From Thiorhodovibrio litoralis (lineage in GTDB: Bacteria; Pseudomonadota; Gammaproteobacteria; Chromatiales; Chromatiaceae): a stretch of 64,000 bases of DNA. The notes under the pieces are model-generated. The model ran no database searches and was not told where the DNA came from. It saw only the letters and a program-made list of their open reading frames with translations. Made by a program: the position numbers and the translations under genes. Positions 1-64,000 of the stretch are shown here, one piece after another. Within the stretch, counting starts at the first letter, position 1; the number at the start of each line of letters is the position of its first letter. The DNA lies in assembly GCF_033954455.1 (NCBI RefSeq), contig NZ_CP121473.1, positions 806,001 to 870,000 of the forward strand, given 5' to 3'.

Positions 1-2
1 TT

Positions 3-386
3 TTCATGGAGGACATGCAGCGCGAGCCCCAGGCGAGCATCGACGCGGTGCTGGAATTTCTCGGACTGCCAGCGGATTATCAGCCGCCAAATCTCGGCAA
101 GGTGTATCACAAGGGCGGCGGGCGTCAGCTCATCCCCAATGCCTGGCGCGAGGCGCTCAAGCGCAACGGCGTCTTTCGCGCGGTCTGGGACCGGGTGCCG
201 CCACGCACTCGCGGCATCATCAACTATTGGTACGATCAGCTCAATGTGCGCAAGGGCAAGGGGGCCGGGATCGTCGCGCCCACACCGGAGACGCGCCAGC
301 GGCTGGCGGAGCATTTCGCCCCCGATGTGCGCCAGGTCGAGGAACTCGCCGGCAAGCCGGCGCCTTGGGCCGATTTCGCGCAATGA
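3..386 (+). CDS. Sulfotransferase family protein, C-terminal fragment (5' end outside window)
   Basis: The frame is open from the left edge, so only about the last 127 residues are present. The tail FAPDVRQVEELAGKPAPW, with an earlier segment on the FLGLP pattern, is typical of the C-terminal end of PAPS-dependent sulfotransferases that modify polysaccharides or lipids; the PAPS-binding loop would lie upstream of the window. It ends 13 bases before a glycosyltransferase gene on the same strand, which suggests a shared role in decorating a surface polysaccharide. The family call rests on the C-terminal pattern only. Confidence 0.6.
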   Translation, partial: FMEDMQREPQASIDAVLEFLGLPADYQPPNLGKVYHKGGGRQLIPNAWREALKRNGVFRAVWDRVPPRTRGIINYWYDQLNVRKGKGAGIVAPTPETRQRLAEHFAPDVRQVEELAGKPAPWADFAQ

Positions 387-399
387 AGCAGGTGGGCGC

Positions 400-2061
400 A
401 TGAATCAGAACAACCAGCCATCGGGCCAGGTCACACTCATCCTCGGGATTCCGGTCGATGATCTGACCCCGGAGCTGGTGGTCGAGCGTACCCTGGCCTT
501 GATTGCAGCCTATCGCCGGGATGGTCGGGCGCGCCAGATCGTCACCGTCAATGTGGATTTTCTGACCAATGCCCTCGGCTGGACGCCCTGGTCGGCGCCG
601 CGCCACCCGGAGCTGCTGGAGATTCTGCGCCGCGCCGATCTGGTCACCGCCGACGGCATGCCGGTGGTGTGGCTCGCGCGGCTGCTGGGTACCCCGCTGC
701 GCGGTCGCGTCACCGGGGCCGATCTGGTCCCGGCGCTGGCCGCCGCGCTGGCGCGGAGCGGGCAATCGCTCTACCTGCTTGGCGGACGTGGCGAGGTCGG
801 GCAGCAGGCGGCGGATAAACTGGTGGCGGAGCATCCCGATCTGCGCATCGCCGGCGTGCATTCGCCCTTCGTGCAGACCGAGGGCGAGGCCATGCTGCTG
901 TCGGATGAGGAAGACGCCGAGATCGTCGCGCGCATCAATGCCGTCGAGCCGGATGTGCTGCTGATCGGCTTCGGCAACCCCAAGCAGGAGATCTGGTTTC
1001 ACCGCAATCGCCACCGGCTCAAGGCCGGGGTCAGCATCGGCATCGGCGGCACCTTTGAGTTCATCGTCGGGCGGGTGGCGCGCGCGCCCGTGTGGATGCA
1101 GCGCACCGGTCTGGAGTGGATCTGGCGCATCAGCCAGGACCCGAAACGCCTGTGGAAGCGCTATGCCGTTGGCTTCGCCAAGCTGGGCGTGATGACCGTG
1201 CCGCTGGTGGCGCATTATCACCTGCAACGCCGGCTTCAGGGCCTGCGTCAAAGATGGCGAAAATCCCGGACTGACCAGGCAAGTGCTGACCGCGCGAACC
1301 CTGATCTGACGAACCAGACGCGGGCACCAGCGCCGCAACAGGACGCCACCCTCGCGGCCGATGCCGCTGCCGCATCCCGACGCCGAATGCTGCTTTTGCC
1401 CGAGGTCGCCGATGCCGCCTGGGTCAAGACCCAACAGCCTCAAGCCGACACCCCGGATCAGGCCGAGCTGGTGGTGGATTTCACTCAGGTCCGCTTTCTG
1501 GATTCGAGCGCGCTCGGTTATCTCGCCCGCCTGTGGAAGTCGCGCCAGAATGCCGGTGCACCCGTTCGCGCCGAGGGACTCGAACGGACCCCGGCGGCCA
1601 GTCTGCTGAAAATGACCCGAACCTGGGATCTGTTCAAACAGGGCATTGCCACCGTGGCGGACGCGGACCAGCCCGTGGCGAACCAAGATCCGCAAGCCTC
1701 CAAAATCCCCGGCATCGCCGACTGGCAGTTCTCCCTGGCCGAGTCTCCAGATATCGCCATTGCCATGCCCGGCAACCGACTGGACGCGGACCGGGCCCGA
1801 CGCCTGGACCTGGATGCCTTGGCCGCGCAACTCGGCAACCGGCATCTGCTGCTCGACCTCAGCGACCTGGCCTTTATTGACAGCACCGGGCTTGGCGCCC
1901 TGTTCCGCCTGCAACGCAAGCTCCAAGGGCATGACCGTCGGCTGCTCCTGTGCGCGCCACAACCAGCGGTGCGTCAGTTGCTGGATATTACCCGCCTGAC
2001 CGCCTTGTTCGAGCTGGCTGCGAACCGCGAACAGGCGCTGCGCCGCTTGGAGACGGCCTGA
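400..2061 (+). CDS. WecG/TagA/CpsF-family glycosyltransferase fused to two STAS domains
   Basis: About 553 residues. Residues 1-250 form a WecG/TagA/CpsF glycosyltransferase (VTVNVDFLTNA, ADLVTADGMPVVWLARLLG, GFGNPKQEIW, GIGGTFEFIVG); this family adds ManNAc-type sugars to lipid-linked intermediates at the inner membrane. A linker follows, then two STAS domains carrying the phosphorylatable serine motif (FLDSSALG and FIDSTGLG). STAS domains normally serve as anti-sigma antagonists, so this enzyme may itself be a target of the phosphatase and RsbW-like kinase encoded just downstream. The start at 400 was chosen because the glycosyltransferase homology begins there; a longer open frame upstream overlaps the sulfotransferase. 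The stop overlaps the next start (TGATG), so the two genes are translationally coupled. The domain calls are firm; the regulatory role is inference. Confidence 0.85.
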   Translation: MNQNNQPSGQVTLILGIPVDDLTPELVVERTLALIAAYRRDGRARQIVTVNVDFLTNALGWTPWSAPRHPELLEILRRADLVTADGMPVVWLARLLGTPLRGRVTGADLVPALAAALARSGQSLYLLGGRGEVGQQAADKLVAEHPDLRIAGVHSPFVQTEGEAMLLSDEEDAEIVARINAVEPDVLLIGFGNPKQEIWFHRNRHRLKAGVSIGIGGTFEFIVGRVARAPVWMQRTGLEWIWRISQDPKRLWKRYAVGFAKLGVMTVPLVAHYHLQRRLQGLRQRWRKSRTDQASADRANPDLTNQTRAPAPQQDATLAADAAAASRRRMLLLPEVADAAWVKTQQPQADTPDQAELVVDFTQVRFLDSSALGYLARLWKSRQNAGAPVRAEGLERTPAASLLKMTRTWDLFKQGIATVADADQPVANQDPQASKIPGIADWQFSLAESPDIAIAMPGNRLDADRARRLDLDALAAQLGNRHLLLDLSDLAFIDSTGLGALFRLQRKLQGHDRRLLLCAPQPAVRQLLDITRLTALFELAANREQALRRLETA

Positions 2062-3347
2062 TGAGAACCCCGATGCGGATTCTGGTCGTTGATGACGATG
2101 CCTGGATGCGCCAGGCGCTGGTGGCCATGCTCAACGCCTGGGACTATGAGCCTCTGGAGGCCGCTGATGGCGAAGAGGCCTGGGCGATGCTGCGGCAGAA
2201 TCCGGTCAGTCTGGTGCTGTGCGACTGGATGATGCCCAAGCTCGATGGCGTTGAGCTGTGCCGGCGGCTGCGCGCCGCCGACTGGCCGCACTACATCTAT
2301 GTGATTTTGCTGACCGGCAAGGATCAAACCGCCGATCTGATCGCCGCCTTCGAAGCCGGCGCTGATGATTTTCACACCAAACCGGTCAAGGCCGGCGAGC
2401 TGCGGGTGCGCATTCGCGCCGCGCGGCGCGTGCTCGACCTGGAGCGCGCCCTGGTCGCGCGCAACGGCGAACTCCAAGGCATGAACCGGGCGCTCGCTGC
2501 CAGTCAGGAGCGCATCCAGCGTGACCTGCAAGCGGCGGCGGAAATTCAGCGCGATTTGCTGCCACACTCAGCCGCGCTCGGTCTCCCGGTGCGTCTGGCT
2601 TGGTCGCTGATGCCCGCCGATGAACTGGCCGGTGACAGTTTCAATGTCTTTGCCTTCGACGAGCGCTATCTGGGCTTCTACGTCATCGACGTGTCCGGCC
2701 ACGGCGTACCGGCCGCCATGCTCTCGGTGCATCTCGCGCGCACCCTGGCCCCGGAGCCCCGTCCGGACAGCCTGGTGCGTCGCCCGGAGGCACCCGCGCA
2801 AAAATCGCCCGGGCGCCTGCGCTTTGGTCGCGGAACAAACGTGAGTGACGCGCCGCTCTATCGCGCGCCGGTGGAGGTGCTGACGCGGCTTAATCAGAGC
2901 CTGCTCGATGATGATCGCGGCAGTCTCTATTTCACGATGATTTATGGCATCCTCGACACCGTTACTGGCCAAGGCGAGCTGTGCCAGGCCGGGCACCCCT
3001 ATCCGTTGATCTGCCGCGCCGATGGCCAGGTGGAACAGCTGGGCGAAGGCGGTTTCCCGGTCGGCCTGCTGCCAGATGCCGAGTACGATGCCGTCGCTTT
3101 CAGCCTCGCGCCCGGCGAGCGGCTGTTGCTCTATTCCGACGGCGCGACCGAGTGCTTCGACGCCGAACAGGTGGCCTTCGGCGATGACCGGCTGCGCGCG
3201 GCCCTGGCCGCCGGGTGCGAACAGCCGCTGGAGCGGATGGTCAGCGGTATCGAGCAGGCATTGCGCGACTGGCAATGCCAGGATGCATCGACGCAGGCAG
3301 CGGGTTTTGGCGATGATGTATCACTGCTGGCGATTGAGCGCGCGTGA
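2061..3347 (+). CDS. Response regulator with PP2C/SpoIIE-type phosphatase output (RsbU-like)
   Basis: 428 residues. An N-terminal receiver domain (ILVVDDD, phospho-acceptor Asp in CDWMMPKLDG, Lys in TKPV) is followed by a coiled linker around residues 130-170 and a PPM/SpoIIE phosphatase domain (VIDVSGHGVPAAML, QAGHPYPLI, LLLYSDGATECF). Proteins of this build dephosphorylate STAS antagonists in partner-switching pathways. Its start overlaps the stop of the STAS-bearing glycosyltransferase, and a stand-alone STAS protein and an RsbW-like kinase follow, so the substrates are probably those STAS domains. The receiver would make the phosphatase depend on a histidine kinase, possibly the hybrid kinase at 5317. 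Confidence 0.88.
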   Translation: MRTPMRILVVDDDAWMRQALVAMLNAWDYEPLEAADGEEAWAMLRQNPVSLVLCDWMMPKLDGVELCRRLRAADWPHYIYVILLTGKDQTADLIAAFEAGADDFHTKPVKAGELRVRIRAARRVLDLERALVARNGELQGMNRALAASQERIQRDLQAAAEIQRDLLPHSAALGLPVRLAWSLMPADELAGDSFNVFAFDERYLGFYVIDVSGHGVPAAMLSVHLARTLAPEPRPDSLVRRPEAPAQKSPGRLRFGRGTNVSDAPLYRAPVEVLTRLNQSLLDDDRGSLYFTMIYGILDTVTGQGELCQAGHPYPLICRADGQVEQLGEGGFPVGLLPDAEYDAVAFSLAPGERLLLYSDGATECFDAEQVAFGDDRLRAALAAGCEQPLERMVSGIEQALRDWQCQDASTQAAGFGDDVSLLAIERA

Positions 3348-3392
3348 GGACCCGGGAATCATCGGTTCTTCAGGAATGGTTGCATCCTAACG

Positions 3393-3442
3393 CTCATGGT
3401 CACGGCCACCCCGAAGGATGAGGCCTGTCGTTTCACGGTAAC
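3393..3442. repeat. Dispersed intergenic repeat, copy 1
   Basis: A stretch of about 50 bases starting CTCATGGTCACGGCCACC matches 25917-25966 at roughly three quarters of positions, including TTCACGG near its end. It lies in the 196-base gap between the phosphatase and STAS genes. Its function is unknown; it could be the relic of a small mobile element. Confidence 0.5.
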
Positions 3443-3543
3443 GAACGAATCTCGGCAGCCGGGTTTCGGAATCAGAGCTTAGAATCCGAGGTCCATAATC
3501 CGGGTTCACGACTTAAGTCTCGCCACAAGAGAATGTCTAACTG

Positions 3544-3900
3544 ATGGACGATCTGCAGCGCAAAGACTATCCACAGGCGCGGGTCATTCGCCTGAACATG
3601 GGCCGGCTGACGGCGAGCAGCGCGGCCAAGGTGCTGGCGCGGGTGCGCGCGGCGGGCGAGGGCGCCCCGGCGCTGATCGTCGATCTCAGTGAGGTCGAGT
3701 TCATGGACAGCACCGCCATCGGCGAGTTGGTGGTGCTGACCCGTCGGCTGCGCGAGGCCGGCCAGCCCTATTGCCTGGCTGAACTCAGACCGCCGCTGAT
3801 GAGTCTGGCGCGCCTGATGCGCCTGGAGCGCGCGCTGGCCTTCTGCGACAGCGTCGACACCGCGCTCGCCAGCTTTGCCAAGCCGGCGCCCCAAGGTTGA
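3544..3900 (+). CDS. STAS-domain anti-sigma factor antagonist
   Basis: 118 residues making one STAS domain, with the phospho-serine motif FMDSTAIGELV at about residues 55-65 and a C-terminal helix typical of SpoIIAA/RsbV. By analogy it binds an RsbW-like kinase when unphosphorylated, is phosphorylated by it and released, and is reset by a PP2C phosphatase. All three partner types sit side by side here, which makes the role convincing. No clear Shine-Dalgarno sequence beyond AGAGAA was seen upstream. The output target is not evident because no sigma factor gene is adjacent. Confidence 0.85.
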   Translation: MDDLQRKDYPQARVIRLNMGRLTASSAAKVLARVRAAGEGAPALIVDLSEVEFMDSTAIGELVVLTRRLREAGQPYCLAELRPPLMSLARLMRLERALAFCDSVDTALASFAKPAPQG

Positions 3901-3925
3901 CGGCATGAGCGTTGACGGCATGAGC
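3896..3925 (+). repeat. Perfect 15-base tandem duplication creating two in-frame start codons
   Basis: GTTGACGGCATGAGC occurs at 3896-3910 and again at 3911-3925. The first copy carries the stop codon of the STAS gene; both copies carry an ATG in frame with the RsbW-like kinase (3905 and 3920). The duplication adds five residues to the N-terminus. Confidence 0.9.
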
Positions 3926-4360
3926 GCGGCATCGCTTGAGTCTTGCCATGAACTGCGCCTGGAGATCGACAGCCGGCTTGAATGCGTCACGCCCCTTGGC
4001 ATTTGCCTGCATGCCCTGGCGAAGCAACTCGGCTTCGATGACATGAACGCCTATCAGATTCAAACCTGCTGCGTCGAGGCCATTAACAACGCCATCATCC
4101 ACGCTTACGCGGGCGAGCCCGGCCACCCGGTGCGCGTGCATTGGCAAACGCAAGGCGATGAGCTGATCATCGAGATCCAGGATCGCGGCCGCGCCATGAC
4201 CACCCCGCCGCCCGAGCACGAGCCCGCCCCCGATGCCGAGAACGGCCGCGGCTGGTGGATCATGCGCCAATGGATGGATAGCGCCGAGTATCGCGACCGA
4301 GGCGAGCTTCATGGCGTCCGGCTGCGCCGCCGCATCGACGGCCTTGGGAATCGCGCCTGA
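3905..4360 (+). CDS. RsbW/SpoIIAB-type ATP-binding regulatory kinase
   Basis: 151 residues from the ATG at 3905, which has AAGG eight bases upstream; the alternative ATG at 3920 comes from a tandem duplication. It has the GHKL ATPase motifs: N-box VEAINNAIIHA, G1-like IEIQDRGRAM and G2-like GRGWWIMRQWMD. This family phosphorylates STAS antagonists on serine and sequesters a partner. The G1 box is slightly unusual, with Ala-Met instead of Gly-Met, but the Asp is kept. It completes the set phosphatase, STAS, kinase. The sequestered target is unknown and could be a sigma factor elsewhere or the STAS-fused glycosyltransferase at 400. Confidence 0.85.
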   Translation: MSVDGMSAASLESCHELRLEIDSRLECVTPLGICLHALAKQLGFDDMNAYQIQTCCVEAINNAIIHAYAGEPGHPVRVHWQTQGDELIIEIQDRGRAMTTPPPEHEPAPDAENGRGWWIMRQWMDSAEYRDRGELHGVRLRRRIDGLGNRA

Positions 4361-4457
4361 ACAGGTTCCACCCGTGACCATGGCGATCACAACGCGCCAG
4401 GGTCCCATCTGGGTCGGATATCGGATATTCACCAGCATTTGCTAGCCGCTTACCTCC

Positions 4458-5312
4458 ATGCATGCCAACCTCCACCGTCCGCGCCTGTCCCTTATCGCCC
4501 TGATACTCATTGCCCTGTGGTCTTTGTTTGCTGTGCAAGCCTGGGCTGAAGATACCTCACCACTGCGGTTCGGCGTGGTGCCCCAGCAGTCCGCCAGTCG
4601 CCTGGCCGCGCTCTGGGTGCCCCTGCTGACTGAGCTGGAGCAGCGCGGCGCACCAGCGCTGGTGTTTCGCACCGCCCCGGATATCCCGACCTTCGAGCGC
4701 CGTCTGGCGGCTGGCGAGTACGATCTCGCCTACATGAACCCTTATCACTACACGGTGTTCAGCCAGTCGCCCGGCTACCGTGCCTTCGCCAAGGCGCGTG
4801 ATCAACGGATTCAGGGGATTCTGGTTACCCGACGCGATAGCGACCTAACGGCCTTGAGCGATCTGGAGGGCGCTGATCTGGCCTTCCCGTCCCCGGCCGC
4901 CTTCGCCGCCAGTATTCTGACCCGCGCCAACCTCGCCAGCGCTGGCGTCAGCTTTCAGCCGCACTATGTCTCCTCGCACGACTCTGTCTATCGCGGGGTG
5001 GCCAAGGGGCTCTATCCGGCTGGCGGCGGGGTGGTGCGCACCTTTGAATCCGTGGCCCCGGACATTCGCGAGCAACTGCGGATTTTCTGGACCAGCGACG
5101 GCTACACCCCGCATGCCTTCGCCGCCCATCCACGTTTGTCGGAAGAGACAACCAGCGCCATTGCCACTGCCATGATCGGACTCTCCGAGGATGAGACCGG
5201 ACGGGCCCTGCTGGAGCCGCTGCGCCTGCCGGGGCTGGAAGCCGCCGAGGATGCCGACTGGGATGATGTGCGCGCGCTGGATATTCAGCTGCTCGACGAT
5301 CTGATCGAGTAA
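4458..5312 (+). CDS. PhnD-like periplasmic substrate-binding protein
   Basis: 284 residues with a signal peptide (hydrophobic LIALILIALWSLFAVQAWA, cut near AWA-E). The mature protein follows the phosphate/phosphite/phosphonate-binding PhnD pattern (LRFGVVPQQSA, YDLAYMNPYHYTVF, the serine-containing AFPSPAAFAAS, YVSSHDSVYRGVAKG). There is no ABC permease or ATPase nearby; four bases after its stop begins a membrane-bound hybrid histidine kinase. In this arrangement the binding protein usually serves as the periplasmic sensor subunit of the kinase rather than in import. The ligand cannot be told from sequence. Confidence 0.82.
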   Translation: MHANLHRPRLSLIALILIALWSLFAVQAWAEDTSPLRFGVVPQQSASRLAALWVPLLTELEQRGAPALVFRTAPDIPTFERRLAAGEYDLAYMNPYHYTVFSQSPGYRAFAKARDQRIQGILVTRRDSDLTALSDLEGADLAFPSPAAFAASILTRANLASAGVSFQPHYVSSHDSVYRGVAKGLYPAGGGVVRTFESVAPDIREQLRIFWTSDGYTPHAFAAHPRLSEETTSAIATAMIGLSEDETGRALLEPLRLPGLEAAEDADWDDVRALDIQLLDDLIE

Positions 5313-5316
5313 GCCC

Positions 5317-8300
5317 TTGAGCTTTCGGCTCAAAACCATCCTCGGCATCGCGCTCATCGAGAGCGCCCTGCTGCTGGTGCTGGTCCTCAGCACCCTCGGC
5401 TTTCTGCATTCCTCCAATCAGGAACAATTGCTGCAACGCTCGCGCACCATGACGCAGTTGTTCGCGGCCACCGCCAAGGACGCGGTGCTGGCCACCGATC
5501 TGGCCTCGCTCGATGATCTGGTGGTGGAAATGCTCGATCAGCCCGATGTGCGCTACGCCCGGGTGCGCGGTAATGACGCCATCCTGGCCGAGGCCGGCGA
5601 TCCGGAGGCGCTGGCGCGACTCTTTCGCGCCGATGCGGATCTGCGCGCGGTCGAGGATGGGATTCTTGATGTCAGCGCGGCGATTTTGGTCGGCGGTCAA
5701 GGCTTTGGCCGCGTCGAGCTGGGGCTGGCGACCAGCAATCTGCGCGCGGTGCTGGAGCGCGCGCGGCGCTGGACCATCAGCATCGCGGTGCTGGAGGTGC
5801 TGCTGGTGGCGATTTTCTCCTGGGTGCTGGGCACCTGGCTGACCTACCAGCTCAAACAACTGCGCGAAGCCTCCGAGACCATCGCGGAGCAGGGGCCGGG
5901 AGTGCAGCTTCCGGTGCGGGGGCGCGATGAGATTGCCACCGCCGCGCGGGCCTTTAATCGCATGTCCGCCCGTCTGGCCGACAGCTATCGCGACCTGACC
6001 GCCGCGCTCGATGAGGCGCGCCAGCTTGAGCAACGCGCGGCCCGCAACGAAGCCAAGAATGCCGCCACCCTGTCGGCCTCGCTCGATGCCATTGTCACTG
6101 CCGACGCGCACGGGCGCATTGTGGAGTTCAACGACAACGCCGCGCAGCTGTTCGGCTATGCGCCGGCCGAGGTCATTGGCGCCCCCATGGCCGAGATCAT
6201 CATCCCCGAGCGCATGCGCGCCGCTCACCAGCGCGGCATGGACAGGTACCTGAGCACTGGCGCGGGTCGGGTGCTCAACCGCCGGCTGCAACTGCCGGCA
6301 CGGCATCGCGATGGCCATGAGTTCACCGTGGAGCTGAACATCTCGCCCATCCAGACCGGGGACAGCACCCTGTTCACCAGCTTTATGCGCGACATCAGCG
6401 CCGAACAGGCGGCCGAGCGCGAGCTGCGCCTCGCCGCCCAGGTGCTGGAAGCCAATGAAGGCATCATGATCACCGATGTGAAGGGGCGCATTGTGCGCGT
6501 CAATCGCGCCTTCACCCGCATCACCGGCTACAGCGCCGAGGAAGCCCTGGGCCAGAATCCGCGCATGCTCGCCTCCGGTCGTCAGGATCGCGCCTTCTAC
6601 ACGGCTATGTGGCGCACCATCCGCGAGCAGGGACAATGGCGCGGCGAGATCGAGAACCGGCGCAAGGACGGCGGCATTTATCCCGAGCTGCTGAGCATCA
6701 CGGCGGTGCGCGACGAGCAGGATCAGACCACTCACTATGTGGCGCACTTCTTCGACATCAGTGAGCGCAAGCAGACCGAGGAGCGGCTGCGCAAGGCGCG
6801 CGAGCAGGCCGAAGCCGCCAATGTGGCGAAAAGCCGGTTCCTGGCCACCATGAGCCACGAAATCCGCACCCCGCTCAATGCCATCATCGGCATGAATCAA
6901 TTGTTGCTTGAATCAGGCCTGAGCGCGGAACAGGCTCCCTTCGCGCGCTCGGCGGTCGATGGCGGACAGCTGTTGCTGGCCTTGCTCAACAATGTGCTGG
7001 ATTTTTCCAAGATCGAGGCCGGGCGCCTGACGCTGGAGCCGGAGTGGTTCGACCCACTTGCGACTGTCGAATCCGTCGTCGAGCTCTTCCGCAACGAAGC
7101 CGTCAGCCGGGGCGTCCAGTTGGCGATGCGCGCGGGTCCCGACATTCCTGCGCGCTGTTTCGGTGACCGTCTGCGCATCCAGCAGATTCTGACCAATCTG
7201 CTCGGCAACGCGGTCAAGTTTACCGAGCAGGGTGGTATCCGCGTCACGCTCGATTATCATCAGCCGACAGGCGCGACTGCGGACGCAGGTGCAGGCGCGG
7301 ATGCGAGCCCAGGGGGACGTTTGTACCTGGCTGTGCGCGACAGTGGCATCGGGCTGTCCCAGGCCGACCAGACTCGGCTGTTCGGTGAGTTCGTGCAGGC
7401 CGAGGACGGCGCCACCCGCCGCTATGGCGGCACTGGCCTGGGCCTGGCCATCAGCCAGAAACTCGCCCAACTGATGGGCGGGCAGATCCGCTGCGAGAGC
7501 GCGCCGGGTGTCGGCAGCACCTTCCGCGTCGAGCTGCCCATGGCGGCGAGCTTTGAGCAGCCCGCGGGCGCCGATCCGGGTGTGCCGACGGGGACAACTG
7601 GACCAACTTGCCCAAGTGGGCCGAATGCCTCGCTGTCCGCGAGGATGGCCCCCGGAATCGCCCCCGGAACCGCAAAAATCCTGTTGGTCGAGGACAATCC
7701 GCTCAATGTCGAGGTGACCCGCGCCGCGCTGCAACAATCGCAACATCAGGTCACCGTGGTGGGCAGCGGGCTCGATGCGCTGACCCAGGTCGAGCAAGAC
7801 AGGTTCGACCTGATCCTGATGGACATCTCCATGCCCGGCATGGACGGACTCGAAGCCACTCGGCGCATTCGCGCCGGCCAGTCAGCCAATCGCGCTACTC
7901 CGATCATCGCCATGACCGCCAATGCCTTCGCCGAGGATCGCGAGCGTTGCGCACAGGCTGGCATGGACGATTTTCTCTCCAAACCAATCGACATTGGCAG
8001 GCTGCGCCAGCTCGCGAGTCAATGGCTAAGCCAATCAAAAACCATGCAAGACATGCCGCCAGACGCATCGTCAACGCCAGTCCAGCGTGCAGCTACAGAT
8101 GCCCCTGAGCCGATGTCGAACGCCGAGTCCGCAAACACCGCCAGGTCCGATCAGCTGACCGAAGCCGCGCAGCGCCCAATCTTGGAACAAGAGACGCTCA
8201 CCCAGCTCGCCGCGGATACCACCGCCGAGTTGCCGCGCAAGCTGGTGGACATGTTCCTGGGCGAAATCACCCAACGCGTCGAGGAACTAAACGCGCTGCG

Positions 8301-8523
8301 GGCCGCCGGCGACCTGGCCGCGCTCGGCGCTGCCGCGCATCGCATGAAAGGCAGCGCCGGCACCCTGGGCGCCGCCCGCCTGCATCAGACTGTGTTGCTT
8401 CTTGAGAAGGCCGGCAAGAGCGCGGACGCAGATCAGGCCGATCAGATCCTGGCCGCTTTGCAACCGACTGCCGCGGAAACAGCGCAAGCGCTATCCGAGT
8501 GGTTGTCCTCGGAGCGCGGGTGA
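5317..8523 (+). CDS. Hybrid sensor histidine kinase: HAMP-PAS-PAS-HisKA-HATPase-REC-Hpt
   Basis: 1068 residues, TTG start four bases after the PhnD-like gene. Membrane helices lie near residues 7-29 and 155-178 with a periplasmic domain between, then HAMP to about 225, two PAS domains (about 245-365 and 370-490), HisKA with [15 protein letters not shown], HATPase ([23 protein letters not shown]), a receiver with Asp in [14 protein letters not shown], and a C-terminal Hpt domain ([14 protein letters not shown]). This is a complete phosphorelay, so the phosphate can pass to a separate receiver such as the RR-phosphatase at 2061. The binding-protein gene just upstream probably supplies the input. 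Confidence 0.92.
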
Positions 8524-8932
8524 GCATGTTGCAATTCCGTGTGGGCCGCTCTTGAGTTTCCGCGCTGGAAAGAAGGCGGCTGACCGGCAAAAATCCGTTC
8601 GGCCGTTGGAAGTGACTGAGTCTGCGCTTACTTGAACACGCGAATTGTCGTGTTGGCCTCTATCGATAAATGCAGGCAGCCAGCTTTCAGGCGGAGCAAT
8701 ACAAAAACCAAATCCTGACGCTGCAGTAGCCGCAAATCTGTCGAGGCTGCTCCCAAAATGGTCCACGAACAACTGTCACGCAAAGTGAGCCGAGACCTTT
8801 ACGCCCGGTTTCGCTCAGGAACGGCCGCTCAGCCTTCACACTTTGGCAAGAGAAAACACATTATTCAGCAGATATTGGATCCAACAACTGGTCTTAGCCA
8901 GGCCAATGCGATGAGCTTCATTGCGCACTCTC
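8524..8932. other. Intergenic gap, 409 bases, nothing recognised
   Basis: This lies between the end of the hybrid kinase and the 3' end of the oppositely oriented PAS-CPBP gene. A short plus-strand open frame (8758-8991) exists but has no recognisable domain, runs into the opposing gene and lacks a ribosome site. No RNA gene or convincing terminator was seen. Confidence 0.5.
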
Positions 8933-10057
8933 TCAGCGATTGTCGAAGCCGACGAAGAGCCCGAGGACGAAGGTGGCATAGAATCCGATGATCATATGCG
9001 AGATGGTCGGGCTGACGACGGTGCCTGAGCGCTGGAACAACCAGCCCCAGAAGATGGACGGGACTATGACCATGGCCGCAACCGCCGGACTCAGATGCGC
9101 GTGGAGCACTGCGAACAGCAGCGTTGTCACCAGGTTGGCGACCCAGACCGGAGAGGGGACCACGCCATCGAGAAAGCGTTGTAGCGGTGCCTGAATGGCG
9201 CTGCGGGTGCCAATTTCCTGAATCGGTGTGGTCACGATAAAGAAGGCAATGCCTGTGGCATAGAGCATGGCGCTGGTGACGACCTCGCCATTGTCGAGCA
9301 CCCAGAACTCGAACAAGGCCCGCTCGTCGGGCGAGATGCCCATGATGGGGCGCAGATAGACCCATTTTGCCACGGCCAAAACGGCACAGAACACCAGCGA
9401 CCAGCCGATGGATTCCGCCAGGTCGCGCCGGGAGATGCGCCAGGTCAGACCGAGCTGCTTGCCGGGTAGTTTGGTCCAGCGCTTAATGCCTAAGGCGGTG
9501 AACATGAGCGCCGCCAGGCCCACCAGGGGTCCAATATCGGTACCACCGGCCAGGGCGAATTTCTGAATCGGCTCGAGCAGCAGGGTAAAAACGCTGAAAA
9601 TGGCCAGCACCGCGACGATGAAGCGTCCGGCCGCCGAGCGCAGCTGTTCCTGCTCAAGGCGGTCGCGCAGTCGCAGCACCCGCTCGCTGATATCGGCGAT
9701 CACGGCCACCACGCCCTCAATCTGGTCGTCGTCACTGGATACCAGCAGGTTGGTGCGCACGGTCACGAACTTCTCCACGCCGCCCGGCTTAAGCGTCAGC
9801 TCGATGGTTTGCGGCTTGCCGGGGTTATAGATGGCCTCGAGCATGCAGTCATTGAAGGTATCCAGCCCATCGTGACTGAGAAAGGTGTCGGCAAAGGTCT
9901 TCCCAACCGCGCCCCGGGCGGTCACGCCCAGCAGGGATTCGGCCACCGGGTTGATCATCAGGATGCGACCTTTGGGGGTCAGGGCGATGACGCCATCCTT
10001 GATGCTGTCGAGAACATCCCGCGCCATGGTGGGCGGGAGAGATAAGGACTCATGCAT
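8933..10057 (-). CDS. PAS domain fused to a CPBP-family intramembrane protease-like domain
   Basis: 374 residues. Residues 10-130 are a PAS domain (VLDSIKDGVIALTPKGRILMINP, then a PAC-like ISERVLRLRD). After a short coiled segment come about seven hydrophobic helices ending in a CPBP (Abi/CAAX protease-like) domain with the expected order QEIGTR, FAVLHAHL, SHMIIGF. The first motif is normally EExxxR; here the first Glu is Gln, which may weaken or abolish metal-dependent proteolysis. A PAS input suggests signal-dependent action at the membrane. The substrate is unknown. ATG at 10057 is used; an internal ATG ten codons on is also possible. Confidence 0.75.
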   Translation of the reverse strand: MHESLSLPPTMARDVLDSIKDGVIALTPKGRILMINPVAESLLGVTARGAVGKTFADTFLSHDGLDTFNDCMLEAIYNPGKPQTIELTLKPGGVEKFVTVRTNLLVSSDDDQIEGVVAVIADISERVLRLRDRLEQEQLRSAAGRFIVAVLAIFSVFTLLLEPIQKFALAGGTDIGPLVGLAALMFTALGIKRWTKLPGKQLGLTWRISRRDLAESIGWSLVFCAVLAVAKWVYLRPIMGISPDERALFEFWVLDNGEVVTSAMLYATGIAFFIVTTPIQEIGTRSAIQAPLQRFLDGVVPSPVWVANLVTTLLFAVLHAHLSPAVAAMVIVPSIFWGWLFQRSGTVVSPTISHMIIGFYATFVLGLFVGFDNR

Positions 10058-10221
10058 ACTGGGGTAAGGTCTGAAACAAAGAATCTGAGGAAGAAGATTT
10101 GAAGACCATGCGGTCTTGGCGCATGATCGCCGGATGGCGAATTATCCCACCATGCCAAATGTGCGTGCCACCAAATAAAGCCGGCAGCGGGCGCCAAGAC
10201 GGTCTCGGTTTCAACCTCTGG

Positions 10222-11424
10222 ATGTCGGCTCGTCAAACCCTTGTCGGTCTATCCATTCAGTGGTCTTGCGGCCTGTTGCTTGCCGCCCTGGTGTCCGCGC
10301 CAGTCGCGGCCGCATCGGCGCCAAGCGCGCAACCCGGCAGCCAGCCTGGCCTGCTCGTCGATGTGGTACCCGTCGAGCCACGCACCCGTGTCGAGCTGAA
10401 GCAGATTTTTGTCGGCCGGGTGGAGGCGCGTCAGCGCTCCGAGTTGGGTTTCGAGCGCGGTGGCCGTTTGACGAAACTTTTGGTTCGCGAGGGAGACCAG
10501 GTCGCGGCCGGTGATTCCCTGGCGCGCTTGGATAAATCTTTGTTACTCGCCGCGCGTGCCGAACGGCTGGCGGAATTGGCCAATGCCAAGGCCGAACTGG
10601 CGCTGGCCGAAGCCACCGCCCGGCGCTACCAGGCTTCCGTCGCCGATGGCGCGGTGACGCATCAGGCCTTGGACGAGGCGCGCGAAGGGGCCACGGCCGC
10701 CGCCGCGCGCGTGCAGCTCGCGCAGGCACGCATCGACGCGCTCGATCTGGATGTGACCAAGACCGAGCTGCGCGCGCCTTTTGCCGGTACCATCATCGCG
10801 CGCCTGGCCGATACCGGTCGCGTGGTCGCTGCCGGCAGCCCCATTGTGGTGCTTCAGGAGGACAGCGCGCCCGAGATTCGCATCGCGGTTGCCGGCGCGC
10901 TGGCCGACCAATTGGTTCCCGACGCGCATTACCCGTTGCAGGTGGGTGATCAGGTTTTTACGGTCCGTCTGCGCGCGCTGCTGCCGGTGCGCTCGGCACT
11001 CAGCCTGACGGTTGATGCACTCTTCGAACCGACGGAGGAAGGCACGGCCCCAAGGCCCGGCACCCCGGTGGAACTGCATCTGACCAAGCAGGTTGCGGAG
11101 GACGGCTTCTGGCTGCCCTTGGCGGCGCTCAGCGCAGGTGATCGCGGTCTGTGGCGCGCCTTGATGGCTGCGCCGTTGGATGACGCCGCGCTGGACGCCG
11201 GTCGTCCTGAGCGTGCCACCCTGGTGGCCCGCCCACTGCAAATGCTACATCTCGGTTCGGCGTGCGCCTTTGTGCGGGGTGCCCTGGGTCGCGGCGACTG
11301 GGTGCTGGCCGGCGGTGCGCAGCGGGTGGTGCCGGGTCAGTCGGTGCGCACGCGCGCGGTACCGGATCCTTGCGCGCCCCCGCTCGCGACAACGGCGGAC
11401 ACTGGCGCCGCCCCGCGGCCATGA
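10222..11424 (+). CDS. RND efflux periplasmic adaptor (membrane fusion protein)
   Basis: 400 residues from the ATG at 10222, chosen because a signal peptide begins there (hydrophobic CGLLLAALVSAPVAAASA); the open frame continues 41 codons upstream without signal-peptide character. The mature protein has the HlyD/AcrA layout: a lipoyl half-motif (GRLTKLLVREGDQVAAGDSLA), a long helical hairpin, the second half (TELRAPFAGTIIARLADTG) and beta-barrel domains. It links an inner-membrane RND pump to an outer-membrane channel. Its stop overlaps the start of the pump gene (ATGA). No TolC-type gene follows. Confidence 0.88.
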   Translation: MSARQTLVGLSIQWSCGLLLAALVSAPVAAASAPSAQPGSQPGLLVDVVPVEPRTRVELKQIFVGRVEARQRSELGFERGGRLTKLLVREGDQVAAGDSLARLDKSLLLAARAERLAELANAKAELALAEATARRYQASVADGAVTHQALDEAREGATAAAARVQLAQARIDALDLDVTKTELRAPFAGTIIARLADTGRVVAAGSPIVVLQEDSAPEIRIAVAGALADQLVPDAHYPLQVGDQVFTVRLRALLPVRSALSLTVDALFEPTEEGTAPRPGTPVELHLTKQVAEDGFWLPLAALSAGDRGLWRALMAAPLDDAALDAGRPERATLVARPLQMLHLGSACAFVRGALGRGDWVLAGGAQRVVPGQSVRTRAVPDPCAPPLATTADTGAAPRP

Positions 11425-14400
11425 CACCGGCGGTCGCGCTGCTGCGCAACCGCCACCTGCTGATTCTGGCGATCCTGCTGCTCGCGCTCGCGGGACTGTC
11501 GGCGTGGAGCAGTCTGCCGCGCATCGAGGATCCGCGCATCGTCAGCCGCTATGCCTTTGTGGTCACGCCCTACCCTGGGGCGAGCGCGGCGCGGGTGGAG
11601 GCCTTGGTCACCAAGCCGCTCGAGGACGCAATCCGCGAGGTAGCGGAAGTCAAGGTGATCGATTCGACCTCCAGCGGCGACCTCTCGGCCATCGGCGTCG
11701 AGCTCGACGATGCCGTCACCGCCGCCGACAACGAGCGTGTGTTTTCCGAACTACGCGACAAGCTCGCCGCAGCCGCCGCCACGCTGCCTGCGGGCGCGGG
11801 GCCGCCGCTACTGGACTCCGAGCGCGGTGCGGTGGCCTTCTCGCTGGTGGTCGCGCTCGCCTGGACGGGAGCGGACGCCAACGCGGCGCACGCCACTCCC
11901 GCCCCATTGGGTCTGCTCACGCGTCTCGCCGAGGCGTTGGCGGATGATCTGCGCGCGCTGCCCGGTACCGAACGGGTGGTGCGCTTCGGCGCCGCCGAGG
12001 AGGAAATCCGCGTCGAAGTGCAAGCGGCAGACCTGGCGGCCGCTGGACTCACCCTGGAACAACTCGCCGCGCGCCTGTCCGCGGCCGATGCCAAAGCCCC
12101 GGCCGGTGCGGTCTATGGCGACGGCGCTCGCTTGCGACTCAGTGTCGCGGGTGAGCTCGACAGCGTGCAGCGCATCAGCACCGTGCCCGTGCTCGCGGCC
12201 GATGGGCGGCTCTTGCAGCTCGGTGATGTCGCCAAGGTGCACAAGACCTGGCGCGAGCCGCCGATCGCGATGGCCGCCGCCGACGGTCAGCGCGCCATCT
12301 TGCTCGGGGTGCGCACGCGCGCGGCGCTGGATCTGCACGCCTGGTCGGAGGCCGCTCGCGCGCGCGTCGCGGCCTTCGCCGCCACCCTGGATGCCAGTCC
12401 GGCGGACGGCGACCTGAGCGTGCAGGTGCTGTTCGAACAGAATCGCTACACCAGCGCGCGCCTGGCCGAACTGGGCGGCAACCTGCTGGCCGGCGCCCTG
12501 GTGGTGATGGCCGTGGTGTGGCTCAGCATGGGCTGGCGTCCGGCGCTGATTGTCGGCACCGCCTTGCCGCTGTCGGCCGCCGTCACTCTGCTGGGACTTG
12601 ATCTGGTGGGTCAGCAAATTCACCAGATCACCATCTTCGGCATGATCATCGCGATCGGCTTGTTGATCGACAACGCCATCGTGGTGACGGATGAGGTGCG
12701 CAAGCAGCGTGCTCGTGGACTGACGCCGGATGCCGCCGTGGCCGCTGGGATCCGGCATCTGTTTGGCCCGCTTGCGGCCTCCACCTTTACCACGGCACTG
12801 GGATTCATGCCAATTCTGTTGCTGCCGGGCAATGTCGGGGATTTTGTCGGCCCCATCGCCACGGCGGTGATTCTCGCCTTGGGCGCCTCCTTTTTGATCA
12901 GCATGAGCCTCATCCCGGCATTGGCTGGCCTGTCGGGGCCGTCAAGCACGGCCGGCCAGGCCGCGCGCTGGTGGCGGGATGGCCTCAGCCATCCGGGGCT
13001 GGCCGCCGCCTACCGCGCCCTGCTGACCGCACTGCTGCGCCGCCCGCTGCTGGCCGCGCTGGCCTGCCTGCCGCTGCCGCTCGCAGGCATCCTGGCCGTG
13101 GGTCAGATGGGGTTGCAGTTCTTCCCGCCGGCGGATCGCGACCAATTCGAAGTGCAAATCTGGAATGCTCCGAGTGCTTCCATCGCCGACACAGCCGCCG
13201 CGATGGCGGCCGCCGAGACCGCGATTCGCGACGCTGGTGCCGTGCGCCAGTTGTTCTGGGTGGCCGGGGCCAGCTCGCCGCCGGTGTATTACAACCAGCT
13301 GCGTCTCGAGGACAACAATCCCGCCTATGCGCGCGCCACGGTGACCGCTACCTCGGTGGCGGAGGCGCGTCGCCTGGTCGCGGTGCTACAACAGGAGCTG
13401 CCGGAGCGGTTTCCAACCCTGCGCCTTGTCGTGCGTGCCTTCGGTCAAGGGCCACCCATTGCCGCGCCCATCGCCTTGCGGCTGCTGGGGCCGGATAGCG
13501 ATGAGCTGAGACGCCTCGGCGAGGAGGTGCGCGCGCTCATCCATCGCCTGCCCGAGGTGACCGAGAGTCGCGCCAGCATCGGCGACGCCCGTCCACGGCT
13601 GACGTTGCATGCCAATGAGCAACAGGCGCGTCTCCTGGGCATCAGCCTGAACGAGATCGCCAGCCAGTTTCGCGCCGCGCTGGACGGCGTTGAAGGTGGC
13701 CAGGTCCTCGAAGACGTGCAAAGCTTGCCGGTGCGGGTGCGCTGGGCGGGACCGGAGCGCGCCGATCTGGCGCGGCTCGCGACCCTGCCGCTGATTCCTA
13801 CAGAGGCCAACCGCGCCCAAAGCGATGCCACTGGCGATCCCATGGGCGGCGTTTGGATCCCTGCAGCAGCGCTGGGCCCGCTCAGCCTGGAGCCCGAAAT
13901 CGCTTCCATCACTCGCCGAGACGGCGAGCGCGTCAACATCATTGAGGCCTGGCTGCGGGCAGACAGTTTGCCGATCGAAGTGACCGCACGCTTGCGCCAA
14001 CAGATCGCCGATGCCGGATTCGCGCTACCGAGCGGCTATCGCCTGGAATTTGCCGGCGACAGCGAAGAGCAAGGCGAGGCCATCGGACTGTTGCTCGCCT
14101 ATGCGCCACTGCTGGGCGCCCTGATGCTCGCTACCCTGGTGCTGGCGTTTCGCAGTTTCAGCCTGGCCGCGCTCATTGCACTGGTGGGCCTGCTCTCGGT
14201 GGCGCTGGGCATGCTTGCGCTCTGGCTGAGCGGCTGGCCACTGGGGTTTAACCCGGTGCTGGGCAGCGCCGGGTTGATCGGGGTCGCCATCAACGACAGT
14301 ATTGTGGTGTTGGCGGCGATTCGCGCCCATCCTGCTGCAGCCGCAGGCGACATTCCAGCGATGGTCGATGCCATCAACGGTGCCACGCGACACATCATCT

Positions 14401-14603
14401 CCACCACCCTGACCACGGTGGGCGGGTTTCTGCCGCTGATTCTGTTCTCCGGTGGCGCCTTCTGGCCGCCACTGGCCATTGTGATCGCCGGCGGTGTCGG
14501 CCTATCCTTGCCACTCGGGCTGATTTTCGCACCCGCCGTTTATCGCTTGCTGGTGCGCACCGGCTGGGTGCGCCATTCGCAAGTGAGTCAACAGGGGATT
14601 TGA
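11421..14603 (+). CDS. RND-family efflux pump, inner-membrane permease
   Basis: 1060 residues, a normal length for AcrB/HAE1-type pumps. The start at 11421 overlaps the adaptor stop by four bases. It has one N-terminal membrane helix, a large periplasmic loop beginning with TPYPGASAARVEALVTKPLE, a central helix block with the RND motif region GMIIAIGLLIDNAIVVTDEV, a second periplasmic loop and a C-terminal helix block (GVAINDSIVVLAAIR). The TM4 Asp (IDNAIVV) needed for proton coupling is present. The substrate is not predictable; the subgroup resembles HAE1 drug pumps more than metal pumps. Confidence 0.92.
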   Translation: MTPAVALLRNRHLLILAILLLALAGLSAWSSLPRIEDPRIVSRYAFVVTPYPGASAARVEALVTKPLEDAIREVAEVKVIDSTSSGDLSAIGVELDDAVTAADNERVFSELRDKLAAAAATLPAGAGPPLLDSERGAVAFSLVVALAWTGADANAAHATPAPLGLLTRLAEALADDLRALPGTERVVRFGAAEEEIRVEVQAADLAAAGLTLEQLAARLSAADAKAPAGAVYGDGARLRLSVAGELDSVQRISTVPVLAADGRLLQLGDVAKVHKTWREPPIAMAAADGQRAILLGVRTRAALDLHAWSEAARARVAAFAATLDASPADGDLSVQVLFEQNRYTSARLAELGGNLLAGALVVMAVVWLSMGWRPALIVGTALPLSAAVTLLGLDLVGQQIHQITIFGMIIAIGLLIDNAIVVTDEVRKQRARGLTPDAAVAAGIRHLFGPLAASTFTTALGFMPILLLPGNVGDFVGPIATAVILALGASFLISMSLIPALAGLSGPSSTAGQAARWWRDGLSHPGLAAAYRALLTALLRRPLLAALACLPLPLAGILAVGQMGLQFFPPADRDQFEVQIWNAPSASIADTAAAMAAAETAIRDAGAVRQLFWVAGASSPPVYYNQLRLEDNNPAYARATVTATSVAEARRLVAVLQQELPERFPTLRLVVRAFGQGPPIAAPIALRLLGPDSDELRRLGEEVRALIHRLPEVTESRASIGDARPRLTLHANEQQARLLGISLNEIASQFRAALDGVEGGQVLEDVQSLPVRVRWAGPERADLARLATLPLIPTEANRAQSDATGDPMGGVWIPAAALGPLSLEPEIASITRRDGERVNIIEAWLRADSLPIEVTARLRQQIADAGFALPSGYRLEFAGDSEEQGEAIGLLLAYAPLLGALMLATLVLAFRSFSLAALIALVGLLSVALGMLALWLSGWPLGFNPVLGSAGLIGVAINDSIVVLAAIRAHPAAAAGDIPAMVDAINGATRHIISTTLTTVGGFLPLILFSGGAFWPPLAIVIAGGVGLSLPLGLIFAPAVYRLLVRTGWVRHSQVSQQGI

Positions 14604-14654
14604 GTTAGCGTCCTGCATTGCCCTTGTCTCGATCTCGTTTTTTGGTTCCGACTG

Positions 14655-14705
14655 GGTGTCTAGGTCGCTAGCCGCTCTAGGAGTGACCCGAAAAGAACCG
14701 CTCAT
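14655..14705 (-). pseudogene. ParE toxin, N-terminal remnant
   Basis: The minus strand starting at 14705 encodes FRVTPRAASDLDT, the N-terminal signature of ParE/RelE-type toxins, then loses similarity after about 17 residues and runs into the 3' end of the RND gene. Its ATG overlaps the stop of the ParD-like frame (ATGA), the usual parDE arrangement. The rest of the toxin, about 80 residues, is missing. Confidence 0.55.
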
Positions 14706-14899
14706 GCCTCCCGATCGGATTCCACGAGGAGAGCATCGATTGAATAATCAGCAACGAACTGGCCACGCAGAGCTTGTTCTTCACCCTCAGCCAGATGTGC
14801 CCGGAGAGCGGCCATCTTGCTGTTGCGTTCCTCCAAGTGCCTCAACGCGTCGCGCACGACCTCACTGGCCGAGCCATCAAGGCCGAGGTTGAGCCCCAT
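14702..14899 (-). pseudogene. ParD-like antitoxin, probably N-terminally truncated
   Basis: From the ATG at 14899 the frame reads about 65 residues including SASEVVRDALRHLEERNSKMAAL, the conserved helical core of ParD antitoxins. The usual N-terminal ribbon-helix-helix strand and the GRY motif before SASEVV are not encoded in any frame immediately upstream, so DNA binding is probably lost. The partner toxin frame that follows is also truncated. The pair looks like a dead toxin-antitoxin module between the RND pump and the bicarbonate transporter. The remaining bases of the 14604-15121 gap hold nothing else recognised. Confidence 0.5.
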
Positions 14900-15121
14900 G
14901 CAGCCTAGACGTCCAGAATCGGCGAGGCGGTGGCGCGCAGACTGGTGTCGATCGTTCGGCATTCTTCAAGCTGAGAATTGACCAGGAATATCGCCATTGG
15001 TCAGAAGGCTGGTCTGGCAGTGCAATGGGAGACAACAAAAAATGGGCAACTTGCCGACAGCTAGGCAGCATTTCGATTGTTATTGTCGAGCGGGGCTGGC
15101 CCGCTCCAACGGGCTAGTCGA

Positions 15122-16813
15122 TTAACCTCCCGCCGCGAGAGGCGCCGGACGCTGGCCGGCGCGGTCGGCGATGGCGGTTTTCAGCGCATCGGGGCGGCTG
15201 CCGATCCAGTTCTCTGCCGGCACCAGTTTCAGCAGGCCGAGGCTCTCGAGGCGTTTGCGCGTGGCGGGCTGGGCGCCGGCAAAATACACCCGGCAGCCGT
15301 GGTGACTGGCCTCGATCACCGTGGTCTCGATCGCCATGGAGCTGGTCACGCCCATGTGCGGGACATCGGTGAGATCGACGATCAGGCTGCGCGCGTGGGC
15401 AATGTCGGTCTGCTGCCGGGTAATGGCCTTGGCGGCGCCAAAAATCAGCGGGCCGCTCAGGCACAGCAGTGCAATGCCATTGTCAGGATCGCCGATGATT
15501 TTCTTCTCCTCGTTGGTTGCCTTGGGGCAGTCCATGTCCGCCGCGTTGGCGCCGCCGCCGAACAGGCGCACCCCTTCTGATTGGAGGTCAGCCAGGCGGC
15601 GAATGGTGAGGATGTTGGCGACGAACAACCCGATGCCCACGGCGGTGATGAGGTCGACAAAGACTGTCAGCGCGATCACACCGTACATGATGAGTGCACC
15701 GCGTAAGGAGACCCGATGCGCACGGCGCAGAAAGTCCCAGTCGATGATGTCGAGCCCGACCTTAATGGCGATGCCTGCCAGCACCGCAAGCGGAATGATT
15801 GAGACCAGGCCTGTGGCCCAGAGCACGACCACGGCGAGAATGACGGCGCGCGTCAGGCCGGAGAGGGCTGTGCGCGCCCCGGTCTGAATATTGACTACTG
15901 TGCCCATGGTTGCGCCCGCACCCGGCAGACCGCCGAACAGGCCCGAGGCCATGTTGCCGATCCCCTGGCCAATGAGTTCTTTGTCAGAGTCGTGATGGGT
16001 GCGGGTCAGGCTGTCGGCGATGACGGAGGTGAGCAGCGCGTCGATGGAGCCCAGCATGGCCAGGACCAGCGCGTCGACCAGCATGCTTTGCCACAGGTCC
16101 GCTGTCAGAGTGGGCAGATGCAGCGAAGGGACTCCGGAGGGGATGGCGCCGATTTCACGGTAATCACCGCTGCCGATCACCAGTACGGCGATTAGCGTGC
16201 CGGCCACCAGCGCGAGCAACTGCGGCGGCAGCAGGCGGCGCAGGCGCTTGGGCATGAGCAAAAGAACCGCGAGCGAAATGCCGCCAAGCAGCAGTTCATC
16301 GGGCCGCAAGGTGGCGGCGAGTTCCGGTAATGCCTGCAAGGAGCCGAGTACGCCGCCGGACGGCGTCGGATGGCCGAGCAGGACGGGTAATTGCAAAATA
16401 ATCAGAATGAAGCCAATGCCCGACATGAAGCCAGAAATCACCGTGTAGGGCATCATGGTGACATAGCGCCCGAGCTTCAGGATGCCGAACAGGATCTGAA
16501 ACAGTCCGGCGAGCATCACGGTGGTGAAGGCGATGGCCATGCCGCCTTCCGGGTTCGCGGCCATGATGCTGGTGATGACCGCTGTGATCACCACGGTCAT
16601 GGGGCCGGTGGGCTCGGAGATCAGGGTTGGGGTGCCGCCAAACAGCGCCGCGAACAGCCCCACCAGCACGGCGCCATAAAGACCTGCCTCGGCGCCGGCA
16701 CCAGAGGCCACGCCAAAGGCCAGGGCCATTGGCAGGGCGACCACGGCAGCGGTGACGCCGCCGAAGAGGTCGCCGCGCAGATTATTGAAGCGAATGGTGT
16801 TGAATACGCGCAT
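15122..16813 (-). CDS. bicA: SulP-family bicarbonate transporter (BicA-like)
   Basis: 563 residues. The sequence follows cyanobacterial BicA closely from memory: NNLRGDLFGGVTAAVVALPM, GAGAEAGLYGAVLVG, FGGTPTLISEPTGPMTV, MPYTVISGFMSGIG, then TRTHHDSDKELIGQG and GAGATMGTVVNIQ, with 10-12 membrane helices and a C-terminal STAS domain (residues about 430-545, VPHMGVTSS). BicA is a sodium-dependent, low-affinity, high-flux bicarbonate importer feeding carbon fixation, which fits an autotrophic purple sulfur bacterium. Sulfate transport is the main alternative in the SulP family. No carboxysome or Rubisco genes are in the window. Confidence 0.82.
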   Translation of the reverse strand: MRVFNTIRFNNLRGDLFGGVTAAVVALPMALAFGVASGAGAEAGLYGAVLVGLFAALFGGTPTLISEPTGPMTVVITAVITSIMAANPEGGMAIAFTTVMLAGLFQILFGILKLGRYVTMMPYTVISGFMSGIGFILIILQLPVLLGHPTPSGGVLGSLQALPELAATLRPDELLLGGISLAVLLLMPKRLRRLLPPQLLALVAGTLIAVLVIGSGDYREIGAIPSGVPSLHLPTLTADLWQSMLVDALVLAMLGSIDALLTSVIADSLTRTHHDSDKELIGQGIGNMASGLFGGLPGAGATMGTVVNIQTGARTALSGLTRAVILAVVVLWATGLVSIIPLAVLAGIAIKVGLDIIDWDFLRRAHRVSLRGALIMYGVIALTVFVDLITAVGIGLFVANILTIRRLADLQSEGVRLFGGGANAADMDCPKATNEEKKIIGDPDNGIALLCLSGPLIFGAAKAITRQQTDIAHARSLIVDLTDVPHMGVTSSMAIETTVIEASHHGCRVYFAGAQPATRKRLESLGLLKLVPAENWIGSRPDALKTAIADRAGQRPAPLAAGG

Positions 16814-16945
16814 GGCGAGTTCCTTGTCCTGACCTTAATCTTGGCTATCAGCCCGGCGAAACCCGCTAAGTATGGCGACTTCGGTCGTTCCTGAATAATC
16901 GCTGGTGACAATACCCTGGATCAGCGATTGATGATGGGTCGCACG

Positions 16946-16965
16946 CGCCGCCGTTCCCGGCGGCG
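16946..16965 (-). terminator. GC hairpin after the aldolase gene
   Basis: CGCCGCC and GGCGGCG form a 7-bp stem with a six-base loop, 13 bases past the stop codon of the minus-strand aldolase gene. It has no clear U-run, so it may be a Rho-dependent or stabilising structure. Confidence 0.4.
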
Positions 16966-16977
16966 TGGGGATGATTA

Positions 16978-17961
16978 TCAGATCTCGGCGACGACCTTGT
17001 CGTAGAAGGCCAGAAAATCGTCCGGGGTCTTGCCCTCGCGCCATTCGATCGCCGCGCGCGGGTGCTGGTTGAGCTGCCCGGTGATGTTATAGGGCACCAG
17101 CGGTCCCCACTCGATCTGCTCGCGCAGCGGGATGACGTGATGCTGGATCACCTCGATAATCGGGCGCACGTCGAACTTGGGGTTGCGCAGAAAGCCCAGC
17201 AGCAGCTCGGTATGGCAGTTGCCGGCGCCGCGGCCCATGCCGAAGATGGTCGCGTCGACGCGGTTGCAGCCAAGGATGATGGCCTCGATGGTGTTGGCAA
17301 AGGCGAGCTGCAGATTGTTATGGGCGTGAATGCCGATGTCCTTGCCGGTTTCCGCCATGGCCGCGGAGTATTTGCGATAGAGCCGATCGATCTGCTCGCG
17401 ATACAGGTAGCCGAAGCTGTCGACGATGACCATGGTCGAGGCGGTCGTGGGGGCGACGGCCTCAAGGACGGTGTCGATTTCCTCCTCGGTGATGTTGGAC
17501 ACTGCCATCAGATTGGCCGTGGTCTCATAGCCCAGCTCATGGGCGTGGGCGATCATCTCCACCGCCTCAGAGACCTGATGGGCGTAGAAGGCGACCCGGA
17601 TCACATCCAGCACGCTGTCGGGGGCTGGTAGCAGCTCGGTTTCCCAGTCGCTCTTGCCGGCGTCAGCCATGGCGGCGAGCTTCATGCCGGTGCTGGCGCC
17701 GTCATGGTCGCCCACCACGCGGCGCATATCCTCCTCGTCACAGTGGCGCCAGGGGCCGAACTGCTTCTTCGGGAAAGTCTTTTTCGAGTTTTTGTAACCG
17801 ATCTCCATGTAGTCGAGCCCGGCTGCCAGGCAGGCCTGGTAGGCGGCTTTCACGAAGTCATCGGAAAACTGGTGTGCATTGATCAAGCCCCCATCGCGCA
17901 CGGTGCAGTCGAGTACCTTGAGTTCGGGGCGATAGGTGATCCAGGGGGCTTTTTCGGACAT
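16978..17961 (-). CDS. DRE-TIM-type metal-dependent aldolase (HMG-CoA lyase-like superfamily)
   Basis: 327 residues from the ATG at 17961, which has GGAGA upstream; a longer frame reaches 18006. It is a TIM barrel with the superfamily marks: the DCTVRDGG metal and catalytic loop near the N-terminus, HAHNNLQLAFAN with the metal-binding histidines, and GMGRGAGNCHTELLLG. It is closest in style to 4-hydroxy-2-oxovalerate aldolase-like proteins, but true MhpE partners (acylating aldehyde dehydrogenase, hydratase) are absent. Homologues have sometimes been misnamed H-NS-like proteins. The substrate is unknown. Confidence 0.75.
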   Translation of the reverse strand: MSEKAPWITYRPELKVLDCTVRDGGLINAHQFSDDFVKAAYQACLAAGLDYMEIGYKNSKKTFPKKQFGPWRHCDEEDMRRVVGDHDGASTGMKLAAMADAGKSDWETELLPAPDSVLDVIRVAFYAHQVSEAVEMIAHAHELGYETTANLMAVSNITEEEIDTVLEAVAPTTASTMVIVDSFGYLYREQIDRLYRKYSAAMAETGKDIGIHAHNNLQLAFANTIEAIILGCNRVDATIFGMGRGAGNCHTELLLGFLRNPKFDVRPIIEVIQHHVIPLREQIEWGPLVPYNITGQLNQHPRAAIEWREGKTPDDFLAFYDKVVAEI

Positions 17962-18088
17962 CGGGGCTTCTCCAGACACAAAATTGGGCAGGCAAAGACA
18001 GGCCAAGCCGCGATCCGCGCCAGTCCGGGCGAATATTTTGGGCCCATATTCCGGGCGCGGTGCAGAGCGGCGCGGGCGGGGTGTCTGC

Positions 18089-19486
18089 TTAGTCTAGCCC
18101 AGATGCCGGGCGGGAATCCAAACGGCACTGCTGAACCCGATTGCGCCCGGCCTGTTTGGCTTGATAGAGCGCGCTGTCCGCCGCGGCGATTAGCTCGTCA
18201 GGGGAATCGGCATCCTGCGCCGGGAAGCAGGCGAGCCCGATGCTGATGGTGACCTGCAGGCGCAGCTTTGCCGTCTCGACGACCTGATCAGCTACCGCCT
18301 CGCAAATGCGCTCGGCCAGCGCACGGGCCGCCTTGCCGTCGGCGCCCGGCAACAGAATCAGAAACTCCTCACCGCCATAACGCAGCACGATATCGCCCTG
18401 GCGCGACAAGCGTTTGAGCGTTTGCGAAACCTCCACCAGCACGCGGTCCCCGATCAGGTGTCCGTGATCGTCGTTGACGGCCTTGAAGTGGTCGATGTCC
18501 AGCATCAGCAGGCTAAGATCGCTGTCGCTGCGGTTGGCGCGTTGGAATTCCTCGTGCAGCCGTGCCATGCCGAAACGGCGGTTATACAGGCCGGTCAGCG
18601 GGTCGATGACCACCAGATGCTGCAAATGATGGTGTGCCTGGGCATTGTTCAGCGCGAGCGCGAAGCTCTGCTGAAAGAGCGTCATCATGCGCCGCGCATG
18701 TTGGCTGAACTCATGCGCGCGCGCGAGCAAGAACAGCCCCAGTGCCACCCCTTTGAAGGCGAGGGGAATCAACACCAACTGGCGCGGGCGAAAGCGGGTC
18801 AGCACCGCGTCGATGGCGACATCGTCCGGTAGGGTGACGGTCACCGCGTGGTTGGCCGCCAGGCAATGGCGCACCGGCTCGCTGGCGGATGGATCGGTGA
18901 GGCCGTGAATGCCGCGCTGCGCGGTCAGTGTCAGTTCGCCTGCCTGCTCGACGATGACCGCGCCGGCATCGGCCTGGGTGTGCTCGATCAGCCGATCGAG
19001 GGCCTCTTCCGACATGGGCTCGAGTTCCAGCTTGCCGGTTAGGCGATGGACGAACTCGTTCACCGCAGCCTCGACCGCGTGCGAGAGCAGGAGCGCGTCG
19101 ACTAGGTCGTTGAAAGAGCGTGCGATTTCTCCGATCTCGTCAGCCGAGTCGATGGTGAGCTGGCATTTCTCGGGGGTGCATTGCTGCCAGTTGTTGGTGT
19201 CGGTGGCACGGCGGATGGCGGCCTCGACCTTGCGGGTTTGTTTTGAAAGCCGCCGCAATCGCGGTGCCACCACCCAGCGTGCGACCAGGAAATTGGCCAG
19301 GGCCACCATCAGACCCGCGGTCAGGCAGGCCAGCCGGAACCGCAATGAATAGACCTCTTCGGCTGGAAAGCCAAGCCAATGCATGATGAAGGGAAACAGC
19401 AGACCGATCGCCAAGCCGAGACCGGTCATCCATGCGACCATGTCGTAGCAAAGCTTCCGCGTCAGCTTTGGTAGCACCATACTCAT
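18089..19486 (-). CDS. Membrane-anchored diguanylate cyclase (HAMP-GAF-GGDEF)
   Basis: 465 residues. Two membrane helices (about 15-37 and 50-72) flank a very short periplasmic loop, followed by a HAMP-like linker, a GAF-like domain (about 145-290) and a GGDEF domain. The active site reads RYGGEEF, a functional variant, and RQGD five residues upstream matches the inhibitory I-site RxxD, so feedback inhibition by c-di-GMP is expected. No EAL domain is present. It is transcribed away from the DsrE gene. Confidence 0.88.
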   Translation of the reverse strand: MSMVLPKLTRKLCYDMVAWMTGLGLAIGLLFPFIMHWLGFPAEEVYSLRFRLACLTAGLMVALANFLVARWVVAPRLRRLSKQTRKVEAAIRRATDTNNWQQCTPEKCQLTIDSADEIGEIARSFNDLVDALLLSHAVEAAVNEFVHRLTGKLELEPMSEEALDRLIEHTQADAGAVIVEQAGELTLTAQRGIHGLTDPSASEPVRHCLAANHAVTVTLPDDVAIDAVLTRFRPRQLVLIPLAFKGVALGLFLLARAHEFSQHARRMMTLFQQSFALALNNAQAHHHLQHLVVIDPLTGLYNRRFGMARLHEEFQRANRSDSDLSLLMLDIDHFKAVNDDHGHLIGDRVLVEVSQTLKRLSRQGDIVLRYGGEEFLILLPGADGKAARALAERICEAVADQVVETAKLRLQVTISIGLACFPAQDADSPDELIAAADSALYQAKQAGRNRVQQCRLDSRPASGLD

Positions 19487-19881
19487 CAGCCCCGCCTCCT
19501 TTGTTAGCGACGCTGTTGCCGCGTCCTTATCTCATCATGTCGGTTGTACTTTGCTACAGCTTGTGATGTTGTTCCGTACAGTGAACACGCTGCCATCGCT
19601 GCGGACTATAGCATCGAAATGAGTTCCACTAAAGTGTGCAGGGGAAAGAAAACGGCAAATCAGTCATCGATAAGTATCTCATCAATAAAGCAAATTAGAA
19701 CATAAGAAAAGACTGATTCATTAATCCGCTGTGATCTTGAAAAATAGCCGGAAGCCGCAACTGTCCTGTCGCTGTCACTGTTTTCACTAGACCCTGATGA
19801 GGTATTGCTTTGCGCAATTGCCTGATAACAGTGCAAGCGTCAAATCAACAAGACATCATGAACACCAAAGGAGAACGGCCC
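19487..19881. other. Divergent intergenic region, 395 bases, AT-rich centre
   Basis: It separates the diguanylate cyclase (minus strand) from the DsrE gene (plus strand). The stretch 19610-19760 is clearly richer in A and T than its surroundings, as expected for promoters, but I could not assign a reliable -35/-10 pair. AAAGGAG just before 19882 is a good ribosome site for the downstream gene. Confidence 0.4.
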
Positions 19882-20352
19882 ATGTTTACTCGGCGGCTTT
19901 TTTTAACCCTGCTTTTCAGTATGCTTGCGAGCGGTATCGCGCATTCAGAGACCGCCTATGAGCCGCAAAAAGTGGTCTATCACGTCAACTACTACGACCC
20001 TCAGCTACAGACAGCGGCGCTGCGCAACATTCAAAATCACATCAACGCTGTTGGAGCCGACAAACTTGAGGCCAAAGTCGTCATGCACGGCGATGGCGTA
20101 TCCCTGGTGCTGGACCCTGACTATCTGGAGGACACGAAGATGAAATCGGCCAGTGCCGATGCGAATATGCAAGCGCGAATCGCTGGGTTAAAGTCCCAGG
20201 GAGTAGTCTTTGAAGTGTGCGCAAACACCTTGAATGGGCGCGATATTCCACGGGATGCGCTCTATGATGTGTCCGACTCCGACATCGTGCCGAGTGGCGT
20301 CGCCGAGCTTGGGCGGCTTCAGCAGCAAGGATTTGCTTACATCAAGCCTTGA
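19882..20352 (+). CDS. Secreted DsrE-family protein
   Basis: 156 residues from the ATG at 19882, preceded by AAAGGAG. A signal peptide (FTRRLFLTLLFSMLASGIAHS) precedes a DsrE/DsrF-like domain (KVVYHVNYYDP, AKVVMHGDGVSLVL, LKSQGVVFEVCANTL with a single conserved cysteine, and a C-terminal GVAELGRLQQQGFAYIKP). Cytoplasmic DsrE proteins transfer sulfur; this exported version keeps the Cys in the CANTL motif and could handle reduced sulfur in the periplasm, where the sulfur globules of this lineage lie. That functional link is inference. Confidence 0.78.
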   Translation: MFTRRLFLTLLFSMLASGIAHSETAYEPQKVVYHVNYYDPQLQTAALRNIQNHINAVGADKLEAKVVMHGDGVSLVLDPDYLEDTKMKSASADANMQARIAGLKSQGVVFEVCANTLNGRDIPRDALYDVSDSDIVPSGVAELGRLQQQGFAYIKP

Positions 20353-20383
20353 AGGCAGGCACAGAGCGCGTCTGGATCGGCAG

Positions 20384-21058
20384 CTACGCCAGCGGACCGA
20401 CCCACACCCCCAGCACCAGTATCAGGCTGGAGGTGACAGTGATCAGGATATTGTCGTCAATCGGTCCGAACTCGTAGCGTTCCACGATAGTCGCGACAAC
20501 GGCCGAGAGCATCCCCCACAATGGAATTGCCGGTTGGGCATGGAGGCCCACCACATAGCCGATCGGCACGCACAGCAGCAGCATGAAGACATTGCCCACC
20601 GGGCTCTTTGAGCGATGGCGGATCAGCGCATTGCGTGCGATGCCCGTCACCCCGTCGCCAAAAGCCATATAGAGCGCCGGCAGAATGGCCAGCGAGGGCT
20701 CATTCAGTAGCCACCAGAGCGCGGAGACCGACAGCGCCCACATGAGCGCGAACTTGACGTCGTTTTGGTTCTCCTGTGTCTGGAACCAATAAAACCGCCA
20801 GCCGCTGAGGTGTGCGGCCCAGGTCAGCGCGGTCAGGAGTAACCCTGCAACCAAGGGTACCCAGGGACTGGTGAAAACCAGCGGCACCGCCAGCGACCCA
20901 ACCCCGCCGGCGGCCATGTGCACGATCTTGCGGTTGTAGTAGACCGCCCGAATCGGCTCCATGCCGCGCGCGACCATCCAGCGATAGGGCAGGATGGTGA
21001 GGAACAAAACGCCCAGCACATAGAGGCTGAGCAGCAGCGCCCAGAGGAATTGGGACAT
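20384..21058 (-). CDS. Dolichol/phytol kinase-like integral membrane protein
   Basis: 224 residues, about seven membrane helices. NRKIVHMAAGG near the N-terminus, FGDGVTGIARN in the middle and a KSPVGN motif match the SEC59/VTE5/DGK1 superfamily of CTP-dependent prenol or lipid kinases and CDP-diglyceride synthase relatives. A phytol kinase role would be reasonable in a bacteriochlorophyll-containing organism, but nothing nearby confirms it. It lies downstream of the sulfur globule gene on the same strand with a structured 200-base spacer between them. Confidence 0.6.
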   Translation of the reverse strand: MSQFLWALLLSLYVLGVLFLTILPYRWMVARGMEPIRAVYYNRKIVHMAAGGVGSLAVPLVFTSPWVPLVAGLLLTALTWAAHLSGWRFYWFQTQENQNDVKFALMWALSVSALWWLLNEPSLAILPALYMAFGDGVTGIARNALIRHRSKSPVGNVFMLLLCVPIGYVVGLHAQPAIPLWGMLSAVVATIVERYEFGPIDDNILITVTSSLILVLGVWVGPLA

Positions 21059-21129
21059 ATAAAGCCGCCTTGCGAGGAGAGAGGGTCGGTTGAGAGTGAA
21101 ATCTCGTTGTGGCCGATGTCTGACATGAA

Positions 21130-21213
21130 GAGCCCCGCGTCTGATCCGCGGGCCCCGATACCCTGGGAAGTCCGCAGGGTTTCAGGAAGCGTGCCCGAGG
21201 AAACGCGGGGCTC
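21130..21213 (-). other. Structured spacer with competing hairpins
   Basis: GAGCCCCGCGT (21130-21140) pairs perfectly with ACGCGGGGCTC (21203-21213). Within it, CCCGCG-loop-CGCGGG at the left end offers an alternative local hairpin that would break the long stem, and ACCCTG/CAGGGT makes a third hairpin in the middle. It lies in the leader of the prenol-kinase-like gene and the tail of the sulfur globule gene. It may be a 3' or 5' untranslated regulatory structure or a small RNA. It is not a tRNA. Confidence 0.4.
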
Positions 21214-21225
21214 GAGTGCGGGCTA

Positions 21226-21246
21226 AAGCGCCTCGGCGAGGCGCTT
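21226..21246 (-). terminator. Hairpin downstream of the sulfur globule gene
   Basis: AAGCGCCTC and GAGGCGCTT form a perfect 9-bp stem with a three-base loop, 13 bases past the stop of the sulfur globule gene. On the minus strand only a weak T-run follows, so termination may be partial. Confidence 0.5.
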
Positions 21247-21259
21247 AGGTCGCGGGGGA

Positions 21260-21592
21260 TTAGTCCTTCGACGATGATTGGGCCGGTGCGCTTTGGTACG
21301 GATAATACCCGGAGTATGGATAGGCATATCCGCCATAAGGATAACCGTAGTACGGGGTGTAACCGCCATAGTAAGGCGCATAGCCGCCATAGTACGGATA
21401 GTAACTGCCGTAATAGGGATAATAGCCACCATACCAGGGGTTACCGCCCCAGGGGCCGCCGTTCCATGGCCCGCCGCCCGACCAGGGCCACCAGAACGCC
21501 TGTGCTGGCATACTGGCGAGCACGCCAGCGCCGGCGATCAGGGCTGCCGCGAAACCGAGCTTAAGTCTATTGGGCTTGGGTGTTTTGGTCAT
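21260..21592 (-). CDS. Sulfur globule envelope protein (SgpA/SgpB-like)
   Basis: 110 residues. A signal peptide cut after MPAQA leaves a mature protein starting FWWPWSGGGPW, followed by short Gly/Tyr/Pro repeats of the PYYGGY type to near the C-terminus. This matches the structural proteins coating periplasmic sulfur globules in purple sulfur bacteria, where they form a protein envelope around stored sulfur. The composition (almost only G, Y, P, W, S, A) is unlike any neighbour. GAGGG lies before the ATG. It is a strong lineage marker for Chromatiaceae-like sulfur oxidisers. Confidence 0.85.
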   Translation of the reverse strand: MTKTPKPNRLKLGFAAALIAGAGVLASMPAQAFWWPWSGGGPWNGGPWGGNPWYGGYYPYYGSYYPYYGGYAPYYGGYTPYYGYPYGGYAYPYSGYYPYQSAPAQSSSKD

Positions 21593-21703
21593 AACTTAAC
21601 CCTCAACAGTGAACGGATTAAACGACAGGGACCTCGGCAATGACCGGGTCCCGCTGTATTTTATAGCGCGACCGTCGGCTTGCTTCAAGTCGCTCGCGTG
21701 CGG

Positions 21704-23044
21704 TTAGAGTCGCGACTGACGCTGCCAATACCCGGTCATTTCCAGATAGCCACGGCCGATTTCAGCGGGCCTGGCGCTGTCTTCTCCCCTGTCAGCTTGC
21801 TCAAGCACCTGAACCGCGCCCTCCCAATAGATGGTCGCGGTGGAGCGGCGCGCGTCGAGCTCCTGGTCGTCCATCAGTGGCACCAGGCGCAGGCGCTGGC
21901 CGGGTAGATCCAGTTTCCATTCGATCGGGTAGCGGGTTCCGGTGCGCGACGATTGCCAGAAGCGCTCGGGCGTGAAATCGATCTCATCCGGCATCAGGAT
22001 GCGGGTTGGCTGCCCGGGGCGAACCAGAGTGCCGCCGGCCCAGAGCTTGCTTCCATCGACCTGGCGCATCCGATAGGCCATCAGCGAGCCCCCGTCGTTC
22101 AGGTTGATGCCGATCCAGTCCCAGCCCGCCGCCTGCTCGGGCAGATAGGCGGTGGACCATTCATGGTCTAGCCAGGCGTGTCCGGTAACGGCGCGCGCTT
22201 GGTTCTCGGCGGCTTTCGGCCCGCTGTCAGCGCCGGTTTTCGTGTCCGTGGCGGACAGGCGCAACTCCCCGGTCACCGCGAGCTGGGGGCGACTGTAATA
22301 GTAACTTGCGTCGCTCGGGTCAGGGCTTTTCTGACTGAACCCGTCGCGGCCATTGAGCACGGGCGGGGCGGGCGGGGTCAGGCGCAGGTCGAAGGCGAAG
22401 TCATCGGCCTGGATGCTGGCGTGATAGCTGTCGGTGGTCGGGTCGCGTTTTAGCGCCCAGTCTTGAATCCAGACGTGGGTGTCCTCGCGCGACAGCCCGG
22501 CCAGCGGCGGCAGCTCGCGCGCGGCGCGCTCGTCATGCAGCAGGTGGCCGGTGTCCGGATCGGCTAGTGCGGCATGGGCGAGGATCAACTGCCGGGGCGC
22601 GAAGCGGCTGGGATTATCAGCGCCGATGCCGGTCGCGGAGCGAAAGAATGTCACCTGAAAGCCGCGCTCGCGGCCTTGGTCGTCGGTGAGCCAGCCGGTG
22701 ATGTACCACCATTCGGTGCGGTAGCTCGGATGGGCGCCGAAGTCGCGCGGGAAGCTCAGAGCGCGCTCGGGGGTCACCTGGGTGAAGTGGCCGGCATCCT
22801 CGGCGATCGCCGGAACTGTCGGCATCCACAGCAGTATCGAGACCGCTATCCAAGCCGGTATCCAGGACAGAACCGCGCACAGAGCCGGGATGCGTGCGAT
22901 CGGCGCGGCCAGGGACCGTAATTGGTTCGCTATCCCGCGAACCCGGCGGTTCCGGTGCCGCGACTCGGTGCGACCGGCTCTCTGGTGCTCGGAATCATGC
23001 CATCGAGGTCTGGCAAGGAAGGTTTTGGGTCGCGCCTGCTTCAT
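21704..23044 (-). CDS. AttH-like secreted hydrolase (lipocalin-like)
   Basis: 446 residues from the ATG at 23044, which overlaps the permease stop (TGATG). A long basic N-terminus precedes a hydrophobic export segment (about residues 50-80). The rest has the AttH/COG5621 pattern: FGAHPSYRTEWWYITGWL near the start, a central GHAWLDHEWSTAYL, WDWIGINLNDGGSLMAYR, and a GYLEMTGYW tail. The fold is lipocalin-like, related to carotenoid 1,2-hydratase CrtC. Genes of this family nearly always follow FtsX-type ABC permeases, as here. The substrate is unknown; CrtC activity itself is unlikely given the ABC context. Confidence 0.8.
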   Translation of the reverse strand: MKQARPKTFLARPRWHDSEHQRAGRTESRHRNRRVRGIANQLRSLAAPIARIPALCAVLSWIPAWIAVSILLWMPTVPAIAEDAGHFTQVTPERALSFPRDFGAHPSYRTEWWYITGWLTDDQGRERGFQVTFFRSATGIGADNPSRFAPRQLILAHAALADPDTGHLLHDERAARELPPLAGLSREDTHVWIQDWALKRDPTTDSYHASIQADDFAFDLRLTPPAPPVLNGRDGFSQKSPDPSDASYYYSRPQLAVTGELRLSATDTKTGADSGPKAAENQARAVTGHAWLDHEWSTAYLPEQAAGWDWIGINLNDGGSLMAYRMRQVDGSKLWAGGTLVRPGQPTRILMPDEIDFTPERFWQSSRTGTRYPIEWKLDLPGQRLRLVPLMDDQELDARRSTATIYWEGAVQVLEQADRGEDSARPAEIGRGYLEMTGYWQRQSRL

Positions 23045-25746
23045 CACCAATCCTCCCGCACCGCCAGCACCGCGTCTTGTCGCATGGCCTGATTGCCGGC
23101 AACCCGCGCTGCGGCAGCAGCCAGCACCACCATGGTTGTCGCGAACAAGGTCAGCAGCACCACCGGCACCGCCAGCTCCATGCTCCAGTGGAAGCTCTGG
23201 CGGTTGATGACCTCGATCAGCACCCAGGCGATGCCACCGCCGGCGATCAGACCAACCAACACCGAGAGCAGGGCGCCGAGCGCCGCCTCCAGCCCCAGCA
23301 GCCGGCCGATGTCGCCCCGGTTGAGCCCGAGATGACGCAGAATGCCAAATTCCTTGCGCCGGCTGCTCGCAAGCGCGGCAAAGGTGGTGGCGATGCCGAA
23401 CAGGCCAATCAGCACCGCCACGCCTTCCATCAGATAGGTGACGAGAAAGGTGCGGTCGAAGACGGTCAGGATCATCGCGCGCAAATCGCCGGGCAGAATC
23501 ATCTCGCTGACCGAGTCGCCCAGGGCGGTGCGAATGCTGTGCATGATGGCTTCCGGATCGGCGTCTGGCGCGAGCATAAGTCCCAGGTCGTTGGTCAGGG
23601 TGTCGCCGCTCAGTGCGCGGTAGTCGTCCATGCGGATGACAATGGAACCGTGCTGGCGCGCGTAGTCACGCCAGATGCCTGCGATGGTGAAGGCGCGCAA
23701 GGTGCCGCCAAACGGCAGCTCCAGGCGATCGCCGACGCCGAGCCCACGCTGATCGGCCAGCGCCTCGGAGATCCAGGCCGGTGGCAGCGCATCCTCGCGC
23801 CTTTGCAGACTGCCGGCCACCAGCGGCAGGCCGCCAGCACCATCGACACGCCGCGCGATCAGACTGACTGCCGGCCCAACGTTTTCGAGCTGGCTGTTCG
23901 CGAATTCGCCGCTCTCTAGCTGGCTGTCGCCCTGCTGTTTATCTTTGCGCGAGCTGCGGTCTGGCTGACTGGGGGCAGCCCGGGCGCTATCGAGTCGGAC
24001 GCTGTCGAAGCGCACCGGATAAAGCTCCCACACGCCGGGCAGGGCGCGCACTTGCTCGACCTGATCGGGTGCGAGAAAGCCGCTGGCGCTGGCGTCCGAC
24101 GCGCGCAGATAGAGATCGGCCGGCAGCATGCGCGTGAGCCAGTCATCGACCGAGCCGCGAAAGGAATCGACCATCACCGCCATGGAGGCAGCCAGGGCGA
24201 CGCTGGCGACGACTCCAGCGCCAGCGACCACCGTCTGCCCGGGGGCGGCGGTGAGGCGCGCCTGCGCCAGCCGCGGAATGGGGCCGGCAGCAAACACCAG
24301 CCCAAAGCGCAGCCAGCCAAGCAGTCGTGTTACGCCTGGCAGGGTGAGGATGGCAGCGAGCAAAATCAGCAGCACCGCCAGATAGCCGAACACCGGAATG
24401 CCCCATACCGGCGGCAGGGTGCAGAGCAGCGCCGCCAGCCCGGCGCTGCCAAGCGCCAGGGTCCAGCGCGGACGGGCGCGATAGGCCTCGGCCTCATCTC
24501 CAGCTTTCAGCGCTTGTGCCGGGGCGGTGCGCGCCGCTTCCCGCGCCGGCAGCCAGGCACCGGCCAGGCCGGCTCCCACGCCAAGGGCGACATAACTCAG
24601 GGTGGCGAGCCATTGCCAGCTCAACTGCGGATTCAAGCCGCGAAAGAACCCGGCACCGAGATCCCCGCCGACGGCGGTGAAGGCCAGGGCCGCCAGCAGA
24701 TAGGCCAGTAGTGCGCCGATCAAGCCGCCGAGCAGTCCCAGCAGGGCACCCTCGGCCAGCAGACCGCGCCACAGCTCCGCGCGCGTCAGCCCCAGCGCGC
24801 GTAGAAAGGCCAGCTCCTGGCGCCGGCGCACCACCGCGAGCCACTGGGTGGAGAACACCAGAAAGCCGCCGGTGAGCAGCGCAATGGTGGCGAGCATGGT
24901 CAGATTGACGCGATAGGCGCGCGTCAGCCCGAGGGATTCGCTCGCGGCCTGTTCCGGCGGCAGCACAGTGAGACCCGGCGGGAGCTGCGCGGCAATGGCG
25001 GCGCGCGCCTGCGCCGGCGGCAGATTCTCGCGCAGGCGCAGATCGATGCGGCTCAGCACGCCAAGGCGGGAAAACTGCCACTGGGCCGCGGCGATGTCCA
25101 TCACCGCCAGTTCCTGCCCGACGCCGGCGGAGGGCACGCTACCGGCGACGCGCAGCCGGAGTTCCTCGGTGCCGGCCTGCAGGGTCAGACTGTCGCCGGG
25201 CTTGAGTTCGAGTCGCTCGGCGGCGGCCGGGCTCAGAAAAAGTGCATCCTCGCGCAGAGTCGCGAGCAGATCAGGGGGCGAGCGCCTGGCGTCGGACTGG
25301 GGAGCGTCGGGGTCCGGCGCTGGCTCTGACTCTGAATCTGACTTCGGCGCGTTGGCAACGTCGGCATTGGCAGGCTCGGGCATCAGCGCCGCATTCACCG
25401 CCGCCAGGCTGAGCACATCAACGCCAAGAATGCGCAGCGTCTCGCGACTGCCCGGCAGCCGCGCACTCAGCTCCAGCACCGGGCTGGCAGCGGCCACCTC
25501 CGGCAGCTCGGCAATAGCCGCGAACAGGGCATCGTCAAACCCACTCGCGCCCGCCAGCACTTGCAGATCCGCCTGACCGTTCAAAATCCGCACGCCGCGC
25601 TGAAACTCATCCAGAGCACCGCGATGGATCAGCTGCACCGCCAGCCCCAGCGCCACCCCGAGCGCAATCGCCAGCACCGACAGTGCCGTCGGCAGCCGTC
25701 GCCGCCACAGGCTGGCGAGAAACAGATGGCGCAGGGTGGCGGTCAT
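23044..25746 (-). CDS. FtsX/MacB-type ABC transporter permease (two-block, AttF/AttG-like)
   Basis: 900 residues from the ATG at 25746, preceded by GAGGG. There is one N-terminal membrane helix (ALSVLAIALGVALGLAVQ), a periplasmic domain, a first FtsX block (about 275-420), a middle helix pair, a second periplasmic region and a second FtsX block at the C-terminus (helices near 770-890). Such permeases work by mechanotransmission with a LolD/MacB-type ATPase, moving lipids, lipoproteins or peptides at the outer inner-membrane face. No ATPase gene is adjacent; the best candidate on the same strand lies at 43310-43987, across the accessory island. Translation is coupled to the AttH-like gene. Confidence 0.85.
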   Translation of the reverse strand: MTATLRHLFLASLWRRRLPTALSVLAIALGVALGLAVQLIHRGALDEFQRGVRILNGQADLQVLAGASGFDDALFAAIAELPEVAAASPVLELSARLPGSRETLRILGVDVLSLAAVNAALMPEPANADVANAPKSDSESEPAPDPDAPQSDARRSPPDLLATLREDALFLSPAAAERLELKPGDSLTLQAGTEELRLRVAGSVPSAGVGQELAVMDIAAAQWQFSRLGVLSRIDLRLRENLPPAQARAAIAAQLPPGLTVLPPEQAASESLGLTRAYRVNLTMLATIALLTGGFLVFSTQWLAVVRRRQELAFLRALGLTRAELWRGLLAEGALLGLLGGLIGALLAYLLAALAFTAVGGDLGAGFFRGLNPQLSWQWLATLSYVALGVGAGLAGAWLPAREAARTAPAQALKAGDEAEAYRARPRWTLALGSAGLAALLCTLPPVWGIPVFGYLAVLLILLAAILTLPGVTRLLGWLRFGLVFAAGPIPRLAQARLTAAPGQTVVAGAGVVASVALAASMAVMVDSFRGSVDDWLTRMLPADLYLRASDASASGFLAPDQVEQVRALPGVWELYPVRFDSVRLDSARAAPSQPDRSSRKDKQQGDSQLESGEFANSQLENVGPAVSLIARRVDGAGGLPLVAGSLQRREDALPPAWISEALADQRGLGVGDRLELPFGGTLRAFTIAGIWRDYARQHGSIVIRMDDYRALSGDTLTNDLGLMLAPDADPEAIMHSIRTALGDSVSEMILPGDLRAMILTVFDRTFLVTYLMEGVAVLIGLFGIATTFAALASSRRKEFGILRHLGLNRGDIGRLLGLEAALGALLSVLVGLIAGGGIAWVLIEVINRQSFHWSMELAVPVVLLTLFATTMVVLAAAAARVAGNQAMRQDAVLAVREDW

Positions 25747-25916
25747 GATTATCCCTCGCATGATAACAAGAGCAACTTGAGCATCCTTTGCGGGTCTTCC
25801 CGCCTGGTACTGACATATTGGTGCCGAGCGCAGCGCGGCAAGCTCTTCAACCTTCCAAAAAGCAAGCAGCGATCACGATCATCTCACTGATTTCCGACGT
25901 GCGTGTCGTCTAAAGG

Positions 25917-25966
25917 CTCATGGTCCCGGCCACCTCGGATGATGAAGCCACGGGATTCACGGCAGG
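25917..25966. repeat. Dispersed intergenic repeat, copy 2
   Basis: It starts CTCATGGTCCCGGCCACC and is the partner of 3393-3442. It lies in the 333-base gap between the ABC permease start and hipB, where no gene was found. Position and sequence suggest a relic of a mobile or repetitive element at the edge of the accessory island. Confidence 0.5.
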
Positions 25967-26041
25967 GGTTAGGACCGGCCCGCAATCGCTCGCCCCGCAC
26001 CGATCTGGCCAGATTGCATTTCACAGTAAAAGCAATCAAAA

Positions 26042-26076
26042 TTTCCTTTAGGTCAGAAAACGCCTAATAACGGAAA
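26042..26076 (+). promoter_or_regulatory. Candidate HipB operator
   Basis: TTTCCTTTAGG and CCTAATAACGGAAA form an imperfect inverted repeat ending three bases before the hipB start. HipB-type repressors bind short inverted repeats in their own promoter, so autoregulation here is plausible but unproven. Confidence 0.35.
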
Positions 26077-26079
26077 TAC

Positions 26080-26364
26080 ATGTTTGCATTAACAGACGCC
26101 GAGCAAGCCACCTTAACGGCCTTGGGCGCACGCCTTCGCCGTCGCCGCCTGCTGGCCGAGGAGCCACAGTTTCGCGCGGCGGCCCGCATCGGGCTCTCGG
26201 TGCCGACCTATCGCAAACTCGAGCAAGGTGACCCCAGCGCGCAGATTGGTGCCTGGCTGCGCGCCATCCGACTCTATAGCGCGCTGGAAGACGTCGCTAC
26301 GCTGATCCCTGAGTCGCTGTTCGATGCCGACCTCAGTCGCCAGCGTGCCCCGCGCCGCCAATGA
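26080..26364 (+). CDS. hipB: HipB-like helix-turn-helix antitoxin/repressor
   Basis: 94 residues with an XRE-type helix-turn-helix (ALGARLRRRRL, then AAARIGLSVPTYRKLEQGDP) and a C-terminal tail. Its position just before a HipA kinase gene identifies it as the antitoxin and autorepressor that binds HipA and the operon's promoter. An imperfect inverted repeat lies right before the start. Confidence 0.8.
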   Translation: MFALTDAEQATLTALGARLRRRRLLAEEPQFRAAARIGLSVPTYRKLEQGDPSAQIGAWLRAIRLYSALEDVATLIPESLFDADLSRQRAPRRQ

Positions 26365-26386
26365 GCACCAAAACGGGCAAGCGCTG

Positions 26387-27601
26387 ATGCAACTCTCAGT
26401 CTGGCGCCGCACCCCTGGAGGTGCGCTCTTGCTTGTGGGCGAGTTGCGCGTCGCGCAACCGGACCAAGCCGCTGGCGGCCGTCAGCAGGGCGAATTCCGC
26501 TACGCGCCGGAATATCTCAACCATGCCGAAGCGCTTGCGTTGGACCCGATCCATTTGCCCCTGCGCCCCGGCATCTTCCCGGCCAGCGCCCCCGAGTCCG
26601 GCCTGCATGGCGTCTTCGAGGATTCCCTGCCCGATGCCTGGGGGCGCGCGCTCCTGATTCGCCAACACCGATTAGCGCGGGCTGATCAAGCCCCGGTGCG
26701 CTTGCTGGCATGCCTTGGTGGTCGCGGTCTGGGGGCGTTGAGCTATGCGACCGGGGATGCTCCGCCGGCCCCAGAGAGTCGGCCGGTATTGGACATAAAG
26801 ACGCTTGTCGACGCCGCAGTGCGCTATGACGCCGATCCAGCCACAGTGAACGAGCGTGATCTCGACACTTTGTTCCGGGCGGCCAGCTCACCGGGTGGAG
26901 CGCGACCAAAAATCCTGTTGCACGATGGCGGCCGTGCCTGCATTGCCAAACTCGGCTCGACACGAGATCGCGCGGATATGGTGCGCGTCGAAGCCGTCTG
27001 CTTGGCGCTGGCGCGCGAAGCCGGCCTGTCCGTGCCGTCTTTTCGCGTCCAGGGCTTCGGCCGCCATGCCGCCTTGCTGGTCGAGCGCTTCGACTGCACC
27101 GCGCAGGGGCGCCGCCACATGCTCAGTGCGCAGACCTTGCTCGGCGCGACTGGCTGGTATCAGCTTGGCTACAGCGACCTGGCCGATGTGGTGCGCACCC
27201 TTTCCGGCAAGCCCGAGCAGGACATCCCCGCACTTTACCGACAGATGGTGTTCAACGCCATGCTCGGCAATACCGATGACCATCTCAAGAACTTCTCCTT
27301 TTATCACACCGGCGCGGCTTGGCGGCTGACTCCCGCTTACGACCTGTTACCCGACGAACCACGGCGCGGCGAGCATGTGCTGCATTTCGGTGCCGCCGGT
27401 CAGCGCCCAACCCGTGAGGCGCTGATGAATCTGGCGCGGACCTTTGGTGTCCCCACCATGGCCGCCACGCGCATTCGCGAACAGGTGGCCGCCGCCTTGA
27501 GCCAATGGACAGATCAATGCGAGCAGGCTGGGGTTCCGAGCGAGGATTGCCAGCGCCTGGCCGGCGACATTCAGCAGCGGTTGGCGCACTTGAGTGGTTA
27601 G
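26387..27601 (+). CDS. hipA: HipA-like serine/threonine-protein kinase toxin
   Basis: 404 residues from the ATG at 26387; an earlier in-frame ATG at 26324 would overlap hipB. The N-terminal HipA subdomain (GVFEDSLPDAWGRALL) is followed by the kinase core: GGARPKILL, a catalytic NTDDHLKNFSF (Asp and Asn kept) and AYDLLPDEPR as the metal-binding segment. HipA kinases phosphorylate aminoacyl-tRNA synthetases, notably GltX, and halt translation, giving tolerance; HipB neutralises them. All key residues seen are intact, so the pair is probably active. Confidence 0.88.
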   Translation: MQLSVWRRTPGGALLLVGELRVAQPDQAAGGRQQGEFRYAPEYLNHAEALALDPIHLPLRPGIFPASAPESGLHGVFEDSLPDAWGRALLIRQHRLARADQAPVRLLACLGGRGLGALSYATGDAPPAPESRPVLDIKTLVDAAVRYDADPATVNERDLDTLFRAASSPGGARPKILLHDGGRACIAKLGSTRDRADMVRVEAVCLALAREAGLSVPSFRVQGFGRHAALLVERFDCTAQGRRHMLSAQTLLGATGWYQLGYSDLADVVRTLSGKPEQDIPALYRQMVFNAMLGNTDDHLKNFSFYHTGAAWRLTPAYDLLPDEPRRGEHVLHFGAAGQRPTREALMNLARTFGVPTMAATRIREQVAAALSQWTDQCEQAGVPSEDCQRLAGDIQQRLAHLSG

Positions 27602-27623
27602 AGTCCTTCAGGCAGGGGGATTG

Positions 27624-27643
27624 GCAGGCCTTACAGGGCCTGC
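27624..27643 (+). terminator. Hairpin after hipA
   Basis: GCAGGCC and GGCCTGC make a 7-bp stem with a six-base loop, 22 bases past the hipA stop. There is no U-run. Confidence 0.4.
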
Positions 27644-27758
27644 GCGGCCAAGCCAGCGGTTGTCGATGATGCCGAACTTCACCTTTTATGCGCAGGTTTG
27701 TTAAGCCGCTAACAGCCAGCTTCCCGAGGTTCTGAAATGCTATTCCCGGGCACTCGGA

Positions 27759-29096
27759 CTAAGATGTTTTCAACAACATCCGCAACCGACTCCATGCCTG
27801 CTTGCGCATGAACGGATCTCCTTCCAATGCTTCTAGACAAGAACTAAGATCCCCCGGAACGTCGTTCGCGGGCCAACCGAAGGGATCTCCTGTCAATGCA
27901 AAACGCAAACAGCGTCCGATCGAAAACCAGTCCATGCTGGGGGCCGGCGATACGCCCGGTTCGCGTTCGGGGGCGTCAAAGGGGGAGGCTGCGGCATCTT
28001 GACCGAGAGTGCTCACATCAAAAGCTGCCGCACCGAAAAAATCACATATACGAATGTCCTGCGGGGGTGATCCGGCAACCAGGATTGAGACCGGTTCGAT
28101 GTACCGATGTACCACTCCGGCTGCATGCACGGCATCCAAAGTATTCACGATCAAGAAAAAGAGCTTGCGACATCCACACCAATCCAGCGGTTGATCGTCT
28201 ACCAGGTCAGAGAGGGTTCGACGGGAGAAGAACTCGTTTACGAATACGGTCGCAGTTGGGGTGACCCTGTGATCATATAGTCGCAGAATGTTCGGAGTCG
28301 CTGTTTCTTGGAGCGATACCAAGTGGCTCTGGTGAGCTCTCATGACTGACTCCGCAGGTCGGTCAGCTGCGGTATATGGACAGACCTCGATCCGAACCCG
28401 CCTTTGCCTAGGCCGGTGCTGCACTCCAATGTATACGTCACGTGGCACCGGGCGTGGTCGACTCTCAAGCAGCTCGACCACCTCAAGGTCGCTGCTGAGA
28501 AAGCACGCAACGGGATTTTCCTCGGACAGGTGGCTGATCTCAAGGGCCGCAGCAAGCGCATCTGGGCTCGGGCGACGCTGGCGAAACTCTGCAGCGTCGG
28601 TGATCAGTGCATCCTCCAGTTCAGAAACCCTGCGAATCAAGAATCGTGCCCCTAGTGCGGTCCGTCCATGGAAGTTGGCGCCAAGCTGTGTGACGTCACA
28701 GGCGTCTGGAACAACGATGCATGACAGGACCTCCGGAATTGCATCTCCCGCACTTAGTCTGGAACTGACCAAGGACTCGGCAACCTTTGCCTTCTTGAAA
28801 GCGATGTCCAGTGGGTGAGAAAAGCCTTCCACGGGTATCCATCGGTCTTTGCGTTCATGTTCCCAGCCCGAGGCGCTATCACGGTATCGACCAGGCCACA
28901 ACTCCTTGGCATCGATCGTAACCAGCTTTCCGCACATCAGAACCAACAGGTCATGCTCGTTTGGCAGGCTGCGGGTAGGATGTGGGAGAATGAGATTATT
29001 AGTTACGATTCCATCGATTCGGTCGAAGCCGCCAATCGTCGCCAGAAGAAGGCGCTCGAAATGATTTTGTGGCACACGTGACGATATAACACGCAT
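27759..29096 (-). CDS. NERD-domain protein with C-terminal pseudokinase
   Basis: 445 residues. The N-terminal third has a nuclease-related NERD domain (HFERLLLATI, then EHDLLVLMCGKLVTIDAKE with the acidic and Lys residues of the fold). The C-terminal half, from about residue 225, resembles a protein kinase: DAVHAAGVVHRYIEP is the catalytic loop and RICDFFGAA the metal-binding loop. The usual HRD reads HRY, so the catalytic Asp is missing and the domain is probably a pseudokinase. NERD plus kinase also occurs in PglW of Pgl/BREX type 2 defence. It is the last gene of the island operon, 50 bases after the PP2C gene. Function is inferred only in outline. Confidence 0.68.
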   Translation of the reverse strand: MRVISSRVPQNHFERLLLATIGGFDRIDGIVTNNLILPHPTRSLPNEHDLLVLMCGKLVTIDAKELWPGRYRDSASGWEHERKDRWIPVEGFSHPLDIAFKKAKVAESLVSSRLSAGDAIPEVLSCIVVPDACDVTQLGANFHGRTALGARFLIRRVSELEDALITDAAEFRQRRPSPDALAAALEISHLSEENPVACFLSSDLEVVELLESRPRPVPRDVYIGVQHRPRQRRVRIEVCPYTAADRPAESVMRAHQSHLVSLQETATPNILRLYDHRVTPTATVFVNEFFSRRTLSDLVDDQPLDWCGCRKLFFLIVNTLDAVHAAGVVHRYIEPVSILVAGSPPQDIRICDFFGAAAFDVSTLGQDAAASPFDAPEREPGVSPAPSMDWFSIGRCLRFALTGDPFGWPANDVPGDLSSCLEALEGDPFMRKQAWSRLRMLLKTS

Positions 29097-29146
29097 ATTG
29101 AACCTTTTTGCCTGATTACCGCAAAACCCAAAAAAATAGTTGGGAA

Positions 29147-29797
29147 TTATCTGGGTGGTTTGACCAACAACAAAGTTGCATCATCCGTTCCAACAGTTTC
29201 AAGAGTCCACGAAATAATCTCTCCAGGCAAATCCATGGAGGGAAGCCGAAGAATATCGTCAGCACCGTCCGTTATCAGGGCCAAGCCAAGACAAGTATTC
29301 ATGAAGACATCGCTGCAATGGAATGTCCTTGACCTGATAGCAGGGGTGGAGAAACCCAACATGTTTGCGGGCGTGTATCCCCTTCTTGGAAGACCGCCTT
29401 CGATGATTGGTTTGGGCGCTGAAGCCTGAACTAGCCAAACTTTCGTGTCTCCGGCTTCAGCCACCTTGATGCGACCAGAACCTGCATTCCAGGAGATAGC
29501 AGCCGCAGCAGCTCCGAGTCGCCAAGCTTGCCCCTGGAAGCTCGTGCGCAATAGCTCCCCGAGTGAACTCAGTATTGCCTCGGGCTCTGAGCAGTTTGTG
29601 AAGGCATTGCCGGCGGCTTCAAAAATCGCCTCTCTTGGCCAGGGTGGGCGTGCCGAGGCTCGGCCAGGTGCACCATCTACAACGAGGGCCACCAATTGCT
29701 CTTCCAGAATCTTGACAAAAGCCAAGTCGCAGCGATCGACCGGCGCATTGGGAGAAGTCTGCCAAAGCCGCGCGCACCCTTCCCAACGATCACTCAT
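29147..29797 (-). CDS. PP2C-family protein phosphatase
   Basis: 216 residues from the ATG at 29797, which overlaps the end of the kinase frame by eight bases. The PP2C (PPM) marks are present in a divergent form: VDGAPGRAS for the first metal site, AGDTKVWLVQ, ALITDGADD and a final GTDDATLLLV. It would remove phosphates placed by the kinase encoded immediately upstream, a common kinase-phosphatase pairing. With that kinase gene broken, its present substrate is unclear. It is slightly shorter than usual for the family. Confidence 0.7.
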   Translation of the reverse strand: MSDRWEGCARLWQTSPNAPVDRCDLAFVKILEEQLVALVVDGAPGRASARPPWPREAIFEAAGNAFTNCSEPEAILSSLGELLRTSFQGQAWRLGAAAAAISWNAGSGRIKVAEAGDTKVWLVQASAPKPIIEGGLPRRGYTPANMLGFSTPAIRSRTFHCSDVFMNTCLGLALITDGADDILRLPSMDLPGEIISWTLETVGTDDATLLLVKPPR

Positions 29798-30107
29798 GCA
29801 AGATTTTCTCGAATATTCCAACGACTTCTTTCCAGCCAGAGGGCCGCCGGTCTGGCTCTGATTCAAGCAAGCGTCGGAGCACCTGGCCCAACCGCCTAGC
29901 ACTTGGGGCGCTCGAGGCCGCCATCTTTCGGGCAAGGCCACCCTGAATTTCGGTAGGAGTGTTAGGCAATGACAGTTCTGGTAGCCAAGACTCAAGCAAA
30001 ATCAATCCCATAGAGTACATGTCCCCTTGAGTTGTGCCAGGATAGCCGCTCCGGATCTCTGGGGCTTGGTAGGTGGCGCGCAGATCGAGATCGAGCTCAT
30101 CGACTAG
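29790..30107 (-). pseudogene. Protein kinase C-terminal part, separated by an IS insertion
   Basis: From the IS junction the minus strand reads VDELDLDLRATYQAPEIRSG, TTQGDMYSMGLILLESWLP, and ends LESEPDRRPSGWKEVVGIFEKI. These are the APE segment and the lower lobe of a Ser/Thr kinase. Joining this to the frame on the other side of the IS (after YSVLT) gives an uninterrupted kinase domain. A TAG-free short frame from the ATG at 30020 could still be translated but would lack the catalytic loop. Confidence 0.82.
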
Positions 30108-30109
30108 TA

Positions 30110-31321
30110 CCTCATTTCAGCTTAACTTGCGGATATAAGTGCTTCAACTTCACACGCGCTTTGTCGTTGGTGAATTGCCAGTCGACGCCGATTTGGGCCT
30201 CGTTGCGTTGTTCTGCCCAGGCGGCGGTTTCGCGGCGAAGCGTTTCGATATCGCCGATGCGGCGGTCTAGGCACTGCTTGGTCATGACACTGAGTTCGAT
30301 TTCGGCAATGTCCAACCAGCTGCCGTGCTTTGGTGTGTAGTGGATTTCCAAGCGCTCGATCAACCGCCGCGCTTCCTCAGGTGGGAAGGCTTTGTACAGA
30401 GAGGCGGGCGTATGCGTATTGAGGTTGTCCCAGACGATAACGACTTTCTCGGCGTCGGGATAGTCCACGTCCAGCAATGTCTTGATTTCTTGGGCTAAAT
30501 CGATCGCGGTTTTGGTTTCGCGCACACTGACTTTGCGCCATTGCCCCAAGGGTTCTGTGATCATGAAGTTCACCGCCGTACCGGCGCGCTCATATTCATA
30601 ATCGTAGCGTTCGGGTTGGCCCGGTTGCATCGGCAGGGGCTGGCGTGTCTCGGCAATCAACTGGGTCGGTTGTTCATCAATGCAGACAACTGGCTTCTTG
30701 GGGTCGTAGGGGCGGCGGTAGACCTCCAGGACATCTTCCATTTGCGCCACAAAGGCGGCGTCTTCCCCGGGGGGAATCACCCAGCACTTGCGCCGATGCG
30801 GTTGGAGTGCGTTTTTTTTAGTGCGCGCATCACCGTGGGTGCCGAGATGCTCTCAACGACATCCAGTTCCACCAACTTCCCCGCGAGTAAATTCAACGTC
30901 CAGCGCGCGTATCCGGGAGGCGGCTCGCTACAGGCAATTTGCACCAACCGCGCCTGCTTTTCCCCATCGAGCAGGGGCTCGCAGCTCGGGTGCTCACGTT
31001 GCTTGCGTGAAAGCGCCGCTTCAAATCCTTGTTCGACGAACCGCTCGCGAATGCTGAAGACAGTGCGCGGCGCGCAACCGAACGCCTCAGCGGCTTGTGC
31101 ATCGCTCCAATTCGCCCCTTCGGCATCGACCTTGAGCAATACATTCGCATGTTTGATCTTCTGCGCCGCCGCTTGCCCTTTGCTCACCAGGTCTTCCAAC
31201 AAACCACGCTCTTCATCGCTGAGACGGACTACATATTTCTTTGTCATAGCGGTATCTCCTTCTGCAATGCTCTAAGAGATACCACTAGCGGCTTGTTTTC
31301 GCAACATAAGCCGAAATAAGG
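30110..31321 (-). mobile_element. IS630-family insertion sequence, 1,212 bp
   Basis: The left end CCTCATTTCAGCTTA and the reverse complement of the right end CCTTATTTCGGCTTA are imperfect terminal inverted repeats (about 18 of 22 matching). The element is flanked by TA at 30108-30109 and 31322-31323, the expected target duplication. The original target would have read ACTAGTACTAGT, a palindrome. It contains one transposase read in two overlapping frames. Insertion is into the activation-loop region of the island's kinase gene. Confidence 0.92.
30112..31247 (-). CDS. IS630-family transposase, two frames joined by a probable -1 frameshift
   Basis: The first frame (31247 to 30777, 156 residues) holds the helix-turn-helix half: AAEAFGCAPRTVFSIRERFVE. 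The second frame (to 30112) holds the DDE catalytic half: CIDEQPTQ, VIVWDNLNTH and HGSWLDIAEIELS, with all three acidic residues. They overlap at a run of eight A residues (minus strand, 30812-30819), where a -1 slip fuses ALKK to NALQPHRRK and gives one protein of about 380 residues. Programmed frameshifting is known in IS elements; a plain mutation cannot be excluded. The stop lies inside the left terminal repeat. Confidence 0.88.
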
Positions 31322-31323
31322 TA

Positions 31324-33424
31324 CTAGTGTCAGCACCGAGTAGTCATCATGTGCAGCGAGACCAAGGTCGATCAATACAGTGGCCTCTGGGCGTCCGCCT
31401 GGAAGCATAAGATTGCGCGGGGCGATGTCATTGTGTACAAAACCTCGGAGACGTTCATCGATGGCGGCGAGTATCGAGCTGAGACGGAAGCCCAGCCGAA
31501 GAACGTCTTCCGAATACCAGGCAGTTTTTGACTGCGATTGGCCAAATATTTCGGCAAGCGTGAGGCCGTCGATCCATTCGCAGACTAATGCCTCATTGCT
31601 TGGGCGAGCGAGGAGCCTAGGAATACCCTCTACACCAAGAAGTTCCTCTAGCAAACGCGCCTCACGATCAAAGAGCCTATTGCTGGCCCGTTGGTCGCTG
31701 CTGATGGTGTCAAGTAATAGCGTATGCTTTAGCGCATGGCGCTCACCTGTATTATCGTCAAGTACTGGTAGTACAAGGGCAAAGCTTCCTCGTCCAATGT
31801 CGAGGTCGTGAAGTCGCGACCAACGACCGAAGAAATGCTTCTTGGCTAGGATGTTATGCAGATACTCTTCAGCCAAATCCGCACGCTCCCGACGAAGATC
31901 TAAGCTATCTGCATGACGCAGCCATTCGCAAAGAATGTGGTGCGCAGTCTTCAACTCCCCCTGTTTTTTGGCCGCCCTCGCCACGGCGATGCAACGACCC
32001 ATGCTGGGCGTCACCATGGGCTCAGAGGAATGTTGCTCAAGAACCCAACGTTCCACTTCCTCCCAATGCTCGAACAGCCAACTCGACGGCACTGCCCGGC
32101 CCAACACAGACCACGGAAGCACATCATTAGGAATTGCCGCGAGGCAGCGAAGAATCTTGTCGACGACAGCCGCAGAAGCTACTCCCCCGGGAGAATCTGG
32201 AACTAATCCCGCTGCAGAAGCCAATTCTGTCAACGCAAACTCGGGAGAGGGGAGTTCCCCGGTAGGTATTCGACGATTGATAAGATTTCCTAAAGCCGAG
32301 AGGCCTGAATCGGTCAAAATCGCAGCGAGCCTTTGGCTCTCCTGTCTTTGAACTAACCAAGCCGTCCAGATTTCATGCATCTCGCCTTCGTCCACCTCAC
32401 CGATATTGCAGGCAGCCTTTTCGGATGGGGAATGGACGGTGCCATTTATCATTTCCTCATCATCTTCATCATTAGTTTCGGTTCCCTGTTTCGACAATAG
32501 GGACCGCAAGGCGCTGTAGTTGAGCCCGACTGACTCGGATTCTGAGGCTACACTCTCTCGCCGGGTATCCTTGACGGGAAAACCTGCTTGGATCAAAAAA
32601 GAGTCTTTAGGAGATCCAGAGTTGGTTATCGTTGGCGGAGTCTCCATTGACGGGGATTCTTGAGGGCGTCCTTGTTTCCTTTTGGCAAATATTCCACCAA
32701 GCTGTTCGGAAGAAAATTGCCTCAGTTCCGCTACGGGTGTCACAGCTTCAGGGATTTCGCCAGAGAGGTTAGCGAACTCCTGAGCGCCGTTCGCCAATGC
32801 ATCGACCATGCATCGAGCATCATCAAGCGTTAATGGCTGCGACCACTCTGGACATCGATGCCCTGTTACACGACGGAAAACCTCCTCGACAGTCGAGCGG
32901 TTTTCTCCGTATCGAGTGCTCAGAATATGTAGCGAAACTACCGAACCAGCGCGCGTATGCAGGTTTTGCGAATCCTTGCGTTGCGCCGCGGCGGGGTTAG
33001 GTAGTGCGTCGACAATCCTTCTAGCATCATCTATATCTAAGGGGCTAGACCATTCAGGGCATTGCCGCCCCGTTAGCCGCTTGAATAGCTCTTCGATAGC
33101 TGTACGCTCAACGCGGTATGTTGAGCTCAGAACATGCAAAGATACCACTGAACCAGAGCGGGAAATCAAGCGATCAGTGTTCGCATTCATCTGTGGAGGA
33201 GCGGCTACCTGGTTGCTAGGTGATTGTTCGGCCTCAACATCAACAGCTCTCGCTTCATCTTTGCGGCAAGTTCCTTCTTGTAACCCCCCTGCGGGTGACT
33301 CTCGCGCTTCTGCCGTTAGAAGCTCCGTTTTGGGTAAATCGCACTCGATAATACCGCCCTTGCAAGTACGGTCTTGCAACGCTTCAACCATCCGTCTGGC
33401 ATCTTCAATTTCTAGTGAGTGTGT
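31324..33424 (-). pseudogene. Middle part of the S1/repeat/kinase gene: two repeats, helical region and kinase N-lobe, cut by IS630
   Basis: The frame continues from the TGA at 33425-33427 (first ATG at 33391) to the IS junction. It carries the end of repeat 2, then repeats 3 and 4 (SRSGSVVSLHVLSS, CPEWSSPLDIDDARRIVDAL and close copies), an acidic low-complexity stretch (NDEDDEEM), a helical region, and a kinase domain: DIGRGSFALVLPV (glycine loop), HALKHTLLL (Lys), FVHNDIAPRNLML (catalytic Asp kept) and VLIDLGLA (DLG for DFG). It then enters IS630 sequence after YSVLT. The domain is intact apart from the insertion, so the ancestral protein was probably an active kinase. Confidence 0.82.
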
Positions 33425-34189
33425 TCATTTAGGGCACTCACGTCCAGTTACTTGGCGAAAAGCTTGTTCAATAGAAGAACGCTCGATACCAAACCTTGCT
33501 CCCAAGACTTGCGGCGATACGACGAAACCCGTGCGAGAACGCAAAGGGTCAAACTCCAGTTTCGGCTCTTGTGGTAAGGACACTTCAACGCCCGGTCCGC
33601 AGAGCCCACTATTTGCAGTAGGTTCGACTTCGACCCGGTGCTTCAGTATGTCGACAATTCGGCGAGCAGATTCAATATCTAGGGGCTTGTTCGATCGCGG
33701 GACATCCGGCCCGATCTTCGCGCGGTAGAGCGTAACTACGTCTGATAAAGGCATAATGTGACGACTGCTTATGACGTCCAGCGACACGATACTCCCTGAT
33801 CGTGTGCGAAGCGGATCAAAAGGTGCGCCAGGAGGTTTCTGAAAAATACCATCACACTGCTCATTGAGCCCCCGGTATCTGCCGAACGAATTCCCCTCGA
33901 TATCTCTTAGCGAGAGCCTGAGTTGCAATCCCTCTCTCCGCCAAGTGAGCAACTCGGTAACGACTTCGCTACCATCAGGCAGATCGTCTATGCCCTCCAA
34001 GACACAAGCAAGCTCTGGCCGCGAAAGTTTGCCCACAAGACCTGTATCGTTAAGCTCAATAAATACGTCTGTGTTGTCTCGGCCGACCACACGCCCACAG
34101 GCAATCGACCCAACCTTCATTCCCCTCATATCTCTTATCGGCGGCAGGCGCTTGATAAATCGTGATGAAACGTGAGCCGAATCTGAGTC
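33425..34189 (-). pseudogene. S1-domain end plus first two 53-residue repeats, between a frameshift and an internal stop
   Basis: From about 34189 the minus-strand frame reads VDSDSAHVSSRFIKRLPPIRD and then MRGMKVGSIACGRVVGRDN. The first part aligns with VDREKAQVSLSIKQLRIDPL inside the upstream frame, so it is the end of an S1 domain whose beginning is in a different frame: one base has been lost near 34190. A further S1-like domain (residues about 5-80 from the ATG at 34129) and repeats 1 and 2 follow. Repeat 2 stops at RECPK-TGA where repeats 3 and 4 read CPEW, and the same frame continues after the stop. A protein starting at 34129 (234 residues) could still be made. Confidence 0.75.
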
Positions 34190-36687
34190 TACTGAAGAGT
34201 TTTTATTCGGACAATATCGTTCTTTGATAGTACTCCGGCGTCCTCTGGGATACCGTTACTGCGAAGAAACGCATCCAGCCCGGGGGATAGAGTCACGAAA
34301 AAGCCAGCATCGCAGACTGAAGAAATCCGGCCGGTTGCAAAACTGCCGGGAGGATATCTATCCGCAAGACATAACCATGGGTTCCGTAGAAGGTTCTTCC
34401 GACTCAAACCGATCCGCCGTCTTTCTATGTCAAAATCCTTAATTGTTATTCTTACATTCGCACCGATCTGAAAGAGATTTTTGGGATGCGGAGGCTGCTT
34501 TAGCCATGTCATTTCTGATACATGAAGCAGTCCTTCAACTTCGTTACATAATTCGATAAAAACACCAAAATCATTGATGTTTTTAACTTTTCCATTTAGG
34601 ATAGATCCCGCCGGAAACTCTTTAGCGAACTCCGCCAATGGGTCGATCCGCAATTGTTTAATACTCAAGCTAACTTGTGCTTTTTCTCGGTCGACGCTTA
34701 AGACCTGGACCTTTATTTTTTGTCCGGTCTTCAAAATCGCTTCAATATCCGTGCGGCCTTTTATTCGCGAGTAGCTGATTTCATTTTGGTGGAGCAGTCC
34801 GGTGATATTACCAATGCTTACGAAAGCTCCGTAATCGACAATAACTTTAACAGTACCAGTCAGAACATCGTCTTCGCAGATGTTATCTAGTTCCGCTTTG
34901 AGTTCTGAAGGCTGGAGAATATCCTGCGAAATAACTATATTCCGTCGATCGAGATCAAGTTTTATGATTCTAGCTGGAAAAACTTCGTTTATAAGTTCAT
35001 TTCTACGAGTTCTCCAGAACTGATCAGATCTAGAGCAAGGAAGAAACGCAGTGATTTGATCTAAGTCAACGAGCTTAAGTTGTTTACCGCGGGGTACGTC
35101 ATCAATCAATATTTCTGCTTTCCACCCACCTTTGACCACTGAGGTAACCCGCACTGTAATTGGCATGTCATTCTCAAAGCGGTACTGAAGAGTAGCAAAA
35201 AAAACCTCCGCCTCTTTCGTAAGAACCTTGATTAGTGGTAGAAGACCTCTTGGAGTGGCTACTGTGCCACGCAATATTGTCTCACGATCAACTACATGAG
35301 ATTTATCAGCAACAATCTGACTTGTGCATGCGCAATTTCCATCGTCTAGAGTGACTTCATTAGGAAAATCGTGCTCACCACTAAAGCTTAGGCGCGTTCG
35401 ACGTAATCGCCCCTCCGTTGTAACCTTCAGAGTCTTTAAATTGGCATCTGACTCAGTTACTCGGCCCCATATCCATCCGTATTGCTTAGGGGTATCGTTA
35501 AAGAGCCCTTGGCAGCCAAGCTCCCAAAGACATACGGATGGGAGCTGGTTCCAACTGGAAATATGTATTGGAATGCGCTTCCCTACTTCAGGAATGGCTT
35601 TCATCCACTTCAACGAAATATACGCCTCAAGCCCGAGAAGCACTACGCATCGATCATCATTATAGCCGATAACCTGCAAAGGAATCGGCACTCGTTTATA
35701 TGTATCTTTGTATGAACCGAGAAATGGAGCGTATTGATACCATAGTAACAAGCCGACTGTACGTTGATGACCAGAGCCAATCTCTACCATCATGCCCCGA
35801 TTTGTCATGGAAAGCGTGCGCGCCTCACAAATTATCATTCCAAGGGGATATTGCTTTTTGACTTGCTGCCACTCTGGATGGGTCGGACTCCTCAAGCAGA
35901 TGAAAACATCAGCGGTAGTCATGTCAACGGAGAGTCGCGCATCCAGAACTTCACCGCTTAGAGGTGTTTTGATTGAACTCCACCCGCGATCTTCTGGAAA
36001 TACTTGAGGAAACCATCCGAAGAGGTCAACTGTCCACTTGTCTGTGTCGGTTGTTGCAACTCTAACCTTGATGTCGGGTCGAGCACTGGCCAAGGATCGA
36101 AGCGAGTAAAGTCGAGCGGCAGACATTCCCCTAGGCAACGGCTCAACATGCGCGCATAACACAACAGGACTGCTTTGTGGATCGGAGACCTTGAGAGCTA
36201 GACTCTGACCAATAAAGGGATTGAGGTCTACCTGTAAGAATGAAGCAGGCCAAGGTAGGCCTGATCGATGCACTACGCCATCCTGCATCTTTTCTTTATA
36301 AGTGAATTGCCCCAACAGGGTATCGTGCTTTTGGTCATAGCGCGAAATTCTAAGAGAAACTGTTTCTCCTCTCGCTGGTTCTGCGGAATCGGTAGGCTGT
36401 TCCGGAAGATTCCACCGAGGATTGATTAGCGACCAACCGCCGCCGGTAAGGGGGAAAATAGCAACAAAGTGATCCGGCTCGACGCTATCAAATACGTTTT
36501 GGTCGATCAGAGTTTCTCGCCCGTCAGGTAGCAACACGACGCATTGTTCTTCCAAGGAGGTCAACACTCGGGCAATCGTGGGCTCTAAGGTTGACGCCGA
36601 GTGCGCCGAAGCATTCTCTCCCTTTTCATCATCGCTGTCTTCTTCTTCAGTAACTCCACCAAAGAGTTCCAAAAACTCGTCGCTCAT
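34189..36687 (-). CDS. Multi-S1-domain protein, N-terminal part of a disrupted larger gene
   Basis: 832 residues as it stands. Residues 1-40 are acidic; 40-490 have no recognised domain; from about 500 come S1 modules arranged like the central domains of ribosomal protein S1: KAEILIDDVPRGK to AFLPCSRSD, then GTVKVIVDYGAFVSIGNITGLLH, then GKVKNINDFGVFIELCNEVEGLLHVSEM, then a fourth cut off at VRIKTLQ by the frameshift. S1 modules bind single-stranded RNA and the ribosome. GC is low compared with the flanks. It may be expressed as a truncated protein or be part of a dead gene. The gene upstream ends 26 bases before its ATG. Confidence 0.72.
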   Translation of the reverse strand: MSDEFLELFGGVTEEEDSDDEKGENASAHSASTLEPTIARVLTSLEEQCVVLLPDGRETLIDQNVFDSVEPDHFVAIFPLTGGGWSLINPRWNLPEQPTDSAEPARGETVSLRISRYDQKHDTLLGQFTYKEKMQDGVVHRSGLPWPASFLQVDLNPFIGQSLALKVSDPQSSPVVLCAHVEPLPRGMSAARLYSLRSLASARPDIKVRVATTDTDKWTVDLFGWFPQVFPEDRGWSSIKTPLSGEVLDARLSVDMTTADVFICLRSPTHPEWQQVKKQYPLGMIICEARTLSMTNRGMMVEIGSGHQRTVGLLLWYQYAPFLGSYKDTYKRVPIPLQVIGYNDDRCVVLLGLEAYISLKWMKAIPEVGKRIPIHISSWNQLPSVCLWELGCQGLFNDTPKQYGWIWGRVTESDANLKTLKVTTEGRLRRTRLSFSGEHDFPNEVTLDDGNCACTSQIVADKSHVVDRETILRGTVATPRGLLPLIKVLTKEAEVFFATLQYRFENDMPITVRVTSVVKGGWKAEILIDDVPRGKQLKLVDLDQITAFLPCSRSDQFWRTRRNELINEVFPARIIKLDLDRRNIVISQDILQPSELKAELDNICEDDVLTGTVKVIVDYGAFVSIGNITGLLHQNEISYSRIKGRTDIEAILKTGQKIKVQVLSVDREKAQVSLSIKQLRIDPLAEFAKEFPAGSILNGKVKNINDFGVFIELCNEVEGLLHVSEMTWLKQPPHPKNLFQIGANVRITIKDFDIERRRIGLSRKNLLRNPWLCLADRYPPGSFATGRISSVCDAGFFVTLSPGLDAFLRSNGIPEDAGVLSKNDIVRIKTLQ

Positions 36688-36713
36688 ATTGGTGCTCCGA
36701 GACGGAGGTGATC

Positions 36714-38183
36714 TTAAGCCAAGGATGCAGCAGTGAAGATTCGATCCCAGGCGAGTTGAATCTCCTCAGCCAATCTCGGAGAACCTTTCTGAATCAAATC
36801 GAAGAGGACAGTACGTGCTGACGCTCCCGGGTCGAGTTCCAATGTTCCGAACGCGCGAACTACCCCGACACGCACATCTTCAATATCAGTATCGGAAAAT
36901 ACGGTCCAAAGAGAATCCGCAAGTTGAGGTGTTGCTGCACGGCGCAGCACCCCTAGCGCATCGAGCGCGCGCACCCGTTCGTCTGGCGACTTTTCGGAGT
37001 CTTGTGCAACGGCGAGCAGCCTAGGAGAAACAACAGATGCTAAGCGCCGAAGTAATTGGCGCTCGGGATCGGTGAGCGTGCCATCGACAACGGAATCAAT
37101 AAGGGCATCGACGTTGGCCTCTCCCCATTCAAGTTCCTGGTATCTTCTGAGGAAGGATTGGATCTCTGGGAGGGGGCGTCTTTTGAGCGCGGGCATGTGT
37201 TGCTCGACCATATCACGGACTGCTATTGCACCAGAATGGTTATGATTGTGCCCAGCCAAAGTTAGAAGCCCCCTTAATAGAAAACTAGTTGTTCGGGAAG
37301 CTTCAGCTGAATGAGCATCCTTGACAAAAGTGATCAGTGCATCGGTTGCCATAACACCGCCACGCATGATCATCTGCATCAGTAGGTGCTCGATTGGGCC
37401 ACGGCTAAGAGGATTTGCAGCGTGATCTAGCACAAGTTGCGGTACGATAGCGTCTCCGTAACATGCCAACGCTAACATTAGAAAACCCCGCGGCTCTTTT
37501 GTGTGATATCTTTCTAGGTACTCTCTATAAAGGACCCCCAGCGTTTGCTCATCCTTGCGAAAATCAGCCGCCAGTTTCGAAAACAGTTTTTTTGCCGCCT
37601 TGTGTTCCTCAGTATGAGATTCTTTCCTGGTCATTACATCAGTCAAGTAGGCGATTACCGGCTCGAGGAATTCCGTTTGATTTAGCACTATGACGCGCTC
37701 AGCAATCGATTGGCGCAGATCAGGGTAACCGCGCTCCAAGTCGGCAAGTTCTGTTATCTCGGCTTCGTCCACCGGGTCTACATGTCTGACGAGCCAAACG
37801 ATTCGTCGGACGTTGGGGAAGGGATGGACTTGTCGATCACGCAGGTCATCGCGAATAGTGCGCCGCCACTGTTCCCTGGGCGCATCTAAATAGCAACGGC
37901 GAATCATCCATACAACGTCGTCCTCTAGTCGGGATTCTGGCGGTATGCGCCAAGCGAGATCGAGCATTACTAAAGCGGTTTGAAGCTCACGCTTACGCCG
38001 TACCTGACGAAATAGGGATTCAATTCTGGTGCGCACAGGGGCATTCGGCGTCTTAGCCATGTCAACCAATGCCTTGCTGAATATGCGGCGTTGATGTGGA
38101 TGAACGTGCTCAGATGCCTTTCTGAGCTTAAGTATTCGAGCAATCTGATTACCGCGCTCCCGCGCAACCTTCCATTTGCTCAT
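36714..38183 (-). CDS. Alpha-solenoid (HEAT-like) protein of unknown function
   Basis: 489 residues, almost entirely predicted helical, in repeated pairs of amphipathic helices; the clearest HEAT-like unit is near the C-terminus (SPDERVRALDALGVLRRAA, VRVGVVRAFGTLELDPGASA). No catalytic motif was seen. The start ATG overlaps the Hsp70 stop (ATGA), so its expression is coupled to that chaperone and it is probably a scaffold or adaptor in the same complex. I do not recognise the family beyond the fold. Confidence 0.6.
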   Translation of the reverse strand: MSKWKVARERGNQIARILKLRKASEHVHPHQRRIFSKALVDMAKTPNAPVRTRIESLFRQVRRKRELQTALVMLDLAWRIPPESRLEDDVVWMIRRCYLDAPREQWRRTIRDDLRDRQVHPFPNVRRIVWLVRHVDPVDEAEITELADLERGYPDLRQSIAERVIVLNQTEFLEPVIAYLTDVMTRKESHTEEHKAAKKLFSKLAADFRKDEQTLGVLYREYLERYHTKEPRGFLMLALACYGDAIVPQLVLDHAANPLSRGPIEHLLMQMIMRGGVMATDALITFVKDAHSAEASRTTSFLLRGLLTLAGHNHNHSGAIAVRDMVEQHMPALKRRPLPEIQSFLRRYQELEWGEANVDALIDSVVDGTLTDPERQLLRRLASVVSPRLLAVAQDSEKSPDERVRALDALGVLRRAATPQLADSLWTVFSDTDIEDVRVGVVRAFGTLELDPGASARTVLFDLIQKGSPRLAEEIQLAWDRIFTAASLA

Positions 38184-39862
38184 ACCGGGGCTCCAGGCTC
38201 ATTTAGTGGGGGGAGTTGATGCCCGGTCCCGGTTACATCCCAGCCAGGAGCAGTTCCAACCGAGACATCGCCGCGAATCAATCGTCCTGTATTTGCTGAA
38301 AGATCCAGGCGTAGCTCTTGATCATCAGTCAGTTCAACCGTCAGTGAGATTGGGGTTTGGGCCGGAAGGATCTCAGGGAATGTCACAACCCGTCGGGCTA
38401 GGGGTGAAAGATCTGGTTCAGATTCCTCGGTTGTTGCTTGCGTACCCAGGTAGAGTTCGAGCTCCAACCGGTTATCAGGTCGCGGCATGAGGATGAGTGA
38501 AGGATGCTCAGTCGGCGGCATCGGAACCTCCTGCCGGAGGGGAACCAACTCCCGGAATTTATCCCGTGTAACCTTCAGGAATATCCCATCAAAAATGCGT
38601 TCGCGAACGTCGAAGCGACCGTCGCCGTAGCCAGCATCGAGACCGGCTTTCCAAGCTGCACCAAGCGCCACTGCAAACATTGGATCACGAATCATTGTCG
38701 GTTCTCGGCAAAAGATATGGTGCAACGCTAACTTAACGGGAGGTAAGGTCGCTGAACCCCCAGCCATCCAAACCTTCGTTACATCAAGTGGCCCAAGTTC
38801 AAGTTTTTCGTGGACCGATGCAGTATCCAAACTTTCTTGGATCGGTCGAAAGAATCCGAGTTCTGATCGACGTGCATCTGGGTCATCGACTCTGGGAAAG
38901 TATTCTTGTAATGCGTCGCGGAGGTCAGTCCCAGAGAACTCGGTGCGCCACTCCGGAACATATCCCAGTTCAGAGACATATACTGATTCAGAAATTGCAG
39001 CCCACCGTCCAGCGGGCTCATTCGACAGCACATCAGAAAGACGGTGTTTCAGATCCCGCGCTTTCTGCAAAAACAACCAACACAAGTACGTCCGGTCAGG
39101 ATCGCTTGTGATCAGGCTATCAAGGGAGCCGAATTGTTTTTCAAAACGGTTCAGCAATAATCCCGCGATATTGAGATCGAAATCATCACCTGCTATTTCG
39201 TTGTAACGTGACTGACCCACTACGTCGAAGATCGTCTGGTTTGCTTCTCTGTGCATCCTTACCAGAGAAACGTCTAGCGTGCCGCCTCCAATGTCTATTA
39301 CTGCATGTAAATCGTGTTTACTTTTGTCATTAGGTACGCCGGCACTGTGAAGTTCAGAAAGCAAAGCCGCCGTCGGTTCGTCAAAAAGCGATAAGGTAGT
39401 TGGCTCGAAGCCGGCCATTGCAGCAGCGGTCAATGTTGCCCGCCGCGCCTCGGTTCCAAAACAGGCAGGGATTGTGACGACGACCCGTTCCGGTGCTTGG
39501 CCATAGCTGCGGATGAGTTGATCGTGAACAATTTTCAATATGCAGGCAGATACTCGTTCTGGGGTCCAACCAACGCCACCGAATGTCCGAAACCAGTGAC
39601 GCCCCATGTAGCGTTTGACCGACGCCAAAGTCTGTGCGCCTTTGATAAGAGCTAACTGACGGGAAAAGGCGCCAACGTAAACTCTTCCATCAAAAAACGT
39701 CACTACTGAGTCCAGCAATGGTAAGGATCGTGAACCCGCCGGTGGAAAATCGTCGACTGGCTGGAAGATAGGCACAACTTCAGGGGAGGAAGAGTTTGAT
39801 TGCCAAACCGACAGCACCGTATTTGTCGTGCCAAGGTCTATCCCTGCGCAATAACGTGTCAC
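38180..39862 (-). CDS. Hsp70-family ATPase, divergent, apparently without a lid domain
   Basis: 560 residues from the GTG at 39862, which has GGAGGG six bases upstream and overlaps the previous stop (GTGA); a TTG at 39877 is a weaker start. Actin-like ATPase motifs are clear: GIDLGTTNTVLSVW, VVVTIPACFGTEARRATLTAA, VIDIGGGTLDVSLV and VWMAGGSATLPPV. After residue 430 a beta-rich segment resembles the substrate-binding domain, but the helical lid and an EEVD-like tail are absent. It is not the housekeeping DnaK: no grpE or dnaJ is adjacent. It sits second in the island operon and may activate or hold the other components. Confidence 0.85.
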   Translation of the reverse strand: MTRYCAGIDLGTTNTVLSVWQSNSSSPEVVPIFQPVDDFPPAGSRSLPLLDSVVTFFDGRVYVGAFSRQLALIKGAQTLASVKRYMGRHWFRTFGGVGWTPERVSACILKIVHDQLIRSYGQAPERVVVTIPACFGTEARRATLTAAAMAGFEPTTLSLFDEPTAALLSELHSAGVPNDKSKHDLHAVIDIGGGTLDVSLVRMHREANQTIFDVVGQSRYNEIAGDDFDLNIAGLLLNRFEKQFGSLDSLITSDPDRTYLCWLFLQKARDLKHRLSDVLSNEPAGRWAAISESVYVSELGYVPEWRTEFSGTDLRDALQEYFPRVDDPDARRSELGFFRPIQESLDTASVHEKLELGPLDVTKVWMAGGSATLPPVKLALHHIFCREPTMIRDPMFAVALGAAWKAGLDAGYGDGRFDVRERIFDGIFLKVTRDKFRELVPLRQEVPMPPTEHPSLILMPRPDNRLELELYLGTQATTEESEPDLSPLARRVVTFPEILPAQTPISLTVELTDDQELRLDLSANTGRLIRGDVSVGTAPGWDVTGTGHQLPPLNEPGAPV

Positions 39863-40992
39863 AGTTTCCCTCCACAAGCACAGGGTTCGATGGCAACGAT
39901 TCCGGGGATCAGCAACTCCCCTCTAAGGTTTACGCCCCGGCGCATGACTCTGACTTTTTGCAGACAATCGGTTGTGCCACGGCGAAAGGGGACCCCGGCC
40001 AGCTGCCAGGCAGGGTTAGGTAGCTTTATCTCAAGAACCGATGCCGGTTCCCCGAAGAATGTCAGATCATCGGTCAGGATTAAACGGCGCCAAGTGCGAA
40101 GTAGATCCTTTGCAAGTCCCTGTGCATCTTTTTCTGCGGCTGCGATCTCAATCGCCGGGTCTCCCCGGAGCACGAGAAATGGCTCCACAAGCACCGCCAG
40201 GACCTCATGCGGGAAATACCCAGTAACAGCGCCGTCACGTTTGGAAGACGAGTGTTGTTGTATATTCTCGCGCTCGGCGGTAGACGTTTTTGTCGAGAAG
40301 TTTTTGGTCGGCGTGGTTTGCTTTCGACTGCGTGCCATAACCAAAAAATTGAGAGGAAGAGATAATTTATCGGTATTTAGAGAGGATGTGGTGGGTACTT
40401 CGCTCCAGCTTCTTCGAGACAACGGCCGCCACATGACATGGAAGGCAACCCGGTAGCGGCCCTTGGGTGTTGTGGCTGCATTCCCCGCCCACGCCATGAG
40501 TTCATCAACGAGCTCAGAGGCAGCGTTAGGGATGTTTTGATCCGAGTCAAAACCGAGAGCCCCCTGACTTGGGCTTGCCCGCCGCCTGCCACGTCCAAAC
40601 AGTGAGAAGCCATTGACCAAGTGAACCAGTGCGGCGGAGAGCCTTGGTAGACCCAAATCATCCTCGAGGTTCACGGGTTCGCGGCGCAAAATGTTCGCGA
40701 GATAGCCGACAAATTGCTGGCGAGGTTCGTCGGCGTTAAGGCCCAGCTCTGTTGAGAAGTCCTGCCATCGTGCATCGTCCACATGAAACGGCAGGTTTTC
40801 ACGGCCAGCGAAAACAGTTGTTGCCAAAGGATCGCCGTACAGAAGATTTCCCAGCACAGCAAGCAGCAGCGACCATGCAAGCTCTTCACGTGCAATGGAG
40901 GTTGGCTGAGCGCTGTCCTGATCGTACCACGGAGAAGGTAGATTCCTGAGTTCGCTCTGCAATAAGCTGTCCACTATCGGGCTGGCATTCAC
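39859..40992 (-). CDS. Unknown protein, first gene of the island operon
   Basis: 377 residues. The N-terminal 200 residues look helical (AREELAWSLLLAVLGNLLYGD); a Ser/Thr/Lys/Gln-rich linker follows (residues about 225-255, RSRKQTTPTKNFSTKTSTAE); the C-terminal 120 residues look alpha/beta (GYFPHEVLAVLVEPFLVLRG, DLTFFGEPASVLEIKLP). It ends CACGGKL, with two cysteines. No known domain was recognised. It overlaps the Hsp70 start by four bases, so the two are probably functional partners. There is no signal peptide or membrane helix. Confidence 0.6.
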   Translation of the reverse strand: MNASPIVDSLLQSELRNLPSPWYDQDSAQPTSIAREELAWSLLLAVLGNLLYGDPLATTVFAGRENLPFHVDDARWQDFSTELGLNADEPRQQFVGYLANILRREPVNLEDDLGLPRLSAALVHLVNGFSLFGRGRRRASPSQGALGFDSDQNIPNAASELVDELMAWAGNAATTPKGRYRVAFHVMWRPLSRRSWSEVPTTSSLNTDKLSLPLNFLVMARSRKQTTPTKNFSTKTSTAERENIQQHSSSKRDGAVTGYFPHEVLAVLVEPFLVLRGDPAIEIAAAEKDAQGLAKDLLRTWRRLILTDDLTFFGEPASVLEIKLPNPAWQLAGVPFRRGTTDCLQKVRVMRRGVNLRGELLIPGIVAIEPCACGGKL

Positions 40993-41046
40993 GATCTTAA
41001 CTCAGAGGTAGGCTTCTTGGTTGTATGGTGGGCACTATAAGTCTAC

Positions 41047-41075
41047 AGCTTAGAGCGCCTACTGAAGTCGGTCAA
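41047..41075 (-). promoter_or_regulatory. Weak sigma70-like promoter candidate for the island operon
   Basis: On the minus strand TTGACC is followed after 17 bases by TAAGCT, about 55 bases before the first start codon of the operon. The -35 box is good and the -10 box poor (3 of 6). Confidence 0.3.
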
Positions 41076-41457
41076 GGGTTATCGACCAGTCGATCAGCAA
41101 GAAAGGTTTGATGTGTGTCAATAGACGACCAAAATCTTTGCGCTCAAATAAGGTCGGCTTGTTTAAGAAGAAGAGCTTGGTTTCCCGTTAATCTTTTCGT
41201 GTCAGGATGTAGGCGGTCTGATCGAGCGAATCAAATTGCGAGGCAAGCATGACCTCATAATCTTGATGGGGCGTGGTCGGTGCTTGGTCCGGAAACTGCT
41301 GAAGGAAAGTATATGGAATGCTAAGCAGGCTGGTTGGTAATGTTGAACGAGATGCTTGACCGTAACGAAAACAACACACATCGCCCTTCGCCGCCAAAGG
41401 GTTGTGGGGAGTTGATCGTTAGGTTGGTAGTGATTGGTTGCGCATGCCGTCGCCTGT

Positions 41458-41600
41458 TCAGAGCCAGTTGTCGAGTCGAAATCCGGGAATCCGTCTTATT
41501 CCCTCAAATTGTTGGTGATCAGAACCGCGTTCTCGGCCAGCGCGTTGCAGCTCTGCTCCAAACTGAAGCGGTGCGTCTACGATGGCGAAAATGGTGATGT
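41458..41600 (-). pseudogene. VapC (PIN-domain toxin) C-terminal fossil
   Basis: On the minus strand one frame reads ALAENAVLITNNLRE then stops; the adjacent frame continues GIRRIPGFRLDNWL then stops. Together they match the VapC C-terminal pattern (LVTNN-x-RE-F-x-R-I-PG-L-R-L-E-NW). The two halves are in different frames and the N-terminal part with the first acidic residues was not found, so this is a degraded toxin gene with no antitoxin left. Confidence 0.5.
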
Positions 41601-41678
41601 GTTTGGCGGTTGCAGCCATCGACTGTTCTCTGTTGCCATGGGCGCGATATCCACCATCAGTAGCTAGTGGCCGTCCCG

Positions 41679-43265
41679 TCAGCCCCTGATGACCTGAATG
41701 CGGCGCCCGCCAGGGCTGCGCGCGGGGGTGCTGTTGGTGCGCTCGGCGATCGGAGGCTGATCGGGTCTGCGGTCGAAGATCACCAGCCAACCGCTGTCGA
41801 GGCCAAGCCCGGCCAGGTACTGGTCGATTTGCGCCAGTCCCGCGTTGAGTGGATCGGTTGAGCCCGGGCGCCAGACCTTCAGCTCAATGCCGAGCGTGAC
41901 CTCGCCATGGCGCAGACACAGATCCATGCGCCCGGAGCCGATGGCATATTCGCGTTCCAAGGTGCCGCCGCCGTTGACCACCCGGTGCAGGAAGGCCATC
42001 AGCACCAGGTGCGGGGCGATCTCATGGTAGGGGGCGCTGGCGAGCAGCGGCTGGCCGTGCTGGCGCCAGAAGGCGAGGAAGGCCTCCATCAGACGATCGG
42101 GCACAAGCTGGCCGTCGGTGGCGAGCCAGGTCGGGCTGATGTGTGGCAGGGATGCCTGGGGCGTGTAGGCCAGTATTCGTGGCAGAACCTCGCGGTAGAT
42201 GGGATTGGCCACCACGAGCCCGCCGGCGGGGTCCTGTCGCAGCAGCCCGAGGTCGAGCAAGTACTCGATATCATCGATGGGGACCTCGCCGAGACTGGTC
42301 CCCGCTAGCATTGGCTCGATGACGGCGCGCACGCGCGGCTCGCGCAGCTTGTCGGCGAGTTGATCGAGATGGGTGACACGCGCGGCGATGAGGGCTTCTT
42401 TCGCTTGCTCGATCATCTCGCGCTCGATGGGACGGGAGCGATCACGCCCTTCAGGGCGGCGAAAGCATGCCTCATAGGCGAGCGCATTGACCAGCCAGGG
42501 TTGGCCCTGGGTCAGCGCCCAGACCCGCTCCTGCGCTTGCGGGGTGAAGATCTGGCCGGTTTCCTGGGTATGCTCGGCGAGCAAATGTTTCACATCCTCT
42601 GGTGAGAAGTCCCCCAAGCGCAGCGACTCGGCCTTGATGTTGAAGGCGCTGCCGCCGGTGATGATGTCTTTCTCAGCGCTGGAGTGAATGCGGTAATCGC
42701 GCAGATCGCGCACGCCGCAGAGCACCACTGTTTGCGGAAAATGCCTCGGGCGCTGCGTGTAGCCCGCACGCAACTGGCGCAGCAGCGAGATGAGCGTGTC
42801 GCCGACCAGGGCGTCGACCTCATCGAGAAACACCACCAGCGGCAGCGCTGAGTTCTGGAATGCGCGCTGAGCCAAGCGAGCCAGGAAGGTGCGCAGCGCG
42901 CGCGTCGGGGCAGCCTCCGCCAAGACCTCGCGCGCCAGGGCGGGCAGCTCCGCGTCATCGTGCTCGCGCGCGGCATCAGCGGCGATTGTCTGCACGATGT
43001 CGGCCATGGCCATCGTCACATCCTCACGTGCCGCCTGGGCGCTTTCGAGATTGGCGTAGACCGCCCGATAGCGTCCGGCGCGGTTGAGATGCTCCATCAG
43101 CGCGAGCAGACAAGTCGTCTTGCCGGTCTGGCGCGGGGCATGCAGCAGGAAATACTTCTTCTGGTCAATGAGTGACAGGATCTCATCAAGATCCCAGCGC
43201 GACAGCGGCGGCAGGCAGTAGTGGTCGTCGGGTCGAACTGGACCCTCGGTATTGAAGAATCGCAT
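41679..43265 (-). CDS. AAA-family ATPase with C-terminal PD-(D/E)XK nuclease-like domain
   Basis: 528 residues from the ATG at 43265, chosen because the family start MRFFNTEGPV-RPDDHYCLPPL lies there; a GTG at 43307 would add 14 residues. Walker A is APRQTGKTT, Walker B is PLVVFLDEVD, and VVLCGVRDLRDYR resembles a sensor segment. The C-terminal 110 residues carry GRMDLCL followed by LGIELKVW, the D...ExK order of the PD-(D/E)XK fold, as in related AAA plus nuclease-like proteins that are often tandemly spread in accessory DNA. Its role is unknown; it could be a mobile-element or defence ATPase. It ends the island next to the ABC ATPase. Confidence 0.75.
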   Translation of the reverse strand: MRFFNTEGPVRPDDHYCLPPLSRWDLDEILSLIDQKKYFLLHAPRQTGKTTCLLALMEHLNRAGRYRAVYANLESAQAAREDVTMAMADIVQTIAADAAREHDDAELPALAREVLAEAAPTRALRTFLARLAQRAFQNSALPLVVFLDEVDALVGDTLISLLRQLRAGYTQRPRHFPQTVVLCGVRDLRDYRIHSSAEKDIITGGSAFNIKAESLRLGDFSPEDVKHLLAEHTQETGQIFTPQAQERVWALTQGQPWLVNALAYEACFRRPEGRDRSRPIEREMIEQAKEALIAARVTHLDQLADKLREPRVRAVIEPMLAGTSLGEVPIDDIEYLLDLGLLRQDPAGGLVVANPIYREVLPRILAYTPQASLPHISPTWLATDGQLVPDRLMEAFLAFWRQHGQPLLASAPYHEIAPHLVLMAFLHRVVNGGGTLEREYAIGSGRMDLCLRHGEVTLGIELKVWRPGSTDPLNAGLAQIDQYLAGLGLDSGWLVIFDRRPDQPPIAERTNSTPARSPGGRRIQVIRG

Positions 43266-43309
43266 CGGTGGGGCTGCTTGCCGGGGTGGAGCTCGATGTT
43301 CCTTCACTA

Positions 43310-43987
<678 letters not shown>

Positions 43988-44217
43988 GATGGCATCAAGT
44001 GGCTCGGTGTGAATATCTGGCAGCTGGGTTGCCGCAACCGTCGCAGTCTGCGGGCCTTCGGCATGCTGCCATGTTACCCTTCCCGCGCGATGCGCGGGGT
44101 TCTGAATTGGGCGAGACTGGCGCGAGCCGTGGTGTCGCGCTTGCAAACCCTTCCGGAATTGTGACCGTGCCACTTTGTCGTCCAATGATCCGAAGCACCC
44201 ACAAAAGGTGATCGCTC

Positions 44218-46038
44218 ATGGAGCTGAAACAGTTACTCTTCAACCTGACCGTCAGCGAACTCAAGAAGATCCGCACGCATGTGCCCAACGCGGGCAGCAG
44301 TCAGCGCAAGGATCAGCTCGTAGCCGCCATCAGCGGTTATCTATTGTCCGACGCGCTCGCGCCCTTGGTCGCCGGGATGCCGGAGCTTGAGCGCCAAGCC
44401 GTTGCCGAGGCCGTGCACAACTGGAACAACCAATTCGATCTGATCGGCTTCAAGGCGAAGTATGGTGCGGTGCCGCGTTTTTTTACCTATGACCCCTACG
44501 ACTGGCTCAGCCGGCGGGAGCCGCTGGCCCCAACCGCGCTGGAGTTGATCTTCTACAATCGCGATATACCCGCCGACCTGGCCGAGCGACTGGCCGCGCT
44601 GATCCCGCCGCCTGTGGCTTTCAGTGTTACCACCTGCGATGACGATGCGCTGCCGACCGCCATCGGGGATTCCCCGGACAAGGACGAGCCTCTTGAGCGC
44701 GTCGACACTGAGTTCATGGTGCGCGCGGATCTCTCGGCAGTGCTGCGCCTGGTCGCCCAGGGTGGGCTGGCGGTGGGTGCCAAGACGGGGTTGCCGAGTG
44801 GCGCCGCCGTTAAACGCCTGACTGCGCTGCTGAGCGGCGGCGACTGGTATGCCGAGTCCGAAGAAATGGCCTCGCCGCGCTGGGCCGGCGGCCCTATTCG
44901 CCCGATCCGCGCCTTCGCCTGGCCGGTGCTACTGCAGACAGGTGGGCTGGCCAAGATCGACGGCAGCAAGCTCGCGCTAACGGCCAAGGGCAAGAAGGCA
45001 CTCGGGCAGCCACTCGAAGAGGTCATCGCCAGCCTGCATGAGCGCTGGCTCGCCAAAGGCAGTCCGGATGAGCTGCGGCGCATCGATCTGATCAAGGGGC
45101 AGACCAGCAAGGGGGTGAAGCTCACCCCGCCAGCGGAGCGCCGCAAGGTCATCATCGAGGCGGTCCGCGAAGGCTGCCCGGTCGGTCGCTGGGTGGCGGT
45201 CGATGAGCTGTTTCGGTTGATGAAGATAGACGGCTATCGCTTCGAGATCGCTGGCAACCCGTGGAAGCTTTACTTCAGCGATGCCAACTACGGCAGCCTG
45301 GGCTATAGCGGCAGTGTCACCTTCGAGCTGTTGGAAGCCCGCTATACCCTGGTCTATCTGTTCGAGTATCTCGCCACCCTGGGGCTGATTGATGTCGCCT
45401 ACACCCAGCCCCATCAGGCCCGCCGGGATTATGGTGGGCACTGGGGCACGGACGAATTCGACTTTCTCAGCCGCTACGACGGCCTGCGCTATCTGCGTCT
45501 GAACGCGCTGGGCGCCTACTGCCTCGGCTTGGCCGAAAGCTACACCCCCCAGCTACCCGAGCGCCCGCCGCTGCTGGCTTTGGAGCCTGATCTGAGCCTG
45601 CGGCTGCTGCGCTCGCCGGAGCCAGCCGAGCAGCTGCAGCTCGAGCAGATCGCCCGCGCCGACGGGCCGGAACGCTGGAGCCTGGATGCCGCGGCCATCC
45701 TGGCTCAGAGCGCGACCGGTCCTGAGGAGCGCGCGCGCATCCGTGAGTTTCTCGTCGCGTCCATGGCTGAGGATACGCCCAAGGAGCACTTGGTCGAGCT
45801 CGATGACTGGCTGGGAAGTATTGCCGAACGAGCCAGTGCGCTCAATGATCTCGGCGCGGCCCGTTTGATTCAGTGCCGCGATGTTGCTCTCGCTGCCATG
45901 CTGAGCAAGGATCCCGCGACCGCCGCACATTGCAGTCGTGCCGGTGATCGGCTGCTGTGCGTGCCAGAGAAGAAACTCGCCGCCTTTCGCAAGGGACTCG
46001 CCGGGCTGGGCTTCGTGCTACCGGAGCTGAAGCCGTGA
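44218..46038 (+). CDS. Unknown protein coupled to a SNF2-family helicase
   Basis: 606 residues. The first 45 look like a small helical DNA- or protein-binding module (LKKIRTHVPNAGSSQRKDQLVAAI). The middle has winged-helix-like stretches (SKLALTAKGKKALGQPL; ARYTLVYLFEYLATLGLIDVAY) and the C-terminal third (LEPDLSLRLL, EQLQLEQIAR) recalls the N-terminal accessory regions of XPB-type helicases. No enzymatic motif was seen. Its stop overlaps the helicase start (GTGA), so it is very likely the helicase's obligate partner or specificity subunit. Confidence 0.6.
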   Translation: MELKQLLFNLTVSELKKIRTHVPNAGSSQRKDQLVAAISGYLLSDALAPLVAGMPELERQAVAEAVHNWNNQFDLIGFKAKYGAVPRFFTYDPYDWLSRREPLAPTALELIFYNRDIPADLAERLAALIPPPVAFSVTTCDDDALPTAIGDSPDKDEPLERVDTEFMVRADLSAVLRLVAQGGLAVGAKTGLPSGAAVKRLTALLSGGDWYAESEEMASPRWAGGPIRPIRAFAWPVLLQTGGLAKIDGSKLALTAKGKKALGQPLEEVIASLHERWLAKGSPDELRRIDLIKGQTSKGVKLTPPAERRKVIIEAVREGCPVGRWVAVDELFRLMKIDGYRFEIAGNPWKLYFSDANYGSLGYSGSVTFELLEARYTLVYLFEYLATLGLIDVAYTQPHQARRDYGGHWGTDEFDFLSRYDGLRYLRLNALGAYCLGLAESYTPQLPERPPLLALEPDLSLRLLRSPEPAEQLQLEQIARADGPERWSLDAAAILAQSATGPEERARIREFLVASMAEDTPKEHLVELDDWLGSIAERASALNDLGAARLIQCRDVALAAMLSKDPATAAHCSRAGDRLLCVPEKKLAAFRKGLAGLGFVLPELKP

Positions 46039-49000
46039 TCGAGTTCGATGAGCTAGAGGTTACCCTTGAGCTGGCCCTCGACGGCGATCCAGATGCTGGG
46101 TTGGATCTTCTGCGGAAACCCGCGGCGGAATGCGATGCCGCCATTGCGAGCTATACCGCAGTCGAAGCTGAAGCCCTGATGCTGTCAGCTTGGGTTGGTT
46201 TTCTGCGCGGCCAGTATGCCGACGCAGCCGCCGGTTTCGAGGCGGCTCATGCGGTAGAGCGCAAACGCACCCGCAAGCGCAACCTCATCCTGCCGGGGAT
46301 TGTTGGCGTACTTCATCTGCTTGCACTGCTCGAGCGCGGCACGCCTGAGGATTTGGTCCGCGCGGAGGATCTGGCCAGAATGGTCCTGCGGATGCGCAAC
46401 GCCGGCCATCTGCGTTACCTTCACCTCCTCATCGCGGACTTGGCCGTGCTGCTCGCGGGCAAGCGCCGCAAGGAGGATTGCTACGCTCTGAATTTCGGCA
46501 TGGCGCCTCGCGAGCCCATGCCCCAGTTATTGCAGATGTTGGCGTTGCACTGGCTCGGCGACCGACTGGATTCCAAGCAGCTGTCGACCCTGTCGCGCTT
46601 GGCGCACGACGCTGCTGAGAGCGGCCGGGTCTGGTACGCAAACGAGGCCGTCGCCCTGCTGAAAGCCACGGAGTTTGACGGCAAACTGCCCGACTTCGAG
46701 CCACCGCCGCAGGATCTTGTCACTCTGACCGAACTGCTGCATCCCAAACCGCATTGGGAGCTTGCGCTCGAGGCGCTTTCGCGACTGAAGACTGACCAGC
46801 GCGCCAGCAAGGATACCGAGGACGCGCTGCGCTTGATCTGGCTTTTAGTGCGGCAAGGGCAATGGGTCGGCCTGGAGCCACGCGAGCAAAAACGCACCAA
46901 GGGATGCGGCTGGACGCGTGGACGCGCGATCCCGCTCCAGCGTTTGGCGGAAGAGTCCGGAAAAATGGCCCATTTGACCGCCCAGGATCGATCTATCGCT
47001 GCTTGCATCGTCCGCTCGGATGCGGTCGGGTACGTCAGCTCGACTCAATTCCACCTGGATTCCGAGCGGGCGCTGCTTGCTGCCGTGGGCCACCCACTGG
47101 TCTTTAGGAGCCTCGATGATGGTGAGCCGGTAGAGCTTGTTCGCGGCGAACCGACGCTGAAAGTGACGAAAGGCCGCAATGATATTCTGCTCAATATGGA
47201 GCCCTTTCCCGAGGTCGCGCGACATGTCATGCCGATGGACGAGGACGCGCAGCGCATCCGCCTCGTCGAATTCGACGAAAGACACTACCAGATCATGTCT
47301 ATCCTTGGAGCCAAGGGCCTCTCAGTTCCCAAGAATTGCGAACGACAGGTCCTGAAAAGCCTCGCTGCGGTGGCGCCGATGCTGACGGTGCACTCGGACA
47401 TCGGCGGCGGCGCCGATAGCGAAGCAGGCGAGGCGGTGCCGGCCGATGCCCGCTTGCACCTGCATCTGAAGCCGATCGGCGAGGGGCTGAGTCTGGAGTT
47501 CTTCGTGCATCCCTTTGGCGATGCCGGCGGCCCACAGCTGCGCCTCGGCGAGGGCAGCGCGACGCTCTTTGCCGACATCAGCGGTCGCGCCTTGCGCTGC
47601 ACGCGCAAGCTAAGCGAGGAACGTGCGGCGGCGCGCGAGCTGCTCGCTCACTGCCCGGCGTTGGAAACGCAGGATGGAGACAATACCGCCTGGAGCTGGC
47701 AGCTCGATGATCCGGAAACCGCGCTGAGCGCGCTCGAGCAGCTCCAAGCGCTGGGCGATGCGGTGGTGCTGGACTGGCCCAAAGGCAAGCGCATCGCGCT
47801 GACACCGGCGGCTGGGCTCGCGCAGATGCGCGCCCGGGTCAGCAGCACGCCGGACTGGCTCGAGCTCGGCGGTGCCCTGCATCTCGACGACGGTCGGGTG
47901 TTGGAGCTGCGCGAATTGCTCAAGGCGATGACCAACAGCCGCTTCGTGCGTCTCGGTGAGGGTGATGTTCTGACACTCAGCGAAGCGCTCAAAAAACGCC
48001 TCGATGGCCTGCGCGGGCTTACCGAAAAAGGGCGCTTTCACCCGCTGGCTGCACCGGCCATTGCCGAGCTGCTCGATGGCATGGCGATGGAATCCTCCCC
48101 GGAGTGGGAAGCACGCCTGGCCCGCCTCGCCGAGCTGGCCGAGCTGGAGCCGAAAATCCCCTCCACCTTGCAGGCCGAGCTGCGCGACTATCAGATCGAA
48201 GGCTACCGCTGGCTGGCGCGCCTGGCGCACTGGGGTGCCGGTGCCTGTCTCGCCGACGACATGGGGCTTGGCAAGACGGTGCAGGCGCTGGCGCTGATCC
48301 TCTCCCGCGCTCCGCAAGGCCCGACGCTGGTGCTGGCTCCGACCTCTGTCTGCGGTAACTGGCTTGAGGAGGCTGCGCGCTTCGCCCCAACGCTCAAGCC
48401 CCGGCGCTTCGGTCTCGGTGATCGCGCCGCCATGCTCGCGCAGGCCGGCCCTTTCGATCTCATTGTCGCCAGCTATGGCCTGCTGCAAACTGAGGGCGAG
48501 CGCCTGGCCGAGGTGCATTGGCAGACCATCGTCACCGACGAGGCGCAGGCATTCAAGAACGCGGTCACCAAGCGCTCGCAGGCCATCATGCAGCTGCAGG
48601 GCGATTTCCGCGTCATCACGACCGGAACCCCGATCGAAAATCATCTCGGTGAGCTGTGGAATCTGTTCCGCTTCATCAACCCCGGCCTGCTTGGCTCGCT
48701 CGAGTCCTTCAACGCCCGCTTCGCCCTTCCCATCGAGCAGCATCAGGATCGCGAGGCCCGCGCCCGGCTGCGCGCGCTGCTGCGACCCTTCATCCTGCGC
48801 CGCCTGAAAAGCGAGGTACTGAGCGAACTGCCGCCGCGCACCGAAATCACCCTGAGCATTGAGCTGGGCGACAGCGAAAAGGCCCTGTACGAGGCCGTGC
48901 GTCGCGAAGCCATCGACCGCATTGAGAGCGCGCAGGCCAGCGCCAATCCTGGCCAGCAGCGCATGCAGCTGTTCGCCGAGATCATGCGCCTGCGCCGCGC

Positions 49001-49556
49001 CTGCTGCCATCCGCGCCTGGCGCTGCCCGACAGCCCGCTGCCGAGCAGCAAGCTCGACGCTTTCGCCGAGATCGTCGAGGAACTGCTTGAAAACCGCCAC
49101 AAGGCCCTGGTGTTCAGCCAGTTCGTCGATCATCTCAAGCTGATCCGCGAGTACCTCGATAACCGCGGCATCCGCTACCAATACCTCGACGGCAGCACGC
49201 CTGAGCCCAAGCGCCGCGCGGCGGTTACGGCATTTCAGTCCGGCGAGGGCGATCTGTTCCTGATCAGCCTGCGCGCCGGCGGCTCGGGGCTGAACCTGAC
49301 CGCCGCCGACTATGTCATCCACATGGACCCCTGGTGGAACCCGGCAGTGGAAGACCAGGCATCCGATCGCGCTCACCGCATCGGCCAGCAGCGCCCGGTC
49401 ACCATCTACCGACTGGTCGCGAAGGACACCATCGAAGAGCGCATCCTGGCATTGCATGCGAACAAACGCGACCTCGCCGACGCTCTGCTTGAGGGCACTG
49501 ACGATAGTAGCCGGCTCAGCTACGCTGAGATGCTGGAGCTGGTGCGGAATCAGTGA
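46035..49556 (+). CDS. SNF2-family DNA translocase/helicase
   Basis: 1173 residues from the GTG at 46035, overlapping the previous stop. Residues 1-700 are a long N-terminal region without known catalytic motifs (helical, possibly TPR-like near 50-130). From about 720 comes the SNF2 ATPase core: LRDYQIEGYRWLA, LADDMGLGKTVQALALI (motif I), TDEAQAFKN (motif II, DEAQ), TTGTPIEN (motif III), LVFSQFVDHL, SLRAGGSGLNLTAADYVIHMD and DQASDRAHRIGQ (motif VI). All motifs are intact. SNF2 translocases remodel protein-DNA complexes; several prokaryotic ones belong to phage-defence modules, which would fit the neighbouring island but is not shown here. Confidence 0.88.
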   Translation: MIEFDELEVTLELALDGDPDAGLDLLRKPAAECDAAIASYTAVEAEALMLSAWVGFLRGQYADAAAGFEAAHAVERKRTRKRNLILPGIVGVLHLLALLERGTPEDLVRAEDLARMVLRMRNAGHLRYLHLLIADLAVLLAGKRRKEDCYALNFGMAPREPMPQLLQMLALHWLGDRLDSKQLSTLSRLAHDAAESGRVWYANEAVALLKATEFDGKLPDFEPPPQDLVTLTELLHPKPHWELALEALSRLKTDQRASKDTEDALRLIWLLVRQGQWVGLEPREQKRTKGCGWTRGRAIPLQRLAEESGKMAHLTAQDRSIAACIVRSDAVGYVSSTQFHLDSERALLAAVGHPLVFRSLDDGEPVELVRGEPTLKVTKGRNDILLNMEPFPEVARHVMPMDEDAQRIRLVEFDERHYQIMSILGAKGLSVPKNCERQVLKSLAAVAPMLTVHSDIGGGADSEAGEAVPADARLHLHLKPIGEGLSLEFFVHPFGDAGGPQLRLGEGSATLFADISGRALRCTRKLSEERAAARELLAHCPALETQDGDNTAWSWQLDDPETALSALEQLQALGDAVVLDWPKGKRIALTPAAGLAQMRARVSSTPDWLELGGALHLDDGRVLELRELLKAMTNSRFVRLGEGDVLTLSEALKKRLDGLRGLTEKGRFHPLAAPAIAELLDGMAMESSPEWEARLARLAELAELEPKIPSTLQAELRDYQIEGYRWLARLAHWGAGACLADDMGLGKTVQALALILSRAPQGPTLVLAPTSVCGNWLEEAARFAPTLKPRRFGLGDRAAMLAQAGPFDLIVASYGLLQTEGERLAEVHWQTIVTDEAQAFKNAVTKRSQAIMQLQGDFRVITTGTPIENHLGELWNLFRFINPGLLGSLESFNARFALPIEQHQDREARARLRALLRPFILRRLKSEVLSELPPRTEITLSIELGDSEKALYEAVRREAIDRIESAQASANPGQQRMQLFAEIMRLRRACCHPRLALPDSPLPSSKLDAFAEIVEELLENRHKALVFSQFVDHLKLIREYLDNRGIRYQYLDGSTPEPKRRAAVTAFQSGEGDLFLISLRAGGSGLNLTAADYVIHMDPWWNPAVEDQASDRAHRIGQQRPVTIYRLVAKDTIEERILALHANKRDLADALLEGTDDSSRLSYAEMLELVRNQ

Positions 49557-49631
49557 GCGGGAATCCGGTGGTTTCTCGGTGGCAAAGGCTTGAGGTGGTC
49601 GTTCTCTTAAATGATGCGCCTGATGCGAGCA

Positions 49632-49647
49632 TGTCGTTATCCGCACA
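49632..49647 (+). promoter_or_regulatory. NifA upstream activator sequence (TGT-N10-ACA)
   Basis: TGTCGTTATCCGCACA matches the NifA-binding consensus exactly and sits about 100 bases upstream of the -24/-12 promoter of nifH, the normal distance. A near match (TGT-N10-ACC) follows at 49661-49676 and might be a second, weaker site. Confidence 0.7.
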
Positions 49648-49716
49648 GCCTTCGTGGCTTTGTCGGCTCTGCTACCTGCCAGCAGTCTCTGTGACAACCA
49701 GAGGTTTTGTCGTTAA

Positions 49717-50709
<993 letters not shown>

Positions 50710-50757
50710 GACGGACGCGCGCAAGGTCCGCTCTTGAACCTGGCCTGGCCCTGGCCT

Positions 50758-50789
50758 GCCGGTGCCTGCCGCCAACGCGGCACGCCGGC
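50758..50789 (+). other. Hairpin in nifH-nifD spacer
   Basis: GCCGG...CCGGC enclosing TGCCGC-CAAC-GCGGCA gives 11 paired bases with a small internal loop. It probably stabilises nifH mRNA or causes partial termination, favouring NifH over NifDK. Confidence 0.5.
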
Positions 50790-50874
50790 CTGGGCACCAA
50801 GAACCCTTTTATCTCATCTTTGATCGAGCGACCGTCCGCGGATTAGCGGCGGCGCCGTCGAGAGGTACGCCACC

Positions 50875-52356
50875 ATGGCATCAATGACGCGTGAAGAGAC
50901 CCAGGCCTTGATTCAAGAAGTCCTGGAAGTGTATCCCGAGAAGGCCAAGAAAGACCGCGCCAAACATTTGGCCGCGAATGACCCGAGCCTGGAGCAATCC
51001 AAGAAGTGCATCACCTCCAACCGCAAGTCTCAGCCAGGTGTGATGACCGTTCGCGGTTGTGCTTACGCGGGCTCGCGCGGTGTGGTCTGGGGGCCGGTCA
51101 AGGACATGGTCCACATCTCCCATGGACCTGTCGGCTGCGGTCAGTATTCCCGCGCCGGGCGCCGTAACTACTATGTCGGCCACACCGGTGTGAATACCTT
51201 CGCCACCATGAACTTCACCTCGGACTTTCAGGAGAAAGACATCGTCTTCGGTGGTGACAAGAAGCTCGATAAGCTGATCGACGAGATCAACGAGCTTTTC
51301 CCGCTGGCCAAGGGCGTCAGCGTGCAGTCGGAATGCCCCATTGGTCTGATTGGCGACGACATTGAGGCAGTCGCCAAGAAAAAGACCAAGGAGCTCGAGA
51401 AGCCTGTCGTGCCGGTGCGCTGCGAGGGCTTCCGTGGAGTGTCGCAGTCGCTTGGTCATCATATCGCCAATGACGCGTTGCGCGACTGGGTGCTGCACAA
51501 CCGCGACGGCGACAATAGCTTCGAGACCACCCCCTATGACGTTGCCATTCTCGGTGACTACAACATCGGCGGTGATGCCTGGTCCTCACGCATTCTGCTT
51601 GAGGAAATGGGTCTGCGCGTGGTGGCTATGTGGTCCGGCGACGGGACTCTTTCGGAGATGGAGCTGACCTCCAAGGTCAAGCTCAATCTGGTCCACTGCT
51701 ACCGTTCCATCAACTACATCACCCGTCACATGGAAGAGAAGTACGGGATTCCGTGGATGGAGTACAACCTGTTTGGGCCGACCAAGATCGCCGAGTCCTT
51801 GCGCGCCATTGCCGCCTTCTTTGACGAGACCATTCAGGCCAATGCCGAGAAGGTCATCGCCAAATACCAGGCCGAGTACGATGCGGTGGTTGCCAAGTAC
51901 AAGCCACGTCTGCAGGGCAAGAAGGTCATGCTCTATGTCGGTGGTCTGCGTCCGCGCCACATCATCGGCGCCTATGAAGACCTTGGGATGGAAGTGGTTG
52001 GCACCGGTTATGAGTTTGCGCACAACGACGACTATGACCGCACGCTCAAGGACATGGGCGACTCGACCCTGCTCTATGACGATGTCACTGGCTATGAGTT
52101 CGAGGAATTCGTCAAGCGCATCAAGCCCGATCTGATCGGTTCCGGTATCAAGGAAAAGTACATCTTCCAGAAGATGGGTGTCCCGTTCCGGCAGATGCAT
52201 TCATGGGATTACTCCGGTCCTTATCACGGCTATGACGGCTTTGCCATCTTTGCCCGGGATATGGATATGACGATCAACAATCCCTGCTGGAACAGAATGC
52301 AGGCGCCCTGGCTGCAGTCGGCTGAGAAGTCGGCAGCACAGGCTGCGGCGGCCTGA
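50875..52356 (+). CDS. nifD: Nitrogenase molybdenum-iron protein alpha chain
   Basis: 493 residues, usual length. P-cluster cysteines are in [16 protein letters not shown] and [12 protein letters not shown]; the FeMo-cofactor ligands are the Cys in [11 protein letters not shown] and the His in [16 protein letters not shown]. This is the Mo type, not the V or Fe-only type: no delta-subunit gene follows. It forms the alpha2beta2 tetramer with NifK. GAGAGG precedes the ATG. Its 173-base spacer to nifK holds a triple repeat and a strong hairpin. Confidence 0.98.
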
Positions 52357-52367
52357 CACTCTGACGC

Positions 52368-52399
52368 TTAAGTGACCTTTAAGTGACCCTTAAGTGACC
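52368..52399 (+). repeat. Three perfect TTAAGTGACC repeats at 11-base spacing
   Basis: The copies are at 52368-52377, 52379-52388 and 52390-52399, each separated by one base, directly after the nifD stop. The period is close to one helical turn, as for a protein-binding array, but slippage duplication is equally possible. Confidence 0.85.
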
Positions 52400-52403
52400 A
52401 GGC

Positions 52404-52425
52404 GGAGGGCGCAGCCGCGCCCTCC
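52404..52425 (+). terminator. Hairpin in nifD-nifK spacer
   Basis: GGAGGGCGC and GCGCCCTCC form a perfect 9-bp stem with a four-base loop and no U-run. It may be an attenuator or RNA-stability element between nifD and nifK. Confidence 0.5.
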
Positions 52426-52529
52426 CTCACCCGATCAACCAAGATCAGCGGCGCCACCCTGCGCGGGCGGCACCTATCGTCTCACTTTGCCCTCTGTTCG
52501 CAGATTAGCGGCGGGGCTGGAGTACACCC

Positions 52530-54101
52530 ATGAGCCAGACAGTCGACAAAATCAAGCCTTGTTATCCCTTGTTCCGTGACGAAGACTACGTCGAGAGCTT
52601 CGAGAACAAGCGCAAGCATTTTGAAGAAGCTCCCTCGATGGACAAGATCGAGGAAGTCTTTCAGTGGACCACCACGCAAGAGTACCAGGAGAAGAACTTC
52701 GCCCGTGAGGCGCTGACCATCGATCCGGCCAAGGCCTGTCAGCCACTCGGCGCGGTGCTCTGCTCCCTGGGCTTTGAGAAGACCCTGCCTTATGTGCATG
52801 GCTCTCAGGGTTGCGTGGCCTATTTCCGTACCTATTTCAACCGCCACTTCAAGGAGCCGATCGCCTGTGTGTCGGACTCCATGACAGAAGATGCAGCGGT
52901 CTTTGGCGGCCATAAGAACATGTATGAGGGACTGGAGAACGCCAAGGCGCTCTACAAGCCCGAGATGATCATGGTGTCCACCACCTGCATGGCCGAGGTC
53001 ATCGGTGACGACCTCAATGCCTTCATCGGCAACGCCAAGAAGGAAGGGCATATTCCGCCCGAATTCCCGACGCCTTTTGCTCATACCCCGAGCTTTGTCG
53101 GCAGCCATACCACCGGTTGGGACAATATGTTCGAGGGCGTGCAGCGCTATTTCACTCTCAATGAGATGGAAGGCAAGAAGGTCGGCAGCAACGGCAAGAT
53201 CAACCTGGTGCCCGGTTTTGAGACCTATCTTGGCAATTACCGCGTCATGCATCGCATGATGAAAGAGATGGGTGTTGACTATAGTCTGCTGTGTGATCCG
53301 ACCGAGGTGCTGGATACCCCGGCTGATGGCGAGTACCGCATGTACGACGGCGGCACCACCATCGATGAGATGAAAGACGCCCCCAACGCCATCGATACCC
53401 TGCTGCTGCAGCCCTGGCAGTTGCCGAAGACCAAGAAATTCGTCGACATCACCTGGCAACAGCCGTGCAATGCCATCAACATCCCGATGGGTCTGGAATG
53501 GACCGATGACTTCCTAATGAAGGTCTCGGAACTGTCAGGCAAGGCCATCCCCGCCAGCCTGGCCAAGGAGCGCGGCCGTCTGGTCGACATGATGACCGAC
53601 AGCCACGCCTGGCTGCATGGCAAGAAGTTCGCGCTCTATGGCGATGCCGACTTCGTCATGGGGCTGACCCACTTCCTGCTCGAGCTCGGCGCCGAGCCTA
53701 CCCATGTGCTCTGCCACCACGCCAACAAGCGTTGGAAAAAGGCCATGGACAAGATGCTCTCCGAGTCGCCCTATGGCCAGAATGCGACGGTCTACATGAG
53801 CAAGGACCTGTGGCACCTGCGCTCGCTGTGCTTTACCGATAAGCCTGACTTCCTGATCGGCAACAGCTACGGCAAGTTCATTCAGCGCGACACGCTGCAC
53901 AAGGGTAAGGAGTTCGAGGTTCCGCTGATCCGCATCGGCTTCCCGATCTTCGACCGCCATCACCTGCATCGCATGACCACCATGGGCTACGAAGGTGCCA
54001 TGTACATCCTCACCACGCTGGTTAATGCCGTGCTTGAGCGTCTTGATGAAGAGACGAGCGAGATGGGCAAGACCGACTTTAACTTCGACCTGATTCGTTA
54101 A
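52530..54101 (+). CDS. nifK: Nitrogenase molybdenum-iron protein beta chain
   Basis: 523 residues, the longer form seen in gammaproteobacteria. P-cluster cysteines are in QPLGAVLCSLG, HGSQGCVAYFRTYFN and STTCMAEVIGDD, with the neighbouring Ser at VCVSDSMTED-like positions retained. It pairs with NifD. It starts with ATG after a GGCGGGGCTGGAG segment. A very strong hairpin separates it from nifT. Confidence 0.98.
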   Translation: MSQTVDKIKPCYPLFRDEDYVESFENKRKHFEEAPSMDKIEEVFQWTTTQEYQEKNFAREALTIDPAKACQPLGAVLCSLGFEKTLPYVHGSQGCVAYFRTYFNRHFKEPIACVSDSMTEDAAVFGGHKNMYEGLENAKALYKPEMIMVSTTCMAEVIGDDLNAFIGNAKKEGHIPPEFPTPFAHTPSFVGSHTTGWDNMFEGVQRYFTLNEMEGKKVGSNGKINLVPGFETYLGNYRVMHRMMKEMGVDYSLLCDPTEVLDTPADGEYRMYDGGTTIDEMKDAPNAIDTLLLQPWQLPKTKKFVDITWQQPCNAINIPMGLEWTDDFLMKVSELSGKAIPASLAKERGRLVDMMTDSHAWLHGKKFALYGDADFVMGLTHFLLELGAEPTHVLCHHANKRWKKAMDKMLSESPYGQNATVYMSKDLWHLRSLCFTDKPDFLIGNSYGKFIQRDTLHKGKEFEVPLIRIGFPIFDRHHLHRMTTMGYEGAMYILTTLVNAVLERLDEETSEMGKTDFNFDLIR

Positions 54102-54107
54102 TGCATT

Positions 54108-54143
54108 CGCCCGGCGCGGACGTGCAATCGTCCGTGCCGGGCG
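54108..54143 (+). terminator. Long hairpin in nifK-nifT spacer
   Basis: 15 paired bases (one G-U) around the loop TGCAAT, starting CGCCCGGC and ending GCCGGGCG. It begins seven bases after the nifK stop. There is no U-run, so it may limit read-through or protect the nifHDK message. Confidence 0.6.
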
Positions 54144-54167
54144 GCAACGGATCATGAGGATGCCTTA

Positions 54168-54380
54168 ATGCCCAATGTGATGATTCGCAGGAAGGACGAC
54201 GGCGCACTGCTGTTCTATGTCGCCAAGAAAGACATGGAAGAGACCATCGCCAGCGTGGAGACCGACACGGCCGATGCCTGGGGCGGCGAAGTGGCCCTGA
54301 CCGACGGTTCGCGTTGGTACATCGAACCGATCAGCCCGCCGCCCAACTTCCCGACAACGTTAAGATTCAAACGCGCCTGA
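54168..54380 (+). CDS. nifT: NifT/FixU family protein
   Basis: 70 residues matching NifT (PNVMIRRKDDGALLFYVAKKD, then ALTDGSRWYIEP). Its function is unclear; it is conserved downstream of nifK and dispensable in some diazotrophs. It is preceded by a strong hairpin and followed after 27 bases by a ferredoxin gene. Confidence 0.92.
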   Translation: MPNVMIRRKDDGALLFYVAKKDMEETIASVETDTADAWGGEVALTDGSRWYIEPISPPPNFPTTLRFKRA

Positions 54381-54407
54381 GCACGCGCGCCAGACAGGAG
54401 ATATCCC

Positions 54408-54602
54408 ATGGCCTACCAGATCATGAAAGACCTGTGCACCGCTTGCGGCGACTGCGAGCCAGTCTGCCCGACCACTTCCATCGCACCGGCCAAGGGCGTC
54501 TACGCCATTGATGCGGCCAGCTGCAATGAATGCGACGGTGAGTCTGACATGCCCCAGTGCATCGACGCTTGCATGGAAGACGGCTGCATCGTACCGGCTT
54601 AA
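54408..54602 (+). CDS. 2[4Fe-4S] ferredoxin
   Basis: 64 residues. The first cluster motif is CTACGDCEPVCP; the second is CNEC with seven or eight residues to CIDAC, the extended spacing typical of nif-linked and Allochromatium-type ferredoxins. GGAGA precedes the ATG. It is a likely electron donor for nitrogenase or for cofactor assembly, given its place in the nif operon. Confidence 0.92.
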   Translation: MAYQIMKDLCTACGDCEPVCPTTSIAPAKGVYAIDAASCNECDGESDMPQCIDACMEDGCIVPA

Positions 54603-54761
54603 TGCTTGAGTCATCCGGATCGCCAGACGCCGGCCCGGCTGGCTGCTAACGACTTCCGGATTCAGCCACCCCAGCGAATACGCCATGGACGGCGCTCACT
54701 GGGGATGGTGATGCGCAGCAATCACCCCACCCAACGCTGGCCAGCGAGGACCACGAGGACC

Positions 54762-55481
54762 ATGACCACAGACGCCCTGACCGATGACATCGCCCTGCGT
54801 ATTGGACTCGCTGCCCGCGCGCTGCCCGACACACCACCCGAGCGGCTGCTCAAGGTGCTGGCTGACTGCATCGGCCTGCCGCCCAGTGCCGAGAAGCTCG
54901 AAGGCTTAAGCGTCAAGGAGCTGCGCTCCGGCGCCAGTGGCGAGTTTTCCGACTTCGACACCTCCGTCATCAAGAGCGCGCTCGCTTACCTCAAAGGCAC
55001 CGCCAGCATGGACACCATGCCGCCGCCGGAGCCCGAGAGCCCCATCCTGAGCGCCGACGGAACCGACCCCGACGGTATCATCCGGGTCGCATTCGCCTCT
55101 AACAACGGCGAGCTGCTCGATGGCCACTTCGGCGCCTGCCAGCGTTTTCTGGTCTATCAAGTCGGCGTTGACCAGGCGCGCCTGATCGACTGCCGCGAAA
55201 TTGACGACAGTCAGGCCGAGGACGACAAGAACGGCTACCGCGCCAGCCTGATCGCCGACTGCCAGCTCCTCTACGTCGTCTCCATCGGCGGCCCGGCTGC
55301 CGCTAAGGTCGTCAAGCACGACATCCACCCCATCAAGCTTCCAGACGGCGGCTCCGCACCTGCCCTGATCAGCGACCTCCAGCAAGTCATCGCCGACAAA
55401 ACCCCACCCTGGCTCGCCAAAGCCATGGGCCATCCGGCCGAAGACCGGGTCCGCTTTGCAGCAGAAGCCCTCGAGTCATAA
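54762..55481 (+). CDS. NifY/NafY-type dinitrogenase FeMo-cofactor-binding protein
   Basis: 239 residues from the ATG at 54762, preceded by GAGGA; the longer open frame from 54606 lacks homology. The N-terminal 90 residues resemble the NafY/NifY accessory domain that binds apo-NifDK; the C-terminal part is the NifX/NifB-C-like dinitrogenase cofactor domain (RVAFASNNGELLDGHFGACQRFLVYQV, with His and Cys at HFGAC, and LLYVVSIGGPAAAKVVKHDIHPIKL). It probably carries or inserts FeMo-co. NifY and NafY are too similar to separate by eye. Confidence 0.8.
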   Translation: MTTDALTDDIALRIGLAARALPDTPPERLLKVLADCIGLPPSAEKLEGLSVKELRSGASGEFSDFDTSVIKSALAYLKGTASMDTMPPPEPESPILSADGTDPDGIIRVAFASNNGELLDGHFGACQRFLVYQVGVDQARLIDCREIDDSQAEDDKNGYRASLIADCQLLYVVSIGGPAAAKVVKHDIHPIKLPDGGSAPALISDLQQVIADKTPPWLAKAMGHPAEDRVRFAAEALES

Positions 55482-55504
55482 TCCCCCACGATGATTCCGC
55501 CACG

Positions 55505-55780
55505 ATGATTGCACCAGAACGCCTCGACCAAATCGTCACCATCGTCGAACGCGCCGGGCTTAACCTCCAAACCCTCGGCGCCCTGCGCGAAGCCCTGCCC
55601 GACATCCACTTCACCCATTGCATGGATGATGATCTCGGCAACAAAAACCCGGTGCGCAGCACCGAAGCCTTCAACCTCTACCTGGTAGAAGGCAGCAGCG
55701 GCCACTGCCTGCAGATCACCCAGAATGCGGACCTCGCCACCGGCGTGGTGCTCGCCGAGATTGACGAGCCAGACGCTTAA
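55505..55780 (+). CDS. Small nif-associated protein of unknown function
   Basis: 91 residues, acidic, soluble: ERLDQIVTIVERAGLNLQTL then LREALPDIHFTHCMDDDLG with one cysteine. Similar short proteins occur next to nifY or nifX in other gammaproteobacterial nif clusters, but no activity is known to me. It starts 23 bases after the NifY-like gene and is the last nif-type gene here; nifE, nifN and nifB are not in the window. Confidence 0.6.
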   Translation: MIAPERLDQIVTIVERAGLNLQTLGALREALPDIHFTHCMDDDLGNKNPVRSTEAFNLYLVEGSSGHCLQITQNADLATGVVLAEIDEPDA

Positions 55781-55885
55781 GCGCGGCGCTTTGCCGCGGG
55801 CTTTGCGCGTCCTTGCTTGTATCGCCCGCGGCTCTCTGCTAACTTGCTCGCTTGCGCTGCATGTGAGATGCGGCGCTTCTGTTTT

Positions 55886-56000
55886 GGTGGGTGGTGTCGG
55901 TCCCCGCGCAAGGCTAAGTCGTGAACCCGGTCAGGCCCGGAAGGGAGCAGCCGCAGCGATGGACGTCTGTGCCGTGGTGTGGCTGGCACTGCCCACCACC
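55886..56000 (+). ncRNA. ffs: Signal recognition particle RNA (4.5S)
   Basis: The conserved apical core is present: GTGAACCCGGTCAGGCCCGG then AAGGGAGCAGCCGCAG. The ends GGTGGGTGGTG and CACTGCCCACC pair to close the long hairpin, giving about 115 bases, the usual length in gammaproteobacteria. It partners Ffh for co-translational membrane targeting. The exact ends are estimated from pairing. It lies 76 bases upstream of dnaX. Confidence 0.9.
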
Positions 56001-56076
56001 CTGCCATCGGGCTTGGCCTGTGGGCTTAGTCAGAGCCCCACCCCTTCCAGCCAAGCGCGCGCTCTAAAGCATTTGC

Positions 56077-57861
56077 ATGTTGTTTAGCGATTCCGAACTG
56101 GCCGAGAATGCCACCACAGCCTATCAGGTGCTGGCGCGCAAATGGCGCCCGCGCGCCTTCGCCGACTTAGTCGGGCAGGAGCATGTTGTCCAGGCGCTGA
56201 CCAATGCACTCGATCGCGGTCAGTTGCACCACGCCTACCTGTTTACCGGCACCCGCGGCGTTGGCAAGACCACGCTTGCGCGCATCCTCGCCAAGTCACT
56301 GAACTGTGAGCAAGGGGTGACTTCCTCACCCTGCGGCGTCTGCTCGAGCTGTCGCGAGATTCACGAGGGCCGCTTTATTGACCTGCAAGAGGTCGATGCC
56401 GCCTCGCGCACCAAGGTCGATCAGACGCGCGAGCTGCTCGATAATGTGCCCTTCGCGCCGGTGCGCGGCCGCTACAAGGTGTACTTGATCGACGAGGTGC
56501 ACATGTTCTCGACCAGCAGCTTCAATGCGCTGCTGAAAACGCTCGAAGAACCACCGCCGCATGTGAAGTTCGTACTCGCCACGACCGACCCGCAAAAAGT
56601 GCCGGCCACGGTGTTGTCACGCTGTCTGCAGTTCAACCTCAAACATTTGTTGCCAGAGCAGATCGGCGCGCAATTTCGCCGCGTGCTGGAGGCCGAGCAG
56701 ATCGAATTCGAGGACCAGGCCCTGGCTCTGCTGGCGCGTGCGGCCGAGGGCAGCATGCGCGATGGCCTGAGCCTGCTCGATCAGGGCATTGCCTTCGGCG
56801 GCGGCCGGCTTGGGGTGGCGGATGTGCGCGCCATGCTTGGCGCGCTTGATCACGATTTGACCCTGGCGCTGGTCGAGGCCTTGTGCGACTGCGATGGCGA
56901 GCGTCTGCTGGCGGAAGTCGGCCGGGTCGCGGAGCTGACTCCGGACTTTGCCAGCGTGCTCAAGGCGGTGATCGAGCTGCTGCATCGGTTAGCACTGGCG
57001 CAGCAAGTGCCGGCAACCCTGGACACGGCCGACCCGGACTACGAGCGCCTGAAGGCTCTGGCTGAGCGCGTCGCGCCAGCGGATGTGCAGCTCTTCTATC
57101 AGATTGCGGTGATGGGGCAACAGGACTTGCCGCTGGCGCCGGATGCGCGCACCGGGCTTGAGATGGTCCTACTGCGGGCGCTCGCCTTTCGACCCGATAC
57201 CGAATCCGCCTCGCGCGCGAGTGCCCGTCACAACGGTGGGCCGGCAACTCCTGGGGCGGCAGGGACATCGGGCCCGAATGGCGGATTGGCTGGCGGGTCT
57301 GCTGGCGGCTCGTCAGGGTCGAGCACGCTGGCCGCGGCAGAGGCGGCCAAGCCAGATGCCGTTGCCGAGCCGAAACAAACGGCGATCGCGCCAAGCATTG
57401 AACCCAAAGATGTCGTTGCGCGGCCGGTCGCGCCATCGGACGATTCAAGGTCAGGCGGCCGGGCAACAGGACCAAAGAGTGATCAAGACTGGCATGCGCT
57501 GGTCGAACACCTGCCGGTCAATGGACTTGGGCGGCAGCTGGCCTCCCACTGCGCGTTTCAGTCCTGGGGCAACGGCGAGTTGCATCTGCATCTGGAGCCC
57601 GACTGCGAGCATCTGATCAAGGCCGATGCGGCGGAACAACGGCTGGCGGATTCCCTCCAAGAGGTGCTTGGCGAGCCGGTGCGCTTGCGGATTCAAACGC
57701 TGCGCTCGCCCAGCGATACACCGGCACAGGCGTTGGCGCGCAAAGCCAAACAGCGCCAGCGCGAGGCCGAGGCGCTAATGCGCGAGGACCCCATTGCCCT
57801 GGGGATGGTCGCGCGGCTGAATGCGCAATGGGTGCCGGACAGCATTCGGGCGACCGGCTGA
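56077..57861 (+). CDS. dnaX: DNA polymerase III subunits gamma/tau
   Basis: 594 residues. The clamp-loader ATPase has Walker A FTGTRGVGKTTLARILAK, the zinc module (CEQGVTSSPCGVCSSC), Walker B with LIDEVHMFS, and sensor 1 ATTDPQKVPATVLSRC. Domain III follows, then a Gly/Ser/Ala/Pro-rich linker (about residues 380-460) and the tau-specific C-terminal region contacting the polymerase. No A-AAA-AAG frameshift site for gamma was noticed. The order ffs-dnaX-ybaB-recR is common in this class. Confidence 0.96.
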   Translation: MLFSDSELAENATTAYQVLARKWRPRAFADLVGQEHVVQALTNALDRGQLHHAYLFTGTRGVGKTTLARILAKSLNCEQGVTSSPCGVCSSCREIHEGRFIDLQEVDAASRTKVDQTRELLDNVPFAPVRGRYKVYLIDEVHMFSTSSFNALLKTLEEPPPHVKFVLATTDPQKVPATVLSRCLQFNLKHLLPEQIGAQFRRVLEAEQIEFEDQALALLARAAEGSMRDGLSLLDQGIAFGGGRLGVADVRAMLGALDHDLTLALVEALCDCDGERLLAEVGRVAELTPDFASVLKAVIELLHRLALAQQVPATLDTADPDYERLKALAERVAPADVQLFYQIAVMGQQDLPLAPDARTGLEMVLLRALAFRPDTESASRASARHNGGPATPGAAGTSGPNGGLAGGSAGGSSGSSTLAAAEAAKPDAVAEPKQTAIAPSIEPKDVVARPVAPSDDSRSGGRATGPKSDQDWHALVEHLPVNGLGRQLASHCAFQSWGNGELHLHLEPDCEHLIKADAAEQRLADSLQEVLGEPVRLRIQTLRSPSDTPAQALARKAKQRQREAEALMREDPIALGMVARLNAQWVPDSIRATG

Positions 57862-57913
57862 TTCGCCGCGGCAGGCGCGGGGCTTCCGTCGCCAACAACC
57901 GGCGTGACTTAGA

Positions 57914-57940
57914 GCGGGTTGCCGTTGGGGCGCAACCCGC
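57914..57940 (+). terminator. Hairpin between dnaX and ybaB
   Basis: GCGGGTTGC and GCAACCCGC pair perfectly (9 bp) around a nine-base loop, 53 bases after the dnaX stop. There is no clear U-run; possibly a partial terminator or processing site. Confidence 0.4.
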
Positions 57941-57985
57941 AACTTATCGTGACATTAGGCAACGCATAAAAACAGAGGATTACGC

Positions 57986-58309
57986 ATGAAAGGCGGAATT
58001 GGAAACATGCTCAAGCAGGCGCAGAAAATGCAGCAGGAGCTGCAAGAGTCGCAGGAGCGCCTAGCGCAGGAGGAGGTGACCGGGGAGTCCGGCGGCGGCA
58101 TGGTGAAGATCACCTTGAACGGCAAGTACGAGGTGCGCAAGGTTGAGCTCGATCCGTCGCTGATGAGCGACGAGAAGGAAATGCTCGAGGACCTGATCGC
58201 TGCGGCCACCAACGACGCGGTGCAGCGGGTTTCCGAGAAGCAAAAGGAAAGCATGGCGAGTCTGACTGCGGGTCTGCCGTTGCCCCCAGGCATGAAGCTG
58301 CCGTTTTAG
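57986..58309 (+). CDS. ybaB: YbaB/EbfC-family nucleoid-associated protein
   Basis: 107 residues matching the family: [20 protein letters not shown] at the start, [20 protein letters not shown] in the middle and [12 protein letters not shown] at the end. It binds DNA as a dimer with a tweezer-like shape. It sits between dnaX and recR as in E. coli. Confidence 0.95.
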
Positions 58310-58414
58310 ATCGGCGTGCGCGAGGCTCAGGCGAACGGGAGGCGCAAGCGTCGCTGAGCGCGAGCCCTGCGCTTGGTGCCACTCGCGATTGCTTGTGCAG
58401 GATGTCTCTGCCCA

Positions 58415-59035
58415 ATGCGCTTGCCAGATGTCATTGCCGTGTCAGAATCTCACCTACTGCCTGAATTGATCGACTCTCTGCGCTGTCTGCCAGGCGTCGG
58501 GCCGAAGTCGGCGCAGCGTATGGCGTTCTATCTGCTCGAGCGCGATCGCGACGCCGGTCGCCACCTGGCTGCGGTGATGGCGTCGGCCATGGACCGGATC
58601 GGGCGCTGTGAGTCGTGCCGCACGCTGACAGAAGCCCAACTTTGCAGCATCTGCGCCAGTTCCAAGCGCGATCAGAGTCTGGTCTGCGTGGTGGAGGGGC
58701 CGTCCGACGTGGCGGCGATTGAGCAAGCAACCGAGTTCTCTGGCGTCTATTTTGTGCTTGGCGGGCGGCTGTCGCCGCTCGACGGGATCGGTCCCGATGA
58801 GCTTGAGCTCGACCGCCTGCAACAAAGGCTGGCCGGCGACGGGGTGACTGAGTTGATTCTCGCAATTAGTCCGACGATCGAGGGTAGCGCCACCTCGCAC
58901 TACATTGCGGAGATGGCAGCCGCCGTCCGGGTACCGGTCACGCGCATCGCCCACGGCGTGCCTTTGGGCGGAGAGCTCGAGTACGTCGACGGCGGAACTC
59001 TGGCGCATGCGTTTAGCGGACGTCAGCCGGTTTAG
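58415..59035 (+). CDS. recR: Recombination mediator protein RecR
   Basis: 206 residues from the ATG at 58415 with AGGA upstream; a GTG at 58439 would give 198 residues and aligns equally well with the usual start. It has a helix-hairpin-helix ([17 protein letters not shown]), a C4 zinc finger ([16 protein letters not shown]), a Toprim domain ([14 protein letters not shown]) and a Walker-like C-terminal segment ([17 protein letters not shown]-type). It acts with RecFO to load RecA on gapped DNA. Confidence 0.95.
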
Positions 59036-59093
59036 CGCCTATCGCCAAGAGATGGCACAATGGGCGCCATCACCATCAGGAGGCCGGAAAGTC

Positions 59094-59438
59094 ATGTCGG
59101 ATACTGTGTTCGGTAAAATCGCGCGCGGCGAGATGGACGCCGATATCGTTTATCAGGATGATCAGGCCGTCGCCTTTCGCGACCTGAGTCCGCAGGCGCC
59201 GGTGCACATACTGATTATTCCGCGCAAGCCCATTGCCACGCTCAACGACGTCTCGCCTGAGGACGCCGCCCTGGTCGGACATCTGTTCCTGGTCGCCTCC
59301 AAGGTGGCTGCGCAGGAGGGAGTGGCCGAGCAGGGTTATCGCACCGTCATCAATTGCAATGCTCAGGCTGGCCAGACGGTTTATCATCTGCATGTGCACC
59401 TGCTGGCCGGACGCGCGCTGCAGTGGCCTCCGGGTTAG
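59094..59438 (+). CDS. hinT: HIT-family nucleotide phosphoramidase (HinT-like)
   Basis: 114 residues from the ATG at 59094; the longer frame upstream overlaps recR and lacks homology. The histidine triad is HLHVHLLAG, and the start DTVFGKIARGEMDADIVYQDD is typical of HinT/protein kinase C inhibitor homologues. It hydrolyses adenosine phosphoramidates and lysyl-AMP-type substrates. Confidence 0.93.
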   Translation: MSDTVFGKIARGEMDADIVYQDDQAVAFRDLSPQAPVHILIIPRKPIATLNDVSPEDAALVGHLFLVASKVAAQEGVAEQGYRTVINCNAQAGQTVYHLHVHLLAGRALQWPPG

Positions 59439-59543
59439 CCAGCGGCTTTGGTGCAGGGAGCCTTTGGGACTCAGCGGCTCCTGCGATTGGCCCCTATGAC
59501 AGCGTCTCTGCTGCCTGCGCTTTGCCTGCGATGGACTGATGCG

Positions 59544-60350
59544 ATGACTGTGCAAAATGAGTCGGAAAACAACGCGACCCAAAGTGTCCTCGACATTAAG
59601 GCAGCGTCTTTCAGTCTGCCCGTTATTCGGCTGTTGCGGCTCGATATGGAGAGCTTCGCCGATGAGATCAGGGCCAAGGTAGAGCAGGCGCCGGACTTTT
59701 TTCTCCACGCCCCTGTGGTGATTGATCTCGGCGGACTTGATGATCCGGCAGCAGAGGTGAATTTCCCGCGTTTGGTCGGGCTGTTGCGGGGCTACGGTAT
59801 GCTGCCGATCGGGCTGCGTGGCGGCTCGGCGGAACAACAGGATGCGGCGCGCGCCATGGAGCTGGTGCTGATGAGCGACGGCGGCCGGCGGCGCGTGCAT
59901 GAGACGGCGCGCAACGGTGACTCCGAGGTGGCGGATGCCGTCAAACAGGCAGAGAGCCTGCAGACCGGCGACAAGGCCCCACGCGGCGAAGTGCCCCAGA
60001 ACGGCAATGGCATAGGAATTGAAGTTGGTTCCACCCTGATCGACCGTCCGGTGCGTTCTGGGCAAAAGGTCTATGCTGCTGGCGGCGACCTGACGGTGAC
60101 GGCTGCTGTTAACTCGGGCGCCGAGCTGATGGCGGATGGCAACATCCACATATACGGTCCCTTGCGCGGTCGGGTGTTTGCTGGAATTAGAGGGAACACC
60201 AAGGCGCGGATTTTTTGTCAGGATCTACAGGCGGAGCTGGTGGCGGTGGCTGGTCATTATCGCGTTAGCGAAAATATTCCGCTCAACCTGAAAAACGCCA
60301 GGGTCCAGATTTATCTCGATGAGGAAACCTTGCGGATCGAGCCGTTCTGA
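59544..60350 (+). CDS. minC: Septum site-determining protein MinC
   Basis: 268 residues from the ATG at 59544, placed where homology begins. The N-terminal FtsZ-inhibiting domain is followed by a variable acidic/Gln linker and the beta-helical C-terminal domain (RSGQKVYAAGGDLTVTAAVNSG, GNIHIYGPLRGRVFAGI, ARIFCQDLQAELVAVAGHY) that binds MinD. It blocks FtsZ rings at the cell poles. A hairpin with a T-rich tail follows before minD. Confidence 0.92.
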   Translation: MTVQNESENNATQSVLDIKAASFSLPVIRLLRLDMESFADEIRAKVEQAPDFFLHAPVVIDLGGLDDPAAEVNFPRLVGLLRGYGMLPIGLRGGSAEQQDAARAMELVLMSDGGRRRVHETARNGDSEVADAVKQAESLQTGDKAPRGEVPQNGNGIGIEVGSTLIDRPVRSGQKVYAAGGDLTVTAAVNSGAELMADGNIHIYGPLRGRVFAGIRGNTKARIFCQDLQAELVAVAGHYRVSENIPLNLKNARVQIYLDEETLRIEPF

Positions 60351-60437
60351 CGGTCACGCATTCTTTCCGGGCGAGTGTTTGATGTTGCCAGCGCGGTGCG
60401 CCTTTCGGCAATATACGCTTGGTTTTGCTAGCGGGCG

Positions 60438-60456
60438 GCTGCGCCCTTTGCGCAGC
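60438..60456 (+). terminator. Intrinsic-terminator-like hairpin between minC and minD
   Basis: GCTGCGC and GCGCAGC pair perfectly around CCTTT and are followed by GGCTTTTGTTT. It could lower read-through from minC into minD or mark the start of a separate minDE transcript. Confidence 0.5.
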
Positions 60457-60462
60457 GGCTTT

Positions 60463-60520
60463 TGTTTGGCAGCCTATATGGTTAGCAGCCTAATGGTTTA
60501 GCAGCCTAATGGTTTAGCAG
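60463..60520 (+). repeat. Short tandem repeat merging into the minD ribosome site
   Basis: A 16-base unit TGGTTTAGCAGCCTAA occurs once perfectly (60494-60509), once with one base missing just before it (60479-60493), partially after it (60510-60520) and in degraded form before 60479. The last partial copy runs straight into AGCAGGAGG, the minD Shine-Dalgarno. Confidence 0.8.
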
Positions 60521-60532
60521 GAGGATCAATCC

Positions 60533-61342
60533 TTGGCTAGAGTTATTGTGATCACCTCGGGCAAAGGCGGTGTCGGTAAGACGACCACCGCAGCGGCTAT
60601 GGGCATGGGCCTGGCGCAGAAAGGCCACAAGACCGTGGTGATCGATTTTGACGTGGGCTTGCGTAATCTGGATCTGGTGCTGGGCTGCGAGCGGCGCGTG
60701 GTCTATGACTTTGTCAATATCATCAATGGCGAGGCCAAGCTGAACCAGGCGCTGATCCGCGACAAGCGTTGCGACAAGCTCTCGATTCTGCCTGCCTCGC
60801 AGACGCGGGACAAGGACGCGCTCAGTCGTGAAGGCGTCGGGCAGGTGCTTGAGGATCTGGCCAAGGATCACGAGTACATTATTTGCGATTCGCCAGCCGG
60901 CATTGAGCATGGCGCGCTGATGGCCATGTACTTCGCCGACGATGCCGTGGTGGTGACCAACCCTGAGGTCTCTTCGGTGCGGGACTCAGACCGCATGCTG
61001 GGCATTCTCTCGAGCAAATCGCGCCGGTCTGAGCAAAATCTCGAGCCGATTGCAGAGCATCTGTTGCTGACGCGCTACTCGCCCGAGCGCGTCGAGCGCG
61101 GCGAGATGTTGAGCGTGGCCGATGTGCAGGAAATTCTTTCGTTGAAAATGCTTGGCGTGATCCCGGAATCCCAGGCAGTGCTTAATGCATCCAACGCTGG
61201 CAATCCGGTGATTCTGGATAAAGACTCCAACGCCGGGCAGGCCTATCAGGATATGGTCATGCGATACCTCGGTCATGAGGTTCCCCTGCGATTCCTGTCC
61301 GCCGATAAGCGGGGAATCTTCGGACGCCTGTTCGGAGGCTAG
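60533..61342 (+). CDS. minD: Septum site-determining ATPase MinD
   Basis: 269 residues with a TTG start supported by AGGAGG nine bases upstream and by the family start ARVIVITSGKGGVGKTTTAA (deviant Walker A). Other marks are VIDFDVGLRNLDLVLGCERR and CDSPAGIEHG; the C-terminal FGRLFGG end forms the amphipathic membrane-targeting helix. It oscillates with MinE and recruits MinC. Confidence 0.97.
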   Translation: MARVIVITSGKGGVGKTTTAAAMGMGLAQKGHKTVVIDFDVGLRNLDLVLGCERRVVYDFVNIINGEAKLNQALIRDKRCDKLSILPASQTRDKDALSREGVGQVLEDLAKDHEYIICDSPAGIEHGALMAMYFADDAVVVTNPEVSSVRDSDRMLGILSSKSRRSEQNLEPIAEHLLLTRYSPERVERGEMLSVADVQEILSLKMLGVIPESQAVLNASNAGNPVILDKDSNAGQAYQDMVMRYLGHEVPLRFLSADKRGIFGRLFGG

Positions 61343-61345
61343 CCA

Positions 61346-61612
61346 ATGGGCTTACTCGACTATTTCCGCACAACCAACCGCGCCAAGGGGTCTGCCTCGG
61401 TCGCGAAAGAGCGTCTGCAGATTCTGGTCGCGCACGACCGTCTCGCGCGGGATCGGCCGTCTTACCTGCCACGACTGGAACGCGAGATTCTCGAGGTCAT
61501 CCGCAGATATGTGGATGTTGACCCGAACGCCGTTTCGGTCAGCTACGAGCAGGACGATAACCAGGAGTTTCTCGAGCTCAACATCCTGCTGCCCGACAAC
61601 CCGGGGCGCTAA
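61346..61612 (+). CDS. minE: Cell division topological specificity factor MinE
   Basis: 88 residues: the anti-MinCD N-terminal segment (RLQILVAHDRLARDRPSYLP) and the topological domain (ISYEQDDNQEFLELNILLP-type end). It starts four bases after minD, so the two are co-translated. It is convergent with dapE, with a 34-base gap. Confidence 0.96.
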   Translation: MGLLDYFRTTNRAKGSASVAKERLQILVAHDRLARDRPSYLPRLEREILEVIRRYVDVDPNAVSVSYEQDDNQEFLELNILLPDNPGR

Positions 61613-61646
61613 TTCAGCACTCTATACGGCGCTCTGAGCAAGGGCG

Positions 61647-62885
61647 CTAAGGCGCCAGCAGCCGCTCCAGGATGCCGGCATAAATGGCCGCCAAGGGCTC
61701 AAGATCCGCCACCGGAACGCATTCATCGACCTTATGAATGGTCGCGTTCAGCGGGCCAAGCTCGACTACCTGGGTACCAGTCGGCGCGATAAAGCGCCCG
61801 TCCGATGTGCCGCCGCTGGTCGATAACCGGGTCTCCACTCCAGTCACCGCCTTGATCGCAGCCGCTGTCGCCTTGGTCAGTTTGCCGGCAGGCGTGAGGA
61901 ATGGCTCGCCCGAAAGGCGCCAGTCGATGGCGTACTCCATTCCCGCAGTGGACTGCCCTGCAGCTTGATTCATCTTGGCGTCATCTAGCGCGGCATGATC
62001 TAGCCCGGAGTGGTTTTGCCCAGGTTGGTTTCGGCCGGCATGGTTAACCCCGGCACCATTCAGCAGGGCCACGAAACGCTGCTGGATTTGCTCCGGCGTC
62101 AGTTCGGTCGAAAAGCGCCAGTTGCAAAGCAGTTCCAACTCCCCCGGGATGACATTCTCGGCTCCAGTTCCACTGTGGATGTTGGAGATCTGGAAGCTGG
62201 TCGGCGGGAAGTAGTCGTTGCCCTGGTCCCAGACCTCGGCACACAGCGGACCGAGTATGGCGCTTAGCCGATGGATCGGGTTGTCAGCCAGGCTGGGGTA
62301 GGCCACATGCCCCTGCTTGCCGCGAATGCGCAGCTTCGCGTTCAGGCTGCCGCGGCGCCCGTTGCGAATCTGATCACCGAGCCGGTCCTGACAGGAAGGC
62401 TCGCCGACGACGCAATAATCGATCTGCTCGCCGCGTGCCTGCAACGCCTCGATCACCCGGCGCGTGCCATCAACCGCCGGGCCTTCCTCGTCGCTGGTGA
62501 TCAGCAAGGCGATCGAGCCGACAGGCTTCGGGTGTTGGGCAAGGAACTGTTCGCAGGCGACCACCATCGCGGCAAGAGAACTTTTCATGTCTGCTGCGCC
62601 GCGACCAAAAAGCTGCCCGTCGCGGACCACGGGCACGAAAGGGTCGCTGTGCCAATGCGCGCGCGGCCCGGGTGGCACCACGTCGGTATGACCGGCAAAG
62701 CAGACCAATGGCGGCTTGTCGCCCAGGCGAGCCCACAGGTTAGTGACGTCGCCAAAAGCCATGGATTCGAGCCGGAAGCCGAGCGCGCTCAGACGCTCGC
62801 TGAGCAGCGTCTGACAGCCCGCGTCCTCGGGTGTGATCGATGGGCGCGCAATCAGCGCCTTGGCGAGTTCAAGAACAGAAGACAT
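61647..62885 (-). CDS. dapE: Succinyl-diaminopimelate desuccinylase with a low-complexity insertion
   Basis: 412 residues against about 375 normally. The M20 metallopeptidase residues are in place: [58 protein letters not shown] and a C-terminal [23 protein letters not shown]. It removes succinate in lysine and peptidoglycan precursor synthesis. The extra residues are a run of NHxG/NQPG-like pentapeptides (61945-62055) inserted between the dimerisation and catalytic parts. It follows dapD by 21 bases on the same strand. Confidence 0.95.
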
Positions 62886-62906
62886 GGTTGGCTGTATAGC
62901 GCGGGC

Positions 62907-63728
62907 CTAGATGTCGCGCAGCAGCTCGTTGATGCCGACTTTGCCGCAGGTTTTCTCATCCACCTGCTTGATGATGACTGCGCAATACAGACTATGGGTG
63001 CCGTCTTTCGACGGTAAATTGCCGGGCACCACGACCGAGCCGGGCGGTACATGGCCGAATAGAATCTCGCCAGTCTCGCGGTTGTAGATCTTGGTGCTCT
63101 GGCCGATGTAGACGCCCATGGAGATGACCGCGCCCTCGCCGACGATCACGCCCTCGACAACCTCTGAGCGCGCGCCGATAAAGCAGTTGTCCTCAATGAT
63201 GGTCGGCGCCGCCTGCACTGGCTCCAGCACGCCGCCAATGCCCACACCGCCGGACAGATGCACGTTCTTGCCAATCTGCGCGCAGGAGCCGACCGTGGCC
63301 CAGGTATCGACCATGGTGCCAGAATCGACATAGGCGCCGATATTCACATAGCTCGGCATCAGCACGCAGCTTGGCGCGATATAGGACCCACGGCGCGCGG
63401 TGGCTGGCGGTACCACACGCACGCCGCCTTCGCGGAATTCGCGCGAATTGCTGTCCTGATATTTCGACGGCACCTTGTCGTAGTAATTGGTGAAGCCGCC
63501 CTTGATGAAGGCATTGTCCTCGATGCGAAACGAGAGCAGCACCGCCTTTTTGATCCAGTCGTTCACATGCCATTGGCCGTCGCGCTTCTCCGCCACCCGA
63601 GATTGGCCGCGGTCGAGCTGCTCGATGGTATCCATCACCGCATCCCGCACCAGTGTCTCCACATTGCGTGGGGTAATCTCGGCGCGGCGCTCAAAGGCTT
63701 GTTCGATAATCTGTTGCTGCTCGTTCAA
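62907..63728 (-). CDS. dapD: Tetrahydrodipicolinate N-succinyltransferase
   Basis: 273 residues from the TTG at 63728 (GGAG nearby), chosen because homology starts at [19 protein letters not shown]; a longer frame runs into the inverted repeat upstream. It has the left-handed beta-helix hexapeptide region ([57 protein letters not shown]) and the C-terminal [15 protein letters not shown]. It makes N-succinyl-2-amino-6-oxopimelate for lysine and meso-DAP, upstream of dapE in the same pathway and operon. Confidence 0.95.
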
Positions 63729-63780
63729 GGTCGGACTCCGGGAGGTGAATGTGCCTGAAACACATAGAGCTTTGGCGTGT

Positions 63781-63883
63781 TTTAGGTCGGGTGACGGGCG
63801 CGGGGGACGCCGTGAATACATCCCTGTAGGCTTCCCGGCGGCGTCCTGCCGCCGAGACCCCCGCGCCCGTCACCCGACCTAAA
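63781..63883. repeat. Perfect 26-bp inverted repeat element upstream of dapD
   Basis: Arm 63781-63806 (starting TTTAGGTCGGGTGACGGGCG) is the exact reverse complement of 63858-63883. The 51-base interior contains a second hairpin, CGGCGGC-GTCCT-GCCGCCG, and the segment GACGCCGTGAATACATCC. The layout suggests a non-autonomous repetitive element or a long mRNA/DNA cruciform in the dapD leader. The remaining bases up to 64000 hold nothing recognised. Confidence 0.85.
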
Positions 63884-64000
63884 GCCGAGCGCTCATTTGT
63901 GGTTCTTAGAATCGCAATTTAGTGGCGCATTATACCCGAGGCGCTCTGGCAGGGGCGCAGGCTGGTCGTCGTTATAAGGTGGCCCATTGCCGCAGCTGCG

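What the first reader, a model, noticed from the sequence alone, without database searches (positions are those of the whole stretch)
27759..40992. Six-component Hsp70 / alpha-solenoid / S1-kinase / PP2C / NERD-pseudokinase operon, not recognised as a described system
One minus-strand operon combines an unknown protein, a lidless Hsp70, a HEAT-like protein, a giant S1-domain kinase, a PP2C phosphatase and a NERD-pseudokinase. Starts and stops overlap at unknown/Hsp70, Hsp70/solenoid and kinase/phosphatase, so the set evolved as a unit. Kinase plus phosphatase gives a reversible switch; S1 modules point to RNA or the ribosome; NERD and kinase recall PglW of Pgl/BREX defence. A stress- or phage-triggered control of translation or RNA is a reasonable hypothesis. 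The genes and overlaps are seen; the joint function is inference.
Basis: partly seen in the sequence, partly recalled or inferred. Interest (0 to 1): 0.85.

Follow-up and report, generated by a model that had tools for sequence, protein, structure and literature searches.

The report
Foreign chaperone-kinase operon with broken kinase
A block of foreign DNA in a bacterium with nitrogenase genes carries an undescribed set of genes (a chaperone, a helical scaffold, a ribosome-like RNA-binding kinase, a phosphatase and a nuclease-pseudokinase) that looks like a defence or stress switch, but in this genome its kinase gene is broken.

Summary
The gene set is real but not as described. An unknown protein, a lidless Hsp70, a HEAT-like protein, an S1-domain array closest to ribosomal protein bS1, a PP2C-like protein (by motif) and a NERD-pseudokinase lie on the minus strand, with 4-base overlaps at the three junctions named. 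The "giant S1 kinase" is not one gene here: its frame changes near 34190, a stop interrupts it at 33425-33427, and a 1222-bp IS630-type element (12 near-identical copies in this genome) splits the kinase domain. The operon is a low-GC block (46-56% against 62-66% around it) between two transporter genes that are adjacent in 4 of 6 relatives examined.
The HEAT-like protein was found in this genome only among 210 of the order; Hsp70 (398 and 369 genomes, strict cut-offs) and NERD-pseudokinase (359) likewise. Conserved linkage of this exact set is therefore untested. Two plasmids, from Priestia and Klebsiella, carry a related layout behind a beta-CASP RNase: unknown, Hsp70, HEAT. No described system matched.
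Best guess: an acquired defence-type switch, kindred to the NERD/pseudokinase/kinase module of PglW, aimed at ribosomes or RNA and now decaying.

The parts
39859..40992 (-). A: unknown protein, 377 aa, GTG start; first gene of the operon
   Evidence: ORF; no significant Pfam, NCBIfam, PADLOC or PDB match; AF2 single-sequence pLDDT 34, not usable
38180..39862 (-). B: lidless Hsp70 with intact ATPase signatures and a beta-type substrate-binding domain
   Evidence: Pfam HSP70 8e-36; PDB DnaK 2.1e-31; start GTG overlaps the stop of A; signatures and lack of a lid read from the sequence
36714..38183 (-). C: HEAT-like all-helical protein, 489 aa
   Evidence: HEAT_2 0.0045, below cut-off; HEAT-ARM_XIII 4.2e-6; AF2 27 helices, no strand, pLDDT 54; ATGA overlap with B
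34189..36687 (-). D: S1-domain array, N-terminal piece of the broken S1-kinase gene
   Evidence: S1 1.3e-36; aa 539-807 align with bS1 118-387, E 5.4e-68
33425..34129 (-). D2: second piece, in another frame: one S1-like domain (by eye) and the first two copies of a ~56-aa repeat; ends at an in-frame stop
   Evidence: no PDB match
31327..33391 (-). E: third piece: further repeats, linker and the N-lobe and catalytic loop of an apparently active kinase domain
   Evidence: Pkinase 2.9e-6, profile 6-147, below cut-off; PDB CaMKII-type kinases 3.8e-5
30105..31326 (-). IS630-type insertion element (two transposase frames, 26-bp inverted ends 22/26, TA at both ends) inside the kinase domain
   Evidence: DDE_3 5.2e-23; ends; 12 full-length copies at 99-100% in this genome, this one included
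29794..30104 (-). C-lobe of the kinase domain, cut off from its N-lobe by the element
   Evidence: Pkinase 4.2e-4, profile 162-254, below cut-off
29147..29797 (-). F: PP2C/SpoIIE-like phosphatase, 216 aa, ATGA overlap with the kinase
   Evidence: SpoIIE 0.011, below cut-off; ordered motifs VVDG, AGDTKVWL, ITDG, TDDAT read from the sequence (motifs recalled)
27759..29096 (-). G: NERD nuclease-like domain plus pseudokinase, 445 aa
   Evidence: Pkinase 1.6e-13, NERD 0.0072; MAD6 model 2e-12 over aa 28-404; PglW 1.3e-11 over aa 46-395
43310..44185 (-). One partner of the insertion site: ABC transporter ATPase
   Evidence: ABC_tran 3.6e-36; directly beside the permease gene in 4 of 6 relatives examined
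23044..25761 (-). Other partner of the insertion site: FtsX-type permease
   Evidence: FtsX 8.7e-31

Best explanation
A horizontally acquired, defence-type (possibly growth-arresting) switch that is now decaying. SHOWN: a low-GC operon inserted between two transporter genes, with its kinase gene broken by a frame change, a stop and an insertion element. INFERRED mechanism of an intact copy: Hsp70 (B), the helical scaffold (C) and protein A form an ATP-driven sensor/assembly core. The bS1-derived S1 array brings the kinase to ribosomes or mRNA. When the core detects disturbed or foreign translation or RNA, the kinase is released and acts on the NERD-pseudokinase (G), as the active kinase beside the NERD/pseudokinase pair in PglW and some DndF proteins may do, switching on the NERD nuclease and/or phosphorylating translation proteins. 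The PP2C-like protein (F) keeps the switch off or resets it. In the present host this signalling route should be dead, because no intact kinase gene remains at this locus.
For: GC of the operon genes 46.5-55.5% against 65-70% for the adjoining AAA gene, ABC ATPase gene and permease stretch. The transporter genes flanking it are adjacent in G001, G023, G024 and G025. C was found only in the own genome among 210 of the order and 142 relatives. D is closest to bS1. NERD, pseudokinase and active kinase are one protein in PglW and some DndF (PMC12839542, passages seen); here they are two genes of one operon, and MAD6 and PglW models match G across NERD and kinase. Hsp70 plus HEAT-like modules are parts of CoCoNuT Type III systems, predicted to target RNA (PMC11090510, passages seen). 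Two plasmids carry unknown-Hsp70-HEAT behind a beta-CASP RNase. A nearby SNF2 helicase gene matches DpdE/ZorD defence models. Breaks.
Against: No second copy of this set, so linkage through evolution is untested. No complete known defence system was seen among 28 flanking ORFs scanned with Pfam; the wider context is nitrogenase, dnaX, recR and min genes. The SNF2 gene is shared with G001 and G002, so it is probably not part of the acquired block. A and C show no significant similarity to the plasmid counterparts. NERD, HEAT and both kinase halves are below Pfam's cut-offs; PP2C has only weak support. No evidence for contact between any two products.
Confidence: 0.35

Rival explanations
1. A stress-response or translation-control module, not defence: Hsp70 and the S1 kinase tune ribosomes during heat or starvation, and NERD-pseudokinase is only a scaffold.
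For: bS1-derived array; ATPase-competent Hsp70 by signature; no complete defence system among 28 flanking ORFs.
Against: Found only here among 210 genomes of the order, low GC and an inserted position fit an accessory, mobile function better than housekeeping; NERD plus pseudokinase otherwise recalls defence proteins.
Confidence: 0.25
2. A variant of the plasmid-borne unknown/Hsp70/HEAT clusters of Priestia and Klebsiella, in which the RNA-acting effector is swapped: beta-CASP RNase there, S1-kinase/PP2C/NERD here.
For: Same order unknown-Hsp70-HEAT; the two plasmid sets are related to each other across phyla, 27-44% identity in the four main proteins; B aligns with the Priestia Hsp70 over 545 aa including the region behind the ATPase domain; weak C-terminal profile signal for B, 0 of 500 shuffles against 41-125 of 500 for four other Hsp70s.
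Against: That profile score is only 3.1 bits; A and C are not significantly similar to their positional counterparts; similarity of B to ordinary DnaK is of the same size (127 bits for a Streptomyces DnaK against 123 for the Priestia Hsp70).
Confidence: 0.3
3. A chance or composite pile of foreign genes in decay with no joint function.
For: Three breaks in the central gene; no other copy of the set found; GC varies within it, 46.5% in D to 55.5% in G.
Against: Three 4-base start/stop overlaps, one strand, gaps of 26 and 50 bp at two other junctions (coordinates), all genes but the kinase open.
Confidence: 0.1

Closest known systems
PglW of Type-2 BREX, DndF of DndFGH, MAD6 (NERD-kinase proteins)
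   Same: NERD domain followed by a pseudokinase, with an active Ser/Thr kinase as partner; G matches MAD6 and PglW models across NERD and kinase (architecture of PglW and DndF from PMC12839542 passages; that of MAD6 was not checked)
   Different: Here split into two genes with a PP2C gene between; the active kinase is tied to an S1 array; no PglX, PglZ or BrxC among the ORFs scanned
CoCoNuT Type III (CnuD Hsp70-like plus HEAT-like repeats)
   Same: Hsp70 NBD/SBD unit with a HEAT-like helical part, RNA-directed theme (PMC11090510 passages)
   Different: No McrB GTPase or McrC among the ORFs scanned; Hsp70 and HEAT are separate genes here; the Hsp70 ATPase signatures look intact, whereas CnuD Walker-A-like motifs are described as degenerate
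Unnamed beta-CASP/unknown/Hsp70/HEAT clusters on Priestia megaterium pNCT2_2 and Klebsiella grimontii pNY3A
   Same: Gene order unknown-Hsp70-HEAT; rare, on mobile or foreign DNA
   Different: beta-CASP RNase and two small proteins instead of S1-kinase, PP2C and NERD-pseudokinase; A and C not demonstrably homologous
Ribosomal protein bS1
   Same: aa 539-807 of D align with bS1 118-387 at E 5.4e-68
   Different: Part of a larger, broken gene that ends in a kinase domain

Membership tests
BREX Type 2 / Pgl | PglX methyltransferase, PglZ and BrxC/PglY in the locus | tested here: not met
   No such Pfam match among 28 flanking ORFs, nor in the operon; not every ORF of the window was scanned
BREX Type 2 / Pgl | PglW: NERD, pseudokinase and active kinase in one protein | tested here: not met
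   The parts are present but in two genes
CoCoNuT | McrB-type GTPase and McrC homologue | tested here: not met
   None in the Pfam scans
CoCoNuT | Hsp70-like unit with HEAT-like repeats (Type III) | tested here: met
   as separate genes, HEAT by weak matches
MADS (methylation-associated defence) | MAD6 above NCBIfam cut-off and partner methyltransferase | tested here: not met
   46.5 bits against a cut-off of 460; no methyltransferase in the scans
beta-CASP/unknown/Hsp70/HEAT plasmid clusters | Orthologous unknown and HEAT proteins | tested here: inconclusive
   No significant match, but only two sequences were available and both diverge fast
beta-CASP/unknown/Hsp70/HEAT plasmid clusters | beta-CASP RNase gene at the head of the cluster | tested here: not met
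   None in the Pfam scans
Hsp70 chaperones | ATPase signatures and beta-type substrate domain; helical lid | tested here: inconclusive
   ATPase domain met (signatures read from the sequence); the protein ends soon after the beta domain, so no room for a lid

The most novel reading that the evidence does not exclude
A new class of mobile defence switch: a kinase carrying a mimic of ribosomal protein bS1 rides on ribosomes or their mRNA, is gated by a private Hsp70/HEAT chaperone core, and on infection fires a NERD nuclease through a pseudokinase, with a phosphatase as the safety catch. It would be one branch of a wider family of Hsp70/HEAT-centred systems with exchangeable RNA-acting effectors, the beta-CASP plasmid clusters being another.
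Probability: 0.2. Interest if true: 0.85.

Novelty: new variant of a known kind. Interest (0 to 1): 0.5.

Why it matters
Defence modules that watch or attack translation are of wide interest. A bS1-like array fused to a kinase, together with its own chaperone, phosphatase and nuclease-pseudokinase, would suggest a signalling route from ribosome to nuclease. The side finding may reach further: unknown/Hsp70/HEAT clusters on plasmids of two phyla, headed by an RNA-type beta-CASP nuclease, form a small family with no name in the libraries searched here.

Tried and rejected
A as a GrpE-like exchange factor: suggested by its C-terminal strands, but its score against a profile of four GrpE proteins was no better than shuffled sequence (136 of 300 shuffles reached it; for the Priestia unknown 43 of 300; the Klebsiella one gave no match).

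A as homologue of the plasmid 'unknown' protein: the top hhalign stretch was C-terminal but not significant; whole A gave no match and its C-terminal piece was reached by 19 of 500 shuffles. C against the plasmid HEAT profile: 23 of 500 shuffles. C against PDB: one chance-level match (0.078).

The ~56-aa repeats as IF2_N domains: 29 of 300 column shuffles reached the score. No convincing PDB match for the repeats (best E 0.47).

F against a PP2C protein next to T6SS genes in Mesorhizobium: 21 bits only.

Structures: A (pLDDT 34) and C (54) were folded without an alignment and were too poor for a fold search, so none was run.

Wider hunts without a true relative: genome contigs (the single hit L007 lies on the strand opposite a 403-aa ORF, and no Hsp70 is among the ORFs of 200 aa or more there, by my reading); viral contigs, six scans, none with a relative; plasmids with A, C and the N-terminal 490 aa of D, no match, with D only ribosomal-S1-type matches in the 20 of 104 rows seen, with G and E only kinase regions; E. 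coli genomes, no match with the Klebsiella cluster or with the window's B-C stretch; phages with B, 20 records, the 12 listed covering only the ATPase region; A1 profile in 299 genomes, none, with no positive control. In some searches only the top 3-4 first-look candidates per genome were scored. The genome sets overlap. All are of one phylum.

Papers: five searches aimed at this set or its parts listed none that describes it; one search showed 15 of 1,005 papers. One search looked for MADS and listed nothing relevant. Only the held open-licence library was searched.
Full report
What is there. On the minus strand, 40992 to 27759, lie A (unknown, 377 aa), B (Hsp70), C (HEAT-like), an S1/kinase gene, F (PP2C-like) and G (NERD-pseudokinase). 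A/B, B/C and kinase/F overlap by four bases; C is 26 bp from the S1 gene and F 50 bp from G (coordinates).

The kinase gene is broken. The S1 array (34189-36687) ends at a stop that, by eye, falls just before the end of an S1 domain. The next piece (33425-34129) is in another frame and begins with an S1-like stretch (by eye; no significant Pfam match and no PDB match). That piece ends at an in-frame stop inside the second of four ~56-aa repeats. The same frame continues in 31327-33391 with two further repeats, a linker and a kinase N-lobe. A 1222-bp element with 26-bp inverted ends (22 of 26 alike) and transposase domains of IS630 type sits at 30105-31326 inside the kinase domain. The two sides match Pkinase positions 6-147 and 162-254, each below Pfam's cut-off on its own. 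The element has 12 full-length copies at 99-100% identity in this genome, the present one included, so the insertion is probably recent (inference). Sequencing error could explain the frame change or the stop, but hardly the insertion.

What the proteins look like. B keeps the Hsp70 ATPase signatures (GIDLGTTNT, DIGGGTLDVS, GGSATLPP; read from the sequence, motifs recalled), matches DnaK structures (2.1e-31) and ends soon after a beta-type substrate domain. D matches ribosomal protein bS1 best: aa 539-807 with bS1 118-387, 5.4e-68; the NCBIfam rpsA models agree, below their cut-offs; its first 490 aa match nothing in Pfam or plasmids. The kinase in E keeps catalytic Asp and Asn (HNDIAPRNL) and a DLG motif (alignment). 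G's kinase lacks catalytic Asp and Asn (HRYIEPVSI; alignment), so it is a pseudokinase; its NERD part is weak in Pfam (0.0072), but MAD6 and PglW models match across both domains (2e-12; 1.3e-11). F has the PP2C motif order but only a weak SpoIIE match (0.011) and no PDB match. C is predicted all-helical at low confidence (pLDDT 54). A is unresolved (pLDDT 34).

Foreign origin. The operon genes are 46.5-55.5% G+C, while the adjoining AAA gene (65.4%), the ABC ATPase gene (65.5%) and the permease stretch (66-70% by kilobase) are richer. The ABC ATPase (43310-44185) and FtsX permease (23044-25761) on either side are adjacent, with 25-135 bp between matched parts, in G001 (same genus) and in G023, G024 and G025. 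They are not adjacent in G002, and in G006 no ATPase match lies in the 19 kb upstream of the permease. Thus 4 of 6 relatives examined show the empty arrangement. In the family sample the permease itself was found in 5 of 24 genomes, own included. A HipA-family gene (26324-27601) and an AAA gene (41679-43307) also lie between the transporter genes, but with host-like G+C (63-65%).

Distribution. C: 1 of 142 relatives and 1 of 210 genomes held for the order, 168 of them at least 90% complete and at most 5% contaminated, own genome only. B: 1 of 398 genomes of the phylum at E<=1e-45 and 1 of 369 of the class at E<=1e-33, own only. G: 1 of 359 at E<=1e-10, own only. In some searches only the best 3-4 candidates per genome were scored, the samples overlap, and only one phylum could be reached.

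Surroundings. Pfam scans of 28 flanking ORFs (one ORF was scanned twice) show ordinary chromosomal genes: transporters, sensor proteins, nitrogenase, dnaX, recR, min genes. Four flanking proteins were also scanned with PADLOC: the SNF2 helicase gene at 45957-49556 matches DpdE (1.4e-190) and ZorD (6e-105) models, HipA has one weak match (1.6e-4), and the AAA protein and the 606-aa protein have none. The SNF2 region is shared with G001 and G002, so it is probably older than the insertion; whether it belongs to a defence system was not followed up.

Related clusters. tblastn of B against plasmids (201 records matched; four places opened) led to Priestia megaterium pNCT2_2: beta-CASP/RMMBL nuclease, unknown 476 aa, Hsp70, HEAT protein, two small proteins. 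Its Hsp70 led to Klebsiella grimontii pNY3A with the same order; there the Hsp70 is annotated as two overlapping ORFs. Nuclease, unknown, Hsp70 (two pieces) and HEAT proteins of the two plasmids are 36, 27, 44/37 and 34% identical. Only these two plasmid records match the Priestia Hsp70 at E<=1e-40, and the profile of the two unknown proteins hit 0 of 299 genomes (no positive control). The Priestia nuclease is nearest to the aCPSF1 and Cas14 beta-CASP models, below their cut-offs. PADLOC gave only weak matches for the ten cluster-region proteins scanned (best 9e-8). B aligns with the Priestia Hsp70 over 545 aa at 25%, but ordinary DnaK scores as high; a C-terminal profile test favours a specific link only weakly (3.1 bits; 0 of 500 shuffles against 41-125 of 500 for four other Hsp70s). 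A and C show no significant similarity to their positional counterparts.

Literature. CoCoNuTs (PMC11090510; passages read) include Hsp70-like units with HEAT-like repeats in Type III, proposed to target RNA, with degenerate Walker-A-like motifs. A 2026 BREX survey (PMC12839542; passages read) describes PglW and some DndF proteins as NERD, inactive kinase and active kinase in a row, with the nuclease as a possible suicidal back-up effector. A 2020 survey (PMC7159879; passages read) describes Hsp70 and PP2C/kinase themes in GTPase-centred conflict systems. None of the passages seen describes this set, and the listings of five searches of an open-licence library showed no paper that does.

Interpretation. 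The window holds NERD, pseudokinase and active kinase as in PglW, but split over two genes with a phosphatase between; the active kinase is tied to a bS1-like array and preceded by an Hsp70/HEAT pair. The most likely reading is an acquired defence-type switch aimed at ribosomes or RNA, now decaying in this host. Shown: insertion, composition, gene content, breaks. Inferred: defence role, the partners of the kinase, the triggering event. The chief weakness is that the set is known from one broken copy.

Noticed in passing
L012 6612-14868 (Priestia megaterium pNCT2_2) and L016 7897-16887 (Klebsiella grimontii pNY3A): Cross-phylum plasmid cluster of beta-CASP nuclease, unknown protein, Hsp70, HEAT protein and two small proteins; in Klebsiella an integrase gene lies just before it. 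Only weak PADLOC matches and rare among plasmids.
   Followed up: partly
window 45957-49556: SNF2 helicase gene matching PADLOC DpdE (1.4e-190) and ZorD (6e-105) models, overlapping a 606-aa protein gene (44218-46038) without a Pfam match; region shared with G001 and G002 but not beside the ABC ATPase there.
   Followed up: no
window 25913-25962: A ~50-bp stretch matching 21 places in the same-genus genome G001 and 2 in G002 (rows): a dispersed repeat.
   Followed up: no
window 26324-27601 and 41679-43307: HipA-family gene and an AAA ATPase gene share the insertion site with the operon but have host-like G+C; matches to the HipA region also occur elsewhere in G001 and G002.
   Followed up: no
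G000:C1, 12 places: IS630-type element in 12 full-length copies at 99-100% identity: recently active in this genome.
   Followed up: partly
window 49822-55481: Nitrogenase genes (NifH-family, two component-1 type proteins, FeMo-co protein): the host probably fixes nitrogen.
   Followed up: no
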